Assembly: GCF_018474015.1 (NCBI RefSeq)
Contig: NZ_JAHCSG010000003.1
Span: 62,001-126,000, forward strand
Direction of reading: 5' to 3'
Length of the DNA stretch: 64,000 bases
DNA from: Williamsia sp. CHRR-6
GTDB lineage: Bacteria > Actinomycetota > Actinomycetes > Mycobacteriales > Mycobacteriaceae
Under the pieces are notes generated by a model. The model was not told the DNA's origin, did no database searches, and saw only the letters and a program-made list of their open reading frames with translations. Positions within the stretch are counted from its first letter, which is position 1; each line of letters starts with the position of its first letter. Shown here piece after piece: positions 1-64,000 of the stretch. The position numbers were made by a program, and so were the translations under genes.

Positions 1-38
1 GCTCCCACGACCACCACGTCTGCGCTGATCTGGTCCAT
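1..38 (-). CDS. FAD-binding oxidoreductase, N-terminus only (runs off left edge)
   Basis: Only the first codons lie in the window: an ATG at 38 read leftward gives MDQISADVVVVGA. A string of valines leading into Gly-Ala is the first beta strand and glycine loop of an FAD/NAD-binding Rossmann fold, so an FAD-dependent oxidoreductase or dehydrogenase is likely. It is the fourth gene of the leftward series monooxygenase, hydrolase, SRPBCC, about 50 bases after the SRPBCC stop, and could belong to the same catabolic operon. Anything more specific would be a guess. Confidence 0.5.
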   Translation of the reverse strand, partial: MDQISADVVVVG

Positions 39-89
39 GACAGTCCCTTTCCTGGTCGTTGTTCGGTCGTTGCTGGTGTCGTGTGCGGG

Positions 90-581
90 TCAGGCGCTCG
101 CGCTCAGCCGGTGCTCACGCACGGCGAGCTTCTCCAACTCGGCCAACGAGGTGGCGAACTCTGTGGTCACCATCGAGCGCAGCGCCGCACCGTACAGCCG
201 GGACAGCGGGCCCACCTGCAGCGTCAGCTGCGAGCCGTAGGTGGTCTTGGTGTGTTCGCGGCCGTCTGAGTCGGTCAGCGGCTCGAAGCGGGTGTAGGCC
301 TGGACCAGGCCGACCCCGGGGAACCCGCCCCCGACGAACACCCGCTCGCGGTTCGGTTCCACCGACGCCACGGTCCACTCGGTGGTGGAGGTCCATGGCC
401 CGATCACCACGCTGAGCTCGGTGAAGTGATCACCCACCTCCGCCGGGCCGGCCCGGAAGTCCACGGAGCGAACATTGTTGACCCATTCGGCATTGCGCAC
501 TGGGCTGCCCGTGATGGTCCACAGCACCTCCAGCGGCACCGGGATAAGGCGGGTGGCCGAGAACTCCACGACTTTGCTCAT
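90..581 (-). CDS. SRPBCC family (polyketide cyclase/dehydrase-like) protein
   Basis: This 163-residue protein has the helix-grip pattern of SRPBCC/START-like ligand-binding proteins. It starts with a short strand (SKVVEFSATRLIPVPLEVLW), followed by the usual first helix and a W-V-N-N-V-R segment near residue 33, then alternating strands and a long C-terminal helix (about 125-155). Such proteins bind hydrophobic ligands; a few are cyclases, but no catalytic signature is visible. Its ATG overlaps the stop of the upstream hydrolase by four bases (ATGA), so the two are translationally coupled. The context suggests handling of a hydrophobic intermediate of the monooxygenase/hydrolase pathway; that role is inference. 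Confidence 0.8.
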   Translation of the reverse strand: MSKVVEFSATRLIPVPLEVLWTITGSPVRNAEWVNNVRSVDFRAGPAEVGDHFTELSVVIGPWTSTTEWTVASVEPNRERVFVGGGFPGVGLVQAYTRFEPLTDSDGREHTKTTYGSQLTLQVGPLSRLYGAALRSMVTTEFATSLAELEKLAVREHRLSASA

Positions 582-1534
582 GACGACTCCTGGGTTGCGA
601 GGGAGGACGCGGCCTCCAGATGGGGAAGAACATGGCCGAAGAACTCGTCGCCGAGCGATTCGGGTAGGTGGTGCCCGGCGCCGACCAACTCGACGAACCG
701 AGCGCCGGGCACAGCATCGGCGGTGGCACGGCCCCCGGAGGGGTGCACGATCAGATCGCGGTCACCGTGCAGCACCAGGGTGGGAACGCGCAGTCCACGC
801 AGGGCGGAGGTGCGATCGGGCGAGGCGGAGATGGCCTCGACCTGGCGCGCCGATCCGGCGGCGAGATCGTCACCGCAGCGGTCCCACATGCCCGCCGCCA
901 GAGCCGCTTCGGCGACCTCGTCGATGGGATGCGCGCGGCCGGCGAGGTGGTCGGTCATCCGCAGATGGTTGCGGACGAACCCGACCCGGGTCCTCGGCGC
1001 CGGTGCGGCCATCAGCGCCATCGTCGACAGCGCGGGTCGCCCCACGTCCTTGGCGCCGGTGGTCGAGTACACCGACGTCAACGACGCCACCCGGTGTGGA
1101 GCCATCAGCGCGATGGTCTGCGCGATCATCCCGCCCATCGAGCGGCCGATCAGATGCACCCGGCCCACGTCGAGCAGGTCGAGCAGCTCGACGAGGTCTG
1201 CGCCCATGTCGGCAAGGGTGTAGGCATCCGACCGCGCCACCCCCAGCGCCTGCCGCCACAACGCGGGTGGGCGGGTGCTCGCAAACGTCGATCGGCCGCT
1301 GTCGCGGTTGTCCGCGCGCACCACCCGATGGTTCGCGGCGATCAGGCGGCTGACGTAGCTCTGCGACCAGGTGGTCAGGTCCTCACCGAGACCACCGATC
1401 AGCAGGACCGTCTCGGTGCCCGCGTCCGATGTCGAGCCGGACCGATGGTCGCCGGCGCTGTCGCGGAAGCACAGTCGGATGCCGGTCGAGAGGGTGAGGA
1501 AGCGATCCTCGTGGTGCCCGGCCCGCTCATGCAC
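578..1534 (-). CDS. alpha/beta hydrolase
   Basis: A 318-residue alpha/beta-hydrolase fold enzyme. The nucleophile elbow GRSMGG lies at residues 130-135 (Ser132). The acid is probably Asp258 or Asp260 in LHGDRDLIVHP and the base His288 in GAGHHLPE; the oxyanion segment is IGGLGEDLTTW near 46. The GTG start overlaps the end of the monooxygenase gene by eight bases and the stop overlaps the SRPBCC start by four, so the three genes form one operon. Coupled to a Baeyer-Villiger monooxygenase, the natural guess is hydrolysis of the ester it makes, giving an acid and an alcohol. That is inference; the fold assignment is secure. Confidence 0.88.
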   Translation of the reverse strand: MHERAGHHEDRFLTLSTGIRLCFRDSAGDHRSGSTSDAGTETVLLIGGLGEDLTTWSQSYVSRLIAANHRVVRADNRDSGRSTFASTRPPALWRQALGVARSDAYTLADMGADLVELLDLLDVGRVHLIGRSMGGMIAQTIALMAPHRVASLTSVYSTTGAKDVGRPALSTMALMAAPAPRTRVGFVRNHLRMTDHLAGRAHPIDEVAEAALAAGMWDRCGDDLAAGSARQVEAISASPDRTSALRGLRVPTLVLHGDRDLIVHPSGGRATADAVPGARFVELVGAGHHLPESLGDEFFGHVLPHLEAASSLATQESS

Positions 1535-3089
1535 GGCCGGCTCCGACGGTGGTGCGCACCCGATCGCGACTCGAGCTCAGATGCAGGTTCTCGTCCACCA
1601 CGGCTCCCTTGAGCAGGCGGGCGTCCTCCTGATACCCCATGGCCATCCGCCACGGCTTGGTCTGTCCCTGCTTGGGCAGCTGATCGGCCGCACGCAGGGC
1701 GTAGCCGGCGCTGATGTCCATCACCGGCCGCGTCTGCATACCGGGATCGGCGATGGCGACCGCGGTGTCGTAGCCGTGCGCGTCCATGTGCTGGACCAGG
1801 CTCAGAAAGTACTTGCACATCAGCGAGACCTTCAGCGTCCACGACGAGGTGGTGTAGCCGATGGCCATGGCCCAGTTGGGGATTCCCGAGAGCAGCATGC
1901 CGCGGTAGCAGATGCTCTCGCTGACGTCGACGGGTCGGCCGTCGATGTCGAGTTCGATACCGCCGAACAGACGCAGGTTCAGCCCGGTGGCGGTGACGAT
2001 GATGTCGGCCTCGAGCTCCTCACCGGAGGAGAGCCGGATGCCCTTCTCGGTGAAGGTGTCGATGGTGTCGGTGACCACCGACGCCGATCCGTCGCTGAGC
2101 ACCGCGAACAGGTCACCGTCGGGGGCGACGCACAGGCGCTGATCCCACGGGTTGTACGGCGGGTTGAAGTGCTTGTCCACCTCGAAGCCGGCGGGCAGCG
2201 CCTTGGCGTTGACCCGTCGCAGGAACTTGCGGCCCAGCTTGGGGAACCGACGCAGACCGTGCACGACAGCCCAGTCGGTCCAGACGTTCTTGAATCGGGT
2301 CAGCGCATATCCGCGCTGCTCACCGAAGTACTTGGTCAACTTGACCGCGACGCCGTCCACACGCGGAAGAGACATGATGTAGGTCGGGGTGCGCTGCAGC
2401 ATCGTCACGTGCGCTGCCGCCTTGGCCGGGTCGCCCTCGCCGCGCGCCATCGACGGCACGATGGTGACCGCGGTGGCGCCGCTGCCGATCACGACGACCT
2501 TCTTGTCCGCGTAGTCCAGTCCTTCGGGCCAGTGCTGCGGATGCACGATGGTGCCCTGGAACTTCTCGCTGCCGGGGAACTCAGGTAGGTAGCCCTGCTC
2601 GTAGTTGTAGTAGCCGGTGCTGGCGAAGACCCAATTGGCGGTGATGACGCTCTCACGGCGGGCGTCGGTGTCGGGATCGGTGATCTCGACGGTGAGAGTC
2701 CAGCGCGCGTCCTCGCTGGACCAGGACGCGTGCACCACCTTGTGATTGAGGCGAATCTTGGAACGCAGCGCGTTCTCGTCGACGGTCTCGGCGAGGTACT
2801 CGCGGATCAGCGGCGCGTCGGCGATGGCGGACTCGTGCCTCCACGCCTTGAACTCGTAGCCGAAGGTGTGCAGGTCGGAGTCCGACCGAATACCGGGGTA
2901 ACGGAACAGGTCCCAGGTGCCCCCGATGTTGCTGCGGCCTTCGAGCACGGTGAACGTCTTGGACGGAAGTTCGGTGGCGATGTAGCGCGCTGCACCGATG
3001 CCGGAGATGCCGGCGCCGATCACGACGATGTCGAGATGATCGACCGCCGAGGACCTACTGGTGGTGGCCTTGCGGGTGGGTGTGCTCAT
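1527..3089 (-). CDS. flavin-containing Baeyer-Villiger monooxygenase, EthA-like
   Basis: A 520-residue flavoprotein. Residues 25-30 (GAGISG) form the FAD Rossmann loop and residues 57-66 contain GGTWDLFRYPG, typical of the EthA subgroup. FQGTIVHPQHW at 177-187 is the Baeyer-Villiger fingerprint FxGxxxHxxxW, and GSGATA near 202 is the NADPH loop. These enzymes insert oxygen next to a ketone to make an ester, and mycobacterial EthA also S-oxygenates thioamides. I chose the ATG at 3089 because AGGAG sits just upstream; an in-frame extension to 3155 has no such site. The gene heads the leftward operon with the hydrolase and SRPBCC protein and diverges from a transporter, with a palindromic operator between them. 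Confidence 0.92.
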   Translation of the reverse strand: MSTPTRKATTSRSSAVDHLDIVVIGAGISGIGAARYIATELPSKTFTVLEGRSNIGGTWDLFRYPGIRSDSDLHTFGYEFKAWRHESAIADAPLIREYLAETVDENALRSKIRLNHKVVHASWSSEDARWTLTVEITDPDTDARRESVITANWVFASTGYYNYEQGYLPEFPGSEKFQGTIVHPQHWPEGLDYADKKVVVIGSGATAVTIVPSMARGEGDPAKAAAHVTMLQRTPTYIMSLPRVDGVAVKLTKYFGEQRGYALTRFKNVWTDWAVVHGLRRFPKLGRKFLRRVNAKALPAGFEVDKHFNPPYNPWDQRLCVAPDGDLFAVLSDGSASVVTDTIDTFTEKGIRLSSGEELEADIIVTATGLNLRLFGGIELDIDGRPVDVSESICYRGMLLSGIPNWAMAIGYTTSSWTLKVSLMCKYFLSLVQHMDAHGYDTAVAIADPGMQTRPVMDISAGYALRAADQLPKQGQTKPWRMAMGYQEDARLLKGAVVDENLHLSSSRDRVRTTVGAGRA

Positions 3090-3224
3090 TGCGATCTCCT
3101 GTCGTTCGGGCTCTCCACCACGGTGGTGCACACGGCCACCTGTGCCCAAGGTCACAGCGCACCGACGTGTTCACGACGTGGTGCACGGTGCACCGCCGGG
3201 TGGTGTGACGTGGGCGATCGACTT

Positions 3225-3241
3225 CTGAACGTTTCGTTCAG
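3225..3241. promoter_or_regulatory. Palindromic operator candidate in divergent promoter
   Basis: CTGAACG-TTT-CGTTCAG is a perfect inverted repeat with seven-base arms, the size and shape of a TetR-family operator. It lies between the leftward monooxygenase operon (start 3089) and the rightward transporter (start 3293), where one repressor could control both. No TetR gene is adjacent, so the regulator would be encoded elsewhere. A TAGCGT box at 3279-3284 is a possible -10 for the transporter. Confidence 0.5.
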
Positions 3242-3292
3242 CGGGGGTAGAAGTCTCGACCCGTCGGCGCAGCGTGCATAGCGTGCGGCCAC

Positions 3293-4645
3293 GTGACTGT
3301 CGACCCGACGTTCGAGCGGCGCCGCCTGCGGGTGATCGTCGCCTCCGCCCTGCTGGGCACCACCATCGAGTGGTACGACTTCTTCCTCTACGCCACCGCG
3401 GCGTCGCTGGTGTTCAACAAACTGTTCTTCCCCGACACCAGTTCATATGTGGGAACCATGTTGTCGCTGGCCACCTTTGCCGTCGGCTTCCTGGTCCGAC
3501 CGATCGGCGGGTTGGTGTTCGGTCACATCGGCGACCGCATCGGCCGCAAGAAGACCCTCGCGGTGACCATGCTGTTGATGGGTGTGGCCACTGCGCTGAT
3601 GGCCGTTCTGCCCACCGCTGCGCAGGTGGGTGTGGCCGCGCCGATCATGCTGCTGGTGCTGCGCATCGTCCAGGGTTTCGCGCTCGGCGGCGAATGGGCC
3701 GGTGCGGTGTTGATGTCGGTCGAACACGGCCCACGCGGGCGTACCGGATTGTTCGGCTCGATCCCCCAAATCGGCCTAGCCCTCGGGTTGGGTTTGGGCA
3801 CAGCCATTTTCGCCACCCTGCAGACGGTGCTGAGCCGCGCCGACTTCCTCGCGTTTGGATGGCGCATCGCCTTCGGGCTGAGCCTGCTGCTGGTGATCGT
3901 GGGCTTCGTGGTGCGTCTGGTGGTCGACGAGACGCCGGCGTTCGCTGCGGTGCAGAACCAGTCCGCCGTGGCGCGCGCCCCGATCCGGGCCCTGTTCGCC
4001 GACCGTCGACTGGGCGCTCAGACCTTCTTCGGTCTGCTGTCCCGGTGGGCTGAGGGCGCGGCGTTCAACACCTGGGGCGTCTTCGCCATCACCTACGCCA
4101 CCGGCACCCTGGCCATGGACAAGGTGTCGGTGCTGTGGTCGGTCACCCTGGCCACCGCAGTGATGGCCGCGGTCATCCCGATCTCCGGCCTGATGGCCGA
4201 CCGGATCGCCCCGAAATGGATCTTCATCAGCGGGATCACGGCGTTCGGCCTGGCGGTCTTCCCGGTGTTCGCGCTGTTCAACACCGGCGACATCGTCTGG
4301 TTCACCGTGGGTTTGGTCATCGTGTTCGGCCTCATCCACGGGTGGTTCTACGGGGCTCAGGGCACCATGTATGCGCTGCTCTACCCGACCGAGGTCCGCT
4401 ACACCGGCATCTCGTTCATCTACAACTTCGCCGGGGTGTACGCCTCGGGTCTGACTCCGCTGATCCTCACCGCGCTCATCCACTCCAGCGGTGGCAGTCC
4501 CTGGGGCGCTGCGACCTATCTGGTGGCCACCGCGGTCATATCGGTGATCGGGGCGCTGTTCCTGCGCCCGCGCGACCCCGCAGACGCGTTCATCTTCGAT
4601 CGCCGAGACGCCGAGGCGGCGACGCTGGGGACACCGGCCGAGTGA
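3293..4645 (+). CDS. MFS transporter, metabolite:H+ symporter (MHS) type
   Basis: A 450-residue protein with about twelve hydrophobic segments. The N-terminal [19 protein letters not shown] motif and the loop [11 protein letters not shown] between helices 2 and 3 are characteristic of the MHS branch of the major facilitator superfamily (relatives ShiA, KgtP, ProP), proton-coupled importers of organic acids and similar solutes. The GTG start follows a TAGCGT box by eight bases, suggesting a leaderless or very short leader. It diverges from the monooxygenase operon and may import that pathway's substrate (inference). The substrate cannot be read from sequence. Confidence 0.88.
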
Positions 4646-4664
4646 GTGTGTCACCCTCGTAGGC

Positions 4665-5351
4665 ATGACATCTGCTCCTACCGGTTCCCTGACCCGCTCG
4701 GCCGTAGCCGCGTTGGTCGACCACACCCTGCTCAAGCCGGAAGCCACCCGCGCCGACGCGCAAGCGTGCGTGGCCGAGGCCATCGACCTCGGGGTGTACG
4801 CGGTGTGCCTGTCACCGTCGATGCTGCCCATCGACACCGGGACCGCGAAAAGCTGTGTGGTGGCCGGATTCCCGTCGGGCAAGCACCACTCGTTGGTGAA
4901 GGCGGCCGAGGCTCGGTTGGCCGTCGACACCGGTGCGGTGGAGGTGGACATGGTGATCGACGTGGGTGCCGCCGTGGCCGGCAAGTTCGACGAGGTGTTC
5001 GGCGACGTGCTGACCGTGCGCGAAGCCATCGGACCCGAGGTGGTGCTCAAGGTGATCATCGAGTCGGCGGCGCTGCTGTCCCTGGCCGGCCCCGACACCG
5101 TCACCGAGGTGTCGCGGGTGGCCGCGAAAGCCGGTGCGACACTGGTGAAAACGTCTACCGGCTTTCATCCGGCCGGCGGCGCCAGCGTGGAGGCGGTGAC
5201 GCTCATGCGGGCGGCGGTGCCCGCACACGTCGGAGTGAAGGCATCCGGCGGCATCCGCACCGCCGAGTTCGCCGCCGAACTGATCGCCGCCGGCGCCACC
5301 CGCCTAGGCCTGTCCGGCTCGCGCGCGGTCCTCGACGGATTCCCCGCCTGA
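4665..5351 (+). CDS. deoC: Deoxyribose-phosphate aldolase
   Basis: A 228-residue TIM-barrel class I aldolase that cleaves 2-deoxyribose 5-phosphate to glyceraldehyde 3-phosphate and acetaldehyde in deoxynucleoside catabolism. The Schiff-base lysine is Lys162 in VKTSTGF, the second catalytic lysine is Lys192 in VKASGGIR, and Asp95 lies in EVDMVIDVG. All three match the E. coli DeoC catalytic set and the length is normal. The ATG follows the transporter stop by about 20 bases. A CACCCT box seven bases before the ATG could give a leaderless transcript. deoC also lies near hbhA in M. tuberculosis (Rv0478 and Rv0475). Confidence 0.95.
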
Positions 5352-5356
5352 CGCAC

Positions 5357-5760
5357 CCGTCGAACGTGCCGAAAGTGGGCGTCGACCGTGCCGAAAGTGG
5401 GCGTCGACCGTGCCGAAAGTGGGCGTCCACCGTGCCGAAACGAGCGTCACGGCTGCACTTCGGCACTATCGACAAGACTTTTCGGCACGGTCGACGGGTT
5501 GTTTCGGCACGGTCGACGGGGTCGGGGTCAGCCTGATTCGAGCTGGCACCGGAAACAGCTCGCCACCCCAGACGGGCAACCCACTGACCGAGACATCGAC
5601 CGTGCCGAAAAATGGCGTCCATCGTGCCGAAACAGCGGCAGCACAGCGTATTTCGGCACGGTCGACGCGCTATTTCGGCACGGTCGACGCGCTATTTCGG
5701 CACGGTCGACGCGCTATTTCGGCACGGTCGGCGCGCTATTTCGGCACGGTCGACGGGTGG
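5357..5760. repeat. Double inverted array of 22-bp repeats between convergent genes
   Basis: This convergent intergenic region is built almost entirely from a 22-base unit with core GTGCCGAAA. On the + strand the core starts at 5366, 5388, 5410 and 5432; its reverse complement follows at about 5458, 5480 and 5502. A second module has forward cores at 5602 and 5624 and reverse cores at 5651, 5673, 5695, 5717 and 5739. Each module can fold into long stems. In the outer blocks the core lies on the sense strand of the nearer gene (deoC to the left, the hydrolase to the right). Termination of converging transcripts is one likely function; no gene is present here. Confidence 0.85.
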
Positions 5761-5770
5761 GCGTGGGCGG

Positions 5771-6844
5771 TCAGGTGGTGATGAGTTCGGCTCGGTCGCT
5801 GGTGGATTCGAGCAGATCGGTGAGCAGCCGGTTGTAGGGGCCGGACTGTTCGATGTTGGCCATGTGGCCGGTGTCGGGCAGCACCAGGTATTCGGTGAGG
5901 TTGGCGGTGCGGGTCAGCTCGGCGGCGATCGCATCGGAGTGCGCCTGCGGGGTCAACCTGTCCTCGGTCCCCACCACGACCGCGGTGGGGACGGCGAGGT
6001 TCAGCACTCCCTGCCACACGTCGAGGTCCAGCATCGCCGCACCCCAGCGGGCGCGCGCAACCGCCGAGCATTCGGTGACCATCTCGTCGACGAACTCGAC
6101 GTGAGCCTTACGGGCGTTGTCGCATAGCGCGATGTACTGAACCACCCTCGGCGACAACGGCGTCGACGGGATGGGCAGCGGCGTGGTGGCCACGAGGCGA
6201 CCCACCGCGAACTCGAACGGTGCGGCGAATCGGGGCAACTCCTCGGGCACCACGGCCAGGTTCTGCAGCACCTCCACCGCCGCGGTGGAGGTGAGCACCA
6301 CCGCACGCGCGAATCGGGCCACGCTGTCGGGATGCCACTTGGCCCATGCCATCACCGACATGCCGCCCATGCTGTGACCGGCGATCAGTGCGCGCCGCCC
6401 GTCGGGCACCACCGCCGAGAGCACCGCCTCGAGATCTGATCCGAGCAGCGTGGTGCTCAATGGCGTGGACCCGAGCGGGGTGTCACCGTGGCCACGCTGG
6501 TCGTAGGCGACCACCCGGTAGCGATCGGCGAATGCATTCACCTGCGCCCACCAGTGTTTGGTGCTGCAGGTCCAGCCATGGGAGAACACCAGGACGTCGC
6601 CGTCGGGCGGCCCCCACGCCAACACGTTGATCGGGGTGCCGTCCTCGCCGCGCACATCCACCCGATGCGCCGGCAACGGCGGGCGCCGCAGCAGCGGGTC
6701 GGGTCCATCATCGACCGGCCTGGGAGCCGACGTAGCCGCTTTCACCAAGGCGCCCAGCGTGGTTCCCACCCCGAGGGCCACCCCGCCTGCCGCCACGCCA
6801 CCGGTGATCGCGAGCCCGGTCACCGTCTGTCGCACCCAGCTCAT
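5771..6844 (-). CDS. alpha/beta hydrolase with N-terminal hydrophobic segment
   Basis: A 357-residue hydrolase. Residues 8-34 are a Gly/Ala/Val-rich hydrophobic stretch that could be a membrane anchor or uncleaved signal. The fold follows: FSHGWTCSTKHW (oxyanion region, about 87-98), the nucleophile elbow GHSMGG at 156-161 (Ser158), an acid in VVVGTEDRLTPQ, and the histidine in PDTGHMANIEQ. It is probably an esterase, lipase or epoxide-hydrolase-like enzyme; the substrate is unknown. The ATG overlaps the stop of the MerR gene by four bases (ATGA), so it is co-transcribed with that regulator and probably with the AurF-like oxygenase upstream. Confidence 0.87.
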   Translation of the reverse strand: MSWVRQTVTGLAITGGVAAGGVALGVGTTLGALVKAATSAPRPVDDGPDPLLRRPPLPAHRVDVRGEDGTPINVLAWGPPDGDVLVFSHGWTCSTKHWWAQVNAFADRYRVVAYDQRGHGDTPLGSTPLSTTLLGSDLEAVLSAVVPDGRRALIAGHSMGGMSVMAWAKWHPDSVARFARAVVLTSTAAVEVLQNLAVVPEELPRFAAPFEFAVGRLVATTPLPIPSTPLSPRVVQYIALCDNARKAHVEFVDEMVTECSAVARARWGAAMLDLDVWQGVLNLAVPTAVVVGTEDRLTPQAHSDAIAAELTRTANLTEYLVLPDTGHMANIEQSGPYNRLLTDLLESTSDRAELITT

Positions 6845-7665
6845 CGGAATCCTTCTGTCTTCTCGTCGAGCGCACTCGAACGGTCGAATCCTGCTGTCAC
6901 ATCCTGTGTCTCGGTCTCGCGCGGTCCGAAGAGGTCGGCGCGCTCGGAGCCCAGGATCTGCGAGGCCTCCCCGATGGCGACGGAGATCTTCTCGTCCAAC
7001 GCTTTTCGGAATGCCGTCTGCACGATCTCGTGTGCCATCGGCCGCACCGTCTGGATCAGCTCGGCCACCTTGGCCATCTCCCGCTCCTCGAGATCCAACA
7101 GTCCACCCTCGTCGACGAAGTACTTGTCGGTGATGATGGACACGAAGCTGTCGGCCACGTCTTCAAGGTCGGACTCCACCCGCTCCCAGCGTCGCAGCAG
7201 CGATTCCAGGTCGACGCCGGCCTTGACCAGAACCTCGGCGCCCTCCAACAACTCGGGGCGCTTGATCGCGTACTGCGCACCTTCTTTGGCCAGCAAGCCC
7301 AGCCGCTGGCTCAACGCGATGGTGGTGTCGGTGGCCCCGAGGGTGCGCCGCAGCTCGGTGAGGGTGATGGTGGCGGCCCGCTTGAACGTGCGCCAGCGAC
7401 CGCCGCGCGGCTCGCCGTGCAGCACGTGCTCGACCTTCATGCCGTAGTGCGCGGCCTGCAACAGTTCGCTGATCGTGGCGAAGGTGTAGCCACGCTCGAG
7501 CAGCCGCGAGATGAGGGTGAGTCGCACGAGATGGTCCTGGGAGTACCACCCGGTGCGACCCTTGATCCTCGGCGGAGGCAACAACCCACGGTCCTGATAC
7601 ACCCGGATGTTCCGCACGCTCACCCCCGACTGCTCGGCGAGCTCGTTGATCCGGTATTCAGCCAC
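6841..7665 (-). CDS. MerR-family transcriptional regulator
   Basis: A 274-residue protein. Residues 1-70 form a MerR winged helix-turn-helix: YRINELAEQSGVSVRNIRVY, then the wing with GLLPPPR and GWYSQDHLVRL. A long, mostly helical C-terminal region without the metal-binding cysteines of classical MerR follows, so the effector is more likely organic. It starts with GTG 43 bases after the oxygenase stop and overlaps the hydrolase start by four bases. It probably regulates its own operon; repeated TGTCA half-sites upstream of the oxygenase gene are candidate targets. Confidence 0.85.
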   Translation of the reverse strand: MAEYRINELAEQSGVSVRNIRVYQDRGLLPPPRIKGRTGWYSQDHLVRLTLISRLLERGYTFATISELLQAAHYGMKVEHVLHGEPRGGRWRTFKRAATITLTELRRTLGATDTTIALSQRLGLLAKEGAQYAIKRPELLEGAEVLVKAGVDLESLLRRWERVESDLEDVADSFVSIITDKYFVDEGGLLDLEEREMAKVAELIQTVRPMAHEIVQTAFRKALDEKISVAIGEASQILGSERADLFGPRETETQDVTAGFDRSSALDEKTEGFR

Positions 7666-7708
7666 GCTCCGAGTCTATCTGTGCGGGTGAGCGGGCCCGC
7701 TGCGACGC

Positions 7709-8626
7709 TCAGATGATGGAGCCGCGCCGCAGCAGCCAGGTGCCGGGGCCACCGATCAGGCCACACTCGTCGAGGAACTCGATGGTCTTGGCGCACCCGT
7801 TGCGCTTGCGATCGTTGTAGTAGACGTTGGCGCGCGCGGCCTTCTTGGCGGCCTTGCGATCGAGTCCGGCCGCCTCGTAGACGCGGGGGTTCACCAGCGT
7901 GGCCACCACGAGGTAGACGGTCAACGCCAACAGCATCCGCGTCATGTGCCGACGGAACGCGCTCATCTCGGCCGCCACGCGCACGGTCTCCTCGCGGGCG
8001 AAGCGGATGTGGCGCGCCTCCTCCAACACGTGGATGCGGCTGACGGTGCGAGTCACCGGCTGCACCCGGTCGTCTTTCATGAAGTCCCGCTGCATCATGT
8101 CGAGGATCTCTTCGGCGGCCAGCGTGCCTCCGAAGGCCAGGGTGCCCGAGGCCAACGCCTTGAACGGCCGCGCCAGGAAGTTGATCAGCTTGGGCCGCTC
8201 GTAGTTGGGGATACCGAAATACGTTGCCGCCTTGGCGAACATCGTCGAGTGCCGGCACTCGTCGGCGATCTCGGTGAGCGCGAACTGGAAGTGCGGCGAG
8301 GCCGGATCCTGCTTGTAGGCATCGCGGATCAGCATCTGCATCAGGATGATCTCGAACCAGATACCGGTGGCCGAGATGCTGGCCGCCTCGTGCTCGGTGA
8401 GCGTGATGCGCTGCTCGGTGGTCATCGACTCCCACATGTCGGTGCCGTAGAGCGAGCACCACTCCGGGGTCATGCCGTAGTAGGAGTGATCGATCGGGGC
8501 GTCCCAGTCGACCTCGATCAACGGGTCATAAGACTTGCGGGCCGAGGAGGCGAGCAAGCGGCGGGCCACGTCGGAGCGGTCCTGCACGCGCTCGAGACGG
8601 GTGAGCGGTTCGGCGGCGATGGTCAT
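7709..8626 (-). CDS. AurF-like ferritin-fold diiron oxygenase
   Basis: A 305-residue all-helical protein resembling the AurF (p-aminobenzoate N-oxygenase) family. Diiron ligand motifs are visible as EIADECRHSTMF (ExxRH near 120), AAEEILDMM and VLEEARHIRFAREE (ExxRH near 190), separated as expected for a four-helix ferritin-like core. Characterised relatives oxidise aryl amines to nitro compounds, but most actinobacterial members have unknown substrates and some act on lipids. AAGGAG lies eight bases before the ATG. It is the first gene of a leftward group with a MerR regulator and a hydrolase. Confidence 0.82.
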   Translation of the reverse strand: MTIAAEPLTRLERVQDRSDVARRLLASSARKSYDPLIEVDWDAPIDHSYYGMTPEWCSLYGTDMWESMTTEQRITLTEHEAASISATGIWFEIILMQMLIRDAYKQDPASPHFQFALTEIADECRHSTMFAKAATYFGIPNYERPKLINFLARPFKALASGTLAFGGTLAAEEILDMMQRDFMKDDRVQPVTRTVSRIHVLEEARHIRFAREETVRVAAEMSAFRRHMTRMLLALTVYLVVATLVNPRVYEAAGLDRKAAKKAARANVYYNDRKRNGCAKTIEFLDECGLIGGPGTWLLRRGSII

Positions 8627-8676
8627 CTCGGCACTCCTTCGAAGACCACAGCGGCCTCCTCGTCGGCAACGAACGT

Positions 8677-8740
8677 GTCAACAAACGATGCGATATGACA
8701 CCGGTGGTTGTCAAGGTTTTTGTGCCAACGCATATTGTCA
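8677..8740. promoter_or_regulatory. Cluster of TGTCA half-sites upstream of the diiron oxygenase
   Basis: The 228-base gap in front of the AurF-like gene has no gene. It contains TGTCA at 8677-8681, TGACA at 8696-8700, TGTCA at 8709-8713 and TGTCA at 8736-8740. The middle pair forms an inverted repeat around CCGGTGGT. The cluster begins about 50 bases upstream of the oxygenase ATG, a suitable place for an operator, possibly for the downstream MerR regulator. Binding is inference. Confidence 0.35.
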
Positions 8741-8854
8741 CGAACCGATGAAGGCCGTTCTGAGCTGGTGTTGAGTGGAATGAGAGTACGACGTGCGCCT
8801 CGGCCCAGCCGTCGCAGTGAACCGACGTCCCACCCGACCGGACCGCCGGGAAGA

Positions 8855-9145
8855 TCAGACCTTACGGAACCACTTGCGCCCGAGGATCGCGTCGATACGG
8901 GGGCGCACATCGACGATGTAGACCAGCACCGCGACCACGCCGAAGATGCCGAAGAACGAGATGACCCCGGTCAGTCCGATGAGCAGGGTGGCGACCGCGA
9001 GGATGGACACCCACATGACCTTCGACTGTCGGTCGACCGCAGGAAAGGCGTCGGGGCGGGTGATGGCCGCATGCACCAGGGCCGCCAGGGCCGCGGCACC
9101 GCCGGCCAGCCAGAGCACGTATACGAGGATGCTGATGATCGCCAC
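8855..9145 (-). CDS. DUF2516 small membrane protein
   Basis: A 96-residue protein with three hydrophobic segments (about residues 3-28, 45-66 and a short one near 68-80) and a basic C-terminus ending RKWFRKV. Sequence and position, next to hbhA and read in the same direction, match the DUF2516 family (M. tuberculosis Rv0476 lies beside hbhA Rv0475). Function is unknown. The GTG start lies just beyond the hbhA terminator hairpin, so it may have its own promoter or depend on readthrough. Confidence 0.82.
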   Translation of the reverse strand: MAIISILVYVLWLAGGAAALAALVHAAITRPDAFPAVDRQSKVMWVSILAVATLLIGLTGVISFFGIFGVVAVLVYIVDVRPRIDAILGRKWFRKV

Positions 9146-9190
9146 GCCACGAGCCTAACGGGTCGGTCCCATCGGCCCGTTAGAACACAG

Positions 9191-9227
9191 ACCACCCCCG
9201 CCCGGGTGCGACCCGAACGGGGGTGGT
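9191..9227 (-). terminator. hbhA terminator hairpin
   Basis: ACCACCCCCG (9191-9200) pairs perfectly with CGGGGGTGGT (9218-9227), and a nested CGGGT/ACCCG stem lies in the loop. It begins 24 bases past the hbhA stop. There is no clear U-tract, as is usual for actinobacterial hairpin terminators. Confidence 0.65.
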
Positions 9228-9250
9228 CGACAGGTGTACTGCTGGGTGGA

Positions 9251-9937
<687 letters not shown>

Positions 9938-10010
9938 ATCTGTTTCCCTCTCGGTGTGTGAACTGTTGATGCAACGATCGCGTGCTCGCGACCGTGGTTC
10001 GGCAAACCGC

Positions 10011-10532
10011 TTACGGCTCAACCTCTTCGGCGTCTGATCCGGGTGGATCAGATGTCCTCGAGCCAGACTCCTTGGAGGAAGACCCGGCAGCGTTGTTCTC
10101 CCTGCGGAAGGTCTCGTAGATCTCGAGCATCATCTGCTTCTGACGTTCACTGATCTGCGAGTCGGCCAGCAGCGCATCACGCACCGGACTGGCCGCGCGG
10201 GGTTCGAGAATGCCGGCCCGGACGTAGAGCACTTCGGCCGACACACGCAGACCCTTGGCGATCTGCGCCAGCACATCGGCGGAGGGCTTGCGCAGCCCCC
10301 GTTCGATCTGGCTGAGGTACGGATTGCTGACCCCGGCCCGCTCCGCCAACTGACGCAGCGACACCTCGGCGGCGATCCGCTGAGATCTGATGAAGTCACC
10401 GATGTCCTGCGCGGCGCTGGCCACACCGGTACCGATCTCCTGGGCTGCGTTCGCCACTCCGGCGACCACCCCCGCAACGTCATCGGACAACGCCTCTGAC
10501 GCGCGGTCCGGTGAGCTGGTGGACTCGGCCAT
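10011..10532 (-). CDS. XRE-family helix-turn-helix regulator (Rv0474-like)
   Basis: A 173-residue protein. Residues 48-105 form a lambda-repressor-type HTH: RSQRIAAEVSLRQLAERAG, then VSNPYLSQIERGLRKPSADVLAQIAKGL. It is followed by a helical region containing SERQKQMMLEIYETFRREN. The N-terminal 45 residues are Ala/Val/Gly-rich and probably helical. A strong GGAGG precedes the ATG. It directly precedes hbhA on the same strand, matching Rv0474-Rv0475 in M. tuberculosis, and probably controls this locus. Confidence 0.88.
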   Translation of the reverse strand: MAESTSSPDRASEALSDDVAGVVAGVANAAQEIGTGVASAAQDIGDFIRSQRIAAEVSLRQLAERAGVSNPYLSQIERGLRKPSADVLAQIAKGLRVSAEVLYVRAGILEPRAASPVRDALLADSQISERQKQMMLEIYETFRRENNAAGSSSKESGSRTSDPPGSDAEEVEP

Positions 10533-10614
10533 CGATCACCCTCCTCAGGTCTCGCGACCAGTATCGGCAGGGGTGCTAGCTAATGCAAGCGGTCTGCTAA
10601 CTCTGCACGTCAAA

Positions 10615-10630
10615 TGTGGTGCACACCACA
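10615..10630. promoter_or_regulatory. 16-bp palindrome upstream of the XRE regulator
   Basis: TGTGGTG-CA-CACCACA is a perfect palindrome with seven-base arms in the 126-base gap between the DUF445 stop and the XRE-regulator start. The two-base centre makes an RNA hairpin unlikely and a protein-binding site more likely. Autoregulation by the XRE protein is a reasonable guess. Confidence 0.35.
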
Positions 10631-10658
10631 AAAGGCCAGGTCGTCGACCACACGATGC

Positions 10659-12002
10659 TCAGCCGCCGAAGAGCAACACCGAGACGGTGTAGATGACCAG
10701 GCCGGCCAGCGAGCCCACCACCGTGCCGTTGATCCGGATGAACTGCAGGTCGCGCCCCACCTGCAGTTCGATCTTGCGGCTGGTGTCCTCGGCGTCCCAG
10801 GCGCGCACGGTCTCGGTGATCACCGAGACGATCTCATCGGCGTAGTTGTCGGCGACGTGACGCGCCACCCGCACGGTCCACATGTTCATCTTGGCCTGCA
10901 GCACCTCATCAGAATCGATGCGTGTGGCCACCGTGATCACCGCATCGGCCAGGCCGGTACGCAGCGAGCTGTCCGGGTCGTCGAGGGCCTGTTCCAGCAC
11001 CGCCTTGGCCGCCTTCCACGCCGTGGACGCCGCACCGGCCACCTCGTCGCGACCGAGGAACTCGTCCTTGATCGACTCGAAGCGGGCGATGGTCGCCTCG
11101 TCGTGCTGCAGATCGTCGGCGAAGGTGTCGAGGAATGCACGCATCGCCCGTCGGACCTCGTGTTCGGGGTCGGTCTTGACCTTCCAGGTGAACTCGACGA
11201 GCTCACGGTGGATGCGCTCACCGACGAGCACGGTGAGGAACTTGGGTGCCCACGTGGGGCCGTCACGATCGATAACCCGGTCGATCAACGGTTGACTCTC
11301 CAGCGACCATTCATGGGCGCGGTCACACAACAGCGCGATCACCGGTTCGAGACGGTCTTCGTCGATGAGCTGCTCGAGGATGCGCCCGGCCGGCGGTCCC
11401 CACTGCGGGCGCGCCAACCACTGCACCCCGGCCATGATCAGCTGTTCGATGTCCTCGTCGCGCAACATCTCCCCGGCGAGGCTGATGATCCGCGAGGCCT
11501 CGGCCGAGATGCGATCGGCGTTGGCTGGATCGGCCAGCCAATGCGACACCCGCCCGGGCAGCCGCAGCTTGGACACCTGATGTTCGATGACCGCCGGCGT
11601 CATGAAGTTCTCCTCGATGAACCCACCGAGCTGATCACCGATCTGATCCTTCTTGCGACGGATCAGTGCGGTGTGCGGAATCGGCAGTCCCAGAGGCTGT
11701 TTGAACAGTGCGGTCACGGCGAACCAGTCGGCCAAGCCGCCCACCATGCCGGCCTCGGCCGCGGCGCGCACGAAGGGCACCCACGCGCCGGCATCGCCGC
11801 GACTCTCCAGCCACCGCGTGAACAGGTACACGATCGCCGCTGCGACCAGCATCCCGGTGGCCACGTATTTCATCCGGCGCAGCGACGATCGACGCTCGGC
11901 GTCGGCGGCCGTGGGCACGGCGAACCCGACCGAGGGCCCAGGGTTCCCGACCGCAGACACTGCGGTGCGTGGGTTGCGGTCAGACAACGGGGTACGAGTC
12001 AC
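10659..12002 (-). CDS. DUF445 family membrane protein
   Basis: A 447-residue protein of the DUF445 (YjiN-like) family. A transmembrane helix lies at about 44-62, followed by the conserved GMVGGLADWFAVTALFKQPLG near 87-107 and IPHTALIRRKKDQIGDQLGGF. A long helical domain follows, with a C-terminal hydrophobic segment (about 425-445). The function is not known; homologues are inner-membrane proteins with a large cytoplasmic or extracytoplasmic coiled region. GTG start. It is divergent from the TetR-like gene, as Rv0473 is from Rv0472c in M. tuberculosis. Confidence 0.87.
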   Translation of the reverse strand: MTRTPLSDRNPRTAVSAVGNPGPSVGFAVPTAADAERRSSLRRMKYVATGMLVAAAIVYLFTRWLESRGDAGAWVPFVRAAAEAGMVGGLADWFAVTALFKQPLGLPIPHTALIRRKKDQIGDQLGGFIEENFMTPAVIEHQVSKLRLPGRVSHWLADPANADRISAEASRIISLAGEMLRDEDIEQLIMAGVQWLARPQWGPPAGRILEQLIDEDRLEPVIALLCDRAHEWSLESQPLIDRVIDRDGPTWAPKFLTVLVGERIHRELVEFTWKVKTDPEHEVRRAMRAFLDTFADDLQHDEATIARFESIKDEFLGRDEVAGAASTAWKAAKAVLEQALDDPDSSLRTGLADAVITVATRIDSDEVLQAKMNMWTVRVARHVADNYADEIVSVITETVRAWDAEDTSRKIELQVGRDLQFIRINGTVVGSLAGLVIYTVSVLLFGG

Positions 12003-12077
12003 CCGACCAGTCTTACCGAACGCGGTCGAGGGCGTCTGCGCGCGCCGCTGTTCACGTGGCGGCGATAGTGTCTGGTG

Positions 12078-13292
12078 ATGCCCGCCCGCGACACCACCGC
12101 CGCTGCCGCCCGCGCGGCTGTGTTGGCCGCGGCCAATGCCAGCAAGTCGTTGGAGTCGGCCTTGCGTGGCGTGGCCGGCGTGGGCTCAGACCCCGGCGTC
12201 AAGACCGACGGCCGCAAGGCGCGGTGGCGTCAACACAAGGAGGACCGGCGCACCGAGCTGGTGGACGGGACGTTGACCGCAGTACGTGAGCTGGGCTCCG
12301 ATGTGGGCATGGACGAGATCGCGACCCACATCGGAGTGTCGAAAACCGTTCTCTACCGGTACTTCTCGGACAAGAACGACCTCAGCACGGCGGCGATGGT
12401 CCGATTCATCGAGACCATCCTGCTGCCCCGGCTCTCCGAGGCGTTGCACGATGACGTCGACGAGTTCACCGTGACACGCGCGGTGATCGCCGCCTACGTG
12501 CAGACCATCTCGGAGAACCCGCAGGTCTACGCCTTCGTCACCAGCTCGCAATTCGCCAGCCCAGCGGTGCTGGCCGACTCCGAGAAGCTGATCGCCACCG
12601 TGGTCGCATACGCCATGAACGAGCGTCTGCGCGAGCGCGACCTGGACACCAGCGGCTTCGAGACGTGGTCGTATGCGCTGGTCGGCGGTGTGCAGCTGGC
12701 CACCCACTGGTGGATGGTCGAACAGCGCATCACCCAGGAGTCGCTGATCGATCACCTCACGATGCTGGTGTGGACCTCGTTCGTGGGCATCGCGCAGGTG
12801 GGTGGATCGGTGGCCGAGTTCAACCGCCAGGATCATCCGCTGCCCGAGATCGCAACACCTGCCGGCGCCGCGCCGCCCGCGGCTAGGGTGGCCGACATGA
12901 GCGAGGACGCTTCCACCCCGTCTGACCCGCACGCTTGCGACCCGGACGCTTCTTCCCCAGACGCTTGCGACCCGGACGCGGGGGCCGGAGAGTACGTGGG
13001 TCCGGCAACGGTGACGGTGACCGGACGCCGCCCGGTGCAGGTCCCGGTACAGCTCGTGGGGCATTTCGATCCGATCGCGGGTCGCTACACCTGGCAGGGA
13101 CGGATCCGCGGGTTGGCGGACGTGGCCGACCCCACCGATTCGCCGGTCACCGAGGGCACCGCGGTGCGGATCCAGACCCCCCACGGTGCCGGCGACGCGA
13201 CGATGAGCGCGCAGGATGCGTTCGGCGGGCATGTGGTGCGCGGGGTGGGGGCGCCGCCGTTCGCGCAACTCCCCGACGACACCGAGCGCTGA
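12078..13292 (+). CDS. TetR-family regulator fused to a DUF4873 domain
   Basis: One 404-residue reading frame contains two proteins. Residues 45-110 hold a TetR HTH (TLTAVRELGSDVGMDEIATHIGVSKTVLYRYF) and the ligand domain runs to about 265. A short linker with a repeated DACDPDA element follows, then a DUF4873 domain (about 300-400; VTGRRPVQVPVQLVGHFDPI, GRYTWQGRIRG, VRGVGAPPFAQ). I start at ATG 12078 because a TAGTGT box ends six bases before it. The join is odd: at residue 274 an in-frame ATG (12897) is preceded by a TAGGGT box, so the DUF4873 part may also be made alone. TetR identity is secure; the role of DUF4873 is unknown. Confidence 0.85.
   Translation: MPARDTTAAAARAAVLAAANASKSLESALRGVAGVGSDPGVKTDGRKARWRQHKEDRRTELVDGTLTAVRELGSDVGMDEIATHIGVSKTVLYRYFSDKNDLSTAAMVRFIETILLPRLSEALHDDVDEFTVTRAVIAAYVQTISENPQVYAFVTSSQFASPAVLADSEKLIATVVAYAMNERLRERDLDTSGFETWSYALVGGVQLATHWWMVEQRITQESLIDHLTMLVWTSFVGIAQVGGSVAEFNRQDHPLPEIATPAGAAPPAARVADMSEDASTPSDPHACDPDASSPDACDPDAGAGEYVGPATVTVTGRRPVQVPVQLVGHFDPIAGRYTWQGRIRGLADVADPTDSPVTEGTAVRIQTPHGAGDATMSAQDAFGGHVVRGVGAPPFAQLPDDTER
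12884..12899 (+). promoter_or_regulatory. Internal leaderless-type promoter and start for the DUF4873 part
   Basis: TAGGGT at 12884-12889 is seven bases upstream of ATG 12897, the same geometry seen at other probable leaderless starts here. It would give a separate 131-residue DUF4873 protein (MSEDASTPSD...) from inside the TetR frame. Confidence 0.45.
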
Positions 13293-13321
13293 GCGCTGAG
13301 CGCTCATCAGACCTCAGCGCT
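13292..13321 (+). terminator. Hairpin after the TetR-DUF4873 gene
   Basis: AGCGCTGAG (13292-13300) pairs with CTCAGCGCT (13313-13321) around a 12-base loop, directly after the stop codon. The sequence GAGCGCT is repeated three times around the stop, so alternative pairings exist. Confidence 0.4.
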
Positions 13322-13438
13322 GAGAGCTCACAGCGGGAGCCGGATCAGGCGCTGACGCGTCACAAGAGTTGCGTCCGACCAGTCCAAAGTTGGCTGCCCG
13401 GTGCCGCATTCGTACGCCGACCACGGTACTTTCAGCGC

Positions 13439-14830
13439 ATGCAATCACGTGCGCGCCAGGTCGTGCTCGCCCTCATCGCTTCCGCCGTCACTCCGATGGC
13501 TCTGCTGTCACCCAACGGTGGTCCTGCACAGGCAGCGCCGATCGATCCGCTGCCGCCGCCGATCGTCAACGGTCTGCAGGCTGTCGTGGGGCCGCCGCCC
13601 ATCCCGAAACTGAAGACCATCCCGCCGATCGCTTACACACCAGGCCTGAGCCATTCGCTGATGGAGCTGCGCGCGGCGATGCTGCCGCCGCCGGTGGGCG
13701 ATCCGTTCTTTGACGTCTGGCCCGCCAACCTGGCCTCCTACAAGCCGGGCGAGATCATCGGCGTGCGTGAGGTGACCAAGGTGGCGCGCACCGTCATCAA
13801 CGGCTCGGTCACCTCGGTTCGGCAGTTCAAGTTTCGCACCACCGACTCGTTCGGCCTGCCGAGTTTCGGCACCGCCTCGGTCCTGACGCCCACCACCGCG
13901 TGGGCCGGTCCGGGTCCGCGGCCCATCCTGCTCAACGACCAGCCGATCGTCTCGCTGGGCACCAAATGCAACCCGGGCTACTCGTTCTCCCATGGGGCAC
14001 AGGCGGGTTCGCAGTTGGACAACACGCCCCCGGCCACCAAGATGGCGTTGGCCAAGGGCTACACCGTCGTGCTGCCCGACTATCAGGGCCCACGGATGGC
14101 CTACGGCGAACCCGTCGTCGCCGGTCACATCACCCTCGACTCGGTCCGGGCACTGGCCCGCCTGGAGCCCACCGATTTCGCCAAACGCAAGATTGCGGTG
14201 ACCGGTTACTCCGGCGGTTCCATCGCGGTCAACGGCACCGTGAAGTTGGTCAATTCCTATGCGCCCGAACTGAAGAAGCAGTTCGTCGGCGCGGTCCTCG
14301 GTGGCACACCCGCCAACTTCAAGGCCCTCATCGGCAGCATGAACGGCAACCTGGCCACCGGCGTGCTGACCGCAGCGGTGATGGGTATCACCCGCGAACA
14401 CCCGGAGTTGTTGGCACGCACGTACAACAACCCGGCGTTGTGGGTGGGTACCTCTGAGATCTACCGCAACGCGTGCAACACCGAACTCGGTTACACGGGT
14501 GCGGCTTTCCTACCGCTGCAGGCGTTGTCGAAGGACGCCGACCCGTTGAACTCGCGCAACGCCAACGAGGTGTATCGCATCGGCACCTTCGCCGAGGGCA
14601 CCTCGGCGATGCCGATGTACATCTATCACGGGGCTCAGGAGTTCTGGATCCCGATCGGTCCGGCCCGTGAGCTGTGGCGTCAACAGTGCCGGCGCGGCGT
14701 CAACGCCTCGTTCCGGCTGGTGCCCGGCGAGCATCTCTACGCCGCGCCCAACGGGTTCCCCGATGCCTTGCAGTGGATGGACGATCTGTTCCGGGGCAAG
14801 TCGATACCCAACGGCTGCAAGCCGTCCTGA
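13439..14830 (+). CDS. Secreted lipase (LIP family)
   Basis: A 463-residue exported alpha/beta hydrolase of the secretory lipase (LIP, CalA-like) family. It has a Sec signal peptide (MQSRARQVVLALIASAVTPM, cleavage probably near AQA-AP at residues 28-30), a Pro-rich segment, then GEIIGVREVTKVA and the lipase core. The nucleophile elbow GYSGGS places Ser258; the histidine is in VPGEHLYAAP near the C-terminus and an Asp lies in the preceding loop. Cysteines in KCNPGY, NACNTE, QQCRRG and NGCKPS fit extracellular disulphides. It probably hydrolyses triacylglycerols or esters outside the cell. Downstream is a hairpin terminator. Confidence 0.9.
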   Translation: MQSRARQVVLALIASAVTPMALLSPNGGPAQAAPIDPLPPPIVNGLQAVVGPPPIPKLKTIPPIAYTPGLSHSLMELRAAMLPPPVGDPFFDVWPANLASYKPGEIIGVREVTKVARTVINGSVTSVRQFKFRTTDSFGLPSFGTASVLTPTTAWAGPGPRPILLNDQPIVSLGTKCNPGYSFSHGAQAGSQLDNTPPATKMALAKGYTVVLPDYQGPRMAYGEPVVAGHITLDSVRALARLEPTDFAKRKIAVTGYSGGSIAVNGTVKLVNSYAPELKKQFVGAVLGGTPANFKALIGSMNGNLATGVLTAAVMGITREHPELLARTYNNPALWVGTSEIYRNACNTELGYTGAAFLPLQALSKDADPLNSRNANEVYRIGTFAEGTSAMPMYIYHGAQEFWIPIGPARELWRQQCRRGVNASFRLVPGEHLYAAPNGFPDALQWMDDLFRGKSIPNGCKPS

Positions 14831-14851
14831 CCGGTTGCGGTCCGCAACCGG
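14831..14851 (+). terminator. Lipase terminator hairpin
   Basis: CCGGTTGCG-GTC-CGCAACCGG is a perfect nine-base stem with a three-base loop, starting on the first base after the lipase TGA. Confidence 0.65.
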
Positions 14852-14876
14852 GCCCACCGGCGCTAGATTGGCAGCC

Positions 14877-15734
14877 ATGACACCGCCGGGATGGTCGGCC
14901 GCGCCCAGAGATCTGCTGCGGCCCAGCGCCATGGGACCGTTTGCAGACATCGACCACGAGAGCTGTCTTGGCTTCACGAAGTCGAAAGCCGACGGCGCCG
15001 AGATCTTGGCGCAGCGCGGGGTGGTGCTGGCCGGGCTGCAGGAGCGGTTGTTCGCCAACGGTCGCAGCGGCGACACCCGGTCGGTGCTGCTGGTGTTGCA
15101 GGGTATGGACACCGCAGGCAAGGGCGGGATCGTGCGCAATGTGATGGGGATGGTCGACCCGCAGGGAGTCGCGCACGCGTCGTTCGGCAAGCCCACCGAG
15201 GAGGAGTTGTCGCACGATTTCCTGTGGCGGATCCACAAGCAGATCCCGCCCGCCGGGCACATCGGCGTGTTCGACCGCTCGCACTACGAGGACGTGTTGG
15301 TGGTGCGGGTGCACAACCTGGTGCCCCGCTCGGTGTGGGAGCCGCGGTACGACATCATCAACCAGTTCGAGGACGAGCTGATCGCCTCGGGCACGGTGAT
15401 CATCAAGGTGGCCCTTGCCCTGTCGTTTGAAGAGCAGGGTCGGCGGCTGGCCGAACGGTTGGATCGTCCGGACAAGTACTGGAAGTACAACCCCGGCGAT
15501 GTGGACGAGCGCGGATTCTGGTCGGATTATCAGGCGGCGTATCAGGCGATGCTGGATCGCACCGATACCCCCGGCGCACCCTGGTATGTGGTGCCCGCGA
15601 ACCGCAAATGGTATGCGCGCCTTGCCGTCACCGAATTGTTGATCGACGCGCTGGAACGGCTCGACCTGGATTGGCCACCGGCCGACTTCGACGTCGAGGT
15701 GGAGAAGGCTCGCCTGGCGGCAACCCGTGAGTGA
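14877..15734 (+). CDS. Polyphosphate kinase 2 family protein, class III-like
   Basis: A 285-residue PPK2 that uses polyphosphate to phosphorylate nucleotides. Walker A is LQGMDTAGKGG (about 78-88) and the Walker B/lid segment FDRSHYEDVLVVRVHNLV lies at about 130-147. ASFGKPTEEEL and PWYVVPANRKWYARLAV are typical of the class III/TIGR03709 branch, which can act on both AMP and ADP. The class is inference from motifs. The ATG is seven bases after a TAGATT box (14864-14869), so the transcript is probably leaderless. A second, different PPK2 lies at 51553-52554. Confidence 0.9.
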   Translation: MTPPGWSAAPRDLLRPSAMGPFADIDHESCLGFTKSKADGAEILAQRGVVLAGLQERLFANGRSGDTRSVLLVLQGMDTAGKGGIVRNVMGMVDPQGVAHASFGKPTEEELSHDFLWRIHKQIPPAGHIGVFDRSHYEDVLVVRVHNLVPRSVWEPRYDIINQFEDELIASGTVIIKVALALSFEEQGRRLAERLDRPDKYWKYNPGDVDERGFWSDYQAAYQAMLDRTDTPGAPWYVVPANRKWYARLAVTELLIDALERLDLDWPPADFDVEVEKARLAATRE

Positions 15735-15769
15735 ATTACGCCCTCCCGCGGTACCAAATCACTCACGGG
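15724..15769. terminator. Bidirectional hairpin overlapping both stop codons
   Basis: CCCGTGAGTGA (15724-15734) is perfectly complementary to TCACTCACGGG (15759-15769). The left arm contains the last codons and TGA of the PPK2 gene, and the right arm the last codons and TGA of the converging metE-like gene. One 11-base stem could terminate both transcripts. Confidence 0.55.
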
Positions 15770-18062
15770 GCGCAAGGCCACCCCGGCGGCGTTGGCGGCG
15801 CGCAGCGGCGACCATGTTGCGCAGCGACGGTTCCAGCTGCCAGTAGTGCCTGGTCTTCAGACCACCATCGGGGTTGACCCACAACCGATCCGGGTCGATG
15901 GCCTGCACCGCGCGCTGGATCCGTTCGTCGATCTCGTCGATGTCGGGGATGGCCGCGCTGCGACTCTCATAGACCCCCGGGCCCACCCCACGTTTGATGG
16001 CGGTACCGCTGGCCACGATCTCGTCGAGCACCCAGTCGATGGATCGGGTGGCGACGATGGAGGTGACGTCGGCGTCGAGAGCGTCGAAGGCCTCGACCAC
16101 TTTGGCGATGCTGGAGTAGCCCAGGTGGGTGTGGATCTGGGTTTCCGGCTTGGCCCCGCCTACGCTGAGCTTGAACGCCGCCACCGCCCAGTCGAGGTAG
16201 CCTTCACGACCCCGTTCGCGTAGCGGCAGCAGCTCCCGGATGGACGGCTCGTCGACCTGGATGATCTTGATGCCGGCCTTCTCCAGATCAGCCACCTCGT
16301 CGCGCACCGCCAACGCCAGCTGCTCGGCCGTCTCGTATAGCGGCTGATCCTGTCGCACAAAGGATCTGGCCAACATGGTGACCGGTCCGGTGAGGATGCC
16401 CTTGACCGGCTTGTCGGTCAAGGACTGGGCGAAGGTGATCCACTCGACGGTCATCGGCTGCTTGCGTTTGATGTCCCCATAGAGCACCGGCGGCCGCACA
16501 AAGCGTGAGCCGTAGACCTGCACCCACCCGAAATGTGTTGCGGCGTAACCGTCCATCAACTCGGCAAAGTACTGGATCATGTCGTTGCGCTCGGGCTCGC
16601 CGTGTACCAGGACATCGAGCCCGATGTCCTCCTGCAGGGCGATCACCCGGCGGATCTCGTCGCGGATCCGCTCGGCATACTCATCCCAGGTGAGCCGCTG
16701 CTGCCCGTAATCGTAACGGGCCTTGCGCATCTCGGGGGTCTGCGGAAACGACCCCAGCGTGCAGGTGGGCACCGGCGGCAACCCTAGGACCTTCGCCTGG
16801 ATGGCCTTGCGCTCCTCGTAGGGGGCGCGCTCACGCTGCTCGGGCCGGATGTTGGCAACCCGTTGGCGCACATCGTGTTTGAGTTTGAAATGCACCGTCT
16901 CGGGACGTTTGCTCCACTCCGGCGGCGCACCGTGGGTGACGGCCTTGGCCAACGCCACCACCTCGCCCACCTTCTGCTTGGCGAAGGCGAGACGGTCGGC
17001 GACATCACCGGGGATGTCGTATTCGATCAGCAGGTCGATCGGCACGTGCATCAGGCTGCACGAGGTGGACACCACGATGTCGGGCACCACGGCCTTGAGC
17101 GCCAGCAGATATTCCAGCGTCTGGGTCTTGTCGGCCTTCCACACGTTGCGGCCGTTGATGACTCCCGCATACAGGCGCTTGCGTTTGATGCCGGGGATCT
17201 CGGTGAGGGTGGCCGGGCTGATGCGTTCGCTGACCAGGTCCAGACCGATCGCCTCGATCTTGGTGGCTGCCAACACCGGCAACGCGGGACCGAGATCGCC
17301 GTACTGGCCGGTCACCAGCAGCCGCGGCCGCTGGGCAGCCGCCGAGAGCCGGTCGTAGACCGTGCCCAGCAACGCTATCTCCTGCGCGGTGCGGTCGGAG
17401 GTGAACGCCGGCTCGTCGAGCTGGACGCATTTGGCACCCTGTTTGGCCAGTGCGGTGAACAGGTCGAGGTACACCGCGACCAGGTCGTCGATGCGGTCGA
17501 TGGGCGAGAACCCCTCGGGCGCATCAGGTCCCGGCTTGGACAGCATCAGCAGCGTCAGGGGCCCCAACACCACCGGCCGCAACTCGATGCCCTCGGCTTT
17601 AGCCCGGGCGTGCTCGGCCAGCAGGTCCTGCGCATGCAGTGAGAACTGCGTCGCCGGCGAGATCTCGGGCTGCCGGTAGTGGTAGTTGGTGCCGAAGAAC
17701 TTCACCAACTCCAGCGGCGGGAAATCCGGCTTGCCGCGGGCCATCGCGAAGTAGAAGTCCATCGGCGCCAGCTCGTCGGCCAACGGCGCGAACCGCTGCG
17801 GCACCGCGCCGAACAGCAGAGCGTCGTCGAGCACGTGGTCGTAGAAGGAGAACGTGTTGCCGGGCACCTGCTCCAGACCGGTGGCCGCCAGCTCCCGCCA
17901 GGTGCCGTCCTGCAGTTCTCGCCCGGCCGCCAGCAGATCGTCGAGATCGGCACTGCCGTGCCAGTAGTCCTCGAGCGCGCGCTTGAGCTCGCGGCGGGCA
18001 CCGATCCGGGGATACCCCAGGATCGACGACCCGTATTCGATCTTGTCTGCCGGGCTGGTCAT
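15759..18062 (-). CDS. metE: MetE-like (cobalamin-independent methionine synthase) protein lacking zinc ligands
   Basis: A 767-residue protein aligning with full-length MetE: N-terminal barrel (SSILGYPRIGARRELKRALEDYW) and C-terminal barrel (GPVTMLARSF, QVDEPSIRELLPLR). In E. coli MetE the zinc is held by His641, Cys643, Glu665 and Cys726. Here the segments read HTHLGYSSI, DADVTSIVATRS and VNPDGGLKTR, so Cys643 is Gly, Glu665 is Val and Cys726 is Gly; the conserved His of the GPGVYDIHSP motif is Arg (GPGVYESRSA). It may therefore not make methionine. I chose ATG 18062 because AGGA is six bases upstream; an ATG two codons earlier is also possible. No cobalamin riboswitch is visible upstream. 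Confidence 0.85.
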   Translation of the reverse strand: MTSPADKIEYGSSILGYPRIGARRELKRALEDYWHGSADLDDLLAAGRELQDGTWRELAATGLEQVPGNTFSFYDHVLDDALLFGAVPQRFAPLADELAPMDFYFAMARGKPDFPPLELVKFFGTNYHYRQPEISPATQFSLHAQDLLAEHARAKAEGIELRPVVLGPLTLLMLSKPGPDAPEGFSPIDRIDDLVAVYLDLFTALAKQGAKCVQLDEPAFTSDRTAQEIALLGTVYDRLSAAAQRPRLLVTGQYGDLGPALPVLAATKIEAIGLDLVSERISPATLTEIPGIKRKRLYAGVINGRNVWKADKTQTLEYLLALKAVVPDIVVSTSCSLMHVPIDLLIEYDIPGDVADRLAFAKQKVGEVVALAKAVTHGAPPEWSKRPETVHFKLKHDVRQRVANIRPEQRERAPYEERKAIQAKVLGLPPVPTCTLGSFPQTPEMRKARYDYGQQRLTWDEYAERIRDEIRRVIALQEDIGLDVLVHGEPERNDMIQYFAELMDGYAATHFGWVQVYGSRFVRPPVLYGDIKRKQPMTVEWITFAQSLTDKPVKGILTGPVTMLARSFVRQDQPLYETAEQLALAVRDEVADLEKAGIKIIQVDEPSIRELLPLRERGREGYLDWAVAAFKLSVGGAKPETQIHTHLGYSSIAKVVEAFDALDADVTSIVATRSIDWVLDEIVASGTAIKRGVGPGVYESRSAAIPDIDEIDERIQRAVQAIDPDRLWVNPDGGLKTRHYWQLEPSLRNMVAAARRQRRRGGLAPRE

Positions 18063-18106
18063 CTGCATTCCTCGCTACGGTCGAGGGCGGGCGCTGGGTG
18101 GTCGTC

Positions 18107-18130
18107 GGGGCGGTCGCACGCGGCCGCCCC
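18107..18130 (-). terminator. Hairpin after fadB2
   Basis: GGGGCGG (18107-18113) pairs with CCGCCCC (18124-18130) around a ten-base loop in the 86-base gap between fadB2 and the metE-like gene. Confidence 0.4.
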
Positions 18131-18148
18131 ACGAAGAGGCTGCTGCGG

Positions 18149-19030
18149 CTACTTCTTGGCCGCAACCTCGTACTGGTAGAAGCCGTGCCCGGCCTTCTTG
18201 CCCAGTCGACCGGCCTCCACCATGCGCAGCAGCAGCGGCGGCGGCGAATACAGCGGCTCTTTGAACTCCTCGTACATCTTGTCGGCGATCGCCTTGACCG
18301 TATCGAGTCCCACCAGATCGGTCAGCTTGAGCGGACCCATCGGGTGCGCGCAGCCCAGCACCATCGCCTTGTCGATGTCTTCGACGGTGGCAAAGCCGCT
18401 CTCGACCATCCGGATCGACGACAGCAGGTAGGGCACCAGCAGGGCGTTGACCACGAAGCCCGATCGGTCGGCCGAGCGCACGACTTCCTTGCCCAGCACG
18501 TCGGCGGCGAACTGCTCGGCGCGTGCGGTCACCTCCGGGGAGGTCATCAGCGTGGTGACCAGTTCGACCAGCGGCAACACCGGCACCGGGTTGAAGAAGT
18601 GCATGCCGATGACGCGTGCCGCGTTGGCGGTGGTCATCCCCAACTTCATGATCGGGATCGACGACGTGTTGGAGGCCAGCACCGCGTTGGGATCGGTGAC
18701 GATCTTGTCCAACTGCTGGAAGATGCCGGTCTTGACGGCCTCGTCCTCGACGACCGCCTCGCACACCAGCTGGCGGTCGGCGAAGTCGCCGAGATCGGAG
18801 GTGAAACGCAGCCGCCACGAGGCTTGCTCACGCTCACGCTCGGTCAGCTTGCCGCTGCTCACGCCTCGGTCGAGGGACCGCAGGATGCGGGCGCGGCCGG
18901 CCGCAGCCAGCTCGCGGGTGGACTCGTACACCAGAACGTCGACATGGGCACGGGCGCACACCTCGGCGATACCGGCACCCATCTGACCGGCTCCGATGAC
19001 GCCGACCCGCGAAATCTTCTCGCTTGCCAT
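18149..19030 (-). CDS. fadB2: 3-hydroxybutyryl-CoA dehydrogenase
   Basis: A 293-residue 3-hydroxyacyl-CoA dehydrogenase. The N-terminal NAD loop is GVIGAGQMGAGIAEV (residues 9-23). The catalytic region contains ASNTSSIPI and GMHFFNPVPVLPLVELV, with the His-Glu dyad of the family, and the C-terminal helical domain begins near FVVNALLVPYL. It interconverts 3-hydroxybutyryl-CoA and acetoacetyl-CoA in fatty acid or butyrate metabolism. GAGGAG precedes the ATG. It lies downstream of aceA on the same strand, as icl1-fadB2 do in M. tuberculosis (Rv0467-Rv0468). Confidence 0.93.
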   Translation of the reverse strand: MASEKISRVGVIGAGQMGAGIAEVCARAHVDVLVYESTRELAAAGRARILRSLDRGVSSGKLTEREREQASWRLRFTSDLGDFADRQLVCEAVVEDEAVKTGIFQQLDKIVTDPNAVLASNTSSIPIMKLGMTTANAARVIGMHFFNPVPVLPLVELVTTLMTSPEVTARAEQFAADVLGKEVVRSADRSGFVVNALLVPYLLSSIRMVESGFATVEDIDKAMVLGCAHPMGPLKLTDLVGLDTVKAIADKMYEEFKEPLYSPPPLLLRMVEAGRLGKKAGHGFYQYEVAAKK

Positions 19031-19200
19031 TAGAAGGCTCCTCGACTTGGGAAAATCGTGACTGCTGGAGGGAAAACTCTTGTCAAAGCTTGAGATTGGG
19101 CGGCACGTGAGGCTGCTCTACCCAGGTTGTCACAACACCATCTGCGACAACAGGCCCTTGTGCGGGCGGATGCGATCGATACCGAAGAGTCGACGACCGG

Positions 19201-19230
19201 GGTGGGTGCGAGCGCGCGGCCGCACCCACC
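19201..19230 (-). terminator. aceA terminator hairpin
   Basis: GGTGGGTGCG (19201-19210) and CGCACCCACC (19221-19230) form a perfect ten-base stem, starting about 46 bases after the aceA stop. The rest of the 246-base aceA-fadB2 gap (19031-19276) shows no gene. Confidence 0.6.
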
Positions 19231-19276
19231 TCCGGGTCATCGATCGATCAGGTCGGGCGTAGCGCCCCACCGTTTC

Positions 19277-20566
19277 CTAGTGGAACTGACCCTCTTCGGT
19301 GGAGCCCTTGAGCGCGGCGGTCGAGGTGTTGGGGTCGACCGTGGTGGCGATGCGGTCGAAGTAACCGGCACCCACCTCACGCTGGTGCTTGATGGCGGTG
19401 AAGCCACGCTCCTCGGCGGCCTTGAACTCGCGCTCCTGCAGGTTCACGAAGGCGGTCATGCCCTCGCGCGCGTAGCCGTGGGCCAGGTCGAACATTCCGT
19501 AGTTGAGCGAGTGGAAGCCGGCCAGGGTGATGAACTGGAACTTGAAGCCCATCGCGCCGAGCTCCTTCTGGAACTTGGCGATGGTCGCGTCGTCCAGGTG
19601 TGCCTTCCAGTTGAACGACGGGCTGCAGTTGTAGGCCAGCAGCTGGTCGGGGAACTCGCTGCGCACGGACTCGGCGAACTTCTTGGCCACCTCGAGGTCC
19701 GGCACGCCGGTCTCCATCCAGATGAGGTCGGCGTAGGGGGCGTAAGCCTTGGCCCGGGCGATGCAGGGATCGATGCCGTTCTTGGTGCCGAAGAAGCCCT
19801 CGGAGGTGCGGGTGCCGTCGAGGAACTCGCGGTCACGCTCGTCCACATCGGAGGTGATCAGGGTGGCGGCCTCGGCGTCGGTGCGGGCGATGATCACCGA
19901 GGGGACGTCGGCGACGTCGGCCGCCAGACGCGCGGAGGTCAGGGTGCGGATGTGCTGCTGGGTGGGGATGAGCACCTTGCCACCGAGGTGGCCGCACTTC
20001 TTCTCCGAGGCCAGCTGGTCCTCCCAGTGCACACCGGCGGCGCCGGCGACGATCATGGCCTTCTGCAGCTCGTAGGCGTTGAGCGCACCACCGAAGCCGG
20101 CCTCGGCGTCGGCCACGATCGGGGCCAGCCAGTTGGAAACGGCGGTGTCGCCCTCGATCTTGGCGATCTCGTCGGCGCGCAGCAGTGCGTTGTTGATGCG
20201 ACGGACCACCGACGGCACCGAGTTGGCCGGGTAGAGGCTCTGGTCGGGGTAGGTGTGGCCGGAGAGGTTGGCGTCACCGGCGACCTGCCAGCCCGACAGG
20301 TAGATGGCCTTGAGGCCGGCGCGCACCTGCTGCACGGCCATGTTGCCGGTGAGGGCGCCCAGGGAGTTGATGTAGTCCTCGTTGTTGACCAGGTCCCACA
20401 GGATCTCCGAGCCGCGACGGGCCAGGGTGGCCTCCTCGACGACGGTGCCCTGCAGGTCGACGACCTGCTGGGCGGTGTAGTTGCGGGTCACGCCCTTCCA
20501 GCGCGGGTTGGTGTCCCAATCCTGCTGGATCTCCTGGGCCGTCCTCGGCTGCCCGACGTTGCTCAT
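19277..20566 (-). CDS. aceA: Isocitrate lyase
   Basis: A 429-residue isocitrate lyase, the first glyoxylate-shunt enzyme, cleaving isocitrate to glyoxylate and succinate. The catalytic-loop signature KKCGH is present in [13 protein letters not shown] (near residue 190), preceded by ADAEAGFGG and VHWEDQ, with IARTDAEAA after it. Length matches mycobacterial Icl1. I start at ATG 20566 ([13 protein letters not shown]), with GGAG about seven bases upstream; the longer in-frame extension is not typical of the family. Tandem RamB-like sites lie 165-185 bases upstream, and the RamB gene itself is at 26221, so acetate or fatty-acid control is likely. Confidence 0.96.
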
Positions 20567-20729
20567 AGCGACTCCATCTTCTCGACTCATTCGGTACCGC
20601 CCGCGCACCCGGCGAGTTGACTTCGCAACTCGGTGACATCGACCGGTGATGATGGAGTCAGGTTGCCACAGGGGAAACAAGCTGGTCAACGCGCCGCAGG
20701 AGCCAATTTCCGCCAGTCCAATTCCCGTA

Positions 20730-20749
20730 TTTGCGAAGTTTGCAAATTT
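20730..20749. promoter_or_regulatory. Tandem RamB-like sites in the aceA/alpha-glucosidase divergent region
   Basis: Read on the - strand, AACTTCGCAAA (20730-20740) and AAATTTGCAAA (20739-20749) each differ by one base from AACTTTGCAAA, the core of the RamB box described in Corynebacterium glutamicum. They overlap by two bases and lie upstream of aceA. A RamB homologue is encoded at 26221-27648. The divergent gap (20567-20975) otherwise contains promoters only. Confidence 0.6.
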
Positions 20750-20773
20750 GCTGTCGGAGCCAGCCCCTCGAAC

Positions 20774-20787
20774 TTACCGCCCGGTAA
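20774..20787. promoter_or_regulatory. TTACCG-CC-CGGTAA palindrome
   Basis: A perfect six-plus-six palindrome around CC, 25 bases from the RamB-like sites and about 190 bases upstream of the alpha-glucosidase start. The shape suits a TetR-family dimer. The regulator is unknown. Confidence 0.45.
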
Positions 20788-20975
20788 CCCCCGGCATGGC
20801 CCCGATGCTGCCGATTCACCGGTCCACGACTCCCTCGACACCGCCGCCGACGCCGGTGTCGACACCGCCTGTGAAACCGGCTGTCCTCGCCGGGACAAAG
20901 CTGTCAGTGTGGGCAGCGTCACCGCTCGCATCATCCCGCGAGCCCCCTCACGCCCCACCCGAAAGGTGTGCCTTC

Positions 20976-22673
20976 ATGCCCGACCTCGCTTCCGCATCGA
21001 CATCGACCGCTGACGCCGCCTGGTGGCGCGACGCAGTGATCTATCAGGTCTATCCGCGGTCGTGGGCCGACGGCAACGGCGACGGACTCGGTGATCTGCC
21101 CGGCATCACCGACCGGCTACCACACCTGCGTGACCTGGGCGTGGACGCCGTCTGGCTCTCGCCCTTCTACACCTCACCGCAGCATGACGCGGGCTACGAC
21201 GTGGCCGACTACTGCGATGTCGATCCCCGCTTCGGGACGCTGGCCGACTTCGACACCCTGTTGAACCGTGCCCACGACATGGGCCTGCGGGTGATCGTCG
21301 ACATCGTTCCCAACCACTCGTCGTCGGATCACGAGTGGTTCCAGGCCGCCTTGGCCGCAGGCCCAGGGAGCCCAGAGCGGGCGCGCTACCTGTTCCGCGA
21401 CGGACGCGGCCCCGACGGCGAGTTGCCGCCCAACAACTGGAACAGCGTGTTCGGTGGGCCGGGATGGACCCGGGTCACCGAGGCCGACGGCACTGCGGGC
21501 CAGTGGTACCTGCACCTCTTCGACGTCTCCCAACCCGACTTCGACTGGACCAACCCCGAGGTGCGCGAACTGTTGCTCAGCGTGTTGGCGTTCTGGCTCG
21601 ATCGCGGTGTGGACGGGTTCCGCATCGACGTGGCCCACGGGTTGATCAAGGCCGACGGTCTTCCCGATGCGCCCGACGGCTGGAGCGAGAGCGTAGGTCC
21701 GACCAATGCGATGCCGTTCTGGGATCAGCCGGGCGTGCACGAGATCTATCGCAGCTGGCGCGAGCTGACCGACTCCTACCGCTCGCCGAGCGGAGACCGC
21801 ATCCTGTGCGGCGAGGCGTGGGTGCTTCCCGCCCCGGCACTGGCCCGCTACACCCGTCCCGACGAGTTGCACCAGTCCTTCAACTTCGAGTACCTGATGA
21901 CCCCATGGCGGGCAGAACGTCAGCGCGACAGCATTTCTCGCACCCTGGCCAGCGCGGCCGAGGTGGGTGCGCCGCAGACCTGGGTGTTGTCGAACCACGA
22001 TGTGGTGCGCCACGCCAGCCGGCTCGGTTTCGACCAGGTCGCCGACGGGCTGGTGCGGATGGGCGGCATCGGGATCGGTGACCCGCAGCCCGACGCGGCG
22101 GTGGGACTGGCTCGCGCCACCGCGGCCACGGCGGTGATGGTGGCGCTGCCCGGCTCGGCCTACCTGTGGCAGGGCGAAGAGCTGGGCCTGCCCGAGGTGA
22201 CCGATCTCGCCGACGAGGTTCGCCAGGATCCGACGTTCGCCCGCTCCGGGGGCACCGACCGCGGTCGCGACGGGTGTCGGGTACCGATGCCGTGGTCGCC
22301 GCAGGGCCCCACGTTCGGGTTCGGACCCGACCGCCCGGATGCCGAACCAGCGTGGCTACCGCAACCAGCGGTCTACGGGGAGCTGTCGGTGGCCGCCCAG
22401 ACCGGTGTCGAGGGTTCGACGTTGGAGCTCTACCGCACCCTGCTGCGGTTGCGTCGCACCCATCGACTCGGTCGAGGCACGCTCACCTGGCTCGACGAGA
22501 ACAGCCCGACGGTGCTCTGCTTCCAGGTCGATGCCGGTGCCGGTGCGGTGACGGTGCTGGCCAACCTCGGGGCCGAACCCGTGGCGCTGCCTGACGGTGT
22601 GACGGTACTGGTGGCGTCCGGTCCGCTCGACGGCGGCCGGGTCCCCACCGACACCACCGTATGGCTGGCCTGA
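20976..22673 (+). CDS. GH13 alpha-glucosidase (oligo-1,6-/maltose-type)
   Basis: A 565-residue glycoside hydrolase family 13 enzyme. Near the N-terminus is WWRDAVIYQVYPRSWADGNG. The conserved regions are DIVPNHSS (region I), DGFRIDVAHGL (region II, nucleophile Asp), ILCGEAWV (region III, acid/base Glu) and VLSNHDVVRH (region IV, Asp). The C-terminal beta domain ends near VLVASGPLDGG. It hydrolyses alpha-linked gluco-oligosaccharides in the cytoplasm. I start at ATG 20976 (MPDLASAST), preceded by GAAAGG; longer in-frame starts lack support. It is followed, after a repeat array, by a sugar importer, so imported oligosaccharides are its probable substrates. Confidence 0.92.
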   Translation: MPDLASASTSTADAAWWRDAVIYQVYPRSWADGNGDGLGDLPGITDRLPHLRDLGVDAVWLSPFYTSPQHDAGYDVADYCDVDPRFGTLADFDTLLNRAHDMGLRVIVDIVPNHSSSDHEWFQAALAAGPGSPERARYLFRDGRGPDGELPPNNWNSVFGGPGWTRVTEADGTAGQWYLHLFDVSQPDFDWTNPEVRELLLSVLAFWLDRGVDGFRIDVAHGLIKADGLPDAPDGWSESVGPTNAMPFWDQPGVHEIYRSWRELTDSYRSPSGDRILCGEAWVLPAPALARYTRPDELHQSFNFEYLMTPWRAERQRDSISRTLASAAEVGAPQTWVLSNHDVVRHASRLGFDQVADGLVRMGGIGIGDPQPDAAVGLARATAATAVMVALPGSAYLWQGEELGLPEVTDLADEVRQDPTFARSGGTDRGRDGCRVPMPWSPQGPTFGFGPDRPDAEPAWLPQPAVYGELSVAAQTGVEGSTLELYRTLLRLRRTHRLGRGTLTWLDENSPTVLCFQVDAGAGAVTVLANLGAEPVALPDGVTVLVASGPLDGGRVPTDTTVWLA

Positions 22674-22679
22674 CACCCG

Positions 22680-22760
22680 CCCACCGTGCCGAAATAGGGC
22701 GCCCACCGTGCCGAAACAGTGCGTCCACCGTGCCAAAGTAGGACGCCCACCGTGCCGAAA
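22680..22760 (+). repeat. Single-orientation 22-bp repeat array (GTGCCGAAA family)
   Basis: Four units of the family seen at 5357-5760, with cores starting at 22686, 22708, 22730 (variant GTGCCAAAG) and 22752. All are in the same orientation, on the sense strand just after the alpha-glucosidase stop. No inverted partner follows; the next gene is co-directional. Confidence 0.85.
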
Positions 22761-22811
22761 TGCACTCAAGTCCACCAGGCCCCGGACCACCGCCGCAGTC
22801 AACGCGAATTA

Positions 22812-22916
22812 CCGCCCAGCCGAACGGGATTGCCGCCCACTCGACGCCATCTTCCGCCCACTCGACGCCATCTTCCGCCCACTCGACGCCGTTTTCCGCC
22901 CAGCCGACGCGGTCAA
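22812..22916 (+). repeat. 21-bp tandem repeat array (CCGCCCA...TCGACG family)
   Basis: Five units with exact 21-base spacing, each beginning CCGCCCA at 22812, 22833, 22854, 22875 and 22896. The middle three read CCGCCCACTCGACGCC. This is the reverse complement of the array at 55402-55527. Together with the preceding array and a Crp-like site it fills the 347-base gap before the importer operon. Confidence 0.85.
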
Positions 22917-22967
22917 ATCCGACGTTCGCCTGCGCGATGAACGATCACGGATCTAGCCTCGAGCTTC

Positions 22968-22983
22968 AGTGACACCCGTCACA
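22968..22983. promoter_or_regulatory. Crp/GlxR-like site upstream of the sugar importer
   Basis: AGTGACACCCGTCACA matches the TGTGA-N6-TCACA consensus at all but the first base. It is centred about 45 bases before the GTG of the substrate-binding protein gene. cAMP-dependent control of sugar import is well known for this regulator family; here it is inferred. Confidence 0.55.
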
Positions 22984-23020
22984 GCCGGGCGGGTGAGTCG
23001 AGGTCGGCGGGAGCCAAGTC

Positions 23021-24298
23021 GTGTCACGAACAACAACCCGAATCGCGGTGCTGACCCTCGGCGTCGCGATGACCGCGTCGATGGTGGCGTGTTCATCCGG
23101 CGACGGGGGTACCCCCACCCTCAACTACTACGGCGACGCCTCCAGCCTCGGCATGGACAAGGTGCTGGCCAGCTGCAGCGCAGCGTCCAACGGGCGCTAC
23201 ACGATCCGTGGCAACCTGCTGCCCAGCGATGCCGACGGTCAACGCGAGCAGCTGGTGCGTCGGCTGGCCGCCAAGGACAGCGGCCTCGACATCATCGGCC
23301 CCGACGTCACCTGGACCGCGGAGTTCGCCGAGGCCAAGTGGATCGAACCGCTGACCGGTGAACGGGCCACCCGCGCCACCACCGGGGTGCTGCAGCCGCC
23401 CATCGACACCGCCACCTGGAAGGGCAAGCTCTACGCCATCCCCAAGAGCACCAACGTGCAGCTGCTCTGGTACCGAAAGTCGTTGGTGCCCAACCCACCC
23501 AAGACCTGGGACGAGATGTTCGACCAGGCCGACGCGCTGCGCAAGGCAGGCAAGCCGCACGAGATCGGGCTGACCGCCGCCCAGTACGAGGGTTATGTGG
23601 TGGCGTTCAACACGCTGCTGTCGTCCTACGGCGGCACGGTGGTCAACGCGGACTCGACCAGGACCACGCTGGGAAAGCCTGCAGTGCAGGCACTCTCGCT
23701 GCTCAAGCGGCTGGCCACCTCTGGCTCGGCCAACGCCTCGCTGTCCAACAGTCAGGAACCGGAGGTGTTCGCGCAGCTGCAGAAGGGCCAGGCGGCGTTC
23801 ATCCTCAACTGGCCCTACGTGCAGAGCGCGATGACCACCGCCGCCGAGACCGACCCGCAGAGCAAGAAGGTGCTCGATGACATGGCGGCCACCGGCTACC
23901 CGCAGGCCGTACCGGGCACCCCGGCCAAGGTCACCCTCGGTGGACGCAACCTCGCGGTCAGCGCGTTCAGCAAGCACAAGGACCTGGCCTTCGAGGCGGC
24001 GTTCTGCATGGCCTCCGCAGACTCCCAGCGCAACCAAGCCACCGCCGCAGGCGACGTACCGGTGCTCAAGTCGCTGTTCGACGACCCCGAGGTCCAAAAG
24101 GCGTTCCCGCAGTATCCGATCATCCTGCAGGAGCTGAACACCGCTGTGGCGCGGCCCATCTCACCGCTATACCAGAACATCTCGACGGTCATCTCCACCA
24201 CGCTGTCGCCGCCGAGGTCGATCAATCCAGAATCCACCGAACGGAAACTGGCGAAATCTATCCAACAGGCGTTGGAGGGCAAGGGGATCCTGCCGTGA
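23021..24298 (+). CDS. ABC sugar-binding lipoprotein, LpqY-like
   Basis: A 425-residue exported solute-binding protein of the CUT1 sugar family. The signal peptide ends in a lipobox (MVAC, Cys24), giving a lipoprotein. The mature part has the family pattern: REQLVRRLAAKDSGLDIIGPDVTWTAEFAEAKW, KGKLYAIPKSTNVQLLWYRK and ALEGKG at the end. This WTAEFA/LLWYRK arrangement is typical of LpqY-type trehalose or maltose binders of actinobacteria; the ligand is not proven. GTG start after GGGAG. The stop overlaps the next gene's GTG (GTGA). Confidence 0.9.
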   Translation: MSRTTTRIAVLTLGVAMTASMVACSSGDGGTPTLNYYGDASSLGMDKVLASCSAASNGRYTIRGNLLPSDADGQREQLVRRLAAKDSGLDIIGPDVTWTAEFAEAKWIEPLTGERATRATTGVLQPPIDTATWKGKLYAIPKSTNVQLLWYRKSLVPNPPKTWDEMFDQADALRKAGKPHEIGLTAAQYEGYVVAFNTLLSSYGGTVVNADSTRTTLGKPAVQALSLLKRLATSGSANASLSNSQEPEVFAQLQKGQAAFILNWPYVQSAMTTAAETDPQSKKVLDDMAATGYPQAVPGTPAKVTLGGRNLAVSAFSKHKDLAFEAAFCMASADSQRNQATAAGDVPVLKSLFDDPEVQKAFPQYPIILQELNTAVARPISPLYQNISTVISTTLSPPRSINPESTERKLAKSIQQALEGKGILP

Positions 24299-25230
24299 CC
24301 ACCATCGACACCGCTCCACCGAGCGCCGCGGGATCGGCGGCCCCGGCGGCCGGGCAACCGTCCAGTGACCGGGTGCGTTCGGAGCGCCGACTCGGCCTGA
24401 TGCTGTGCGCTCCGGCGGTGATCATCATGCTGGTGGTCACCGCCTATCCCATCGCGTATGCCTTCTACCTGTCGCTGTTCCGAGCTGATCTGCGGACCCC
24501 GGACAACAACACCTTCATCGGGCTCGACAACTACCAGACTGTGCTCTCGAGCCCCATCTGGTGGACCGCCTTCGGTTTCACCTTCCTGCTGATGGTGGTC
24601 ACCACCGCGTTGGAGCTGATGCTGGGCATGTTGCTGGCGCTGGTCATGCACCGCACCATCGTCGGGCGTGGCTTGGTGCGCACCAGCGCGCTGGTGCCCT
24701 ACGCGATCGTCACCGTGGTGGCCGCGTTCTCGTGGCGTTTCGCCTGGACCCAGGACATCGGCTACCTCGCCGGCGATTCGGCCCCGTTGACCGACCGCAC
24801 CGAGTCGTTCTGGATCATCGTGCTGGCCGAGGTGTGGAAGACGGTGCCGTTCATGGCCCTGTTGCTGATGGGTGGTCTGGCACTGATCCCCGACGACCTG
24901 CTCAAGGCTGCGTCGTTGGACGGGGCCGGTGCGTGGCAACGGTTCTGGCGCATCATCGTGCCGATGATGAAGCCGGCCATCCTGGTGGCCCTACTGTTCC
25001 GCAGCCTGGACGCGTTCCGCATCTTCGACAACATCTTCATCTTGACCTCAGGCTCCAACAAGACCGCCTCGGTGTCGATCCTGGCCTACAACAACCTGAT
25101 ACGCGGGCTCAACCTCGGGATCGGTTCCACCATGGCGGTTCTCATCTTCTTCACCATCGCCGTCATCGCGTTCATGTACATCAAGTTGTTCGGTGCCGCG
25201 GCACCGGGCAGCGGAGAGGGTAAGCGATGA
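24295..25230 (+). CDS. ABC sugar transporter permease, SugA-like
   Basis: A 311-residue integral membrane protein (MalF/SugA family) with six or so transmembrane helices, starting with [23 protein letters not shown]. The cytoplasmic coupling loop with the EAA-type motif is [29 protein letters not shown] near 195-225, which contacts the ATPase. It overlaps both neighbours by four bases. No ATPase gene follows, so a shared MsiK/SugC-type ATPase encoded elsewhere is required (inference). Confidence 0.9.
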
Positions 25231-26126
25231 CCATCGCACCGGAACGTCCATCGGCCCCTGCCCCGTCTCCTGCTCCCGCGGCCAAGCGACCGCTGGTCTC
25301 GATAGACACCCAACGCAAGGTGGGGTGGGGCGGCGCGAGCATCGTGGTGTTGCTCTACGCGTTCATCCCGGTCATCTGGATCATCTCGCTGTCGGTGAAA
25401 TCGGCCGGCAACCTCAACGACGGCAACTTCTGGCCGCGCAGCTGGACCTGGGACAACTACTCGAAGATCTTCGCCAACAGCGACTTCCTACGCGCCCTGG
25501 GCAATTCGATCGGCATCTGCATCATCTCCACGGCCATCGCCCTGGTGTTCGGCATCATGGCCGCCTACGCCATCGCCCGACTCGACTTCCCCGGCAAGCA
25601 GGTCATCGTCGGCCTGTCGCTGCTGATCTCGATGTTCCCCCAGATCGCCCTGGTGACACCGCTGTTCAAGATCGAGACAGCACTGGGCCTGTTCGACACG
25701 TGGCCCGGGCTGATCCTGCCGTACGTCACCTTCGCGTTGCCGCTGACGATCTACACGCTCTCAGCGTTCTTCCGCGAGATCCCGTGGGATCTGGAGAAAG
25801 CGGCGATGATGGACGGCGCCACCCAGTTCGAGGCGTTCCGGCGCGTCATCGCCCCGCTGGCGGCACCGGGTGTGTTCACCACCGCCATCTTGGCGTTCAT
25901 CACCTGCTGGAACGACTTCCTGTTCGCGTTGTCGCTCACCTCCACCACCAACTCGCGCACGGTGCCCGCAGCCCTGTCGTACTTCCAGGGCGACACCACC
26001 TTCGAGAAGCCGACCGCCGCCATCGCCGCCGGTGCGGTGGTCATCACCATCCCGGTGGTCATCGTGGTGCTGCTGTTCCAGCGGCGCATCGTCGCCGGGC
26101 TCACCTCGGGCGCGGTCAAGGGCTGA
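25227..26126 (+). CDS. ABC sugar transporter permease, SugB-like
   Basis: A 299-residue MalG/SugB-family permease. After an Ala/Pro-rich N-terminus come transmembrane segments including [20 protein letters not shown], and the EAA loop [27 protein letters not shown] at about 180-207. The C-terminus ends [15 protein letters not shown], almost identical to the end of the second importer's permease (33787-34614), so the two systems are paralogous. ATGA overlap with the upstream permease gene. Confidence 0.9.
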
Positions 26127-26186
26127 GCGGTCCAGGGCTGAGGGACGCAGGGCTGAGGGGTTCAGGGCTGAGGGGTTCAGGGTCGG
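26121..26186 (+). repeat. 15-bp tandem repeats at the 3' end of the permease gene
   Basis: Units of about 15 bases beginning AGGGCTGAG follow each other four times and then decay (AGGGTCGGG). The first contains the permease stop TGA, so in that frame the array is a series of stops. It lies between the importer operon and ramB. Confidence 0.75.
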
Positions 26187-26220
26187 GCGCCTCGCCGTCG
26201 GGCGGCACTACCCTGAAGCG

Positions 26221-27648
26221 GTGAGCAAGTCCTCGACCACCGGCAAGGCCTACATCGGTTCGCGACTGCGTCAGTTGCGGTCCGAACGTGGGCTCTCGCA
26301 GAAGGATCTTGCCCAGACCTTGGAGATCTCGGCGTCCTACCTCAACCAGATCGAGCACGACGCCCGCCCGTTGACGGTGCCGGTGTTGCTCAAGATCAGC
26401 GAGGTCTTCGGCATCGAGCCGGGCTTCTTCACCTCCGGTGACACCATCCGACTGGTCGCCGAGTTGCGCGAGGTGATGATGGATCCCGATCTCGACGCCT
26501 CCTTCGACTCGGCCGCCATCACCGAGATGGTGCGCAGCACTCCTGATCTCGCGCGCGCCATGGTCAACCTGCATCGCCGCTACCGCATGGTCACCGACCA
26601 GTTGGCTGCGGCCACCGACGGTCGCGGCGACGCCACCCTGCGCGGCTCCATCACCGCACCGCACGAGGAAGTGCGGGACTACTTCTATCAACGCCACAAC
26701 TATCTGCACGAACTCGACACCGCCGCAGAAGAACTGACCACCCGCATGCGGATGCACTCAGCCGACATCCGGCGCGAGATCACCACGCGACTAGAAGAGG
26801 TGCACGGAGTGACCATCGTGCGCCGAGTGGACATGGGCGACACCCTGCTGCACCGATACGACCCCGTGGAACGGCGCCTGGAGATCTCGCGGGCGCTGTC
26901 GGCCGGGCAGCGCACGTTCAAGCTGGCTGCGGAGTTGGCCTACCTGGAGTGTGGCGATCTCATCGACCGACTGGTCGACGAGGGCAACTTCACCTCCCCG
27001 GAGGCGCGCCGGTTGGCCACCATGGGTCTGGCGAACTACTTCGCGGCCGCCACCGTGCTGCCCTACTCCCAATTCCATGGCGCAGCAGAGGATTTCCGCT
27101 ACGACATCGAACGTCTCTCGGCGTTCTACCAGGTCTCCTACGAGACGATCTGCCATCGCCTGTCCACCCTGCAGCGACCAAACATGCGTGGGGTGCCGTT
27201 TTCGTTCGTGCGGGTGGACCGCGCGGGCAACATGTCGAAACGTCAGTCCGCCACCGGTTTCCACTTCTCCTCCAGCGGCGGTACCTGTCCGCTGTGGAAC
27301 GTCTACGAGACGTTCGCATCGCCCGGCAAGATCCTCACCCAGATCGCCGAGATGCCCGACGGCCACAACTATCTGTGGGTGGCGCGCACAGTGGAACGCC
27401 GCGCCACCCGCTACGGCCAGTCGGGCAAGACTTTTGCCATCGGGCTGGGCTGCGAGCTGCGCCACGCCGGGCGCCTGGTCTACGCCGATGGCCTGGAGAT
27501 CGGGCCGCAGGCGCGCATCACACCGATCGGCGCGGGCTGCCGGGTGTGTGAGCGGGTGAACTGCACCCAGCGCGCCTTCCCGGCCCTCGGCGCGCCGTTG
27601 CAGGTGGACGAGCACCGCAGCACCGTCTCGCCATACCTGGTGGACTGA
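26221..27648 (+). CDS. ramB: RamB-type transcriptional regulator of acetate metabolism
   Basis: A 475-residue regulator with the RamB architecture. Residues 10-65 form an XRE HTH (LRQLRSERGLSQKDLAQTLE, ISASYLNQIEHDARP). The middle part resembles the IrrE/ImmA-like domain (AGQRTFKLAAELAYLECGDL, EARRLATMGLANYFAAA), and the C-terminus carries the cysteine-containing GCRVCERVNCTQRAFP of the DUF2083 domain. RamB represses or activates glyoxylate and acetate genes such as aceA in corynebacteria and mycobacteria (Rv0465c). GTG start six bases after a TACCCT box, so probably leaderless. RamB-like sites lie before aceA in this window. Confidence 0.93.
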   Translation: MSKSSTTGKAYIGSRLRQLRSERGLSQKDLAQTLEISASYLNQIEHDARPLTVPVLLKISEVFGIEPGFFTSGDTIRLVAELREVMMDPDLDASFDSAAITEMVRSTPDLARAMVNLHRRYRMVTDQLAAATDGRGDATLRGSITAPHEEVRDYFYQRHNYLHELDTAAEELTTRMRMHSADIRREITTRLEEVHGVTIVRRVDMGDTLLHRYDPVERRLEISRALSAGQRTFKLAAELAYLECGDLIDRLVDEGNFTSPEARRLATMGLANYFAAATVLPYSQFHGAAEDFRYDIERLSAFYQVSYETICHRLSTLQRPNMRGVPFSFVRVDRAGNMSKRQSATGFHFSSSGGTCPLWNVYETFASPGKILTQIAEMPDGHNYLWVARTVERRATRYGQSGKTFAIGLGCELRHAGRLVYADGLEIGPQARITPIGAGCRVCERVNCTQRAFPALGAPLQVDEHRSTVSPYLVD

Positions 27649-27684
27649 ACCGCAAGTCGCACGCATGCGACTAGCCTCTGGAGC

Positions 27685-28233
27685 ATGACGCAACCACGTG
27701 TCGAACCCGGCACGCTCCGCCAGCTCGGTCCGTTCAACTGGGCGTTCTCGCGTCTGGCCGCCCGCGTGATGGGCGTGTCGGACATGCACATCTTCTCCAC
27801 CCTGGGTCGCACCGGAGGTCTGTTCCGAGGGTGGCTCTACTACTCGGCGCGTCTCATGCCGTTCGGGACGTTGTCGCGCCGCGACACCGAGATGGTCATC
27901 ATCAGGGTGGCCCACCTCCGCCAGTGCGAATACGAACTGGCACACCACCTTCGGCTGGGATCGCGGGCAGGCATCGACGCAGCCACCGCCGCCGCGATCA
28001 TGGCGCCCGCACCGGGCGAACCGCACGCCGGGCCCCGCCTCACCGCCCGCGAGCGCACCATCCTGGCCGCAGTCGACGAGTTGGTCACCCGTCGTGACAT
28101 CGCCGACCCCACCTGGTCCCGGCTGAGTCAGACGCTGCGCCCACGTCAACTGATCGGCCTGGTGATGTTGGTGGGACAGTACGACTCGTTGGCCACCACC
28201 ATCACCACCCTGCGCATCCAGGCCGACCGATGA
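27685..28233 (+). CDS. Carboxymuconolactone decarboxylase/AhpD-like family protein
   Basis: A 182-residue all-helical protein with the CMD pattern: LSRRDTEMVIIRVAHLRQCEYELAHHLRL, then LTARERTILAAVDELV. The conserved Cys (Cys77) and His in CEYELAHH sit where AhpD-type peroxidase members carry their active site, but only one cysteine is present, so AhpD redox chemistry is not assured. ATG is seven bases after a TAGCCT box (27672-27677), probably leaderless. The stop overlaps the start of a methyltransferase gene (ATGA). Confidence 0.82.
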   Translation: MTQPRVEPGTLRQLGPFNWAFSRLAARVMGVSDMHIFSTLGRTGGLFRGWLYYSARLMPFGTLSRRDTEMVIIRVAHLRQCEYELAHHLRLGSRAGIDAATAAAIMAPAPGEPHAGPRLTARERTILAAVDELVTRRDIADPTWSRLSQTLRPRQLIGLVMLVGQYDSLATTITTLRIQADR

Positions 28234-28970
28234 CATCGGCTCGCGAGCGGGTGCGCGACCTGCTGACCGTGCCGGTGCGCGACGAGTCCCACGGCTACCT
28301 CGACGTGCTCAACGCCCCGGCCCCGGCCGAGTCACTGAGCCTGCGGGTGATGCAGAACCCGATCTTCGCCGAGGTCTACGAGCGGGCGTGGCGACCGGTG
28401 TTCACCCGCTTGTTCAGCTTCGGCGGCTCGGCCACGGCCGACGCCGACCGCGCCCTGACCAACCGACTCAGTCGGGCCGGCGACCGACTGATCCTCGACG
28501 TGGCCTGCGGCCCAGGCAATTACACGCGCCGCTTCGGCGCCTCGCTGCGCGGCGACGGGGTGGCCGTGGGACTGGACTTCTCCACGCCGATGCTGGGACG
28601 AGCGGTACTGGACAACACCGGCCCACGGGTGGTCTACGTTCGTGGCGACGCACACGCGATCCCGTTCGCAGACAACACCTTCGACACTGTGGCCTGCCTG
28701 GCCGCGCTCTATCTGGTGTCAGATCCGTTGCAGGTCATCGACGAGTTGGCCCGGGTGGTGGCCCCGGGTGGCGAGGTGGCGGTGTTCACCACCGTGCGCA
28801 CCGGATGGAACGCGGCCGCAGGGCTGCCGATCGTGCGGCGGCTCAGCGGTTTCCGGTTCTTCGGTCGACACGAGATCACCGGCCGGTTCGCCGAGGCTGG
28901 TCTGGTCGGGATCGAGCAGACCATCACCGGCCAGGGCCAATTCGTGACCGCTCGCAAGCCTTCGAAGTAG
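28230..28970 (+). CDS. Class I SAM-dependent methyltransferase
   Basis: A 246-residue methyltransferase. Motif I is LILDVACGPGNYTRRFG (near 88-104), followed by GLDFSTPML, the acidic strand end GDAHAIPFADNTFD and VACLAALYLVSDPLQ. This is the UbiE/Methyltransf_11 pattern for small-molecule or lipid methylation; the substrate is unknown. The N-terminal 60 residues include YLDVLNAPAPAESLSLRVMQ, found in a group of actinobacterial lipid-related methyltransferases. Translationally coupled to the CMD-family protein. Confidence 0.85.
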   Translation: MTSARERVRDLLTVPVRDESHGYLDVLNAPAPAESLSLRVMQNPIFAEVYERAWRPVFTRLFSFGGSATADADRALTNRLSRAGDRLILDVACGPGNYTRRFGASLRGDGVAVGLDFSTPMLGRAVLDNTGPRVVYVRGDAHAIPFADNTFDTVACLAALYLVSDPLQVIDELARVVAPGGEVAVFTTVRTGWNAAAGLPIVRRLSGFRFFGRHEITGRFAEAGLVGIEQTITGQGQFVTARKPSK

Positions 28971-28976
28971 CCTTTA

Positions 28977-28992
28977 TGTGAGGCTGCACACA
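28977..28992. promoter_or_regulatory. Possible Crp/GlxR-like site before the PucR-type gene
   Basis: TGTGAGGCTGCACACA departs from TGTGA-N6-TCACA at one consensus base. It is in the 126-base gap before the regulator gene at 29097. Confidence 0.35.
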
Positions 28993-29096
28993 TTTTCTGC
29001 CGATCTGTAATCGCGATCACCCACATTTGACTCGTCGGCTAGTCTGATGCACGTCGCCAGTCGGGGAGGACTGGTGCGCGAGGTTCGGGGGTAGCT

Positions 29097-30290
29097 TTGA
29101 GCACGACTGCAACAGCAGATCTGTACGGGACCACCGGTCGCACCATCAATGGTGACCCGTTCGGTGATCCGATTCGGCCGCGGTGGGAGCTGCGTGCGGT
29201 CGGCGCAGACCGGCCGATCACCATCATCGACGTCCAGCACACCGTCGCGACCATGCTGCGCACCCTGCGGGCGGCTCTGAGCCCCGACGCGCACGGCGAC
29301 ACCATCGCCGCCGATCTGCGCGCCACCGTCGCCGAGATCTCCGACGCAGCCCGCCGCTGGGCGCGGGCCGACATCCCTCTGACGGGAGCGCTGGCCGAGT
29401 TGAGCATCGGGTTCGACACACTGCTGGCCGACTTGTCGGCGACCTGCCGCGACAACCGGTCGCTGCGGGCGGGCACCACCCGCGTGCTCAGCATGCATTC
29501 GCAGGTGTCGGGCGCGATCGCCATCTCCTATGCCGATCACACGGCCGACTCCACGCCCGACGACATCGGCTGTCAACGGCGCGCATTGGCCGACGCCCTG
29601 CTGCTGGGCCGCGCCGAGGTGCGGGAGGTGGCCGCCTTCGACATCCCCGTCACCGATCGGTGGCAGGTGATCGCGGTGTCGACCACACCGTTGGTGGGTC
29701 CGCGTCGGGTCAAGGGATCGCTCACCGAATGCGTGCACGATGTGCTGGGTAACCACGTGTTGCCACTGCTCAGCGACAACGGCGGCAGCATCCTGGTCCC
29801 CATCTCCTGCGATGCCGACATAGTCGGCGACGCCCAGCGCACCGAGATCGCCGAACGGGCAGGCATCGACCTGGTCTTCACCTCGACAGTCGGGCCCGCC
29901 GAGACGCTACCGGCGATGGCCGAACAGAGCGACGTGCTGGTGGACCTGACCCGCGGCATGGGCGTGACGACCGGGTCGTTCACTCTCGACGATCTTGCGG
30001 TGGAGTACCAGATGACTCGCCCGGGGCCGGGCCGGGACCGACTCACCGCTCTGATCGCCCCGCTGGGAACCGAACCCGAGCTGTTGCACACGCTGCGCAC
30101 CTACCTGGCCAGTGGACTCGACCGTCGCGCCACAGCCAAGGCGCTGGCCGTGCACCCCAACACCGTCGACAACCGGATGATCCGCGTCGCCTCGATCCTT
30201 GATCTGGACCTCGCACGGCCCGAGGCGATGGTGTTGATCCGATCGGCCCTGTTGGCCGAGAGCAGTTGCGGGCACCGGCCCTCACGCTGA
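29097..30290 (+). CDS. PucR/CdaR-type helix-turn-helix regulator
   Basis: A 397-residue protein. The C-terminal 60 residues form the PucR HTH (LLHTLRTYLASGLDRRATAKALAVHPNTVDNRMIRVASIL), preceded by a GGDEF-like middle domain and an N-terminal helical region. Members regulate purine, sugar-acid or other catabolic genes. The predicted start is TTG at 29097 after GGGGG; I see no better one. The downstream glycosyltransferase is separated by a promoter, so the target is unclear. Confidence 0.82.
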   Translation: MSTTATADLYGTTGRTINGDPFGDPIRPRWELRAVGADRPITIIDVQHTVATMLRTLRAALSPDAHGDTIAADLRATVAEISDAARRWARADIPLTGALAELSIGFDTLLADLSATCRDNRSLRAGTTRVLSMHSQVSGAIAISYADHTADSTPDDIGCQRRALADALLLGRAEVREVAAFDIPVTDRWQVIAVSTTPLVGPRRVKGSLTECVHDVLGNHVLPLLSDNGGSILVPISCDADIVGDAQRTEIAERAGIDLVFTSTVGPAETLPAMAEQSDVLVDLTRGMGVTTGSFTLDDLAVEYQMTRPGPGRDRLTALIAPLGTEPELLHTLRTYLASGLDRRATAKALAVHPNTVDNRMIRVASILDLDLARPEAMVLIRSALLAESSCGHRPSR

Positions 30291-30332
30291 TCTGAATGTG
30301 GTTTTCCCGGGTGAGTGACCTAGGCTCGGGCC

Positions 30333-31205
30333 GTGAGTCTCTCCGTTGTCATGCCCGCGTACAACGAGGAGGCGGTGATCGGTGCGTGCCTCGATCGCAT
30401 CCTGCGCCAGGGCGATGCGGTGGCCGAGGTGATCGTGGTCGACAACAACAGTGTCGACCGCACCGCTGACATCGTCGCGGCGAAGGCAGCCCAGGACCCC
30501 CGCGTCAGGTTGGTCGAGGAGAAGCGCGCCGGGGTGTCCTACGCGCGCTACACCGGCTTCGCCGCCGCCCGCCACGACGTGATCGTCAGCGTCGACTCCG
30601 ACACCATCGTCGGTGACGGTTGGGCCCAGGCCATCGACCACGCCTTCGCCGCGCACCCTCAGCTCACCGCCGGTACCGGGCCGATGATCATGCACGACCT
30701 ACCGCTGCAGGGCCGCTTCGCACGACGTCATGCCCGGCTCTCGGCGCGGGCCGCCGCACGGTTGGTCACAGGCAAACTGACGCCGCTGCCTGCGTTGAGT
30801 GGAGCCAACTCGGCCATTCGCCGCAGCGCGTGGGAGCAGATCCGCGAGAAGGTCACCTACCGCCGCGACGTGTTCGAAGACCTCGACCGCAGCCTGCATC
30901 TGCGCACAGCCGGGCACACCATCACCGTCATCCCGGGGATGGATGCCACGGTCTCGGGTCGGCGCCTGCTCTCGGGTCCACGCGACTTCCTGCGCTACGC
31001 CGCGTGTGGGCCGCGCACGTACGCCCTGCACGGCAAACGTGTCATGGCCGCCGTCGCCTGGTTCACCTCACTGACCGCGGTGGTGCGGCTGACCATCCTG
31101 CTGCCGTTGCATCGTGCGTGGGATCCACAGACCCGGTCGTATTCGTGGAAGCGTCTGCGCACCGCCGAGGTTCGCGACTCCCCCATCGCCGCGGACCTGG
31201 AATGA
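30333..31205 (+). CDS. Glycosyltransferase family 2
   Basis: A 290-residue GT-A fold glycosyltransferase. SLSVVMPAYNEEAVIGACLD is the nucleotide-sugar strand, VIVVDNNSVDRT follows, and VSVDSDTIV holds the DxD motif near residue 90. FEDLDRSLHLRTAG near 185 is the family's ED acceptor region. A hydrophobic C-terminal stretch (VRLTILLPLH) suggests membrane association. It probably adds a sugar to a lipid or cell-wall acceptor. GTG start six bases after a TAGGCT box, so leaderless. Confidence 0.87.
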   Translation: MSLSVVMPAYNEEAVIGACLDRILRQGDAVAEVIVVDNNSVDRTADIVAAKAAQDPRVRLVEEKRAGVSYARYTGFAAARHDVIVSVDSDTIVGDGWAQAIDHAFAAHPQLTAGTGPMIMHDLPLQGRFARRHARLSARAAARLVTGKLTPLPALSGANSAIRRSAWEQIREKVTYRRDVFEDLDRSLHLRTAGHTITVIPGMDATVSGRRLLSGPRDFLRYAACGPRTYALHGKRVMAAVAWFTSLTAVVRLTILLPLHRAWDPQTRSYSWKRLRTAEVRDSPIAADLE

Positions 31206-31221
31206 CGCCGGCACCCGGCCA

Positions 31222-32190
31222 TCAGAACGATCGGTAGTCGCGCACCGACATCTTGGCGCCGCGGCGCGGCGGTCGCGAACCGAACAGCTCGATCAGCCGG
31301 ACCACCCGATAGCGCTGTCCAGCATAGGGTTTGAGTAGTTCCAGCATCCCGTTGTCATCGGTCACCGCACCGGTGAGGGTGTAGCCAACGTTCTTGCAGA
31401 CGTGGTAGTCGCCCACCGGGACCACATCGGGATCGCCCACGGCCCGACAGCGGATCTCCGACTCGGTCCACCGTCCGACACCTCGCAGGGTGGTCAACCG
31501 GTCGGCATGGGCCTCCACGTTCATCGCCACGGCACCACGCACCGTGTGCATGCGCACCGGCTCGGCGCCGGCCCGATGCCATTCCCAGCTGGGAATCTCC
31601 CGCCACTTCTGTTGCGGAGGGGGCACTCTGAGATGTGGCGCACCTGGAGCGGGGGTGCCGAAGGTCATCAGAAGATGCCGCCAGGCCCGCCACGCTTCCT
31701 TGCCGACCACCTTCTGTTCCAGCACTGCAGGCACCAACGCCTCCCACACCCGATCGGTGCGTCCCAGCCGGATACCCGCGGCGCGCTTTTGCAGACCGGC
31801 AACCACGTCGTCGTGAGCCACCAGTTCCTCGGGATGATCGTCAGCACCCAACAGCGCGGGCATCGTCTCCAACAACCACGAGCCCCCTGCACCCCAGGCG
31901 TGCCCGGTGACCACCCCGTCGCGGCGGGTGATCGCCAGGGTGCCGGGTCCATCGGGGGTGTGGCTGGTCCGCCAAACCGAGCCGTCGTTCTCGAACCGCA
32001 TGGCCGGATCGCCGGGACCCCGCCGGTGCAGCGCCAGGCAGGCCCGGATGTTCAGCGGCCAGGGCGGGCGCCACTGGCGGGTCTGGTCACCCTCGATCAC
32101 GGTGCGAGCGTATCGAGCCGCCAGCGCGCCGGCACCTCGCCGCGGTGAGGTGCTGCGGTGGTGTGCCGCGCTCAACAATCTTGTCGTCAC
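31222..32190 (-). CDS. DNA-3-methyladenine glycosylase 2 family (HhH-GPD) protein
   Basis: A 322-residue protein resembling AlkA-type base-excision glycosylases. The C-terminal part contains the helix-hairpin-helix LTTLRGVGRWTESEIRCRAV and, 18 residues on, VGDYHVCKN, where the catalytic aspartate of this superfamily sits. LVPAVLEQKVVGKEAWRAWRHL is the preceding core helix. It would remove alkylated bases from DNA. The start is uncertain: GTG 32190 is given, but GTG 32100 (VIEGDQTRQWRPPW) would remove a non-conserved 30-residue N-terminus. Confidence 0.82.
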   Translation of the reverse strand: MTTRLLSAAHHRSTSPRRGAGALAARYARTVIEGDQTRQWRPPWPLNIRACLALHRRGPGDPAMRFENDGSVWRTSHTPDGPGTLAITRRDGVVTGHAWGAGGSWLLETMPALLGADDHPEELVAHDDVVAGLQKRAAGIRLGRTDRVWEALVPAVLEQKVVGKEAWRAWRHLLMTFGTPAPGAPHLRVPPPQQKWREIPSWEWHRAGAEPVRMHTVRGAVAMNVEAHADRLTTLRGVGRWTESEIRCRAVGDPDVVPVGDYHVCKNVGYTLTGAVTDDNGMLELLKPYAGQRYRVVRLIELFGSRPPRRGAKMSVRDYRSF

Positions 32191-32264
32191 CGAATAAGGG
32201 AAGAAAATGGTCAGAAAAAATCAGACAAATGCACTTATTCATTTTTTTCGGGCGTACTCGGATT

Positions 32265-32277
32265 GTTATCGAATAAC
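32265..32277. promoter_or_regulatory. GTTAT-CGA-ATAAC palindrome in an AT-rich divergent region
   Basis: A five-plus-five palindrome in the unusually AT-rich gap (32191-32345) between the glycosylase gene and the first secreted paralogue, about 60 bases upstream of the latter's -10 box. Possible operator; the regulator is unknown. Confidence 0.3.
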
Positions 32278-32345
32278 CCTACGAGGTGGCCGATGTAACA
32301 GAACTGTGCACCGCAGGGGTGGCGGCTCCGCGCTATCTTCTAAGT

Positions 32346-32834
32346 ATGAAAAATACGGTACGAACTACCACCATCCACACCATAACCCTGCTCACCACTG
32401 CGCTGATCGCAATCTCAGGTGCATTCTTCGCGGGGTCAGCCAACGCCGCAGTGGACGCCTTCGCCAAGGGCTCACACTTCTTCTTGCTCACCAACAAGGG
32501 CGAGACTGCCTACTACTACGAAGTAGTCTATTCTGCCAAGAACGACCCCAACAACGTCTACCACAACTGGGAAGGCTATCTCTCCGCGTTCAAGGGTCGA
32601 CAATTGGGAGCGTGGACCGGCGGCACCGCCGACGATCAGATCGATGTGTATCTGTCGAAGGACTATATCGGCCTGGGCGCTGTGCAGTCCCGGACTGTCG
32701 GCCAGCGGATCGTCTATCACTACACGATCGACGGCAACTCGAACATCTGCTTCCTCGACCGCTTCCTGAGGAAGGCCACCGTCGACTTCAGCACAGCCGA
32801 CTCCGGCGGGGCCAGTCCCTGCACCGCTTACTGA
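32346..32834 (+). CDS. Small secreted protein, tandem paralogue 1
   Basis: A 162-residue protein I cannot assign to a named family. The signal peptide (about residues 1-33, MKNTVRTTTIHTITLLTTAL..., cleavage near ANA-AV) precedes a mature domain starting VDAFAKGSHFF. That domain is rich in Tyr and Asp, with YHNWEG, GAWTGG, DDQIDVYLSKD and two cysteines (NSNIC and the terminal CTAY) that could form a disulphide. Start ATG 32346 is six bases after a TATCTT box (32334-32339), so leaderless. A 23-base perfect hairpin follows. A paralogue of identical length lies 382 bases downstream. Upstream DNA is AT-rich, a possible sign of transfer. Confidence 0.8.
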   Translation: MKNTVRTTTIHTITLLTTALIAISGAFFAGSANAAVDAFAKGSHFFLLTNKGETAYYYEVVYSAKNDPNNVYHNWEGYLSAFKGRQLGAWTGGTADDQIDVYLSKDYIGLGAVQSRTVGQRIVYHYTIDGNSNICFLDRFLRKATVDFSTADSGGASPCTAY

Positions 32835-32872
32835 CCCACGACTGACGACAAGCAGACCGCACCCGACCGACG

Positions 32873-32923
32873 ACAACAGCGAGGGGATAGGCGCAACTCG
32901 TGCGCCTATCCCCTCGCTGTTGT
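32873..32923 (+). terminator. Long perfect hairpin terminator
   Basis: A 23-base perfect inverted repeat (32873-32895 with 32901-32923) around the loop ACTCG, 38 bases after the stop of the first secreted paralogue. It is followed by a T-rich stretch (TGTTGTTGTC). Just beyond, around 32951-32977, CTGTCG is repeated four times. Confidence 0.75.
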
Positions 32924-33216
32924 TGTCGCTGTTGCAGCCGAAGCCACTGCCGCTGTCGCTGTCGCTGTCGCTGTCGCAGGGAGGATCCGCAGGCCGGTCA
33001 TCGCAGACGCCCAGGGTCAGCAGCACCTCGATCGAGGTGCTTCGAAGCATTGATCAGAAATATCGAAAAATATGCAGAAAGCCGATATCAAGCATTCTTC
33101 CTGAATGCGACATCACGCCGGGCGGGAATGTATTCCGTTACCAAAGGAACGGCATCGCGGAAACAAGCAACACATCCGTGATCCCACATCCACACCATTC
33201 CGCTTATCCTCATTTC

Positions 33217-33705
33217 ATGACACAACATTCACGCCGTATCCGAACCCAACTACTGACCCTTCTCCTGTCCGGGTTGATCGCCCTGTCAGGGGGATTGTTT
33301 GCCGCTCCGGCGCACGCCGAGGTCGACGCATTCGCCAAGGGGTCGCACTTCTTCTCGATCACCAACAAGGGTGAGACCAACTACTACTACCAGGTCGTCT
33401 ATGCCGACAAGAACAATCCGGACATCGTCTACCACAACTGGGAGGGGACTGCGAGTCCGTACAAGGGCCGCATTCTCGGGGCATGGACGGGCGGAACGGA
33501 AAACGATCAGATCGATGTGTACTTGTCCAAGGACGTCATCACCCTGGGCGCGGTGCGGCAACGTGGAGTGACTCAGGCCATCGCGTACCACTACAAGATT
33601 CCCGGCAATTCCAACATCTGCCTCCTCGACCGGTTCCTGCGTGCGATGCGCGACTACTACAGCACTGCCGACGCTGGTGGCGACGGGGACTGCACGGCCT
33701 ACTGA
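33217..33705 (+). CDS. Small secreted protein, tandem paralogue 2
   Basis: A 162-residue paralogue of the protein at 32346-32834. The signal peptide ends near APAHA-EV; the mature sequence begins EVDAFAKGSHFF and shares YHNWEG, GAWTGG, NDQIDVYLSKD, GNSNIC, LDRFLR and the terminal CTAY. Most aligned positions are identical or similar and there are no length changes. The TATCCT box (33205-33210) is again exactly six bases from the ATG, as in paralogue 1. Function unknown; an extracellular, perhaps binding or toxin-like, role is speculation. Upstream 33050-33210 is AT-rich. Confidence 0.8.
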   Translation: MTQHSRRIRTQLLTLLLSGLIALSGGLFAAPAHAEVDAFAKGSHFFSITNKGETNYYYQVVYADKNNPDIVYHNWEGTASPYKGRILGAWTGGTENDQIDVYLSKDVITLGAVRQRGVTQAIAYHYKIPGNSNICLLDRFLRAMRDYYSTADAGGDGDCTAY

Positions 33706-33723
33706 CCCGATCCACTGACCGCG

Positions 33724-33767
33724 ACGACGGCAGGATCGGCGCACCGAGCGCCGATCCTGTCCGTCGT
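33724..33767. terminator. Hairpin between convergent secreted-protein and permease genes
   Basis: ACGACGGCAGGATCGGCGC (33724-33742) pairs with 33748-33767 around ACCGA, with one bulged base. It lies 18 bases after the second secreted paralogue and 19 bases after the permease stop on the other strand, so it could serve both. Confidence 0.65.
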
Positions 33768-33786
33768 GTCTGCGCCGGGCGGGGCC

Positions 33787-34614
33787 TCAGCCCTTGACTG
33801 CTCCTGAGGTGAGCCCGGAGACGATGCGCCGTTGGAAGACGATGGCGAAGATGATGATCGGAATGGTGATGACCACCGCAGCCGCAGCGATCGACCCGGT
33901 GGGCTCCTCGAATTGGCTGGCGCCGGTGAAGTTGTTCATCACCACCGGTGCGGTCTGGGCGTAGTCGGTGGTGAGGGTGGCCGCGAACAGCAGGTCATTC
34001 CAGGCGAAGATGAACGCCAGGATGGCTGCGGTCACCACGCCTGGGGCGGCCAGGGGTGCAATCACTTTCACGAACGCCTGCATCGGGGTGGCCCCGTCGA
34101 TGCGGGCCGCCTTCTCCAACTCCCATGGGATCTCGCGGAAGAATGCCGACAGGGTGTAGATCACCAACGGCAACGCGAACGTCACGTACGGGATGATCAA
34201 CCCGGGCCAGGTGTCGAGCAGGCCGAAGGTGTTCTCCAACTTGTACAGCGGCGTGGCCAATGACACCGCAGGGAACATCGCGATCAGCAGCACGATCCCG
34301 ACGAACACCTTTTTTCCGCGAAACTCCAAGCGCGCCACAGCATATGCCGCACTGGTGCCCACCAGTACCGCGATGAGGGTGGCGATGAGGCACACCCCTA
34401 GCGAGGTGACCAGCGCCCGGCTGAAGATGTCGTCGTCGAGGATCTTCGAATAGTTGTCGAGGGTCAGCTTCGTCGGGAAGAAGTTGCCGTCACGAACCGA
34501 GCCGGACGTCTTCAGCGACAGCGACACGATCCACAACACCGGGATGAGCGCGTAGACGACAACCACCATGTTGATCACCGCCCAGCCCGCTTGACGGCTG
34601 GTCTTGTTACCCAT
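33787..34614 (-). CDS. ABC sugar transporter permease, SugB/MalG-like (second system)
   Basis: A 275-residue CUT1 permease. The EAA loop is [27 protein letters not shown] and the C-terminus [15 protein letters not shown] closely matches the permease at 25227-26126. Helices begin with [20 protein letters not shown]. The ATG is nine bases after the stop of the partner permease gene. The operon order from its promoter is binding protein, SugA-like, SugB-like, with no ATPase gene. Confidence 0.9.
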
Positions 34615-34623
34615 GTGTGGTCG

Positions 34624-35739
34624 TCACTTTCTCTCGTCGCTGTCGGCACCGGGGGCGGATGCACCGAACCCGTACACGAACACCACCACGATCACCGCGA
34701 CCAGCCCGAAGATGAGAATGCTGACCGCCGAACCCAATCCGACGTCGAGGTTCTTGGTGATGTCGTATCCGTACTTCGAGACCGAGGCCGTGCCGTTCTG
34801 CCCGTTGGTCAACACGAGGATGTTGTCGAAGATGCGGAAGGCGTCGAGGGTGCGAAACAGCAGGGCCACCAGGATCGCCGACTTCATCAGCGGCAGGGTC
34901 ACCTTGATCAACCGGGTCCAGGCGCCGGCCCCGTCGACCTGCGCAGCTTTGAGGATGTCGTCGGGGACCAACGCGAGCCCAGCCAACAACAGCAACGCCA
35001 TGAACGGCGTCGTCTTCCACACCTCGGCGAGGATGATCACCCCGATGGCCGGCCAGTGCTCGGCCAAGGGTGCCGAGGAGTCGGGCAGCAGCCGGGCCAG
35101 ATAGCCGGTGCCCGGTGTCCACGCGTACTTCCAGGAGATGGCCGCGGCCACGGTCACGATGCCGTAGGGGATCAAGACCGTGGTCCGAACCAGGTTGCGG
35201 CCGATCAGGGTTCGGTGCATCACCAGGGCCAACGCCAGACCCAGCACGAACTCGATGATCACCGACACCACCGTGATGAGCGCGGTGGTGCTCACCGCCG
35301 ACCACCACACGTGGTCTTTGAGCACGGTGCGGTAGTTGCCGAAACCGATGAAGGTGTCATCACCAGGCGCACTGAGCTTGGAGTCGAAGAAGCTCAGGTA
35401 GGCCGCGTAGACGATCGGGTACGCGGTGACCGCCAGCATCACCAACGCGGCCGGGCCGATCAGCCAATACGCCAGGCGGCGTTGGGCTTTGCGGTCATCG
35501 CTCATGACCACCCGGCGTGGGGGGTCAGGCTCGGCACCCGCCCGGTCGACCACGGCGGTGGCGGCCGGGACGACGGGGATCCGACCGGTCTTCTGCATCG
35601 ACAGAGACGAATCAGCTGGATCACTCATTGGTGCATTCTCACCCATGCGGTTGCTTTCGCCTATACGAGGGCCGAGCCCGCCGACGGAATCGTCGGCGGG
35701 CTCGGGTTCGGGCGCCCGATGGCGTCCGGAGTAGTTCAC
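34624..35739 (-). CDS. ABC sugar transporter permease, SugA/MalF-like (second system)
   Basis: A 371-residue permease with a 90-residue hydrophilic, Pro/Asp-rich N-terminal extension before the first helix (LAYWLIGPAALVMLAVTAYP). The EAA loop is PDDILKAAQVDGAGAWTRLIKVTLP. The GTG start overlaps the stop of the binding-protein gene (GTGA); internal ATGs at residues 32 and 38 could give a shorter protein closer to the usual length. It pairs with the SugB-like permease downstream. Confidence 0.88.
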   Translation of the reverse strand: MNYSGRHRAPEPEPADDSVGGLGPRIGESNRMGENAPMSDPADSSLSMQKTGRIPVVPAATAVVDRAGAEPDPPRRVVMSDDRKAQRRLAYWLIGPAALVMLAVTAYPIVYAAYLSFFDSKLSAPGDDTFIGFGNYRTVLKDHVWWSAVSTTALITVVSVIIEFVLGLALALVMHRTLIGRNLVRTTVLIPYGIVTVAAAISWKYAWTPGTGYLARLLPDSSAPLAEHWPAIGVIILAEVWKTTPFMALLLLAGLALVPDDILKAAQVDGAGAWTRLIKVTLPLMKSAILVALLFRTLDAFRIFDNILVLTNGQNGTASVSKYGYDITKNLDVGLGSAVSILIFGLVAVIVVVFVYGFGASAPGADSDERK

Positions 35740-37262
35740 GATCCAGATTTCCCTGAATCCAGCGCCTTCTGAACGACTGCGGTCAGGTCGTCGACGCCCT
35801 TGGCGCCGACAGCCTTGCCCGGCGGGTTGAGCGCAGTGGACAGCGCGGTCGAGATCGCCTGGTAGACAGGCGAGGTCGGGCGCACGGCCGACGAGTCGGC
35901 CTCCAGCTGAGCCTTGATCAGATCACCCATGGGGTAGGTCTGCTTGAACTCGGGGTCGTCGTAGATCGACGCATCGGTCGGCGGGGTACCACCGGAGATG
36001 GCGTACACCTTCTGCGACGCCTTGTTGGTCAAGCACTCGACAGCCTTGAACGCCTTGTCCTTCTTGGTCGAGTACGCCGCGACACCGAAGTTGATACCAC
36101 CCACGGTGACCTTGGCCGGATCGCCGGCAACCACCGACGGGTACGGCGCGAAGTCGAACTTCTGGCGGACCAGCTCGTTGACCGGACCCAGCTCAGCGTC
36201 CTTGGGCGGGTTGTTCGGGTCGGCGAAGAGCTTGCCGTACTTGGCCTTCACGTCGGTGAGGAACTTGACGTCACCGGTGGCGGCATTGGAGCGCATGCTC
36301 GGGAACACGAACGGGTAGTTGAGCTGGAAGGTGGAGGTGCCGTTCTCGCCCGCGTCCTTGGCCGCACCCTCGTCGGCGAGGTTCAGGTCGGGAGCCGCAC
36401 CCGGCGCCTTGCCGATGGCCGCGATGATCGCCAGGGCCTTCTCGGTGGCTGCCTTGTGCTCGGGGGTGTCGCCCAGGGTCACCTTGGTCGGGTCGTTCGG
36501 GTCGATGACCGAACCGCCGGCGCTGGCGAGCAGGGTGTTGAACCACACGGTCAGACCCTCGTACTGCTTGGCCTGCACCATGATGTAGCTCGGGGCCTTA
36601 CCCGGACCGGTCCACGCCTTGCGGATGGTCTCATTGTCCTTGAGCAGCTGATCCCACGTCTTCGGCGGAGTTGCGTTGGCGCCCAGGTACTTCTTGAGGA
36701 CGTCCTTGCGGTACCAGAGCAGCTGGGTGTTGGTCCAGGCGGGAACGGCGTAGAGGCGCTTGGCCGAGTCCGACTTGGTCTTCCACTCGGCCGAGGCCAG
36801 CGGGCCCGGCAGCGACGACGCCTGCGCGGTCTTCGACAGCGCATCGGGCACCGGGGCGATCCATCCGGCATCGGCGAACTCCGCGGTCCACACCACGTCG
36901 AGGGAGACCACGTCGATGCCCTTGTCCTTGGTGGACAGACGACGCGCGAGCTGAGTGCGCTGGTCGTCGGCGTTCTTGGGGAGCTCCTTGATCGAGATGG
37001 TGTAGTCACCGTTGGAGCTGTCCGAGCACACCTTGCCTGCCGCGGCCAACGGCTCGGCGCCGTCGGCGGGAGCGTAGACGTTGATGGTCTTGGAACCGCC
37101 GCCTGAGCTGCCACATGCGGCCATGACGGGCACGGCGATGGCCGCCGCGGTGGCCAGGGCGATGGTGGCCTTCAGACGTCGGCCTGAGAGCAGACCGGAG
37201 CGGGTCGACTCCCCTGAGTCGATACGCCGCGACAGGTCATCGGCCTCGTAGCGATTCGCCAC
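35736..37262 (-). CDS. ABC sugar-binding lipoprotein (second system)
   Basis: A 508-residue solute-binding lipoprotein. A 30-residue basic N-terminal extension precedes the hydrophobic segment TIALATAAAIAVPVMAAC, whose lipobox Cys is residue 50. The mature domain has the same landmarks as the LpqY-like protein at 23021 (QLARRLSTKDKGIDVVSLDVVWTAEFADAGW, LLWYRKD, GGSVIDPND), so the systems are paralogues. An alpha-glucoside or trehalose-type ligand is likely but unproven. GTG start with a strong AAGGAGAT seven bases upstream. Confidence 0.9.
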   Translation of the reverse strand: MANRYEADDLSRRIDSGESTRSGLLSGRRLKATIALATAAAIAVPVMAACGSSGGGSKTINVYAPADGAEPLAAAGKVCSDSSNGDYTISIKELPKNADDQRTQLARRLSTKDKGIDVVSLDVVWTAEFADAGWIAPVPDALSKTAQASSLPGPLASAEWKTKSDSAKRLYAVPAWTNTQLLWYRKDVLKKYLGANATPPKTWDQLLKDNETIRKAWTGPGKAPSYIMVQAKQYEGLTVWFNTLLASAGGSVIDPNDPTKVTLGDTPEHKAATEKALAIIAAIGKAPGAAPDLNLADEGAAKDAGENGTSTFQLNYPFVFPSMRSNAATGDVKFLTDVKAKYGKLFADPNNPPKDAELGPVNELVRQKFDFAPYPSVVAGDPAKVTVGGINFGVAAYSTKKDKAFKAVECLTNKASQKVYAISGGTPPTDASIYDDPEFKQTYPMGDLIKAQLEADSSAVRPTSPVYQAISTALSTALNPPGKAVGAKGVDDLTAVVQKALDSGKSGS

Positions 37263-37311
37263 GTAATCTCCTTAGTTTCCGCACCTAGAAGCCGCGGTAG
37301 GGCCCCCGGTG

Positions 37312-37331
37312 CAGACCCCTTAACGGGTCTG
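37312..37331. promoter_or_regulatory. CAGACCC...GGGTCTG inverted repeat upstream of the second importer
   Basis: Seven-base arms separated by CTTAAC, 50-70 bases upstream of the binding-protein start. It could be an operator or a leader hairpin. The remaining intergenic sequence to 37571 contains no gene that I can support. Confidence 0.4.
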
Positions 37332-37571
37332 ATGATGATTGCAGGCCAAACGCTAGCGCCAGGGTGCGGGAAGAGCAATCTGGTTGTGCAACGATTCTGC
37401 ATCGCGAGTTCAGGTTGGGACGGATCACATGAAAAGTGCTGGTCAAAGCTAATTTTCGTGCCTTGCGATCCGCCCGGCGTGGCCACATCAGCCGTCCTGG
37501 AATTCTTCACAAACAAGACCGAAATCAGGGCGGTTCGCATATTCCGTGTGATAAGCCGCAAATACGACAAT

Positions 37572-37605
37572 GCCCACCGGGTTCCGGTGTGGAACTCCGA
37601 TGGGC
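37572..37605 (-). terminator. lpd terminator hairpin
   Basis: GCCCACCGGGTTCC (37572-37585) pairs with GGAACTCCGATGGGC (37591-37605), imperfectly, around GGTGT. It begins 24 bases after the lpd stop. Confidence 0.55.
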
Positions 37606-37629
37606 GTCGTCAGCGCGTGGGCACGCAGA

Positions 37630-39051
37630 TCAGAGATTGATCATGTGCCCGATCGCGCCGTGGAACGTTTCCTGCATGGCCTCGCTGAGCGTGGGATGGG
37701 TGTGCACGTTGCGGGCCAGCTCCTTGGCAGTCAGGTCCCACTTCTGCGCCAACGTCAACTCCGGCAACATCTCCGAGACGTTGTCACCCACCAGATGCGC
37801 GCCCAGCAGCTCGTCGTGAGTGGTGTCGGTGATCAGCTTGACGAACCCGACAGCCTCGCCGAGACCCTGGGCCTTGCCGTTGGCCGAGAACGGGAAGGTG
37901 GTGGCCTTCACCGCAAAACCCTCGTCCCGGGCCTGCTGCTCGGTCAGCCCGAACGAGGCGACCTGCGGTTGGCAGAAGGTGGCGCGCGGCATCATCCGGT
38001 AGTCGCCGAGGGTCATCGTCTCCGCACCGGCCATGGTCTCGGCCGCCACCACGCCCTGGGCCTCGGCCACGTGGGCGAGCTGCAGCTTGGCGGTCACATC
38101 GCCGATGGCGTAAATCCCGGGCACGTTGGTGCGCATGTGGTCGTCGATGGCGATGGCGCCCCGCTCGGTCAGCTCCACACCGGTGGTCTCGAGGCCGAAT
38201 CCCTCGACGCGCGGGGCGAATCCGACCGACATCATCACCTTGTCCACGGTGATGGAGGCGTCGACACCCTTGGCGTCGGTGTAGGACACCACCACCTGCG
38301 AACCCTGATCGTCGACGGTGTTGACGCGGGTGGAGGTGAGGATCGTGACGCCGAGCTTCTTGTAGTGCTTGGCGATCTCCTTGGACGAGTCGGCGTCCTC
38401 ATTGGGCAGCACACGGTCGAGGAACTCGATGATCGTCACGTCCACGCCGTAGTTACTCAGCACGTAGGCGAACTCCATGCCGATCGCGCCGGCACCGACG
38501 ATGGCCATCGTCTTCGGGAGGTCGCGGGTGAGGATCTGCGTCTCGTAGGTGACCACGTTGTCCGACAACTCCACTCCGGGCAGCAGCCGCACGGTGGAAC
38601 CGGTGTCGATGATGACGTTGTCGAAGGTGATCGTGCGGTCGCCGGTGGTCTGGGCCGGATCCGCTCCGCTGCTCGGCCGGACCCGAAGAGTCTTGGCGTC
38701 GGTGAACACGCCGTAGCCGTCGATCTCGGTGATCTTGTTCTTCTTCATCAAGAAGTGGACACCCTTGACGATGCCCTCGGAGACCTTGCGGCTGCGGTCG
38801 AACGCGGCCCCGAAGTCGAAGCTCACCTCACCGGAGATACCGAACGTCTTGGCCTTGGTGTGGAAGATGTGCGCCAGTTCGGCGTTACGCAGCAACGCTT
38901 TCGACGGGATACATCCCACGTTGAGGCACACACCGCCCCAGTACTTCTCTTCGATGACGGCGGTTTTCAGACCGAGTTGGGCGCACCGGATCGCGGCGAC
39001 GTATCCACCCGGACCTGCTCCGAGGACAACTGTGTCAAAGTGTTCAGCCAC
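37630..39051 (-). CDS. lpd: Dihydrolipoyl dehydrogenase
   Basis: A 473-residue flavoprotein disulphide reductase, the E3 of pyruvate and 2-oxoglutarate dehydrogenase complexes; in mycobacteria Lpd also serves a peroxidase system. FAD loop [12 protein letters not shown] (11-22), redox disulphide in [13 protein letters not shown] (39-51), NAD loop [10 protein letters not shown] (near 185), and the C-terminal catalytic His-Glu in [12 protein letters not shown] (about 450-461) are all present. The GTG start is six bases after a TAGTCT box (- strand, 39063-39058), so it is probably leaderless. M. tuberculosis lpdC (Rv0462) lies in the same ramB/aceA neighbourhood. Confidence 0.95.
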
Positions 39052-39092
39052 ATCCTCAGACTACGTGGCCGCCACCGGCCCCACCCCACCAG

Positions 39093-39190
39093 TTCGCGCT
39101 CCACCTTCCCACCGCCCATCCGTTCGCGCTCCACCTTTTGCCGTTGGCTCCGGGTATATCCGGAGCGAGAGTCGAAAAGTGGAGCGCGAA
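39093..39190. repeat. Inverted intergenic repeat (TTCGCGCTCCAC)
   Basis: TTCGCGCTCCACCTT occurs at 39093-39107 and, extended, at 39123-39139. The inverse AAAAGTGGAGCGCGAA is at 39175-39190, with a further CTCCGG/CCGGAG stem inside. The whole can fold as a compound hairpin. It lies 40 bases upstream of the lpd start, in the gap to the peptidase gene. Confidence 0.7.
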
Positions 39191-39273
39191 GGGCCGGACC
39201 CGTCGGGCAACTACAGCAGCCTCAACCGGTCCTGGGGTCCCTCGCTGCGCACCGATCAGACCACCGAAGCCGG

Positions 39274-39513
39274 GTGCTGTGGATCCTGGGCGACGTGGTG
39301 GGACTGCCATTTCTGCTGACCCTGTTCGCCCGGTTCCGGGCCGAACAGCAGCACCTGGCTCAGACGATCGACGCTCAACTCGACGCCCACCTACCCGATC
39401 CCGACACGACGCCACCAGACAGCCCAGCCTCCGGTGATGTCGTCGACGACACTGCGCAAGCCGGCCTGTGGTGGGAGAACGACCCGCAGCTGCGGCAGCG
39501 GTTCCAGCACTGA
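39274..39513 (+). pseudogene. C-terminal remnant of a CtaG-like cytochrome c oxidase assembly protein
   Basis: A 79-residue open frame (VLWILGDVVGLPFLLTLFAR..., ending WWENDPQLRQRFQH) begins abruptly with a transmembrane-like segment. Its GDVVGLPFL and WWENDPQ elements resemble, as I remember them, the last helix and tail of actinobacterial CtaG/copper-resistance membrane proteins, which are several hundred residues long. The upstream part is absent and replaced by the inverted repeat. It could be a decayed fragment or a small unrelated gene; I favour a remnant with modest certainty. Confidence 0.45.
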
Positions 39514-39548
39514 GCGCCGACCGAGGCGGCGCTGTCACAATTGAGTAC

Positions 39549-41624
39549 GTGACCGAAGTATCTGCCTCCGCGCCCACCGACGATCCGTACCTGTGGTTGG
39601 AGGAGGTGACCGGCGACGACGCTCTGGCCTGGGTCCGGCAACACAACGCCGTCACCGTCGAGGCGTTGACCGGCACCACCCGGTTCGCCGAGATGCGCGA
39701 TGCCGCACACGAGATCCTCGACACCGACGACCGCATCCCGTACGTGGTGCGGCGCGGCGAGTACCTCTACAACTTCTGGCGCGACGCCACCAACACGCGC
39801 GGACTGTGGCGGCGCACCACGATGGAGTCCTACCGCACCGACACCCCCGAGTGGGACGTGATCATCGACCTCGACGCGCTGGCCGCGGCCGAAGGCGAGA
39901 ACTGGGTGTGGGGTGGAGCCGCGGTCCGCCGACCCGACCACGACCGCGCGCTGGTCTCGCTGTCGCGCGGTGGAGCCGACGCCGCAGTGGTCCGCGAGTT
40001 CGACCTGACCACCCGCACCTGGGTCGATCCGGACGGCCCGGATCACGGTTTCACCCTGCCGGAGAACAAGTCGCAGATCAGCTGGATCGACCGGGACACC
40101 GTCTACGTGGGCACCGACTTCGGTCTCCACAGCGACGGGCTCTCCTCACTGACCGACTCGGGCTACCCGCGCATCGCCAAACGCTGGACCCGCGGCACCC
40201 CACTGGAATCGGCAGAGGTGGTGTTGGCCGGGCACCCCGCCGACATCGCGGTCAGCGCCGTGCACGACGACACCGTCGGCTTCGCGCGCGACTTCGTGGT
40301 CCGCGCAACGGACTTCTTCAACGAGCTCACCTACGAGATCCGCCCTGAGGGACACGTCCTCATCGAGGTGCCCACCGACGCCAACACGATGGTCCACCGG
40401 CAGTGGCTGCTGGTGCTCACCCGATCGGACTGGGAACGCGGCACCGACACCTTCGCCAGCGGCACCCTGGTCGCGTTCGACTACGAGAGCTACCTGTCGG
40501 CACCGCACACTGCCACGGCCACCGTGCTGTTCACGCCGGACGCCCACACCAGCCTGCAGAGCGTGACGTTCACCGACACCCACCTGGTGCTCACCACTCT
40601 GCACGACGTGGCCACCGAGCTGCGGCTACTCACCGTGGGCACCTGGGAATCGGCGGCGCTGGCCGGAGTCCCCGAGTTCGCCACCGTGTCGGTGCTGGGA
40701 ACCGACCCAGATCACGGCGACGAGATCTTCCTGACCGCAAGCGGATTCACCACGCCCCCGTCACTGCTTCACGGCACCACCACCGACGGGGTGTCAGTTC
40801 TCAAACAGACACCGGCGTTCTTCGACGCCGACGGCATCTCGGCACACCAACACTTCGTCACCTCTGACGACGGCACATCAGTGCCGTACTTCGTCATCAA
40901 ACGCGACGACGTGACCGATGGACCCACCCTGCTCTACGGATACGGCGGCTTCGAGGTGTCCCAGACACCCGGCTACATGCCGGTGGCCGCGAAGAACTGG
41001 ATCGCCCGCGGGGGCATCTACGCCATCGCCAACATCCGGGGCGGCGGCGAGTACGGCCCCACCTGGCACACCCAGGCACTCAAGGCCGGCCGACACCTGG
41101 CATATGAGGACTTCGCCTCGGTGGCGCGCGATCTGGTGGCCCGCGGCCTCACCACGCCGGCTCAGCTGGGCGCGATGGGCGGATCGAACGGCGGGCTGTT
41201 GATGGGCGTGATGACCACTTCCTACCCAGAGCTCTTCGGCGCCATCGTGTGTCAGGTGCCGCTGCTGGACATGAAACGATTCCACCTGCTGTTGGCAGGG
41301 GCGTCCTGGGTGGCTGAATACGGCAACCCAGACGACCCGGCCGAATGGGAGTTCATCTCGACATACTCTCCCTACCAACGGCTCTCACGCGAGGCGACGT
41401 ATCCGGCCATTCTGGTGACCACGTCCACCCGCGACGATCGGGTGCATCCGGGGCATGCGCGCAAGTTCACCGCCCGTCTCGAGGAGTACGGCCACCCAGT
41501 GCGGTACTACGAGAACATCGAGGGCGGGCACGGCGGCGCCGCCGACAACAAGCAGGCCGCATTCAAGATGGCCTTGGCCGACGAATTCCTGTGGCAGACG
41601 ATCGGCGCGGCCAGTCAACGGTGA
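39549..41624 (+). CDS. S9 family prolyl oligopeptidase-like serine peptidase
   Basis: A 691-residue S9A-type peptidase. The N-terminal beta-propeller region starts DDPYLWLEEVTGDDALAWV, the family's DPYRWLE-like opening. The catalytic domain contains the nucleophile in GAMGGSNGGLLMG (Ser546), the acid in TSTRDDRVHPGH and the histidine in ENIEGGHGGAADNKQ. It probably cleaves short proline-containing peptides in the cytoplasm; no signal peptide is visible. I start at GTG 39549, seven bases after a CACAAT box. M. tuberculosis has a homologue (Rv0457c) in the same conserved region. Confidence 0.92.
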   Translation: MTEVSASAPTDDPYLWLEEVTGDDALAWVRQHNAVTVEALTGTTRFAEMRDAAHEILDTDDRIPYVVRRGEYLYNFWRDATNTRGLWRRTTMESYRTDTPEWDVIIDLDALAAAEGENWVWGGAAVRRPDHDRALVSLSRGGADAAVVREFDLTTRTWVDPDGPDHGFTLPENKSQISWIDRDTVYVGTDFGLHSDGLSSLTDSGYPRIAKRWTRGTPLESAEVVLAGHPADIAVSAVHDDTVGFARDFVVRATDFFNELTYEIRPEGHVLIEVPTDANTMVHRQWLLVLTRSDWERGTDTFASGTLVAFDYESYLSAPHTATATVLFTPDAHTSLQSVTFTDTHLVLTTLHDVATELRLLTVGTWESAALAGVPEFATVSVLGTDPDHGDEIFLTASGFTTPPSLLHGTTTDGVSVLKQTPAFFDADGISAHQHFVTSDDGTSVPYFVIKRDDVTDGPTLLYGYGGFEVSQTPGYMPVAAKNWIARGGIYAIANIRGGGEYGPTWHTQALKAGRHLAYEDFASVARDLVARGLTTPAQLGAMGGSNGGLLMGVMTTSYPELFGAIVCQVPLLDMKRFHLLLAGASWVAEYGNPDDPAEWEFISTYSPYQRLSREATYPAILVTTSTRDDRVHPGHARKFTARLEEYGHPVRYYENIEGGHGGAADNKQAAFKMALADEFLWQTIGAASQR

Positions 41625-41938
41625 CAGGTACTCGAACGGTGCAAACACCCCAAATGCGCCTATTCGAGCCCAGTGTCATCAGCAACGGTTGAGGATTCGC
41701 GTACAGCCGTTTTCCGGCTGGTATAGGTGACAGACCCCAGGTCCTTCCCAACCGCTCTTTTTGTGACGTGTGACAGAACTCAGTCATGCAGTTCCCGTCG
41801 CCAACGAAGCGGCTGATACCTTCATCACATCGGCACTTTGGTACGGCAAACCCGTTCGGTCATCCGCCGTACATTCGGCGCCGATTCCGCCGCCATTCGC
41901 AAATTCGGCTGACAGCACAAAACTGCCAAGGAGTACTT
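41625..41938. promoter_or_regulatory. Promoter region of the FAAL/thioester-reductase operon
   Basis: A 314-base gap without a gene, noticeably less GC-rich than its surroundings. It contains a CAGCCG-TTTTC-CGGCTG hairpin (41704-41720) followed at once by GTATAGG, a possible -10. AAGGAG at 41929-41934 is the ribosome binding site of the first operon gene. Confidence 0.45.
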
Positions 41939-43444
41939 ATGCCCGAAATCGGCCATTCTGACGCCGCGATGATTCTCCGTGTTCGCGACGTACTGACGGA
42001 AATCGTCGTCGGATATCTGCAGATTCCGGCGGAAAAGATCGATCCAGCAGCACCCTTCGCTGATTACGGCCTCGACTCGGTGTACGCACTCAGCGTCGCT
42101 GCCGACGTCGAAGATCGACTTGGCATTGCCCTCGACCCGACCTTGATGTGGGACTATCCGACACTGGACTCCCTGTCGGCAGCAATCGCGGGACTGATGG
42201 CCGAACCAGAAGCAGCATCGACCGAAGCCGAGGTGAGCCGAGGCATCACGGCGACCGAACTGAGTGCCGAAGCATTCCTGCCCGACGATATTCGCCGCCC
42301 GGACGGACAACCGATCTCAGCACCAGACAACGTTTTCCTGACCGGTGCGACCGGCTTCGCGGGGGCCTATCTGATCGCCGAACTCATCGCTCGAACCGAA
42401 TACACCGTGTACACGCTGGTGCGAGCCCGAGATGAAGGCGAAGCACGTGACCGTGTCCGACTGAATCTCACTACATACGGCCTGTGGAACGACGCGACAG
42501 CCGCCCGGGTTAAAGCAATTCCGGGAGATCTGGGGCGAGATCAGCTCGGCTTGACCGAGGTGATGTTCAAGCAATTGGCTGACACTATCGATGTCATCAT
42601 CCACAATGGTGCGGCCGTAAACTTTGCGTTGCCCTATCGGCGACTGCGGGCCGCCAATGTCGGGGGCACTGTGGAGATCCTGCGCATGGCCGCACAGGGC
42701 AAAGCCACCTCGGTGAACATGATCTCATCGATGGGCGTGATGCCAGAGCGACCTGGGACCCAGAGTGTTCCAGAGGCTGCCATGACCGACCCCACCGACG
42801 TGGTCGGCGGATACCGGCAGACCAAGTGGGTGGCCGAGCGGCTCGTGGTGGAAGCGGGGCGGCGTGGCGTCCCGACGAAGATCTTCCGGCCGGGCAACGT
42901 GACGGGCTCCCAGCAGACCGCGGTCGGCGCCCAGGACACGATCATCAACGCACTGATCAAAGGGTGCGTTCAGCTCGGGGCAGCGTTCGAGTTCGACGTC
43001 GTCCTACTTCTGGTCCCGGTCGACTTCCTGGCGTCCACCGTGGTCACCCACATCATCGACGGCAACCATGACAACGGCTTCGTGAACCTGCCGGGAGCGT
43101 CGCGGTTGCTGTGGAGTGAACTCATCGACTTGGTGGCCGGGGCCGGTTACCACGTGCCGATGCTGCCGTATTCGCAGTGGCATGAACTGTTCTCCGCACG
43201 CGGAGCGTCGACTGCACTCGCGCCCTACGCCCCGCTGCTGACCCCGGACGGCCCTGCCCCTGAGCTCGGGGTGAACGGCAACAGACCTGAGATCGAGACG
43301 ACGGCAACAGACACCGCCGTCACCGGACCACGGTGCGCTCCGATGGACGCGGCACTCTGGAATCGCTACCTCGAACATCTGGTCGAGGTGGGCTATCTGG
43401 AGTCGCCGAAAAGTGGTCTCACCCTGTCTGGGGTGAGCGTATGA
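41939..43444 (+). CDS. ACP-thioester reductase didomain protein
   Basis: A 501-residue protein with two domains. Residues 10-90 form an acyl carrier protein, with phosphopantetheine Ser47 in YGLDSVYAL. Residues 125-500 form an NAD(P)H-dependent thioester reductase of the NRPS/carboxylic-acid-reductase type: nucleotide loop FLTGATGFAGAYL, MISSMGV, and the YxxxK pair in GYRQTKWVAERL. Such domains release a carrier-bound acyl chain as an aldehyde or, by two reductions, an alcohol. It heads the operon, with AAGGAG five bases from the ATG. Its first third is visibly less GC-rich than its neighbours, suggesting acquisition. The stop overlaps the ligase start. Confidence 0.9.
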   Translation: MPEIGHSDAAMILRVRDVLTEIVVGYLQIPAEKIDPAAPFADYGLDSVYALSVAADVEDRLGIALDPTLMWDYPTLDSLSAAIAGLMAEPEAASTEAEVSRGITATELSAEAFLPDDIRRPDGQPISAPDNVFLTGATGFAGAYLIAELIARTEYTVYTLVRARDEGEARDRVRLNLTTYGLWNDATAARVKAIPGDLGRDQLGLTEVMFKQLADTIDVIIHNGAAVNFALPYRRLRAANVGGTVEILRMAAQGKATSVNMISSMGVMPERPGTQSVPEAAMTDPTDVVGGYRQTKWVAERLVVEAGRRGVPTKIFRPGNVTGSQQTAVGAQDTIINALIKGCVQLGAAFEFDVVLLLVPVDFLASTVVTHIIDGNHDNGFVNLPGASRLLWSELIDLVAGAGYHVPMLPYSQWHELFSARGASTALAPYAPLLTPDGPAPELGVNGNRPEIETTATDTAVTGPRCAPMDAALWNRYLEHLVEVGYLESPKSGLTLSGVSV

Positions 43445-45261
43445 CAAGCTCGGGAACCCTTCGTGCCCTGGCTGAGCGGCTGGCTCACCACCGCCAGGTC
43501 CGGGGCGACGAACCTGCCGTGATCGTCGCCGGCGCCACCGCGACCGACCCCACCGCGACGATGACCTATCGCGAGCTCGACCGCGCTGTCCACGAGATCG
43601 CAGACGCACTGGGGCAGCGCTATCCGGTGGGCTCCCGCCTCCTGCTGAGCTATCCGCACAGTGTGGAGTTCCCGGCCGTCTTCCTCGGCGCGTGCCTGGC
43701 CGGCATGGTGACCGTTCCGGTGCCTGTTCCCGGGCGTTCCCGCTACGCCTCACATCGGATGGCGGTCATCGCCCAAGACGCCGAGGCAGTTGCCATCATC
43801 ACCGCAGACATGGTGCGCGCCGAGGTGACCGAATGGGCTGTGCGCGAGAATCTTCAGTCGCTGGCCGTCGACGGACTCTCACCACTCGATCATCCGGTCA
43901 GGGATGCGCCGACCCGACCCCACCTCAGCGAGGTCGGTGGGCCCCGTTCGGATTTCCTCGACGAGCCATCGCGGACCGTGCTGTTGCAATACACCTCCGG
44001 GTCGACCAGCGCACCCAAGGGCGTGATGGTGAGCATCGCGAACCTGTTTGCCAACATCGATCTGCAAAACACTCACCTGCATCCCCAAGCGGGCACGGTG
44101 CGACGCGGCGGGTGGATTCCGCACCACCACGACATGGGTCTCATCGGGCTGGTGTTGCCCGGCATCCTCAATGGCGCTGGGTACGTGGCGCTGGAGGCCA
44201 CCGCGTTCCTCAAGCGGCCCATCAGGTGGCTCCAGATCATGTCCGAGTTCCGAGTCGGCCTGACCGCAGCACCGGATTTCGCGTATCGCCTCTGTGCCGA
44301 TCGGGTCCGCGATGACCAGCTCGACAGCATCGACCTGAGCTGTCTACTGGTTGCGGTCAACGGATCCGAACCGGTGCAGTCGAGCACGATGCGTGCGTTT
44401 GCTCAACGGTGCCAGACGACGGGATTCCTGGAGAGCTCCTTCGCACCCGCATACGGTCTGGCCGAGTCGACCTTGATCGTCTCGGGACGATCGGGGTCAG
44501 CTCCGATGAGTGTGGACATCGACGCCGACGCGCGAGAGGCCGGCCGCCTGGAGCCCGTGGCATCGGGCACCCGCGTGGCGGCCAGCGGCCCGCTGCTACG
44601 TCCGCAGGACCTCGCAATCGTCGACACACAGACCCACGCGGTGAGCCCCGACGGCTCGATCGGTGAGATCTGGCTGCGAGGGCCCAGCGTTGCCGCCGGC
44701 TACTGGGGTCATCCGCCCAGCCCAGCCGACTTCGCCGCGTACACCCCCGACGGCGAGGGCCCGTTCTTGCGCACCGGGGACCTCGGTGCGGTTCTCGACG
44801 GCCATCTCTACGTCGTCGGCCGACGCAAGGAGACCATCGTGCTGCGCGGACGCGTCTTGCACCCGCATGACATCGAACACGAGATGCGGCGACACCACCC
44901 GGAACTCGCCGGCGGGGTGGGCGCGGTGTTCCCGTTGCTGTCCGACGGCGCCGGGACCGCAGAAGTGGTGGTGGCAACCCACGAAATCCGTTCCGACCTC
45001 AGCGACAACGCTCTCGATGAGCTCACTCAAGCCATCCGGGCGACCGTGACCCGTGAGTTCGGGGTGCACGCCGCGGGCGTGTACCTGCTTGCTCCCGGGA
45101 CGGTACTGCGCACCACGTCGGGCAAGATCCGGCGAGCCGACATGCGTACCGAACTGTTGGCCGGCCGTCTGAGGCCGGTGGCAGCTCGGTTCGATTCGAC
45201 TGTTGCGCAACGGATCAGCGGGGATCTACGGCACGCGGCCACCGCCGGGGGTGTGCGATGA
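43441..45261 (+). CDS. Fatty-acyl-AMP ligase (FAAL)
   Basis: A 606-residue adenylate-forming enzyme of the FAAL/FadD32-like class. The P-loop is LLQYTSGSTSAPKGVMVS (near 181-198). WIPHHHDMGLIG and EATAFLKRPIRWLQIMSE match the FAAL pattern, and RRKETIVLRGRVLHPHDIE carries the C-terminal domain. FAALs activate free fatty acids as acyl-adenylates and load them onto an ACP rather than CoA; the ACP is encoded by the preceding gene. Four-base overlaps (ATGA) at both ends couple it to its neighbours. Confidence 0.9.
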   Translation: MTSSGTLRALAERLAHHRQVRGDEPAVIVAGATATDPTATMTYRELDRAVHEIADALGQRYPVGSRLLLSYPHSVEFPAVFLGACLAGMVTVPVPVPGRSRYASHRMAVIAQDAEAVAIITADMVRAEVTEWAVRENLQSLAVDGLSPLDHPVRDAPTRPHLSEVGGPRSDFLDEPSRTVLLQYTSGSTSAPKGVMVSIANLFANIDLQNTHLHPQAGTVRRGGWIPHHHDMGLIGLVLPGILNGAGYVALEATAFLKRPIRWLQIMSEFRVGLTAAPDFAYRLCADRVRDDQLDSIDLSCLLVAVNGSEPVQSSTMRAFAQRCQTTGFLESSFAPAYGLAESTLIVSGRSGSAPMSVDIDADAREAGRLEPVASGTRVAASGPLLRPQDLAIVDTQTHAVSPDGSIGEIWLRGPSVAAGYWGHPPSPADFAAYTPDGEGPFLRTGDLGAVLDGHLYVVGRRKETIVLRGRVLHPHDIEHEMRRHHPELAGGVGAVFPLLSDGAGTAEVVVATHEIRSDLSDNALDELTQAIRATVTREFGVHAAGVYLLAPGTVLRTTSGKIRRADMRTELLAGRLRPVAARFDSTVAQRISGDLRHAATAGGVR

Positions 45262-47051
45262 GCGCGCTGGCCGACCTCGTCGAGGTTTCAGCACCTGTAC
45301 TGCGGCCCGACCTCGGACAGCTCGATCGGGTTGCCGCCGTTGCCCACCTGCAGCAGGTCATCGCGTCCTCAGTGTCTGGCGGCGGCGCCCTGTCCGCGCC
45401 GTACACCGTCGCCAAAGATCGTCACTCGGCCTTTCCCGCAGAATCCATGCAACTGCTCGATCACGCAGGCCTGTATTCGTGGTTCGTGCCGCCGGCGGTG
45501 GGGGGACGGTTCGAGCTCCCCACCGTCATCGCTTTGCTGCGGGTGGTGTCTCGACACGACCTGACCACCGCCATCGCCTACGGCAAGACCTTCTTGGGTG
45601 CCGCGCCCACCTGGGTGGCCGGTAGTCCAGAGCAGCAGCAGGCGCTGGCGACGCGCATGGATCGACCGTCCCTGGTCACCTGGGCGCTGACCGAGCGGGG
45701 CCACGGCAGCGACCTGCTCTCCGGTGAGCTGTCGGCCGAGGCGACACCGGACGGGTACCGGCTGTCGGGCGAGAAGTGGCTGATCAACAACGCGACCCGC
45801 GCACCGCTGGTGTGTCTGCTCGCCCGGACTCGGCCCACCCCGGGCCCGCGGAGCTTTTCTCTGTTCATGGTGGACAAAGAGCAGTTGAGCCCGCAGTCGC
45901 ATCACTGCCTGCCCCCGGAGTTGCTGCACGGCATCCGCGGTGCCGACATCAGTGGTATCCGTTTCGACGGTGCCATCGTCGGTGCAGACACGCAGATCGG
46001 TTCGGAGGGCACCGGCGTGGAAACCGTGCTGCGGACTATGCAGTTGACTCGAACTGCCTGCACCTCACTGTCGTTGGGTGCTGCCGACGCTGCGATCGGA
46101 ATCGTGCGACAGTTCGTCAGTGGTCGGGTCGTCGGTGACCGGGCCCTGATCGATCGTCGCCTGGTGCGCCATGAACTGGGCTCGCTGCTCGCCGACCTGA
46201 TGATCGGAGAGGTCACCGCAGACGTGACCGCTCAGGGAGTCCACACCACCCCCGGCGAGGCCAGCATCCTGGCGGCGGTGGCCAAGGCACTCGTTCCCAC
46301 GCTCGGCGATCAGATCATTCACTCTGCGGCGTCGATGCTCGGAGCGCGGGGAATCCTGCTGGACGAGTTCGTCCACGGGCTCTTCGAGAAGATCGCACGC
46401 GACCACCGCATCGTGGCGATCTTCGACGGCAACACCGTGGTGAACCGGAATGTTCTCATCTCGCAGTTCCGCACAATCGCGCGCGCATTTCACGCGTTCG
46501 ATGGTTCGTCCATCCCGGATCACGCGAGCATCCACGTGCCGTGCCCGACATTGCAACCCGCTCACCTGTCGTTGATGTCGCGCACAGGGTGCTCGCTGCT
46601 CAACAGCCTGCCCGGCCTGCTGGATCGTCTCCTCGACTCCCCGGTGGCGCAGCACGCACCAGAGTTGCACGCAACCTGCGCCAGGTTGTCGCGGTCGGTC
46701 GACGGGCTCGTCGAGGCGATGTCAGCAACCCAGATGCCCGGGCGCAACGTGCCCGCCCAGAGCTTCGACCTGGCCGAACAGCTCGAGCTGCATGTCGCGG
46801 CCGCTGCCGCCATCACGTTTTTCAACGCCAACGGTGGTGGCGGAGCGCTCTGGTCAGACGCCCTCTGGCTGCGAGCGGTGTTGGCCCGCATCAACCTTCG
46901 ATTGCACCGAGCCGACCCCGAGGCCCAGGCGATCGGCGACGCGCTGATGCTTCACGTCGGTGCGGTGGTGGCCGACACCCCGCAGGCTGTCATGCCCGGC
47001 GTCACCACCGTCGACGGTGACGCCACCAACACGCTCGGAGTCAACCGATGA
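45258..47051 (+). CDS. Acyl-CoA/ACP dehydrogenase-like flavoprotein 1, with C-terminal extension
   Basis: A 597-residue protein; the ordinary acyl-CoA dehydrogenase (ACAD) fold takes about 400 residues and a 180-residue helical extension follows. WALTERGHGSDL and SGEKWLINNATRA are the FAD- and substrate-contact motifs. The loop carrying the catalytic base of medium-chain ACADs (YEGT) reads IFDGNTVVNRNVL here, so an Asp stands at or near the Glu position. It probably desaturates an ACP-bound acyl chain, by analogy with MbtN (FadE14) of mycobactin biosynthesis. ATGA overlaps at both ends place it next to a second, divergent ACAD with which it may pair. Confidence 0.85.
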   Translation: MSALADLVEVSAPVLRPDLGQLDRVAAVAHLQQVIASSVSGGGALSAPYTVAKDRHSAFPAESMQLLDHAGLYSWFVPPAVGGRFELPTVIALLRVVSRHDLTTAIAYGKTFLGAAPTWVAGSPEQQQALATRMDRPSLVTWALTERGHGSDLLSGELSAEATPDGYRLSGEKWLINNATRAPLVCLLARTRPTPGPRSFSLFMVDKEQLSPQSHHCLPPELLHGIRGADISGIRFDGAIVGADTQIGSEGTGVETVLRTMQLTRTACTSLSLGAADAAIGIVRQFVSGRVVGDRALIDRRLVRHELGSLLADLMIGEVTADVTAQGVHTTPGEASILAAVAKALVPTLGDQIIHSAASMLGARGILLDEFVHGLFEKIARDHRIVAIFDGNTVVNRNVLISQFRTIARAFHAFDGSSIPDHASIHVPCPTLQPAHLSLMSRTGCSLLNSLPGLLDRLLDSPVAQHAPELHATCARLSRSVDGLVEAMSATQMPGRNVPAQSFDLAEQLELHVAAAAAITFFNANGGGGALWSDALWLRAVLARINLRLHRADPEAQAIGDALMLHVGAVVADTPQAVMPGVTTVDGDATNTLGVNR

Positions 47052-48808
47052 CCGCATCGATCACCGGCGCCGCCACCACCGCAGCCCCTACCGCTCTGCA
47101 GACCTTGGAAGCGCTGCTGGGAAACCCGTGGGACGAGACCGGGCCGGTCAGCTTCGCGGCGATACTCGACGCCGACGAGTCTGCGCAGCCACTCGCGGCC
47201 GCTGAATCGCTGGTCGATCAATTCGGTCTGTCCCGCTTCTATGTTCCTGCATCGCTCGGCGGCGAGCTCCGGCGGATGGACGAGCTGATCGCCTTGCTAC
47301 GCGCGCTCTGTCGCCGCGATCCGGTGCTGGGCTTCGGGCACAGCCTCAGTTCGTTGATGGCAGCGGTCAACGTCTGGACCGTGGGCGAGGAGCACGTGTG
47401 CCGCCGCCTCGCCGAGGCGTTACTGGACGGAGAGCGAGTGGCCTGCGCGTATCACGAGCTCGCACACGGCAACAACCTCACCGGCATGGCGCTCGACGCG
47501 CGAATCGATGGCTCCGGCTGGCGCCTGACCGGGCGCAAAGAGGTGGTGACGAACATCGCGCGCTCAGACATGCTGGTCGCCTACGCCCGTACCGATTCGA
47601 CATCGTCGAGCCGCGGACACTCACTGTTCCTGCTGCGTCGGAGCACAGCTCGTAACGGCAGCATCCGCATGCTCGCCCGGTTCCCGGCGGCGGGTCTGCG
47701 TGGCGTCCAGCTCGGCGGCATCGAATTCTTCGACACGCCCGTGCCGGCCGAATCCCTGTGTGGCCGAACCGGTCAGGGATTGGAAGCGGCGGTCCGCTCC
47801 TTCCAGATCACTCGCATAGTCATACCGGCGATGGCCGTGGGCAGTCTTGACCTCGCCCTACGCGTGGCGGTTCGCTACGCCCGGGGCCGACGGCTCTACG
47901 GCAACCGCGTGGTCGATCTGGAACTCGTGCGCAGTCAGATCGCGGCCACGTTCGTTGATCTGCAGATCGCCGATGCGTTGGTGGCGGTGGCCGCACGCGT
48001 GCTACACCTTCGCCCCAGAGAAGCGAGCCTGATCGCGGCTGCAGTGAAACTGCATGTGCCACAGCTACTTCACGCAGGCACAACGCAATTGTCGGCAATT
48101 CTCGGCGCCCAGTTCTATCTCCGCGACGGCGAGAACGCGTTGATGCAGAAGCTGGTGCGCGACATCGGGCCAACCGCCTTCGTTCACGCATCGGCGTTGA
48201 CATGCCAGCAGACCATTCTTCCCCAGTTGCCACTCGTCGCGCGGCGATCGTGGACCTCCGACGGCGAGTCCGCCGCCGCCGAGCAGGCAGCCGACCTCTT
48301 CGATCTCAGCGGGCATCTCGATGATCTGGACCCCACGACCCTGGCAGTCGCACATGGTGGAACCGACATCATCCTGCCAGGTCTGGACGCGTGGCTGGGC
48401 GGGCCGGCCGCGACAGAGATCGACGGTGCGCGCAAATTGCGCAGCCAACTCCGGGCTTTCGTCGCCGAGGCCGCGGCTCTGCCGCCGTCGGCGCTGGCCG
48501 GCGACATGTCCGCCGCGCACGTCCGGCTCGTTGAGCGCTACGTGGTGCTGTTGGCTGCGGCGTGCGCTCTACAGACCTGGTCTGCCGCGGCGACCCATTC
48601 CGAGACCGCGACGCCTGACTGGTATCGGCAGTGCGTTGTCAACCGGACACTGCACAGACTCGGGCTCAGGGTCGGCTGCGATGCCGCGCTCGACGACGCG
48701 GTGATGGGTGAGATCGATCGGCGCTACGACGACGGCCTCACGTTCGATCTCGCCGCCCAACGGCTGCCATCTACGTCCACCCCACCTCCCACGGACCGCG
48801 ACCGGTGA
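47048..48808 (+). CDS. Acyl-CoA/ACP dehydrogenase-like flavoprotein 2, catalytic base apparently lost
   Basis: A 586-residue ACAD-like protein with a long C-terminal part. The contact motifs are altered: YHELAHGNNLTG replaces the usual TEPxAGSD, and TGRKEVVTNIARSD follows. YARGRRLYGNRVVDLELVRSQI is a good match to the family's FGxPIxxFQ segment. At the catalytic-base loop it reads FVHASALTCQQTIL, with His where paralogue 1 has Asp and typical enzymes have Glu. It may be a non-catalytic partner in a heteromer, as in the paired FadE proteins of mycobacterial steroid degradation (inference), or perform other chemistry. Confidence 0.83.
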   Translation: MTASITGAATTAAPTALQTLEALLGNPWDETGPVSFAAILDADESAQPLAAAESLVDQFGLSRFYVPASLGGELRRMDELIALLRALCRRDPVLGFGHSLSSLMAAVNVWTVGEEHVCRRLAEALLDGERVACAYHELAHGNNLTGMALDARIDGSGWRLTGRKEVVTNIARSDMLVAYARTDSTSSSRGHSLFLLRRSTARNGSIRMLARFPAAGLRGVQLGGIEFFDTPVPAESLCGRTGQGLEAAVRSFQITRIVIPAMAVGSLDLALRVAVRYARGRRLYGNRVVDLELVRSQIAATFVDLQIADALVAVAARVLHLRPREASLIAAAVKLHVPQLLHAGTTQLSAILGAQFYLRDGENALMQKLVRDIGPTAFVHASALTCQQTILPQLPLVARRSWTSDGESAAAEQAADLFDLSGHLDDLDPTTLAVAHGGTDIILPGLDAWLGGPAATEIDGARKLRSQLRAFVAEAAALPPSALAGDMSAAHVRLVERYVVLLAAACALQTWSAAATHSETATPDWYRQCVVNRTLHRLGLRVGCDAALDDAVMGEIDRRYDDGLTFDLAAQRLPSTSTPPPTDRDR

Positions 48809-49527
48809 ACGCGACCGCACTGATCACCGGCGCCTCACGGGGAACCGGCGCCCGCCTTGCCGCCCTCATGGCAGATGCCGATCACGACGTGGTGGTGCAC
48901 TACCGGAGCCGAGAAGTGCTGGCCCACAAAGTGGTCCGTGACATCGAAGGCCGGGGTCGGCGGGCCTGGCCCATAGCCGCGGACCTGGTTGAACCAGGCG
49001 CACCCGCGGCGCTGGCCGAGAAGGTGGCCGCCCTCACCCGCACGGTGAACGTGTTGATCCTCAACGCCAGCGGCGGTCTGGAACCAGGTCATGGGGCCGA
49101 CTACCCGACTCGGATGAATGTCACCGCCCAGGTGGCCACCCTGCGCGCGATCACTCCGCTGATGCCCGAGGGCTCCCGTGTCGTGTTCGTCACCAGCCAT
49201 CATGCACATTTCCACCCCGCCGTCGAGACGCTGCCCGAGTATCGGCCGATCGCAGCCAGCAAGCGCGCTGGGGAATCTGCCGTCCGCGATCAGATCCCCG
49301 AACTCGCCCGTCGCGGCATCTCGCTGGTGGTCGTCAGCGGCGATGTGGTCGCCCGGACCGCCACCGCGGTCATGCTCGAGCGAGCTCATCCAGACACCTT
49401 TGCGCGACGACGCGCGCGCGGTGACGACCCGCTCACCATCAACGAGTTCGCCGCCGGCGTCGCCGGCGCGGCCTTGGACCGAGACAAGCCGACCGGACAC
49501 ACGGTGTACGTCGGCGCGACCAACTGA
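48805..49527 (+). CDS. Short-chain dehydrogenase/reductase (atypical active site)
   Basis: A 240-residue SDR. The N-terminal ALITGASRGTGARLA is a clear NAD(P) loop and VLILNASGG corresponds to the NNAG motif. At the active site the classical YxxxK is replaced: the lysine in PIAASKRAGE has Ile four residues before it, and the nearest tyrosine (PEYRP) is seven before. The usual serine region reads FVTSHHAHF. A subgroup of actinobacterial SDRs shares this arrangement, as I remember. It could reduce the released aldehyde or a keto intermediate; catalysis is not certain. GTGA overlap with the preceding gene. Confidence 0.84.
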   Translation: MNATALITGASRGTGARLAALMADADHDVVVHYRSREVLAHKVVRDIEGRGRRAWPIAADLVEPGAPAALAEKVAALTRTVNVLILNASGGLEPGHGADYPTRMNVTAQVATLRAITPLMPEGSRVVFVTSHHAHFHPAVETLPEYRPIAASKRAGESAVRDQIPELARRGISLVVVSGDVVARTATAVMLERAHPDTFARRRARGDDPLTINEFAAGVAGAALDRDKPTGHTVYVGATN

Positions 49528-49571
49528 CGCACCGTTCTCTCTGCACACCTCGAGACCAAGGGACATGACCC

Positions 49572-50636
49572 ATGCAGTTCAGCCTCTTCTTCTTCGCCGC
49601 TGATGCGGCGGCGCCAGACACCGAGACGCCACGCACGGGTACGCGCGGTGACGGATACGCGCTGCTGCTCGACGCCGCACGCTTCGCCGACTCCCACGAC
49701 TTCACCGCCGTGTGGACCCCCGAGCGCCACTTCAACCGGTTCGGCGGCCTCTACCCGAACCCGTCGGTCACATCGGCGGCGGTGGCAGCGGTGACAGACC
49801 GAATCGCCGTTCGCGCCGGGAGCGTTGTTGCGCCCCTGCACGATCCGTTGCGGATAGCCGAAGAGTGGGCCGTGGTCGACAACCTCTCGGGTGGCCGGGC
49901 CGGAATCTCCTTCGGGTCGGGCTGGCACCCGACCGATTTCACGTTCGCCCCGCAGAACTTTGCTGATCGCGCCGCCATCACCGAGCAGACCATTCGACAG
50001 GTCCGCACACTGTGGTCAGGCAAGCCACTCACGCGGACCACGGCCACCGGCGAGTCCACCGAGATCGAGCTGTATCCCCGACCGATCTCCACCGACCTAC
50101 CGGTGTGGCTGACCAGTGCCGGCTCAGAGGCCACCTTCCGGGCCGCCGGGGAGATGGGGGCTGGAATCCTCACCCATATGGTCACCACCGGCCGGCCCAT
50201 CCTGGAGCGCAACATCGCCGCCTACCGCAACGCCTTTCGCCCCTGCGGCGACGCCATGCCCGAACCGCATGTCACTCTCATGCTGCACACCTTCGTCGGT
50301 GGCGATGGGTCGGCCGCGGCCGCAGCTCGAGCTGCGTTACGCACCTACGTCATGTCGTCGATGGACTTGTTCCGCAGCCGTGGGGGAAACACACCGGACT
50401 CACCTGCACACACACCGGAGCAGATCGACAAGCTGGTCGACATCAGTGTCCGGAGATTCCTCACCTCAGCAGGTCTGTTCGGTGAACCCGAGGATGGCGT
50501 CGAGCTGGTGCGCTCGTTGTCTCAATCTGGGGTCTGCGAGCTGGCATGCCTGGTGGATTTCGGGATGCCCAGCCAGATGGTGCTCGACGGGCTCGCCGAT
50601 CTGGATCGCCTACGCCAGATGTGCGCCGCGACCTGA
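49572..50636 (+). CDS. MupA/Atu3640-type luciferase-like FMN monooxygenase
   Basis: A 354-residue LLM-class flavin-dependent monooxygenase. QFSLFFFAADAAA, AVWTPERHFNRFGGLYPNPSV, AGSVVAPLHDPLRIAEEWAV and GGRAGISFGSGWHPTDF are hallmarks of the MupA-like subfamily, which occurs alone or embedded in PKS/NRPS assembly lines and oxidises carrier-bound or released intermediates with FMNH2 and O2. It lies 44 bases after the SDR with its own AAGGGA, still in the same direction and probably the same operon. The exact reaction (hydroxylation or Baeyer-Villiger) cannot be read from the sequence. A flavin reductase must come from elsewhere. Confidence 0.88.
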   Translation: MQFSLFFFAADAAAPDTETPRTGTRGDGYALLLDAARFADSHDFTAVWTPERHFNRFGGLYPNPSVTSAAVAAVTDRIAVRAGSVVAPLHDPLRIAEEWAVVDNLSGGRAGISFGSGWHPTDFTFAPQNFADRAAITEQTIRQVRTLWSGKPLTRTTATGESTEIELYPRPISTDLPVWLTSAGSEATFRAAGEMGAGILTHMVTTGRPILERNIAAYRNAFRPCGDAMPEPHVTLMLHTFVGGDGSAAAAARAALRTYVMSSMDLFRSRGGNTPDSPAHTPEQIDKLVDISVRRFLTSAGLFGEPEDGVELVRSLSQSGVCELACLVDFGMPSQMVLDGLADLDRLRQMCAAT

Positions 50637-50673
50637 CGGCGACACTTCCGGTGATCTTGTGCCGATGCGATGA

Positions 50674-51501
50674 TCAACGACGAAAGCCGATGCGCAACGC
50701 CGACACCAGCACGGTGGCCACCGTCAGCGCCGACCCGACGACCACCACGACGAGGGCAGTGTTCTGCAGATCGTCGGAGGTTTTCTCGATGATGATCTGT
50801 GCCACCTGCCGGGGGGAACTGACAGCTCCGGAGAACTCGGCCTCCGCGCGGTCACGCAGCACCCACGCCACCACATAGCTGCACACGCCTGCGATGACGG
50901 CGCCTGCCCCCAATGCCGCCAGTGACAGCGCGCGTCGGCGGGCCAAGGCCAGCGCCGCCAGCGCCGCGATCACCGCCAGCGCCGTCGAACCATAGGCCAG
51001 CCGCGTGATCTGTTGTGCCGCCTGGTGATAGCGGCCCGCCTCCAACCCACTACGCCGGGTCTCGCTGAGCGGGATGCGAATGGGACCGGTGACGCTCACC
51101 CCGGTGATCCCGAACTGTCGCACCACCCGGTTCACCATCGCCGTCAGATCGAGTTCCAGGATGTCGTTGCGCGCGGCGGCATCTCGCGGTGGTTCGAACA
51201 GAAAGTCGTGCTGTTGACCCAGCACGTCGGCGAAGTCGGCGGGGAATTGGTCGCTGCGCGTATAGGCCAAGGTGGCCGGGCGGATCACCGCCTCAGGGAC
51301 CACATCGGTCTGCGCGGCGATCTGCCGAGCGATCTCGTCGCCGATCACGGTGCGTACCTGCTGGTCGCGGGCCATGGGCTCGACGAATGAGGTGAACCCG
51401 TCGCGGTCGATCACCCGGTACTGCATCCACAACGACGGCACCGCCACCCACATCGCGATGATCGCCACCACGGTGGCCAGCAACGAAGCGAAGGTGCGCA
51501 C
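50674..51501 (-). CDS. Membrane protein of unknown function
   Basis: A 275-residue protein that I do not recognise by name. One N-terminal helix (about 5-25) is followed by an extracytoplasmic domain of some 140 residues, then three hydrophobic segments (about 178-195, 198-220 and 247-268) and a basic end, LRIGFRR. Similar one-plus-three-helix proteins occur in Mycobacteriales. GTG start. It converges on the monooxygenase gene and lies 51 bases downstream of the PPK2 gene, with no obvious functional link. Confidence 0.72.
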   Translation of the reverse strand: MRTFASLLATVVAIIAMWVAVPSLWMQYRVIDRDGFTSFVEPMARDQQVRTVIGDEIARQIAAQTDVVPEAVIRPATLAYTRSDQFPADFADVLGQQHDFLFEPPRDAAARNDILELDLTAMVNRVVRQFGITGVSVTGPIRIPLSETRRSGLEAGRYHQAAQQITRLAYGSTALAVIAALAALALARRRALSLAALGAGAVIAGVCSYVVAWVLRDRAEAEFSGAVSSPRQVAQIIIEKTSDDLQNTALVVVVVGSALTVATVLVSALRIGFRR

Positions 51502-51552
51502 CGGGTCAGACTACCGACGCCACGCGCTCTACCCGGCCTGACCGGGCCGACC

Positions 51553-52554
51553 TCACTCCTCCAACAGGTCACGGGCCCGACCCACGATCAACGGATCCGG
51601 CGTGCCCACCACCTCATGATCCTTGCCGTCATAGTCGAACAGGCTCAGCACGTGCCGCATCGCGTTCACCCGAGCCCGCTTCTTGTCGTTGCTCTTCACC
51701 ACCGTCCACGGCGCGAGGTCGGTGTCGGTGGCGGCGAACATCTCCTGTTTGGCGGCGGTGTAGTTGTCCCACTTGTCCAACGACGCCAGATCCATCGGCG
51801 AGAGTTTCCACTGGCGCACCGGGTCGACCTGACGGATGGCGAACCGGGTGCGTTGTTCCAGCGCGGTCACCGAGAACCAGAACTTCACCAGGTGGATGCC
51901 GTCGTCGATCAACATCTGCTCGAACAGCGGCACCTGCCGGATGAACCGCTCGTGTTCGGCATCGGTGCAAAACCCCATCACCCGCTCGACACCGGTGCGG
52001 TTGTACCAAGAACGGTCGAACAACACGATCTCCCCGGCCGCCGGGAAATGCTGCACGTAACGCTGGAAATACCACTGGGTCGATTCACGCTCGGACGGCT
52101 TCTCCAGGGCGACCACCCGAGCGCCGCGCGGGTTGAGGTGCTCGGTGAACCGCTTGATGGTTCCACCCTTTCCTGCAGCGTCGCGACCCTCGAACAGGAT
52201 GATGTGCCGGGCTCCGGTCTCCTTCGACCACTTCTGCAACTTGAGCAATTCGATTTGCAGCAGCCGCTTTTCGAGCTCGTAGCGGTGCCGCGTCATCCGC
52301 TCGTCGTAGGGATAGTCCTCACGCCAGGTGTCCACCACAGCGCGATCAGGCAGCAGGATCAGCCGCGGATCGTCGTCATCGGAGTCGTCGACGGTGAACG
52401 CGGAGGTGTCCAGCAGCGACACCATCTGCGCCAAATTCTCCCGTCCGACGGTTGTGCTCAGGTCGGCCAAACGGTCGACCGGCAGACCAGACCCGAACAC
52501 GTCGTGCAGGTCGGAATGGTCGGTGGTGGCGGGCCGATCACTGAGTTCACTCAC
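51553..52554 (-). CDS. ppk2: Polyphosphate kinase 2, class I-like
   Basis: A 333-residue PPK2. Walker A is FEGRDAAGKGGTIKRFTEHL (near 120-139) and the Walker B segment is VLFDRSWYNRTGVERVMGFC. The one-domain length and RHRYELEKRLLQIELLKLQKW fit class I, which transfers phosphate from polyphosphate to ADP or GDP. It differs clearly from the PPK2 at 14877, so the organism has at least two. GTG start; a 64-base gap separates it from the upstream secreted-protein gene. Confidence 0.92.
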   Translation of the reverse strand: MSELSDRPATTDHSDLHDVFGSGLPVDRLADLSTTVGRENLAQMVSLLDTSAFTVDDSDDDDPRLILLPDRAVVDTWREDYPYDERMTRHRYELEKRLLQIELLKLQKWSKETGARHIILFEGRDAAGKGGTIKRFTEHLNPRGARVVALEKPSERESTQWYFQRYVQHFPAAGEIVLFDRSWYNRTGVERVMGFCTDAEHERFIRQVPLFEQMLIDDGIHLVKFWFSVTALEQRTRFAIRQVDPVRQWKLSPMDLASLDKWDNYTAAKQEMFAATDTDLAPWTVVKSNDKKRARVNAMRHVLSLFDYDGKDHEVVGTPDPLIVGRARDLLEE

Positions 52555-52617
52555 CCGCTCACGCTAGAACCGACCCGCGACCCCGACATGTCTGCCGGGT
52601 GAACAGCGGGCGACGCC

Positions 52618-53151
52618 TCAGCGCATGTTGGTGATGTAGGTGCGACCGGTGCCAAAGCAGTACTTTCCGGTGGTGCTGTCGTAGGCGATGGCGAAGCCAC
52701 CGCTGCACTTGACCCCGGGATCGCCGGCCAACGCCGTGCCCCCGATGCCGGCGATCGCCACGGTCAGTCCACCGCGACGGGCCTGGGCCAACGCATATCC
52801 GCCCGGCCCAGCGGTCACCGAGTAACTGGTGCCCCGCGTGGCCGCGCCGGCCAGCGCCGTGGACTTGGCGCCGAGGTTGTAGGCGTTGGCCTTGCCGTTG
52901 GTGCGAGCCGAGGCGATGGCGGTACCGACCCCGGTGCGCTCCTCGGCATGTGCACGCGCCGCACCCTCGCCGCGCGCCCCACACGCCTGATCCGGCGTGG
53001 TGCGAAACGCCGCCTTGCCGTTGGTCGAGTCACAGACCACCGGGGCCGCCGAGGCGCCCCCCACACCCGACAACGACATCACCGTCACCGCCCCCACTCC
53101 GGCGAGAAGTGCAGCGACAGAACGGGAAACAAGCCGAGGACGGCGAATCAT
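52618..53151 (-). CDS. Small secreted protein (DUF6764-like)
   Basis: A 177-residue exported protein. The signal peptide (MIRRPRLVSRSVAALLAGVG..., cleavage near GASA-AP around residue 37) is followed by a Gly/Ala-rich domain with four cysteines (VVCDST, QACGARG, VKCSGG, KYCFGT) able to form two disulphides. The pattern resembles DUF6764 proteins of Gordonia and relatives; this is from memory and tentative. No function is known. I start at ATG 53151; the longer in-frame start would add a non-signal extension. Confidence 0.72.
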   Translation of the reverse strand: MIRRPRLVSRSVAALLAGVGAVTVMSLSGVGGASAAPVVCDSTNGKAAFRTTPDQACGARGEGAARAHAEERTGVGTAIASARTNGKANAYNLGAKSTALAGAATRGTSYSVTAGPGGYALAQARRGGLTVAIAGIGGTALAGDPGVKCSGGFAIAYDSTTGKYCFGTGRTYITNMR

Positions 53152-53268
53152 GATGAACCCCAGTGCGTGAGAGCGGCGAATGCGACGCCGATCAGCGTCG
53201 AACACCGCCGAGGGTACTCCCCGCGAGCAGCCCACGACGGCAACCCCACGCAGGCCATCGTCGACCGA

Positions 53269-53706
53269 TCAGGACACGCGACGCTTGGCCTCGGCGATGA
53301 GGCCCTTCTTGGCGGTGTCGACCGCGATCTTCTGCGCCTGCTTGACGATCAGACCGGGCAGCTTGATCTTCAGATCGGCCTCGAGCTCGAACACCACCCG
53401 CGAACCCTTGGACGTCTCGGAGATGGTGTAGCTACCCACCTGCGAGTTGAGCTGACTGCTCTCCAGCAGATTCCACGAGCATCCGGTGTCGGTCCACTGG
53501 TACTCCAGGACCTCCCTGTCGTTGATGCCGGCCATGTTCACCTCGAGCGCCACCTTGAACGGCTTGCCGTCAGGGTGCGACTCCAGGACCGAGGCGCTCT
53601 TGTGCGGGCCCGACCACTCCGGCAACGCGTCCACATCCAGCAGGATCTCCATGATCACCGAGGGCGGAGCGTCGACATCGAACTCGGTGGTTGCTTTCAC
53701 AGGCAT
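53269..53706 (-). CDS. SRPBCC family protein (polyketide cyclase-like)
   Basis: A 145-residue helix-grip protein: VKATTEFDVDAPPSVIMEIL, DVDALPEWSGPHKSASVLE, then alternating strands and a final helix (LIVKQAQKIAVDTAKKGLIA). This is the mycobacterial small SRPBCC type that begins MPVKATxEF, presumably binding a lipid or other hydrophobic molecule. The gene is downstream of a leftward gene of unknown function, separated by a tandem repeat. Confidence 0.82.
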   Translation of the reverse strand: MPVKATTEFDVDAPPSVIMEILLDVDALPEWSGPHKSASVLESHPDGKPFKVALEVNMAGINDREVLEYQWTDTGCSWNLLESSQLNSQVGSYTISETSKGSRVVFELEADLKIKLPGLIVKQAQKIAVDTAKKGLIAEAKRRVS

Positions 53707-53739
53707 GGTCGCAGAATCTACCCGACCGCACCCGCCACG

Positions 53740-53811
53740 TTCGTGCTCTTGGAGACTGCAACCACTCGCGCTCTTCGAGACGCAGTGCCTACTCGCGCTC
53801 TTCGAGACGCA
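53740..53811 (-). repeat. Tandem intergenic repeat around a stop codon
   Basis: ACTCGCGCTCTTCGAGACGC is present twice with 27-base spacing (from 53764 and 53791), and a degenerate third copy lies at 53740-53760. The stop codon (TAG, 53791-53789) of the upstream gene falls at the edge of one copy, so the repeat encodes its last residues (EERE). Confidence 0.7.
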
Positions 53812-54463
53812 GGGGCCAGGCCTCGTCCGGAATGTCCTGCAATCGACACGGCCGGTCCACCGCGGTGAACCACCCGCTGAACTGCAACACGTCGCCGAGG
53901 ATCCGATTGCGCACCGTCACATCGACCCGGAAGCGTTGGTGCTCGTCGTCCCACTCCTCCACGTACCGCATGGTCGACGCGAGCAGGCCACGCATACCCA
54001 CCTTCGCCGCCTTGCCCAGGAACTGCATCGGCTCGGTCTCCTGGATCAGTGAACCCCGCGGGCCCACCCGAGTGTGCAGCACAAACAGCACATCAGGCCC
54101 GTCGCCGAGGTAGTTCACCATCCCCGACTGCCCGTTGACCAGCAACGAATGCAAACCCTGATCGCCCTGCGAGTAGGCGAACCGATACAGCATCGCCAGG
54201 TTCTCCCGACCCCTCTCGTCGCGGTAGCAGTAGGTCTCCTGGGTGAACGGCACCAACCGACTGGTGGTGGTGGGCATGACGTTGCGCTTGCGGAACAGTC
54301 GCGCAACCGGCGGGGTGAGCAACGACGTCGATCGCACCGAGTCGATCATCCCGGTGGCCGTCTGCGCCACGTCCGATGTCGAGTCGATGGAGTAGCGCCA
54401 CGCGATGTTGGGGTGCAGACGATCGAAATCCGCACCCATGGCGTCGCGGAAGATCGGGCTCAT
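53789..54463 (-). CDS. DUF4166-like protein
   Basis: A 224-residue protein without signal peptide or membrane helix. SPIFRDAMGADFDRLHPNIAWRYS at the N-terminus and the later beta-rich part with PFTQETYCYRDERGRE resemble the DUF4166 family, as far as I can recall; confidence in the name is modest. Function unknown. It diverges from the acyl-ACP thioesterase gene. Its last codons come from a tandem repeat, suggesting that the 3' end has been altered by repeat insertion. Confidence 0.62.
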   Translation of the reverse strand: MSPIFRDAMGADFDRLHPNIAWRYSIDSTSDVAQTATGMIDSVRSTSLLTPPVARLFRKRNVMPTTTSRLVPFTQETYCYRDERGRENLAMLYRFAYSQGDQGLHSLLVNGQSGMVNYLGDGPDVLFVLHTRVGPRGSLIQETEPMQFLGKAAKVGMRGLLASTMRYVEEWDDEHQRFRVDVTVRNRILGDVLQFSGWFTAVDRPCRLQDIPDEAWPLRLEERE

Positions 54464-54637
54464 TGCACCGGACCACGGGACATGTGACCGCGACCAGACA
54501 CGGCGTCACCCACACGCGGGATCGAACCGATGGCGACCATGGACGCTGAATCTACTACCGCCACAGCCGCCCCACCCCACAAGGCCACGGTGACGTAGGT
54601 TCGTCGATGTGATCGACGAACCGCGGGGAGAACCGCG

Positions 54638-55399
54638 ATGACCCTGGATCAACCACTGGCGCAACGACCAGACGCCGGCTACGTGTTCGAGACCTCGTGG
54701 CCGTTGGCCAGCGGCGACATCGACCAGTTCGAGCGGCTCAGCGTCGACGGCGTGGCCCGCTACCTCCAGGAGGCCGGCGCCCAACACCTCGTCCACGCAG
54801 AGGCCTTCGACGCCCACCCGTTCTGGATCGTCCGGCGCACCGTCATGGACGTGCATCAACCGATCGCCTGGCCCGACAAGATCCATCTGGCCCGATGGTG
54901 TTCCGGCATCTCGCCGCGCTGGTGCAACATGCGGGTGCGGGTCACCAGCGAGGGCGGCGGGCTGATCGAGACCGAAGGCTTTTGGATCAACATGAACATG
55001 GAGACCAAGGGGCCCTCGCGGATGGAAGATCACTTCTTCGATCGGCTGGCCACCACCACCGACGAACACCGGTTGCGGTGGCGGCCGTGGCTGACCGAGC
55101 CGGTGAATGCGGTCCACGAGCAGCCGTTCGCATTGCGGCGCAGCGACACCGACCGTCTCGACCACGTGAACAACTCGATCTACCTCCAAGCGATGCGCGA
55201 GGTGTTCCCTCAGGTCAGCGACCTGGTCGACGGGCCGTTTCGGCTGGTGATCGAATACAACAAGCCGATCACCTTCGGCGAAGACGTCCGCATCGCCACC
55301 GCGCCCGAGCAGAGTGCTGACGGCCGCGATGGCCTGCGGTTCTGGATGACCGTCGACGGAGACCCCCGCACCCACGCGATCCTCACCACCATCCCCTGA
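54638..55399 (+). CDS. Acyl-ACP thioesterase family protein
   Basis: A 253-residue double hot-dog protein of the acyl-ACP thioesterase family. The first hot-dog contains SVDGVARYLQEAGAQHLV and WIVRRTVMDVHQPIAW; the second begins QPFALRRSDTDRLDHVNNSIYLQAM, a typical catalytic-helix pattern. It would release fatty acids from ACP or CoA. GGGGAG lies upstream of the ATG. The gene is followed by a six-unit 21-bp repeat array. A link to the FAAL operon 4 kb away is possible but not shown. Confidence 0.86.
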   Translation: MTLDQPLAQRPDAGYVFETSWPLASGDIDQFERLSVDGVARYLQEAGAQHLVHAEAFDAHPFWIVRRTVMDVHQPIAWPDKIHLARWCSGISPRWCNMRVRVTSEGGGLIETEGFWINMNMETKGPSRMEDHFFDRLATTTDEHRLRWRPWLTEPVNAVHEQPFALRRSDTDRLDHVNNSIYLQAMREVFPQVSDLVDGPFRLVIEYNKPITFGEDVRIATAPEQSADGRDGLRFWMTVDGDPRTHAILTTIP

Positions 55400-55401
55400 C
55401 C

Positions 55402-55527
55402 CGTCGAGTGGGCGCTAATCCCCGTCGAGTGGGCGGAAGTCCACGTCGAGTGGGCGGAAGTCCCCGTCGAGTGGGCGCTAATCCCCGTCGAGTGGGCGCT
55501 AATCCCCGTCGAGTGGGCGGAAGACGA
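55402..55527 (+). repeat. 21-bp tandem repeat array (CGTCGAGTGGGCG family)
   Basis: Six units spaced by exactly 21 bases, with the core CGTCGAGTGGGCG starting at 55402, 55423, 55444, 55465, 55486 and 55507. Spacer bases alternate between CTAATCCC and GAAGTCCC types. It is the reverse complement of the array at 22812-22916. It lies between two co-directional genes and has one orientation only. Confidence 0.88.
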
Positions 55528-55543
55528 GACATTGCGCTTCTCT

Positions 55544-55583
55544 CAGTACGCGCGTACGGTTTTCTTTCAGTACACGCGTACTG
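55544..55583. promoter_or_regulatory. Paired palindromic operators before the Tam-like gene
   Basis: GTACGCGCGTAC (55546-55557) is a perfect palindrome. CAGTACACGCGTACTG (55568-55583) is a 16-base palindrome with only the central pair off. Their centres are about 24 bases apart, and both sit 18-57 bases upstream of ATG 55601. This looks like a double site for a TetR-type dimer; no regulator gene is adjacent. Confidence 0.55.
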
Positions 55584-55600
55584 CTAGCGGAGGTGTCTCT

Positions 55601-56362
55601 ATGTGGAGCCCGGATCAATACCTGACCTACGCCGCTCTCCGTGGGCGTCCGTATTGGGAACTACTCTCCCGGATCGGCTGCGATGACCCCCGCCGGATCG
55701 TCGATCTCGGTTGCGGCCCAGGCAATCTCACCGAGCACCTCGCTTCACGCTGGCCCAACGCGATAATCGAGGCGATCGATTCGTCGGCAGAGATGGTGAC
55801 CGCCGCGCGGGCTCGTGGGGTACACGCGCAGGTGCAGGATGTGCGCGACTGGCATCCGACGCCCGGCACCGACATCGTCATTTCCAACGCCACCCTGCAG
55901 TGGGTATCGGACCATCGGGACCTGTTGACGCGTTGGCCCACCGAACTTCACGTGGGCTCGTGGATGGCGATACAGGTACCTGGCAACTTCGATGCACCGT
56001 CACACCGGATCATCCGAGCGCTGGCCGAGTCGCCCATGTGGCGCCCGCAGCTCGGTGGACTGTTACGAGGACCAGAGACCGTCGACGACCCGACCGGATA
56101 TGCGCGCCTCCTGGAGGCTGTGGGTTGTGTCGTAGATGCCTGGGAGACAACATATCTGCAGTCGCTGACCGGACCCGATCCGGTGTTGGAGTGGGTGACC
56201 GGAACCGCCTTGACCCCTGTGCGTGATGTCCTCGACGACGACGACTGGGACCGATTTCGCCGCGACCTGGCGCCCCGACTGCGAGCCGCGTACCCACCCG
56301 CGATCGATGGCCGAACCCACTTCCCGTTCCGGCGCGTGTTCGCGGTCGCCCAGGTGAGGTGA
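55601..56362 (+). CDS. tam: Trans-aconitate 2-methyltransferase-like protein
   Basis: A 253-residue SAM-dependent methyltransferase with the Tam pattern: WSPDQYLTYAALRGRPYWELL, motif I RRIVDLGCGPGNLTEHL, VISNATLQWVSDH, AIQVPGNFDAPSH, WETTYLQSL and the closing FPFRRVFAVAQV. Tam methylates trans-aconitate, a spontaneous by-product of the TCA cycle that inhibits aconitase. I start at ATG 55601 with AGCGGAGG about ten bases upstream; the TTG at 55532 would run through the operator palindromes. It is followed by an inverted repeat array. Confidence 0.88.
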   Translation: MWSPDQYLTYAALRGRPYWELLSRIGCDDPRRIVDLGCGPGNLTEHLASRWPNAIIEAIDSSAEMVTAARARGVHAQVQDVRDWHPTPGTDIVISNATLQWVSDHRDLLTRWPTELHVGSWMAIQVPGNFDAPSHRIIRALAESPMWRPQLGGLLRGPETVDDPTGYARLLEAVGCVVDAWETTYLQSLTGPDPVLEWVTGTALTPVRDVLDDDDWDRFRRDLAPRLRAAYPPAIDGRTHFPFRRVFAVAQVR

Positions 56363-56377
56363 CCCGTTCACCCCGTC

Positions 56378-56535
56378 GAGCGGGCCGAAAACATGCGTCG
56401 AGCGTGCCGAAAACCCCAGTCCACCGTGCCGTTCCTGGCTGTCCGCGACCGTTCGGCACGCTCGACGCCCTACTTCGGCACGCTCGACGCCTCACTTCGG
56501 CACGCTCGACGCCTCACTTCGGCACGGTCGACGGG
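56378..56535. repeat. Inverted 22-bp repeat array between convergent genes
   Basis: Forward cores (GGCCGAAA, GTGCCGAAA and a decayed GTGCCGTTC) lie 22 bases apart at 56382, 56404 and 56426. Reverse cores TTCGGCAC follow at 56452, 56474, 56496 and 56518, also 22 apart. The two arms can pair into a long stem between the Tam-like gene and the converging nicotinamidase gene. Same family as 5357-5760. Confidence 0.85.
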
Positions 56536-56536
56536 G

Positions 56537-57118
56537 TCAGATCGAGTCGACCAGCTCGATCCCGGCGTCCTTCATCTCGACCAGTGCAGCCTGCGACGAC
56601 TCTGCCGCCACCCCGGCGACCAGCGGGGTGAGGACCCGGACCGCCACGCCTGTCCCCAGCGCATCGAGGGCCGATGCGCGTACGCAGTAGTCGGTGGCGA
56701 TACCCACCACATCCACATCGGTGATGCCCTGTTCGGTCAGCACCGCAGCCAGCCCCGACCCGGAGTCGGTGATGCCTTCGAACATCGAATAGGCCGGTAC
56801 CCCTTGGCCTTTCTTCACATGCACATGTACGCCCGAGACGTCGAGGTCGGGGTGGTACTCCGCGCCGGGGGTACCCGACACACAGTGCACCGGCCACGTG
56901 TTGACGAAGTCGGGCGGCGACCCGGTGGCGAAGTGACCGCCGTTGTCGCTCATCGGCAGATGCCAGTCGCGTGAGGCGACCACCAGCGCGTAGTCGCCCG
57001 CGCGCTCGGCGAGGAACGCGGTGACGTCGCGGGCGACTGCGGCCCCGCCGTCCACCCCCAGGGCACCGCCCTCGGTGAAGTCGTTCTGGACGTCGACGAT
57101 CAACAGTGCTCTGGACAT
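56537..57118 (-). CDS. pncA: Nicotinamidase/pyrazinamidase
   Basis: A 193-residue isochorismatase-fold amidase that converts nicotinamide to nicotinate for NAD recycling. The catalytic Asp is in LIVDVQNDF (Asp8), the nucleophilic Cys in GIATDYCVRAS (near 142), and the Lys in HVKKGQG. The metal site Asp-His-His is visible as SRDWHLPMSDNGGHF. I start at ATG 57118 (MSRALLIVDV), which fits the family; ten upstream codons are open but unlikely. Confidence 0.93.
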   Translation of the reverse strand: MSRALLIVDVQNDFTEGGALGVDGGAAVARDVTAFLAERAGDYALVVASRDWHLPMSDNGGHFATGSPPDFVNTWPVHCVSGTPGAEYHPDLDVSGVHVHVKKGQGVPAYSMFEGITDSGSGLAAVLTEQGITDVDVVGIATDYCVRASALDALGTGVAVRVLTPLVAGVAAESSQAALVEMKDAGIELVDSI

Positions 57119-57152
57119 GGCCCCGATGGTAGCGGCGCGTGGCCCCACAAAG

Positions 57153-58976
57153 TCAGGGTCGGACGCGCACCACCTGCGGGTCGTGGTCGGAGGTCTGATC
57201 GGCGAACTCTGCGTTGAGGTGGATCACCTCGTAGCGGGCGAACAGCCGCAGCGACTGCGACAGGACGATGTGGTCGAGCACCTGTGACACCCCACTGAAC
57301 ACATAGGTGTACTGCGCGGCCCCCGGCACGGTGGTGATCATGTCGGTGAGCCCGGTTCCGTTGCCCGTCAACGTCTTCAGGGCCGGGCTGAACTGGTAGT
57401 CGTTGAGATCGCCTGCGATGACCACCTTGGCGCGCGGATCGATGGCCTGCAGCGACTTGATCCAGTTGTTCTCCACGGTGGCCTGGGCCACGCGTTGGGT
57501 CTCCGACGAGCGGGTGGGCGGCTGGAAGCGCCCGTCGGCCGATTGATCGCCGCCCTTGGAGTTGAAGTGGTTGCCCACCACGAACACGGTCTTGCCGTTG
57601 AAGGTGAACTCTCCCACCAGCGGCTTGCGGCTGGTCTGCCACGCCGGGTTGGTGGGGTCGATGCGACCTGGCGAGATACTCAGCGCGGCAGCACCGTTGG
57701 CGCCTTTGACCGGCTGGGTGCCCACCGTGGGCGACGGGGTACCGCGATCGACGAAGCTGACCCGGGCCGGGTTGAACAGGAACACGATGCGGATGTTGCC
57801 GCCGGGCTGTCCGCCATCAGCATCGTTGACCGGATCGATGCTGCGACTTTCATACGCCGGGCCGCCGGCCGCCTTGACTGCCGCGGTCAGGGTGGCGACG
57901 GTGGCGTCGGAGGCCACGGTGCCGTCGTCGGCGGCGCCGGAATTGTCCTGCACCTCTTCGACGGCGATGATGTCCGGGCTGGCGAGGTTGGTGACGATGC
58001 CCTTGGCCAGTGCTGCGTACTTGGCCGGAGAGTCCTTGGGGGCAAGGTTTTCCACGTTGTAGGTGGCCACCGAGAGCTCACCGGTCCGCGCGGGCGAGGC
58101 GACCGTCGCGTTGAGCCCGCCCGAGGTGACGGGCGGCAGCGTGGTGGCGGTGACGGTGTAGCCGCCGAACTGCGACCAGCCGACCGGCCCGATCAGCGAG
58201 CCGTTGAACCGGTCGCCCACGAACAGCTTGGGTTTGGTGCCGTCAAGGGTGGCCACGTGCACGCGGCCGGTGGGCAGGTTGTAGTCGCGCAGCACCACGC
58301 CGCCGCGGATGCTGGGCGAGGTGGCGGGCTTGGTGGTCACGTAGATGTCGCCGAAGCTGTTGCTGGGGGCGATGATTCGCGCGTTGTCAACCTGCACCCG
58401 GACACCCTCGCGTGACTCCCAGAACTCCTGAGCCGAACGCAGCGGGTTGACCCGATTGATGGTTTCGACATTGCCGCCGGCCACCCGCGGCGCGAAAAGG
58501 TTGGGCACGGTGGCCGGGGTGATGCGCTGCGCTGCTGGCAGCGGGTTGCCACCCGACACCCTGACGACAGTCGGTTTGGTGATCTCGGTGACGCTGAGGT
58601 TGCTTGTGGTGTCTGCGGTTTCACCAGAGGCCAGGGCCCGGAACTCGGCCACGGTGCCCGACACGGTCACCGAATCACCGGCGGTGACCGTGGTGGCCGA
58701 ACCGGTGAACACGAAGATGCCGTCGGAGGTGGCCGGGTCGCGGTCGGGGGTGGCCGACTGCATCCAGAACCCGCGCGAACCGGTGGTCTTCACCGCGGTG
58801 ACGATGCCCGGGACGTCGGTGACCTGCTGGCCCACCAGCGGCGAGCTGAACCCGGCGCCCTGGATGGCAGAGATGGCGGTGCCGGTGGGGGTGGGTGCGG
58901 CGTGGGCGACTGCGGGCAGGATCGCGGCCGACATCAGGACGGGGAGGGCGGTCGGCAAAACCGAGCGGATACGCAT
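57153..58976 (-). CDS. Secreted endonuclease/exonuclease/phosphatase-family nuclease
   Basis: A 607-residue exported protein. The signal peptide (about 1-26, ending VAHA-AP) is followed by an OB-fold-like region with TGSRGFWMQSATPDRDPATSDGIFVF, as in ExeM/NucH-type extracellular nucleases. The EEP domain follows: LSVATYNVENL, IIAVEEVQDN, VVGNHFNSKGG, VVIAGDLNDY and the terminal SDHDPQVVRV, giving the metal and catalytic residues. It probably degrades extracellular DNA for phosphate or nucleosides. I chose ATG 58976, where the signal peptide begins. Confidence 0.9.
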   Translation of the reverse strand: MRIRSVLPTALPVLMSAAILPAVAHAAPTPTGTAISAIQGAGFSSPLVGQQVTDVPGIVTAVKTTGSRGFWMQSATPDRDPATSDGIFVFTGSATTVTAGDSVTVSGTVAEFRALASGETADTTSNLSVTEITKPTVVRVSGGNPLPAAQRITPATVPNLFAPRVAGGNVETINRVNPLRSAQEFWESREGVRVQVDNARIIAPSNSFGDIYVTTKPATSPSIRGGVVLRDYNLPTGRVHVATLDGTKPKLFVGDRFNGSLIGPVGWSQFGGYTVTATTLPPVTSGGLNATVASPARTGELSVATYNVENLAPKDSPAKYAALAKGIVTNLASPDIIAVEEVQDNSGAADDGTVASDATVATLTAAVKAAGGPAYESRSIDPVNDADGGQPGGNIRIVFLFNPARVSFVDRGTPSPTVGTQPVKGANGAAALSISPGRIDPTNPAWQTSRKPLVGEFTFNGKTVFVVGNHFNSKGGDQSADGRFQPPTRSSETQRVAQATVENNWIKSLQAIDPRAKVVIAGDLNDYQFSPALKTLTGNGTGLTDMITTVPGAAQYTYVFSGVSQVLDHIVLSQSLRLFARYEVIHLNAEFADQTSDHDPQVVRVRP

Positions 58977-59037
58977 TTCGGTCACCTTAGTGACGCTAGC
59001 TACGAACGGGTGAACAACGATCGAACATTCCGGGTTA

Positions 59038-59790
59038 TCACAGGTCAAACGACGCGTGCATCTCCCAGAAGAGGATCTCCGCCTGCTCAGACGTGGACAC
59101 CGCGACGTGGTCGTCGAGGTCGGTGAAGCGGACGGCGTCACCGACGCTGAGGTCCAGCGGCGCGTCGAATTCGGTTCCGATGACGGTCGCGGAGCCCTGT
59201 GCGACGAACAGATGCCCGAACGGAGCGGGCGTGAGGGTGACCGGCCGACCGGGCTGCAACCGCGCGATATGGAGGGCCACAAAGCGATTGGCAATCGCGA
59301 TGGCGCCAGAGCCATGGTGCACAGCTCGACCAGACACCACCGGCACCAGATCTCCCCCGACCAGCCGCGCGGTCACGTCGGCCTCGGCGTACCCCGGGTC
59401 CAGTTCGTCGACGTCGGGCGGTAGCCACATCTGGATGACGTGAGCGGTGAGGTGCTCAGCACGTGGGGACGCGTTGCGTTCGGAGTGGGTGATGCCGCGT
59501 CCGGCTGTCATCCGTTGCACCACACCGGGGGTGATGAGACCGCAATTGCCCTGTGAATCCCGGTGCTCGATGGCACCGGCCAGCACCCAGGTGACGATCT
59601 CGGCGTTGCGATGCTGATGGGTGTCGAAGCCCGCGCCTGCGTCGACCAGGTCGTCGTTGTGGACCATCAACACACCGAAAGCGTTGGCGGCCAGATCGAA
59701 ACTGCCGGTTGCGGGAAACGACTGCCACGATGTGATGGCCCCGTCGCTCCAGCGGCGGCGTTCGTGCGAGCGGATCAGCCTGGTGTGCAC
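59038..59790 (-). CDS. Pirin family protein
   Basis: A 250-residue bicupin of the pirin/YhhW type. The metal-binding residues are visible in the N-terminal cupin: FDTHQHRNAEIVTWVL (two His near 56-58) and GRGITHSERN (His and Glu near 100-103). LTAHVIQMWLPP follows and a degenerate second cupin completes the fold. Some relatives are quercetin dioxygenases; the substrate here is unknown. GTG start. Confidence 0.9.
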   Translation of the reverse strand: MHTRLIRSHERRRWSDGAITSWQSFPATGSFDLAANAFGVLMVHNDDLVDAGAGFDTHQHRNAEIVTWVLAGAIEHRDSQGNCGLITPGVVQRMTAGRGITHSERNASPRAEHLTAHVIQMWLPPDVDELDPGYAEADVTARLVGGDLVPVVSGRAVHHGSGAIAIANRFVALHIARLQPGRPVTLTPAPFGHLFVAQGSATVIGTEFDAPLDLSVGDAVRFTDLDDHVAVSTSEQAEILFWEMHASFDL

Positions 59791-60044
59791 AGCAGCCAGT
59801 ATCTCTCACATTCTCCGGACACAAACCGGATGAACCCGACGACCGGCCACACACCCTGCGGTGATGCGCGCGGCGCAGCAGCATGTGGGCCTGGTGATTC
59901 TGTAGGACGCGGGAGTGATTTGGGGTGATTGACTGAAATATGCGTTTGCGCAATGGATTTCAGTGCTTTAACGTCTCCCGAAACGCAGTCGTCAGTGACC
60001 CGGCGTGGCCGGGGATCACCGCATCACCATCAAGGGGCCCTGTT

Positions 60045-60443
60045 ATGCATATTTCATTCACCAAGCGCATCGTGATGACTGCCGTAGTTGCCGTCGGCGT
60101 GATGGCCCCGCTGGCCATGGGCAGCGGAACCGCCTCGGCCAGAACGCCATTCACCGGTTACTGTTATCAATTCAACTCCGACCAGCCCGGCGTGGACAAC
60201 AAGCTCCGCATCCGTTACGAAGGCACGATCTCGGACTACACAGACAAATTGAGCTTCTTCTACGAGGCCACACTGCAGGAGTACACGGGCAACCGCGTCT
60301 ACACCGATGCGGGCCTGATCTACCGGCTCGGAGAGTTGAAGCCACTGAGCTACCCACAGCGCACCAACTGCGCCGACTTCAGCGCCTCGATCGCGAAGGT
60401 GACCAGGCAGCCGAAATGGGCGGCGTTCATCTACGGAGGTTGA
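60045..60443 (+). CDS. Small secreted protein of unknown family
   Basis: A 132-residue protein. The signal peptide (MHISFTKRIVMTAVVAVGVM..., cleavage near ASA-RT around residue 30) precedes a short mature domain with two cysteines (GYCYQF and TNCADF) that could form a disulphide. It has many Tyr and Asp residues but does not resemble the 32-33 kb paralogues. AAGGGG lies upstream of the ATG. The 254-base gap before it (59791-60044) holds no gene I can support. Confidence 0.7.
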   Translation: MHISFTKRIVMTAVVAVGVMAPLAMGSGTASARTPFTGYCYQFNSDQPGVDNKLRIRYEGTISDYTDKLSFFYEATLQEYTGNRVYTDAGLIYRLGELKPLSYPQRTNCADFSASIAKVTRQPKWAAFIYGG

Positions 60444-60620
60444 TGTCGGCTTTGAACCTCCGTGATCGCAACCGGCCGACACCCCCCACCATCGTCGACG
60501 CCCTGGTTGGCCGCGCGTACGGTCGTGTGCGGGCTGGGACCACAGCGATCAGATCGCGTCCCGCCGGAACGCACGTAGCGCGCTGTCACCGCTGCGGCAT
60601 CCAGACGACGGAGGCGAAAC

Positions 60621-61735
60621 GTGACCGCACGGGTGTTCTGGTTTCTCCCTACCGCCGGAGACGGCCGCTCGATCGTCGGGGCGTCGCACGCCTCTAGCCA
60701 TCGCGTGGAGCCGGCCGGTTTTCGCCCGCCTACGTTGCGTTATCTCACCGAGGTGGCTCAGGCCGCTGACCGCCTGGACTATAGGGAGTGCTGACCCCCA
60801 CCGGAACCTGGTGCGAGGACGCATGGTTGACCACCGCGGCGCTGGTCCAGTCCACCCGTCGATTGAAGTTCCTGGTGGCATTCCGGCCTGGCCTCACCCC
60901 ACCGACGCTGGCCGCGCAGCAGGCCGCGACGCTGCAACGTATGTCGGAGGGTCGGCTGTTACTCAACGTGGTCACCGGCGGTGATGATTCCGAGCAGCGT
61001 CGGTTCGGTGACTGGGTGGACCATGACCGCCGCTACGCACGAACCGACGAGTTCCTGAAGCTGGTGCAACGGATCTGGACCGAACCATCGGTGGACCACG
61101 AGGGCGAGTTCTTCCACGTCGCCGACGCCCGGGTGTCCCAAGCGCCAGACCCGTTGCCGGAGTTCTGGTTCGGCGGCTCCTCCGATCCGGCGCTCGAGGT
61201 CGCCGCGCGGCGGGTGCAGACCTACCTCACCTGGGGTGAGCCACCCGCCGACGCCCGCGCCAAGATCGAGCGCGTCGCGGCGTTGGCCGCCGCGCAGGGA
61301 CGCACGCTGCGGTATGGCATCCGGTTGCACACCATCACCCGCGACACCTCCGCTGAGGCCTGGGCGGTAGCTCAGCGCTTCCTCGACGACCTCCCGCCTG
61401 AGGCCATAGCCCAAGCGCACCAACTACATTCGACGTCGCAGTCCGAGGGACAGCGACGGATGGCCGCGCTGCACGGCGGTCGAACCGACTCACTGGAGAT
61501 CTATCCGAACCTGTGGGCGGGTGTGGGCCTCATCCGTGGTGGCGCGGGCACTGCGCTGGTCGGGTCGCATGACGAGGTGGCGAACCTCATCGGCGAGTAT
61601 CACGACGCCGGGTTCAGTGAGTTCATCCTTTCGGGCTACCCCCATCTGGAGGAGGCGTATCACTTCGGCGAGGGCGTGCGCCCCATCCTCGATCGCCGCG
61701 GCATCACCACACCCTCCGCAGCGCGGGTGGCCTGA
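60621..61735 (+). pseudogene. ssuD: ssuD-like FMN monooxygenase gene with a frameshift
   Basis: Two frames together make one alkanesulfonate monooxygenase-like protein. The first (60621-60794) starts GTG and reads VFWFLPTAGDGRSIVGASHA...LTEVAQAADRLDY, then stops. The second (60788-61735) continues as GVLTPTGTWCEDAWLTTAAL...LKFLVAFRPGLTPPTLAA...VVTGGDDSEQ to a normal C-terminus. In SsuD the segment ADRLGYxGVLxPTG is continuous, so one base is missing near 60783-60786. Intact SsuD releases sulphite from alkanesulfonates using FMNH2. Either the gene is inactivated or the sequence has an error. Confidence 0.8.
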
Positions 61736-61774
61736 CGGTACGACCCGGCACCCTCAGCGGGGGCAGCGCGGGCT

Positions 61775-64000
61775 GGAAGGTTCCCCACGTTCACGGGGAG
61801 CACGATGATCGCTCTGGCACTGGCGGTGGCCGGACGGGCTCATCACAGCGTTCGCGGGAAGCATTGCCCGAGAAGCAGATCGCACGTCAGCTGGGCGGGC
61901 TCATCCCCGCGTCCGCGGGGAGCACTTGCTGATGTGGTCGGTGCCGCCGGCCGCCTTGAGCTCATCCCCGCGTTCGCGGGGAGCACTCGTTGAGTGTGTC
62001 GAGAAGGTCGTCGGAGATTGGCTCATCCCCGCGTTCGCGGGGAGCACTAGCGGAACGTCTCGTTGAGCGAGAATTGTTGGGGCTCATCCCCGCGTTCGCG
62101 GGGAGCACGGCAGTGACTTTCGCCATCACTGGACCCGGATGGGCTCATCCCCGCGTTCGCGGGGAGCACGCGGTCGGTGGCTGATCGGGCGCGATGAGGT
62201 CGGGCTCATCCCCGCGTTCGCGGGGAGCACGACGACTGATCCCACGCGAGGTCGGCCGTGTAGGGCTCATCCCCGCGTTCGCGGGAAGCACAAGCGTGTC
62301 ATGACCGCAGGCCGCGAGACGATGGGCTAATCCCCGCGTTCGCGGGGAGCACCCATAGGTTGGGGTTGCCCGCTAGCTGCCCAAGGGCTCATCCCCGCGT
62401 TCGCGGGGAGCACTTCGCTGTCTTCTTTTCGAAGTGCTGCACTCGGGGCTCATCCCCGCGTTCGCGGGGAGCACACATTCTCGGGTGACGGGGTGGACTT
62501 TCCCGCGGGCTCATCCCCGCGTTCGCGGGGAGCACCCTCGACAAAGCCGCTCAAGAATCCAGTGACGGGGCTCATCCCCGCGTTCGCGGGGAGCACTGGT
62601 TGTAGTTGATCGCCGTGCGGAACTGCCTGGGCTCATCCCCGCGTTCGCGGGGAGCACATCAGCCGCGAAGCGCTCCGGTCCTACATGGAGGGCTCATCCC
62701 CGCGTTCGCGGGGAGCACCAGTTCACCGGGATCGTCGCCAACGCGCACCGGGGCTCATCCCCGCGTTCGCGGGGAGCACTCCGCAGTGCGTCCCATGCGG
62801 CGTTGAATTCTGGGCTCATCCCCGCGTTCGCGGGGAGCACTCCAGGTCAATGGAGCATCAATCCGTCGTGCAGGGCTCATCCCCGCGTTCGCGGGGAGCA
62901 CACGATGTCGATCACCAGCGTGCCGTTGCGGAGGGGCTCATCCCCGCGTTCGCGGGGAGCACGTGGAGGTGACCGTGCTTTCGGTCTTGGCACTGGGCTC
63001 ATCCCCGCGTTCGCGGGGAGCACTGGATGGGGGTCTTGAGCACGTCGACCACACCGGGCTCATCCCCGCGTTCGCGGGGAGCACGCGGCCGGGAGCTGCG
63101 CAGCCACCACGTCCGTGGGCTCATCCCCGCGTTCGCGGGGAGCACAGCGCCCTTCACCAGCACTGCGGTCACGGATGGGGCTCATCCCCGCGTTCGCGGG
63201 GAGCACTTTTCGCGTCGCGCGGTGCGGCTAATGATGACGGGCTCATCCCCGCGTTCGCGGGGAGCACCCACTGAGACCCTGCTTACTAGCAAATAAGCAG
63301 GGCTCATCCCCGCGTTCGCGGGGAGCACACTTACGTGCCACCTGCACCGGCTCGCCCGCAGGGCTCATCCCCGCGTTCGCGGGGAGCACAGGGCACTGAT
63401 CTGCGCCAGTCGTACGTCACTGGGCTCATCCCCGCGTTCGCGGGGAGCACGGCTTCACCGAGCTGCGCGACGCCATGCAGAAGGGCTCATCCCCGCGTTC
63501 GCGGGGAGCACGTGCCCGTGGTGTGCCCACCACCCGGACCCCGGGGCTCATCCCCGCGTTCGCGGGGAGCACATGATGCCGCTGGTGCAGACGTTCCTCC
63601 AGCTGGGCTCATCCCCGCGTTCGCGGGGAGCACCGCACCGGCCTGCGCGGGAAATGCGTCGATGCGGGCTCATCCCCGCGTTCGCGGGGAGCACGACGGC
63701 GAGGAGCAGCTCGGCATCATCGAGCCGGGCTCATCCCCGCGTTCGCGGGGAGCACAGCTCGGTGATGCCTGTCAGCACGTCGGACACGGGCTCATCCCCG
63801 CGTTCGCGGGGAGCACCCGACGGAGGGCACCCAGTCAGGCACCTTGATGGGCTCATCCCCGCGTTCGCGGGGAGCACCGTGTTCAGCTCCGGGCTGACCG
63901 ATGCCAGCGGGGCTCATCCCCGCGTTCGCGGGGAGCACGGCGATGGCGTCGCCTCCGGTGATGACGGTGAGGGCTCATCCCCGCGTTCGCGGGGAGCACA
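61775..64000 (-). CRISPR. Type I-E-like CRISPR array, 37 repeats visible
   Basis: Thirty-seven 29-base repeats (+ strand GGGCTCATCCCC...GGGGAGCAC, with a CGCG-TTC-GCG centre) occur at exactly 61-base intervals from 61775-61803 to 63971-63999, leaving 36 spacers of 32 bases. Read on the - strand the repeat starts GTGCTCCCC and ends ATGAGCCC, the normal type I-E crRNA orientation, so transcription runs leftward. The leftmost repeats (61775, 61836) are degenerate and those at 61897, 61958, 62019, 62263 and 62324 have single changes, as expected at the leader-distal end. The leader and any cas genes would lie beyond 64000. Confidence 0.97.

Follow-up and report, generated by a model that had tools for sequence, protein, structure and literature searches.

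A six-gene operon of Williamsia sp. CHRR-6 as a possible NRPS-free branch of corallorazine-type lipid chemistry

Background

Units of a fatty acyl-AMP ligase (FAAL) and two ACADs have been described as lipoinitiation cassettes (PMC9113097, PMC8552735). They are found for taromycin, malacidin, ramoplanin and rotihibin, and in the cassette loci that we read these genes follow one another as in the operon described here. Among the clusters compared, those of taromycin and malacidin, with two ACADs, give delta2,4 chains, whereas the one-ACAD clusters of friulimicin and laspartomycin give mono-enes (PMC9113097). In the corallorazine cluster (crz1-crz8) a reductase, a ligase and two ACADs follow each other, again in the order of the present operon; the block serves an NRPS, and the (2E,4Z)-dienoyl chain of the product has been attributed to it by gene assignment (PMC11342130). 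In part of the corallorazine family a luciferase-like monooxygenase ("MOx") lies inside the A2 domain (PMC11342130).

A comparable logic was proposed for tambjamine, where TamA, TamT and TamH would likewise combine ACP loading by a FAAL, FAD-dependent desaturation and release by a thioester reductase; as described, TamA is a FAAL-ACP fusion, there is one dehydrogenase, and a reductase-transaminase fusion gives an amine (PMC5939613). Luciferase-like monooxygenases of the TIGR04020 type, to which the one found here belongs, are known from MupA, PuwE and the myxothiazol MOx, and hydroxylation of the carrier-bound chain was shown for MupA and proposed for the other two. In vitro, alpha-hydroxylation by MupA took place on a chain held by an ACP and required a beta-keto group, the beta-hydroxy chain not being accepted (PMC10952193). 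For the ACAD HliR, in vitro work showed that 2-enoyl thioesters are dehydrogenated at gamma,delta (PMC4768178).

A literature search, confined to main texts of mostly freely accessible papers, returned none with three of FAAL, ACAD, thioester reductase and luciferase-like monooxygenase. The words "reductase" and "aldehyde" are likewise absent from the available text of a FAAL review (PMC11837247).

Results

Operon structure and insertion site

The window, a stretch of 64,000 nucleotides from Williamsia sp. CHRR-6, contains six intact open reading frames without internal stops, all on the + strand between 41939 and 50636 (about 8.7 kb):

41939-43444, + strand: ACP-thioester reductase (ACP-TR), 501 aa; PP-binding and NAD_binding_4/TIGR01746
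43441-45261, + strand: fatty acyl-AMP ligase (FAAL), 606 aa; AMP-binding
45258-47051, + strand: ACAD1, 597 aa; Acyl-CoA_dh M and 1 domains
47048-48808, + strand: ACAD2, 586 aa; Acyl-CoA_dh M and 1 domains
48805-49527, + strand: SDR, 240 aa, GTG start; PRK07806
49572-50636, + strand: luciferase-like monooxygenase (LLM), 354 aa; TIGR04020
about 41606..50717, strand not assigned: inserted segment; alignment to congeners stops and resumes there

The intergene distances are -4, -4, -4, -4 and +44 bp, so that four-base overlaps link the first five genes from ACP-TR to SDR, in agreement with the initial annotation. The start of ACP-TR at 41939 is preceded by AAGGAG, and a longer frame from 41786 is also open. 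The absence of ketosynthase and condensation domains noted in that annotation likewise holds: when the 50 window genes called by a simple script were compared by blastp with a limited panel of reference proteins, among them NRPS, C, KS, P450 and FMN reductase, no synthase gene was detected. The only matches to reference NRPS were FAAL and LLM, whose domains occur inside these NRPS. P450 and FMN reductase references found no match among the same 50 genes, part of which were also scanned with Pfam, and the operon itself has no flavin reductase. A sugar-type ABC transporter is located outside the operon on the opposite strand (33787-37262).

The operon forms an insert of about 9 kb between an S9 peptidase gene (39468-41624, + strand) and a gene for a 275-aa protein (50674-51501, - strand), which adjoin in four of the five congeners read. 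As the site is empty in these congeners, the operon was probably acquired horizontally and as one unit. Acquisition had been suspected from a lower GC content at the 5' end, which is confirmed: the 5' intergenic region has 55% GC, GC3 is 0.72 in the first gene, and mean GC3 is 0.78 in the operon versus 0.85 in 36 other window genes (p 1.5e-4). A search for repeats gave no pair marking the ends of the inserted segment, and signals in the promoter and terminator scan were not above chance.

Ligase and carrier

All 15 PDB sequences matching the ligase under 1e-30 are of the FAAL type, some of which we take to be FAALs from their names. The alignment to 7r7f has short gaps only, and identity to the Kutzneria and Rhizobacter counterparts (see below) is 43-45%. 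With FAALs as its nearest solved kin, the ligase is a predicted FAAL.

The carrier domain of ACP-TR has a GLDS site, and its reductase domain the motifs GATGFAG and YRQTK. In a comparison of 89 carrier pieces, including some duplicates, it was 56-59% identical to the best-matching FAAL-cassette ACPs versus 24-32% to two crz-type PCPs, the crz-like PCPs being limited to loci L023 and L024. The reductase is thus preceded not by an NRPS-type T domain, as in crz2, but by a FAAL-type ACP, and the same carrier type is fused to the reductase in the Kutzneria and Rhizobacter copies. A separate ACP gene was found neither in the window nor in the Rhizobacter locus. With this fusion, the ligase could charge the same carrier that later gives up the chain by reduction. 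We considered and rejected the idea that the reductase frees an NRPS product, the carrier not being PCP-like in comparison with L023 and L024.

The ACAD pair

ACAD1 has Asp390 and ACAD2 has His380 at what we take to be the catalytic Glu position of ACADs, an equivalence that depends on a conserved RD register and on customary numbering, as the profile alignments shown to PDB sequences stop at or before this position. The presumed isovaleryl-type Glu position holds Thr, so that neither place has the Glu of a canonical acyl-CoA dehydrogenase. Asp390 is present in 90 of 90 loci. The 80 obtained by scanning with two peptide patterns are no independent test of this, since one pattern contains FDG, and Asp likewise occurs in all 10 loci reached by other routes. 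His380 is found in all 80 loci in which the best ACAD2 match spans this position and lies in a gene of its own. Among the other ten, one best match did not cover the site and nine fell on ACAD1 (seven with a second, diverged ACAD not covering the site, two with the second gene off the contig piece).

The segment around His380 has a pLDDT under 50 in the structure model. The ACAD fold is kept in ACAD2, and TcsD (6u1v) is among its fold matches. HliR and TcsD share this fold, and the reaction of HliR is that proposed for ACAD2; TcsD, however, belongs to the short ACADs, with 389 aa in its PDB entry, whereas ACAD2 is VLCAD-like with 586 aa and His at the base position. MbtN, cited in the initial annotation, was rejected as a model and is not the closest one: ACAD2 reaches 35.7 bits against the MbtN equivalog NF037942, far below the cut-off of 700 bits, and ACAD1 is not listed. 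By analogy with Tar5/MlcH we predict ACAD1 to be an alpha,beta-dehydrogenase; ACAD2 is a putative gamma,delta-dehydrogenase.

SDR and LLM

A YxxxxxxK spacing instead of YxxxK marks SDRs of the enoyl-ACP reductase type (FabI/FabL motif), and all five SDRs aligned have it. The window SDR scores 76.2 bits against the FabL equivalog, below the cut-off of 328 bits, and PRK07806-type SDRs also occur outside such clusters. The LLM scores 402.7 bits against the MupA/Atu3671 model TIGR04020 (curated cut-off 244.45), and its closest solved kin is PuwE (6ket). It is therefore a predicted FMN-dependent monooxygenase of the MupA/Atu3671 family. The roles of LLM and SDR in the pathway are uncertain. MupA needs a beta-keto group, yet no ketosynthase was found beside the window or Rhizobacter operons, an observation that runs against a self-contained operon.

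Distribution

Three distant genomes, those of Williamsia, the actinomycete Kutzneria buriramensis and the betaproteobacterium Rhizobacter sp. Root1221, carry all six genes in identical order. In Kutzneria the operon is directly followed on the same strand by an ACP, starting 28 bp after LLM, a KS and a PKS module with KS, AT, DH, ER-type, KR and ACP domains. Around the Rhizobacter operon no synthase gene was found in the locus and two further stretches.

Of 401 genomes in the family of the window genome, six, Williamsia sp. CHRR-6 included, had an ACAD1 match at E<=1e-50, and the stretches read in the other five had no SDR or LLM near it. An LLM-profile search in two orders gave matches in 25 of 348 and 3 of 349 genomes. 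Among 14 LLM loci from this search (L150-L163; mostly with two flanks of about 1.5 kb, the 21 weaker of 33 matches in one order left aside), an SDR adjoins LLM only in L161, which is the Rhizobacter locus again. The ACAD1 contig scan used exact peptide patterns and 80 of 255 loci were kept, so that other members may exist. These 80 comprise 41 loci with NRPS/C-type genes, 26 with KS only, 11 with neither and two six-gene loci. Each gene label in this tally is the best blastp match in a small panel of reference proteins; some labels come from a single adenylation-type frame, and several contigs are short.

Phylogeny

The FastTree analysis comprised the window and 74 of the 90 loci, 16 being dropped for missing or overlapping matches. 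It placed the window with L080 (0.13), L122 and L087 (0.986), apart from Kutzneria and Rhizobacter, which stood beside crz-like loci (0.98). The mixture-model tree of FAAL, ACAD1 and ACAD2, unrooted and restricted to 22 of the 75 FastTree rows from the part around the window, united the window, Kutzneria and Rhizobacter in one group (100/100). As the window branch is long (1.27 versus a median of 0.37 for the others), indicating a fast evolving copy, we prefer this tree over the FastTree result. It provides no tie to crz by itself, because the six-gene group attaches at the split between the five crz-like loci (96/92) and the remaining 14.

A reductase tree of 28 rows (the window, two six-gene loci, six crz-like loci and 19 others from the window's family) united the six-gene and crz-like reductases (L023, L024, L057, L113, L114, L124) in one group (100/99) versus the 19 others. 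The three six-gene rows do not form one side of a branch in it, being together in 37% of bootstrap trees, and long-branch warnings were raised.

Discussion

The gene set with its intact motifs, the carrier type, the kinship of the parts and the insertion, all read from the DNA itself, suggest that the operon is a self-contained offshoot of corallorazine-type lipid chemistry which does without an NRPS, a reading to which we assign a probability of roughly 55%. The ligase and two ACADs correspond to crz3-crz4-crz5, and FAAL, ACAD1 and ACAD2 are adjacent and co-directional as in lipoinitiation cassettes. The free-standing ACP and adjoining NRPS or PKS of such cassettes were not found in the window or in the stretches read around the Rhizobacter operon and are present in Kutzneria. 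In contrast to corallorazine, no NRPS, P450, FMN reductase or separate ACP was found, the LLM is free-standing, an SDR is added, and the reductase carries a FAAL-type ACP instead of a PCP. The initial annotation knew of no described pathway with these genes. This holds for the exact set, while the FAAL-ACAD-ACAD cassette and the corallorazine layout minus its NRPS are known. As judged from sequence, what is new relative to crz is the wiring, that is, the loss of the NRPS and the FAAL-cassette-type ACP on the reductase; an NRPS-free form is not among the three crz clades of the main text of PMC11342130, to which this comparison extends.

In the pathway that we infer, with its substrates, chain length and order of reactions, FAAL would adenylate a free fatty acid and load it onto the ACP fused to the reductase. 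ACAD1 would convert the acyl-ACP into 2-enoyl-ACP, and ACAD2, with His for the catalytic acid, would form 2,4-dienoyl-ACP by vinylogous gamma,delta-oxidation. The neighbouring reductase domain could then use NAD(P)H to set free a 2,4-dienal or dienol, whereas the acyl-ACP of known cassettes is passed on to a PKS or to the starter C domain of an NRPS. Oxygen may be added by the FMN-dependent LLM, whose most likely target is the alpha carbon of the chain on its carrier, and the SDR, which resembles enoyl reductases, may reduce a C=C or C=O bond; unlike in the MupA, PuwE and MOx systems, no beta-keto-forming synthase was found beside the window operon. The predicted product is most likely a fatty aldehyde or alcohol of the 2,4-dienyl type that LLM oxidises further and on which the SDR also acts; that it serves as a small secreted signal or as an antibiotic is speculation. 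Loading by FAAL, desaturation and reductive release on one carrier, as first proposed for this locus, thus gain support as the likely logic from the FAAL-cassette-type carrier.

A PKS directly follows the Kutzneria operon, with its ACP, KS and module, and the main rival is therefore a starter-unit or side-chain module, whose acyl unit would be elongated by a PKS or NRPS encoded elsewhere while ACP-TR releases only the finished chain. A constant neighbourhood of PKS or NRPS genes had been named beforehand as evidence against a stand-alone pathway; such genes flank 67 of the 80 ACAD1 loci (an approximate blastp tally, six-gene loci not counted) and the Kutzneria operon, but not the window and Rhizobacter operons. 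Very large frames of 11,944 and 6,187 aa with adenylation-type matches are located on other contigs of the window genome, and the beta-keto chains on which MupA acts (PMC10952193) would be supplied by a KS. We nevertheless consider elongation elsewhere unlikely, with no synthase match among the 50 window genes or in the stretches read around the Rhizobacter operon; moreover, a carrier already fused to the reductase can be loaded with the acyl chain, which favours direct release.

It is also conceivable that ACAD2 is not a desaturase but isomerises the 2-enoyl chain to a cis-2 or 3-enoyl form, leaving a mono-unsaturated product. The Glu position of ACAD2 is not occupied by an acidic residue and the isovaleryl-type one holds Thr, and a 3-enoyl thioester would also offer LLM an acidic alpha carbon. 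Rotihibin is drawn with a cis-2-decenoyl chain despite its two ACADs, its -2 Da forms being minor (PMC8552735), so that ACAD2 may be idle or act otherwise, and LipB of friulimicin makes delta-cis3 (PMC9113097). The association of two ACADs with dienoyl chains in taromycin and malacidin, and of one with mono-enes in friulimicin and laspartomycin, points the other way, as do the diene of corallorazine, also with two ACADs (PMC11342130), and the retained ACAD fold; isomerisation thus appears rather unlikely. Activation, reduction and flavin-dependent monooxygenation are the logic of luxCDE plus luciferase. The present operon resembles it, and alkanal monooxygenases are among the distant matches of LLM, so that the reductase might make a fatty aldehyde which LLM oxidises in free form. 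The score of LLM against the luciferase alpha model is, however, 48.8 bits versus 402.7 for the MupA model, and PuwE is its closest solved kin, making a lux-like loop highly implausible.

Under the preferred reading of a self-contained branch, we tentatively propose, at somewhat less than even odds, that one carrier exchange reduced a lipopeptide machine to its two ends by wiring the initiation cassette to the terminal reductase. The result would be a synthase-free mobile line making 2,4-dienal or dienol oxylipins via a long-ACAD gamma,delta-desaturase with His for Glu. This suggests a route by which assembly lines may lose their synthase, as a single carrier swap would turn a peptide-releasing into a fatty-acyl-releasing reductase. 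Synthase-free clusters of this sort could escape NRPS- and PKS-based searches. According to a 2021 review, the mechanism of these paired ACADs had not been studied in any published work (PMC9113097), and the operon, small enough for full reconstitution, would therefore be a clean system for each ACAD and for the MupA-type oxygenase.

Gene organization and insertion

All six operon genes are intact on an ORF reading of the window, and domain searches bear out their names:

41939-43444, + strand, ACP-thioester reductase (ACP-TR)
43441-45261, + strand, fatty acyl-AMP ligase (FAAL)
45258-47051, + strand, ACAD1
47048-48808, + strand, ACAD2
48805-49527, + strand, SDR
49572-50636, + strand, MupA-type luciferase-like monooxygenase (LLM)

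As the initial annotation described, the genes are co-directional and four-base overlaps join the first five; a 44 bp gap separates SDR and LLM. Apart from cross-hits of FAAL and LLM, none of the 50 called window genes matched NRPS, PKS or condensation genes (blastp, small reference set). Upstream neighbours scanned include an S9 peptidase, a pyridine-nucleotide-disulphide oxidoreductase and a sugar-type ABC transporter, downstream ones PPK2, a DUF4166 protein and an acyl-ACP thioesterase. The latter (54638-55399) lies on the operon strand 4 kb downstream, on the far side of PPK2; it could provide the FAAL with its fatty acid in free form, but with that position it may equally belong to the core genome.

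FAAL kin (E<=1e-100) and ACAD1 kin (E<=1e-50) were found in none of the seven congeners searched. All seven possess the flanking S9 peptidase and PPK2 genes at a spacing of 0.9-4.2 kb; in the window genome the distance is 9.9 kb. In four of the five congeners read at the DNA level the S9 peptidase gene adjoins the 275-aa gene neighbouring the operon, which makes the operon a clean insert of ~9 kb. A repeat search found no repeat pair at its ends. This insertion site, together with an operon GC3 of 0.78 versus 0.85 for the other window genes, agrees with the acquisition proposed earlier. In the fifth congener this position is taken by ~2 kb of unrelated sequence that includes an open frame of 509 aa (L185:2120-4133), so insertions may have landed here repeatedly. 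Three congeners (L182, L183, L184) have 1.7-3.4 kb of DNA, absent from the window, between the 275-aa gene homologue and PPK2. Elsewhere in the window, GC falls to 60% between 32 and 34 kb, and a 261-aa ORF located there (32920-33705) has lower GC3 (0.73) and no Pfam match.

Relationship to corallorazine clusters

Five loci from Burkholderia glumae (plasmid, L023), Streptomyces (L024), Corallococcus (L057) and Pseudomonas (L113, L114) combine NRPS, reductase, FAAL, two ACADs and ACP as in the corallorazine (crz) family; four also have a P450 and an FMN reductase, the L057 sequence stopping short of that point. The B. glumae plasmid is typed as conjugative. Its NRPS (L023:3118-11373) carries an LLM domain 44% identical to the window LLM, and in the L114 Pseudomonas genome another is found within a 2,751-aa frame. 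The crz account names such domains MOx, assigns them C-alpha hydroxylation, citing myxothiazol work, and reports them from Serratia and Pseudomonas (PMC11342130). In the reductase-domain tree the reductases of the window operon and two further six-gene loci group with these five and L124 (100/99), separate from 19 further reductases from the family to which the window belongs, which strengthens the crz link. Given the shared parts, the tree and the LLM domains, the operon resembles a crz cluster that lacks its NRPS; any direction of change between the two would be one that we infer.

The carriers differ. The B. glumae and Streptomyces reductase proteins start with an apparent A-domain end (a split A domain is described for crz too, PMC11342130), followed by an NRPS-type PCP (LGGNS or LGGDS), whereas the three six-gene reductases start with a FAAL-cassette type ACP (YGLDSVY). 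Among 89 carrier pieces, the eight best matches to the window ACP (56-59% identity) are Kutzneria ACP-TR and cassette ACPs; two crz-type PCPs rank last (22-32%), with Kutzneria's own downstream ACP. This carrier type is the strongest sign that the ACP-TR both receives and releases the fatty acid. The load-desaturate-release logic on one carrier, as originally proposed, is supported and sharpened.

Synthase-free operon or starter-unit supplier

Genome contigs were scanned with an ACAD1 alignment and the best 80 of 255 kin kept. The top two, Kutzneria buriramensis (L055) and Rhizobacter sp. Root1221 (L056), have all six genes in conserved order, each protein 43-54% identical to its window counterpart. 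A mixture-model tree (FAAL+ACAD1+ACAD2) unites the three loci (100/100); a FastTree run does not, placing the window beside L080, L122 and L087, and their loose placement in the reductase tree weakens this side point of kinship. Another, on Asp390 of ACAD1, is weakened by ascertainment in the way loci were picked. Neither these points nor the firmer crz link shifted the odds assigned to the readings.

The operon might instead supply starter units to a synthase elsewhere, the main alternative, which we consider less likely. A neighbouring PKS or NRPS is frequent among homologous clusters: by approximate labels, the remaining 78 kin have NRPS/C-type (41), KS-type (26) or neither (11) flanks, and the Kutzneria operon is directly followed by an ACP, a KS and a PKS module, fully reducing, with KS, AT, DH, ER-type, KR and ACP domains (L055:15392-21671, L145:2-4048). 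That ACP shares only 22-27% identity with the carriers of the three ACP-TR proteins. Near the Rhizobacter operon (locus and two further stretches) no ACP, KS or PKS module was found, as in the window.

FAAL-ACAD-ACAD-ACP cassettes near KS or NRPS genes also occur in L025, L026, L027, L028 and L029, other genomes of the window's family, the first two with an MMPL transporter. In seven Streptomyces/Kitasatospora loci (L088, L093, L094, L103, L109, L123, L131) the second ACAD has diverged, matching ACAD2 over only ~110 residues, and may therefore represent a third ACAD type.

YxxxxxxK, a spacing typical of enoyl reductases, is present in all five SDRs aligned (four of which tested as PRK07806); PRK07806-type SDRs are found elsewhere too, so the motif hints at C=C reduction and is no proof. 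By sequence searches the LLM is a relative of MupA/PuwE. For MupA, alpha-hydroxylation occurs on a beta-keto chain bound to ACP, whereas the beta-hydroxy chain is not accepted (PMC10952193). No KS was found in the window, and the alpha carbon of the LLM substrate would therefore need other activation, e.g. via a 3-enoyl or dienolate form; the model is at its weakest here.

We favour a dienyl aldehyde- or alcohol-type product made without a synthase, at a probability of roughly 0.55. The pathway had been presented as undescribed; the gene block itself is already known from crz kin, and the novelty is the synthase-free arrangement.
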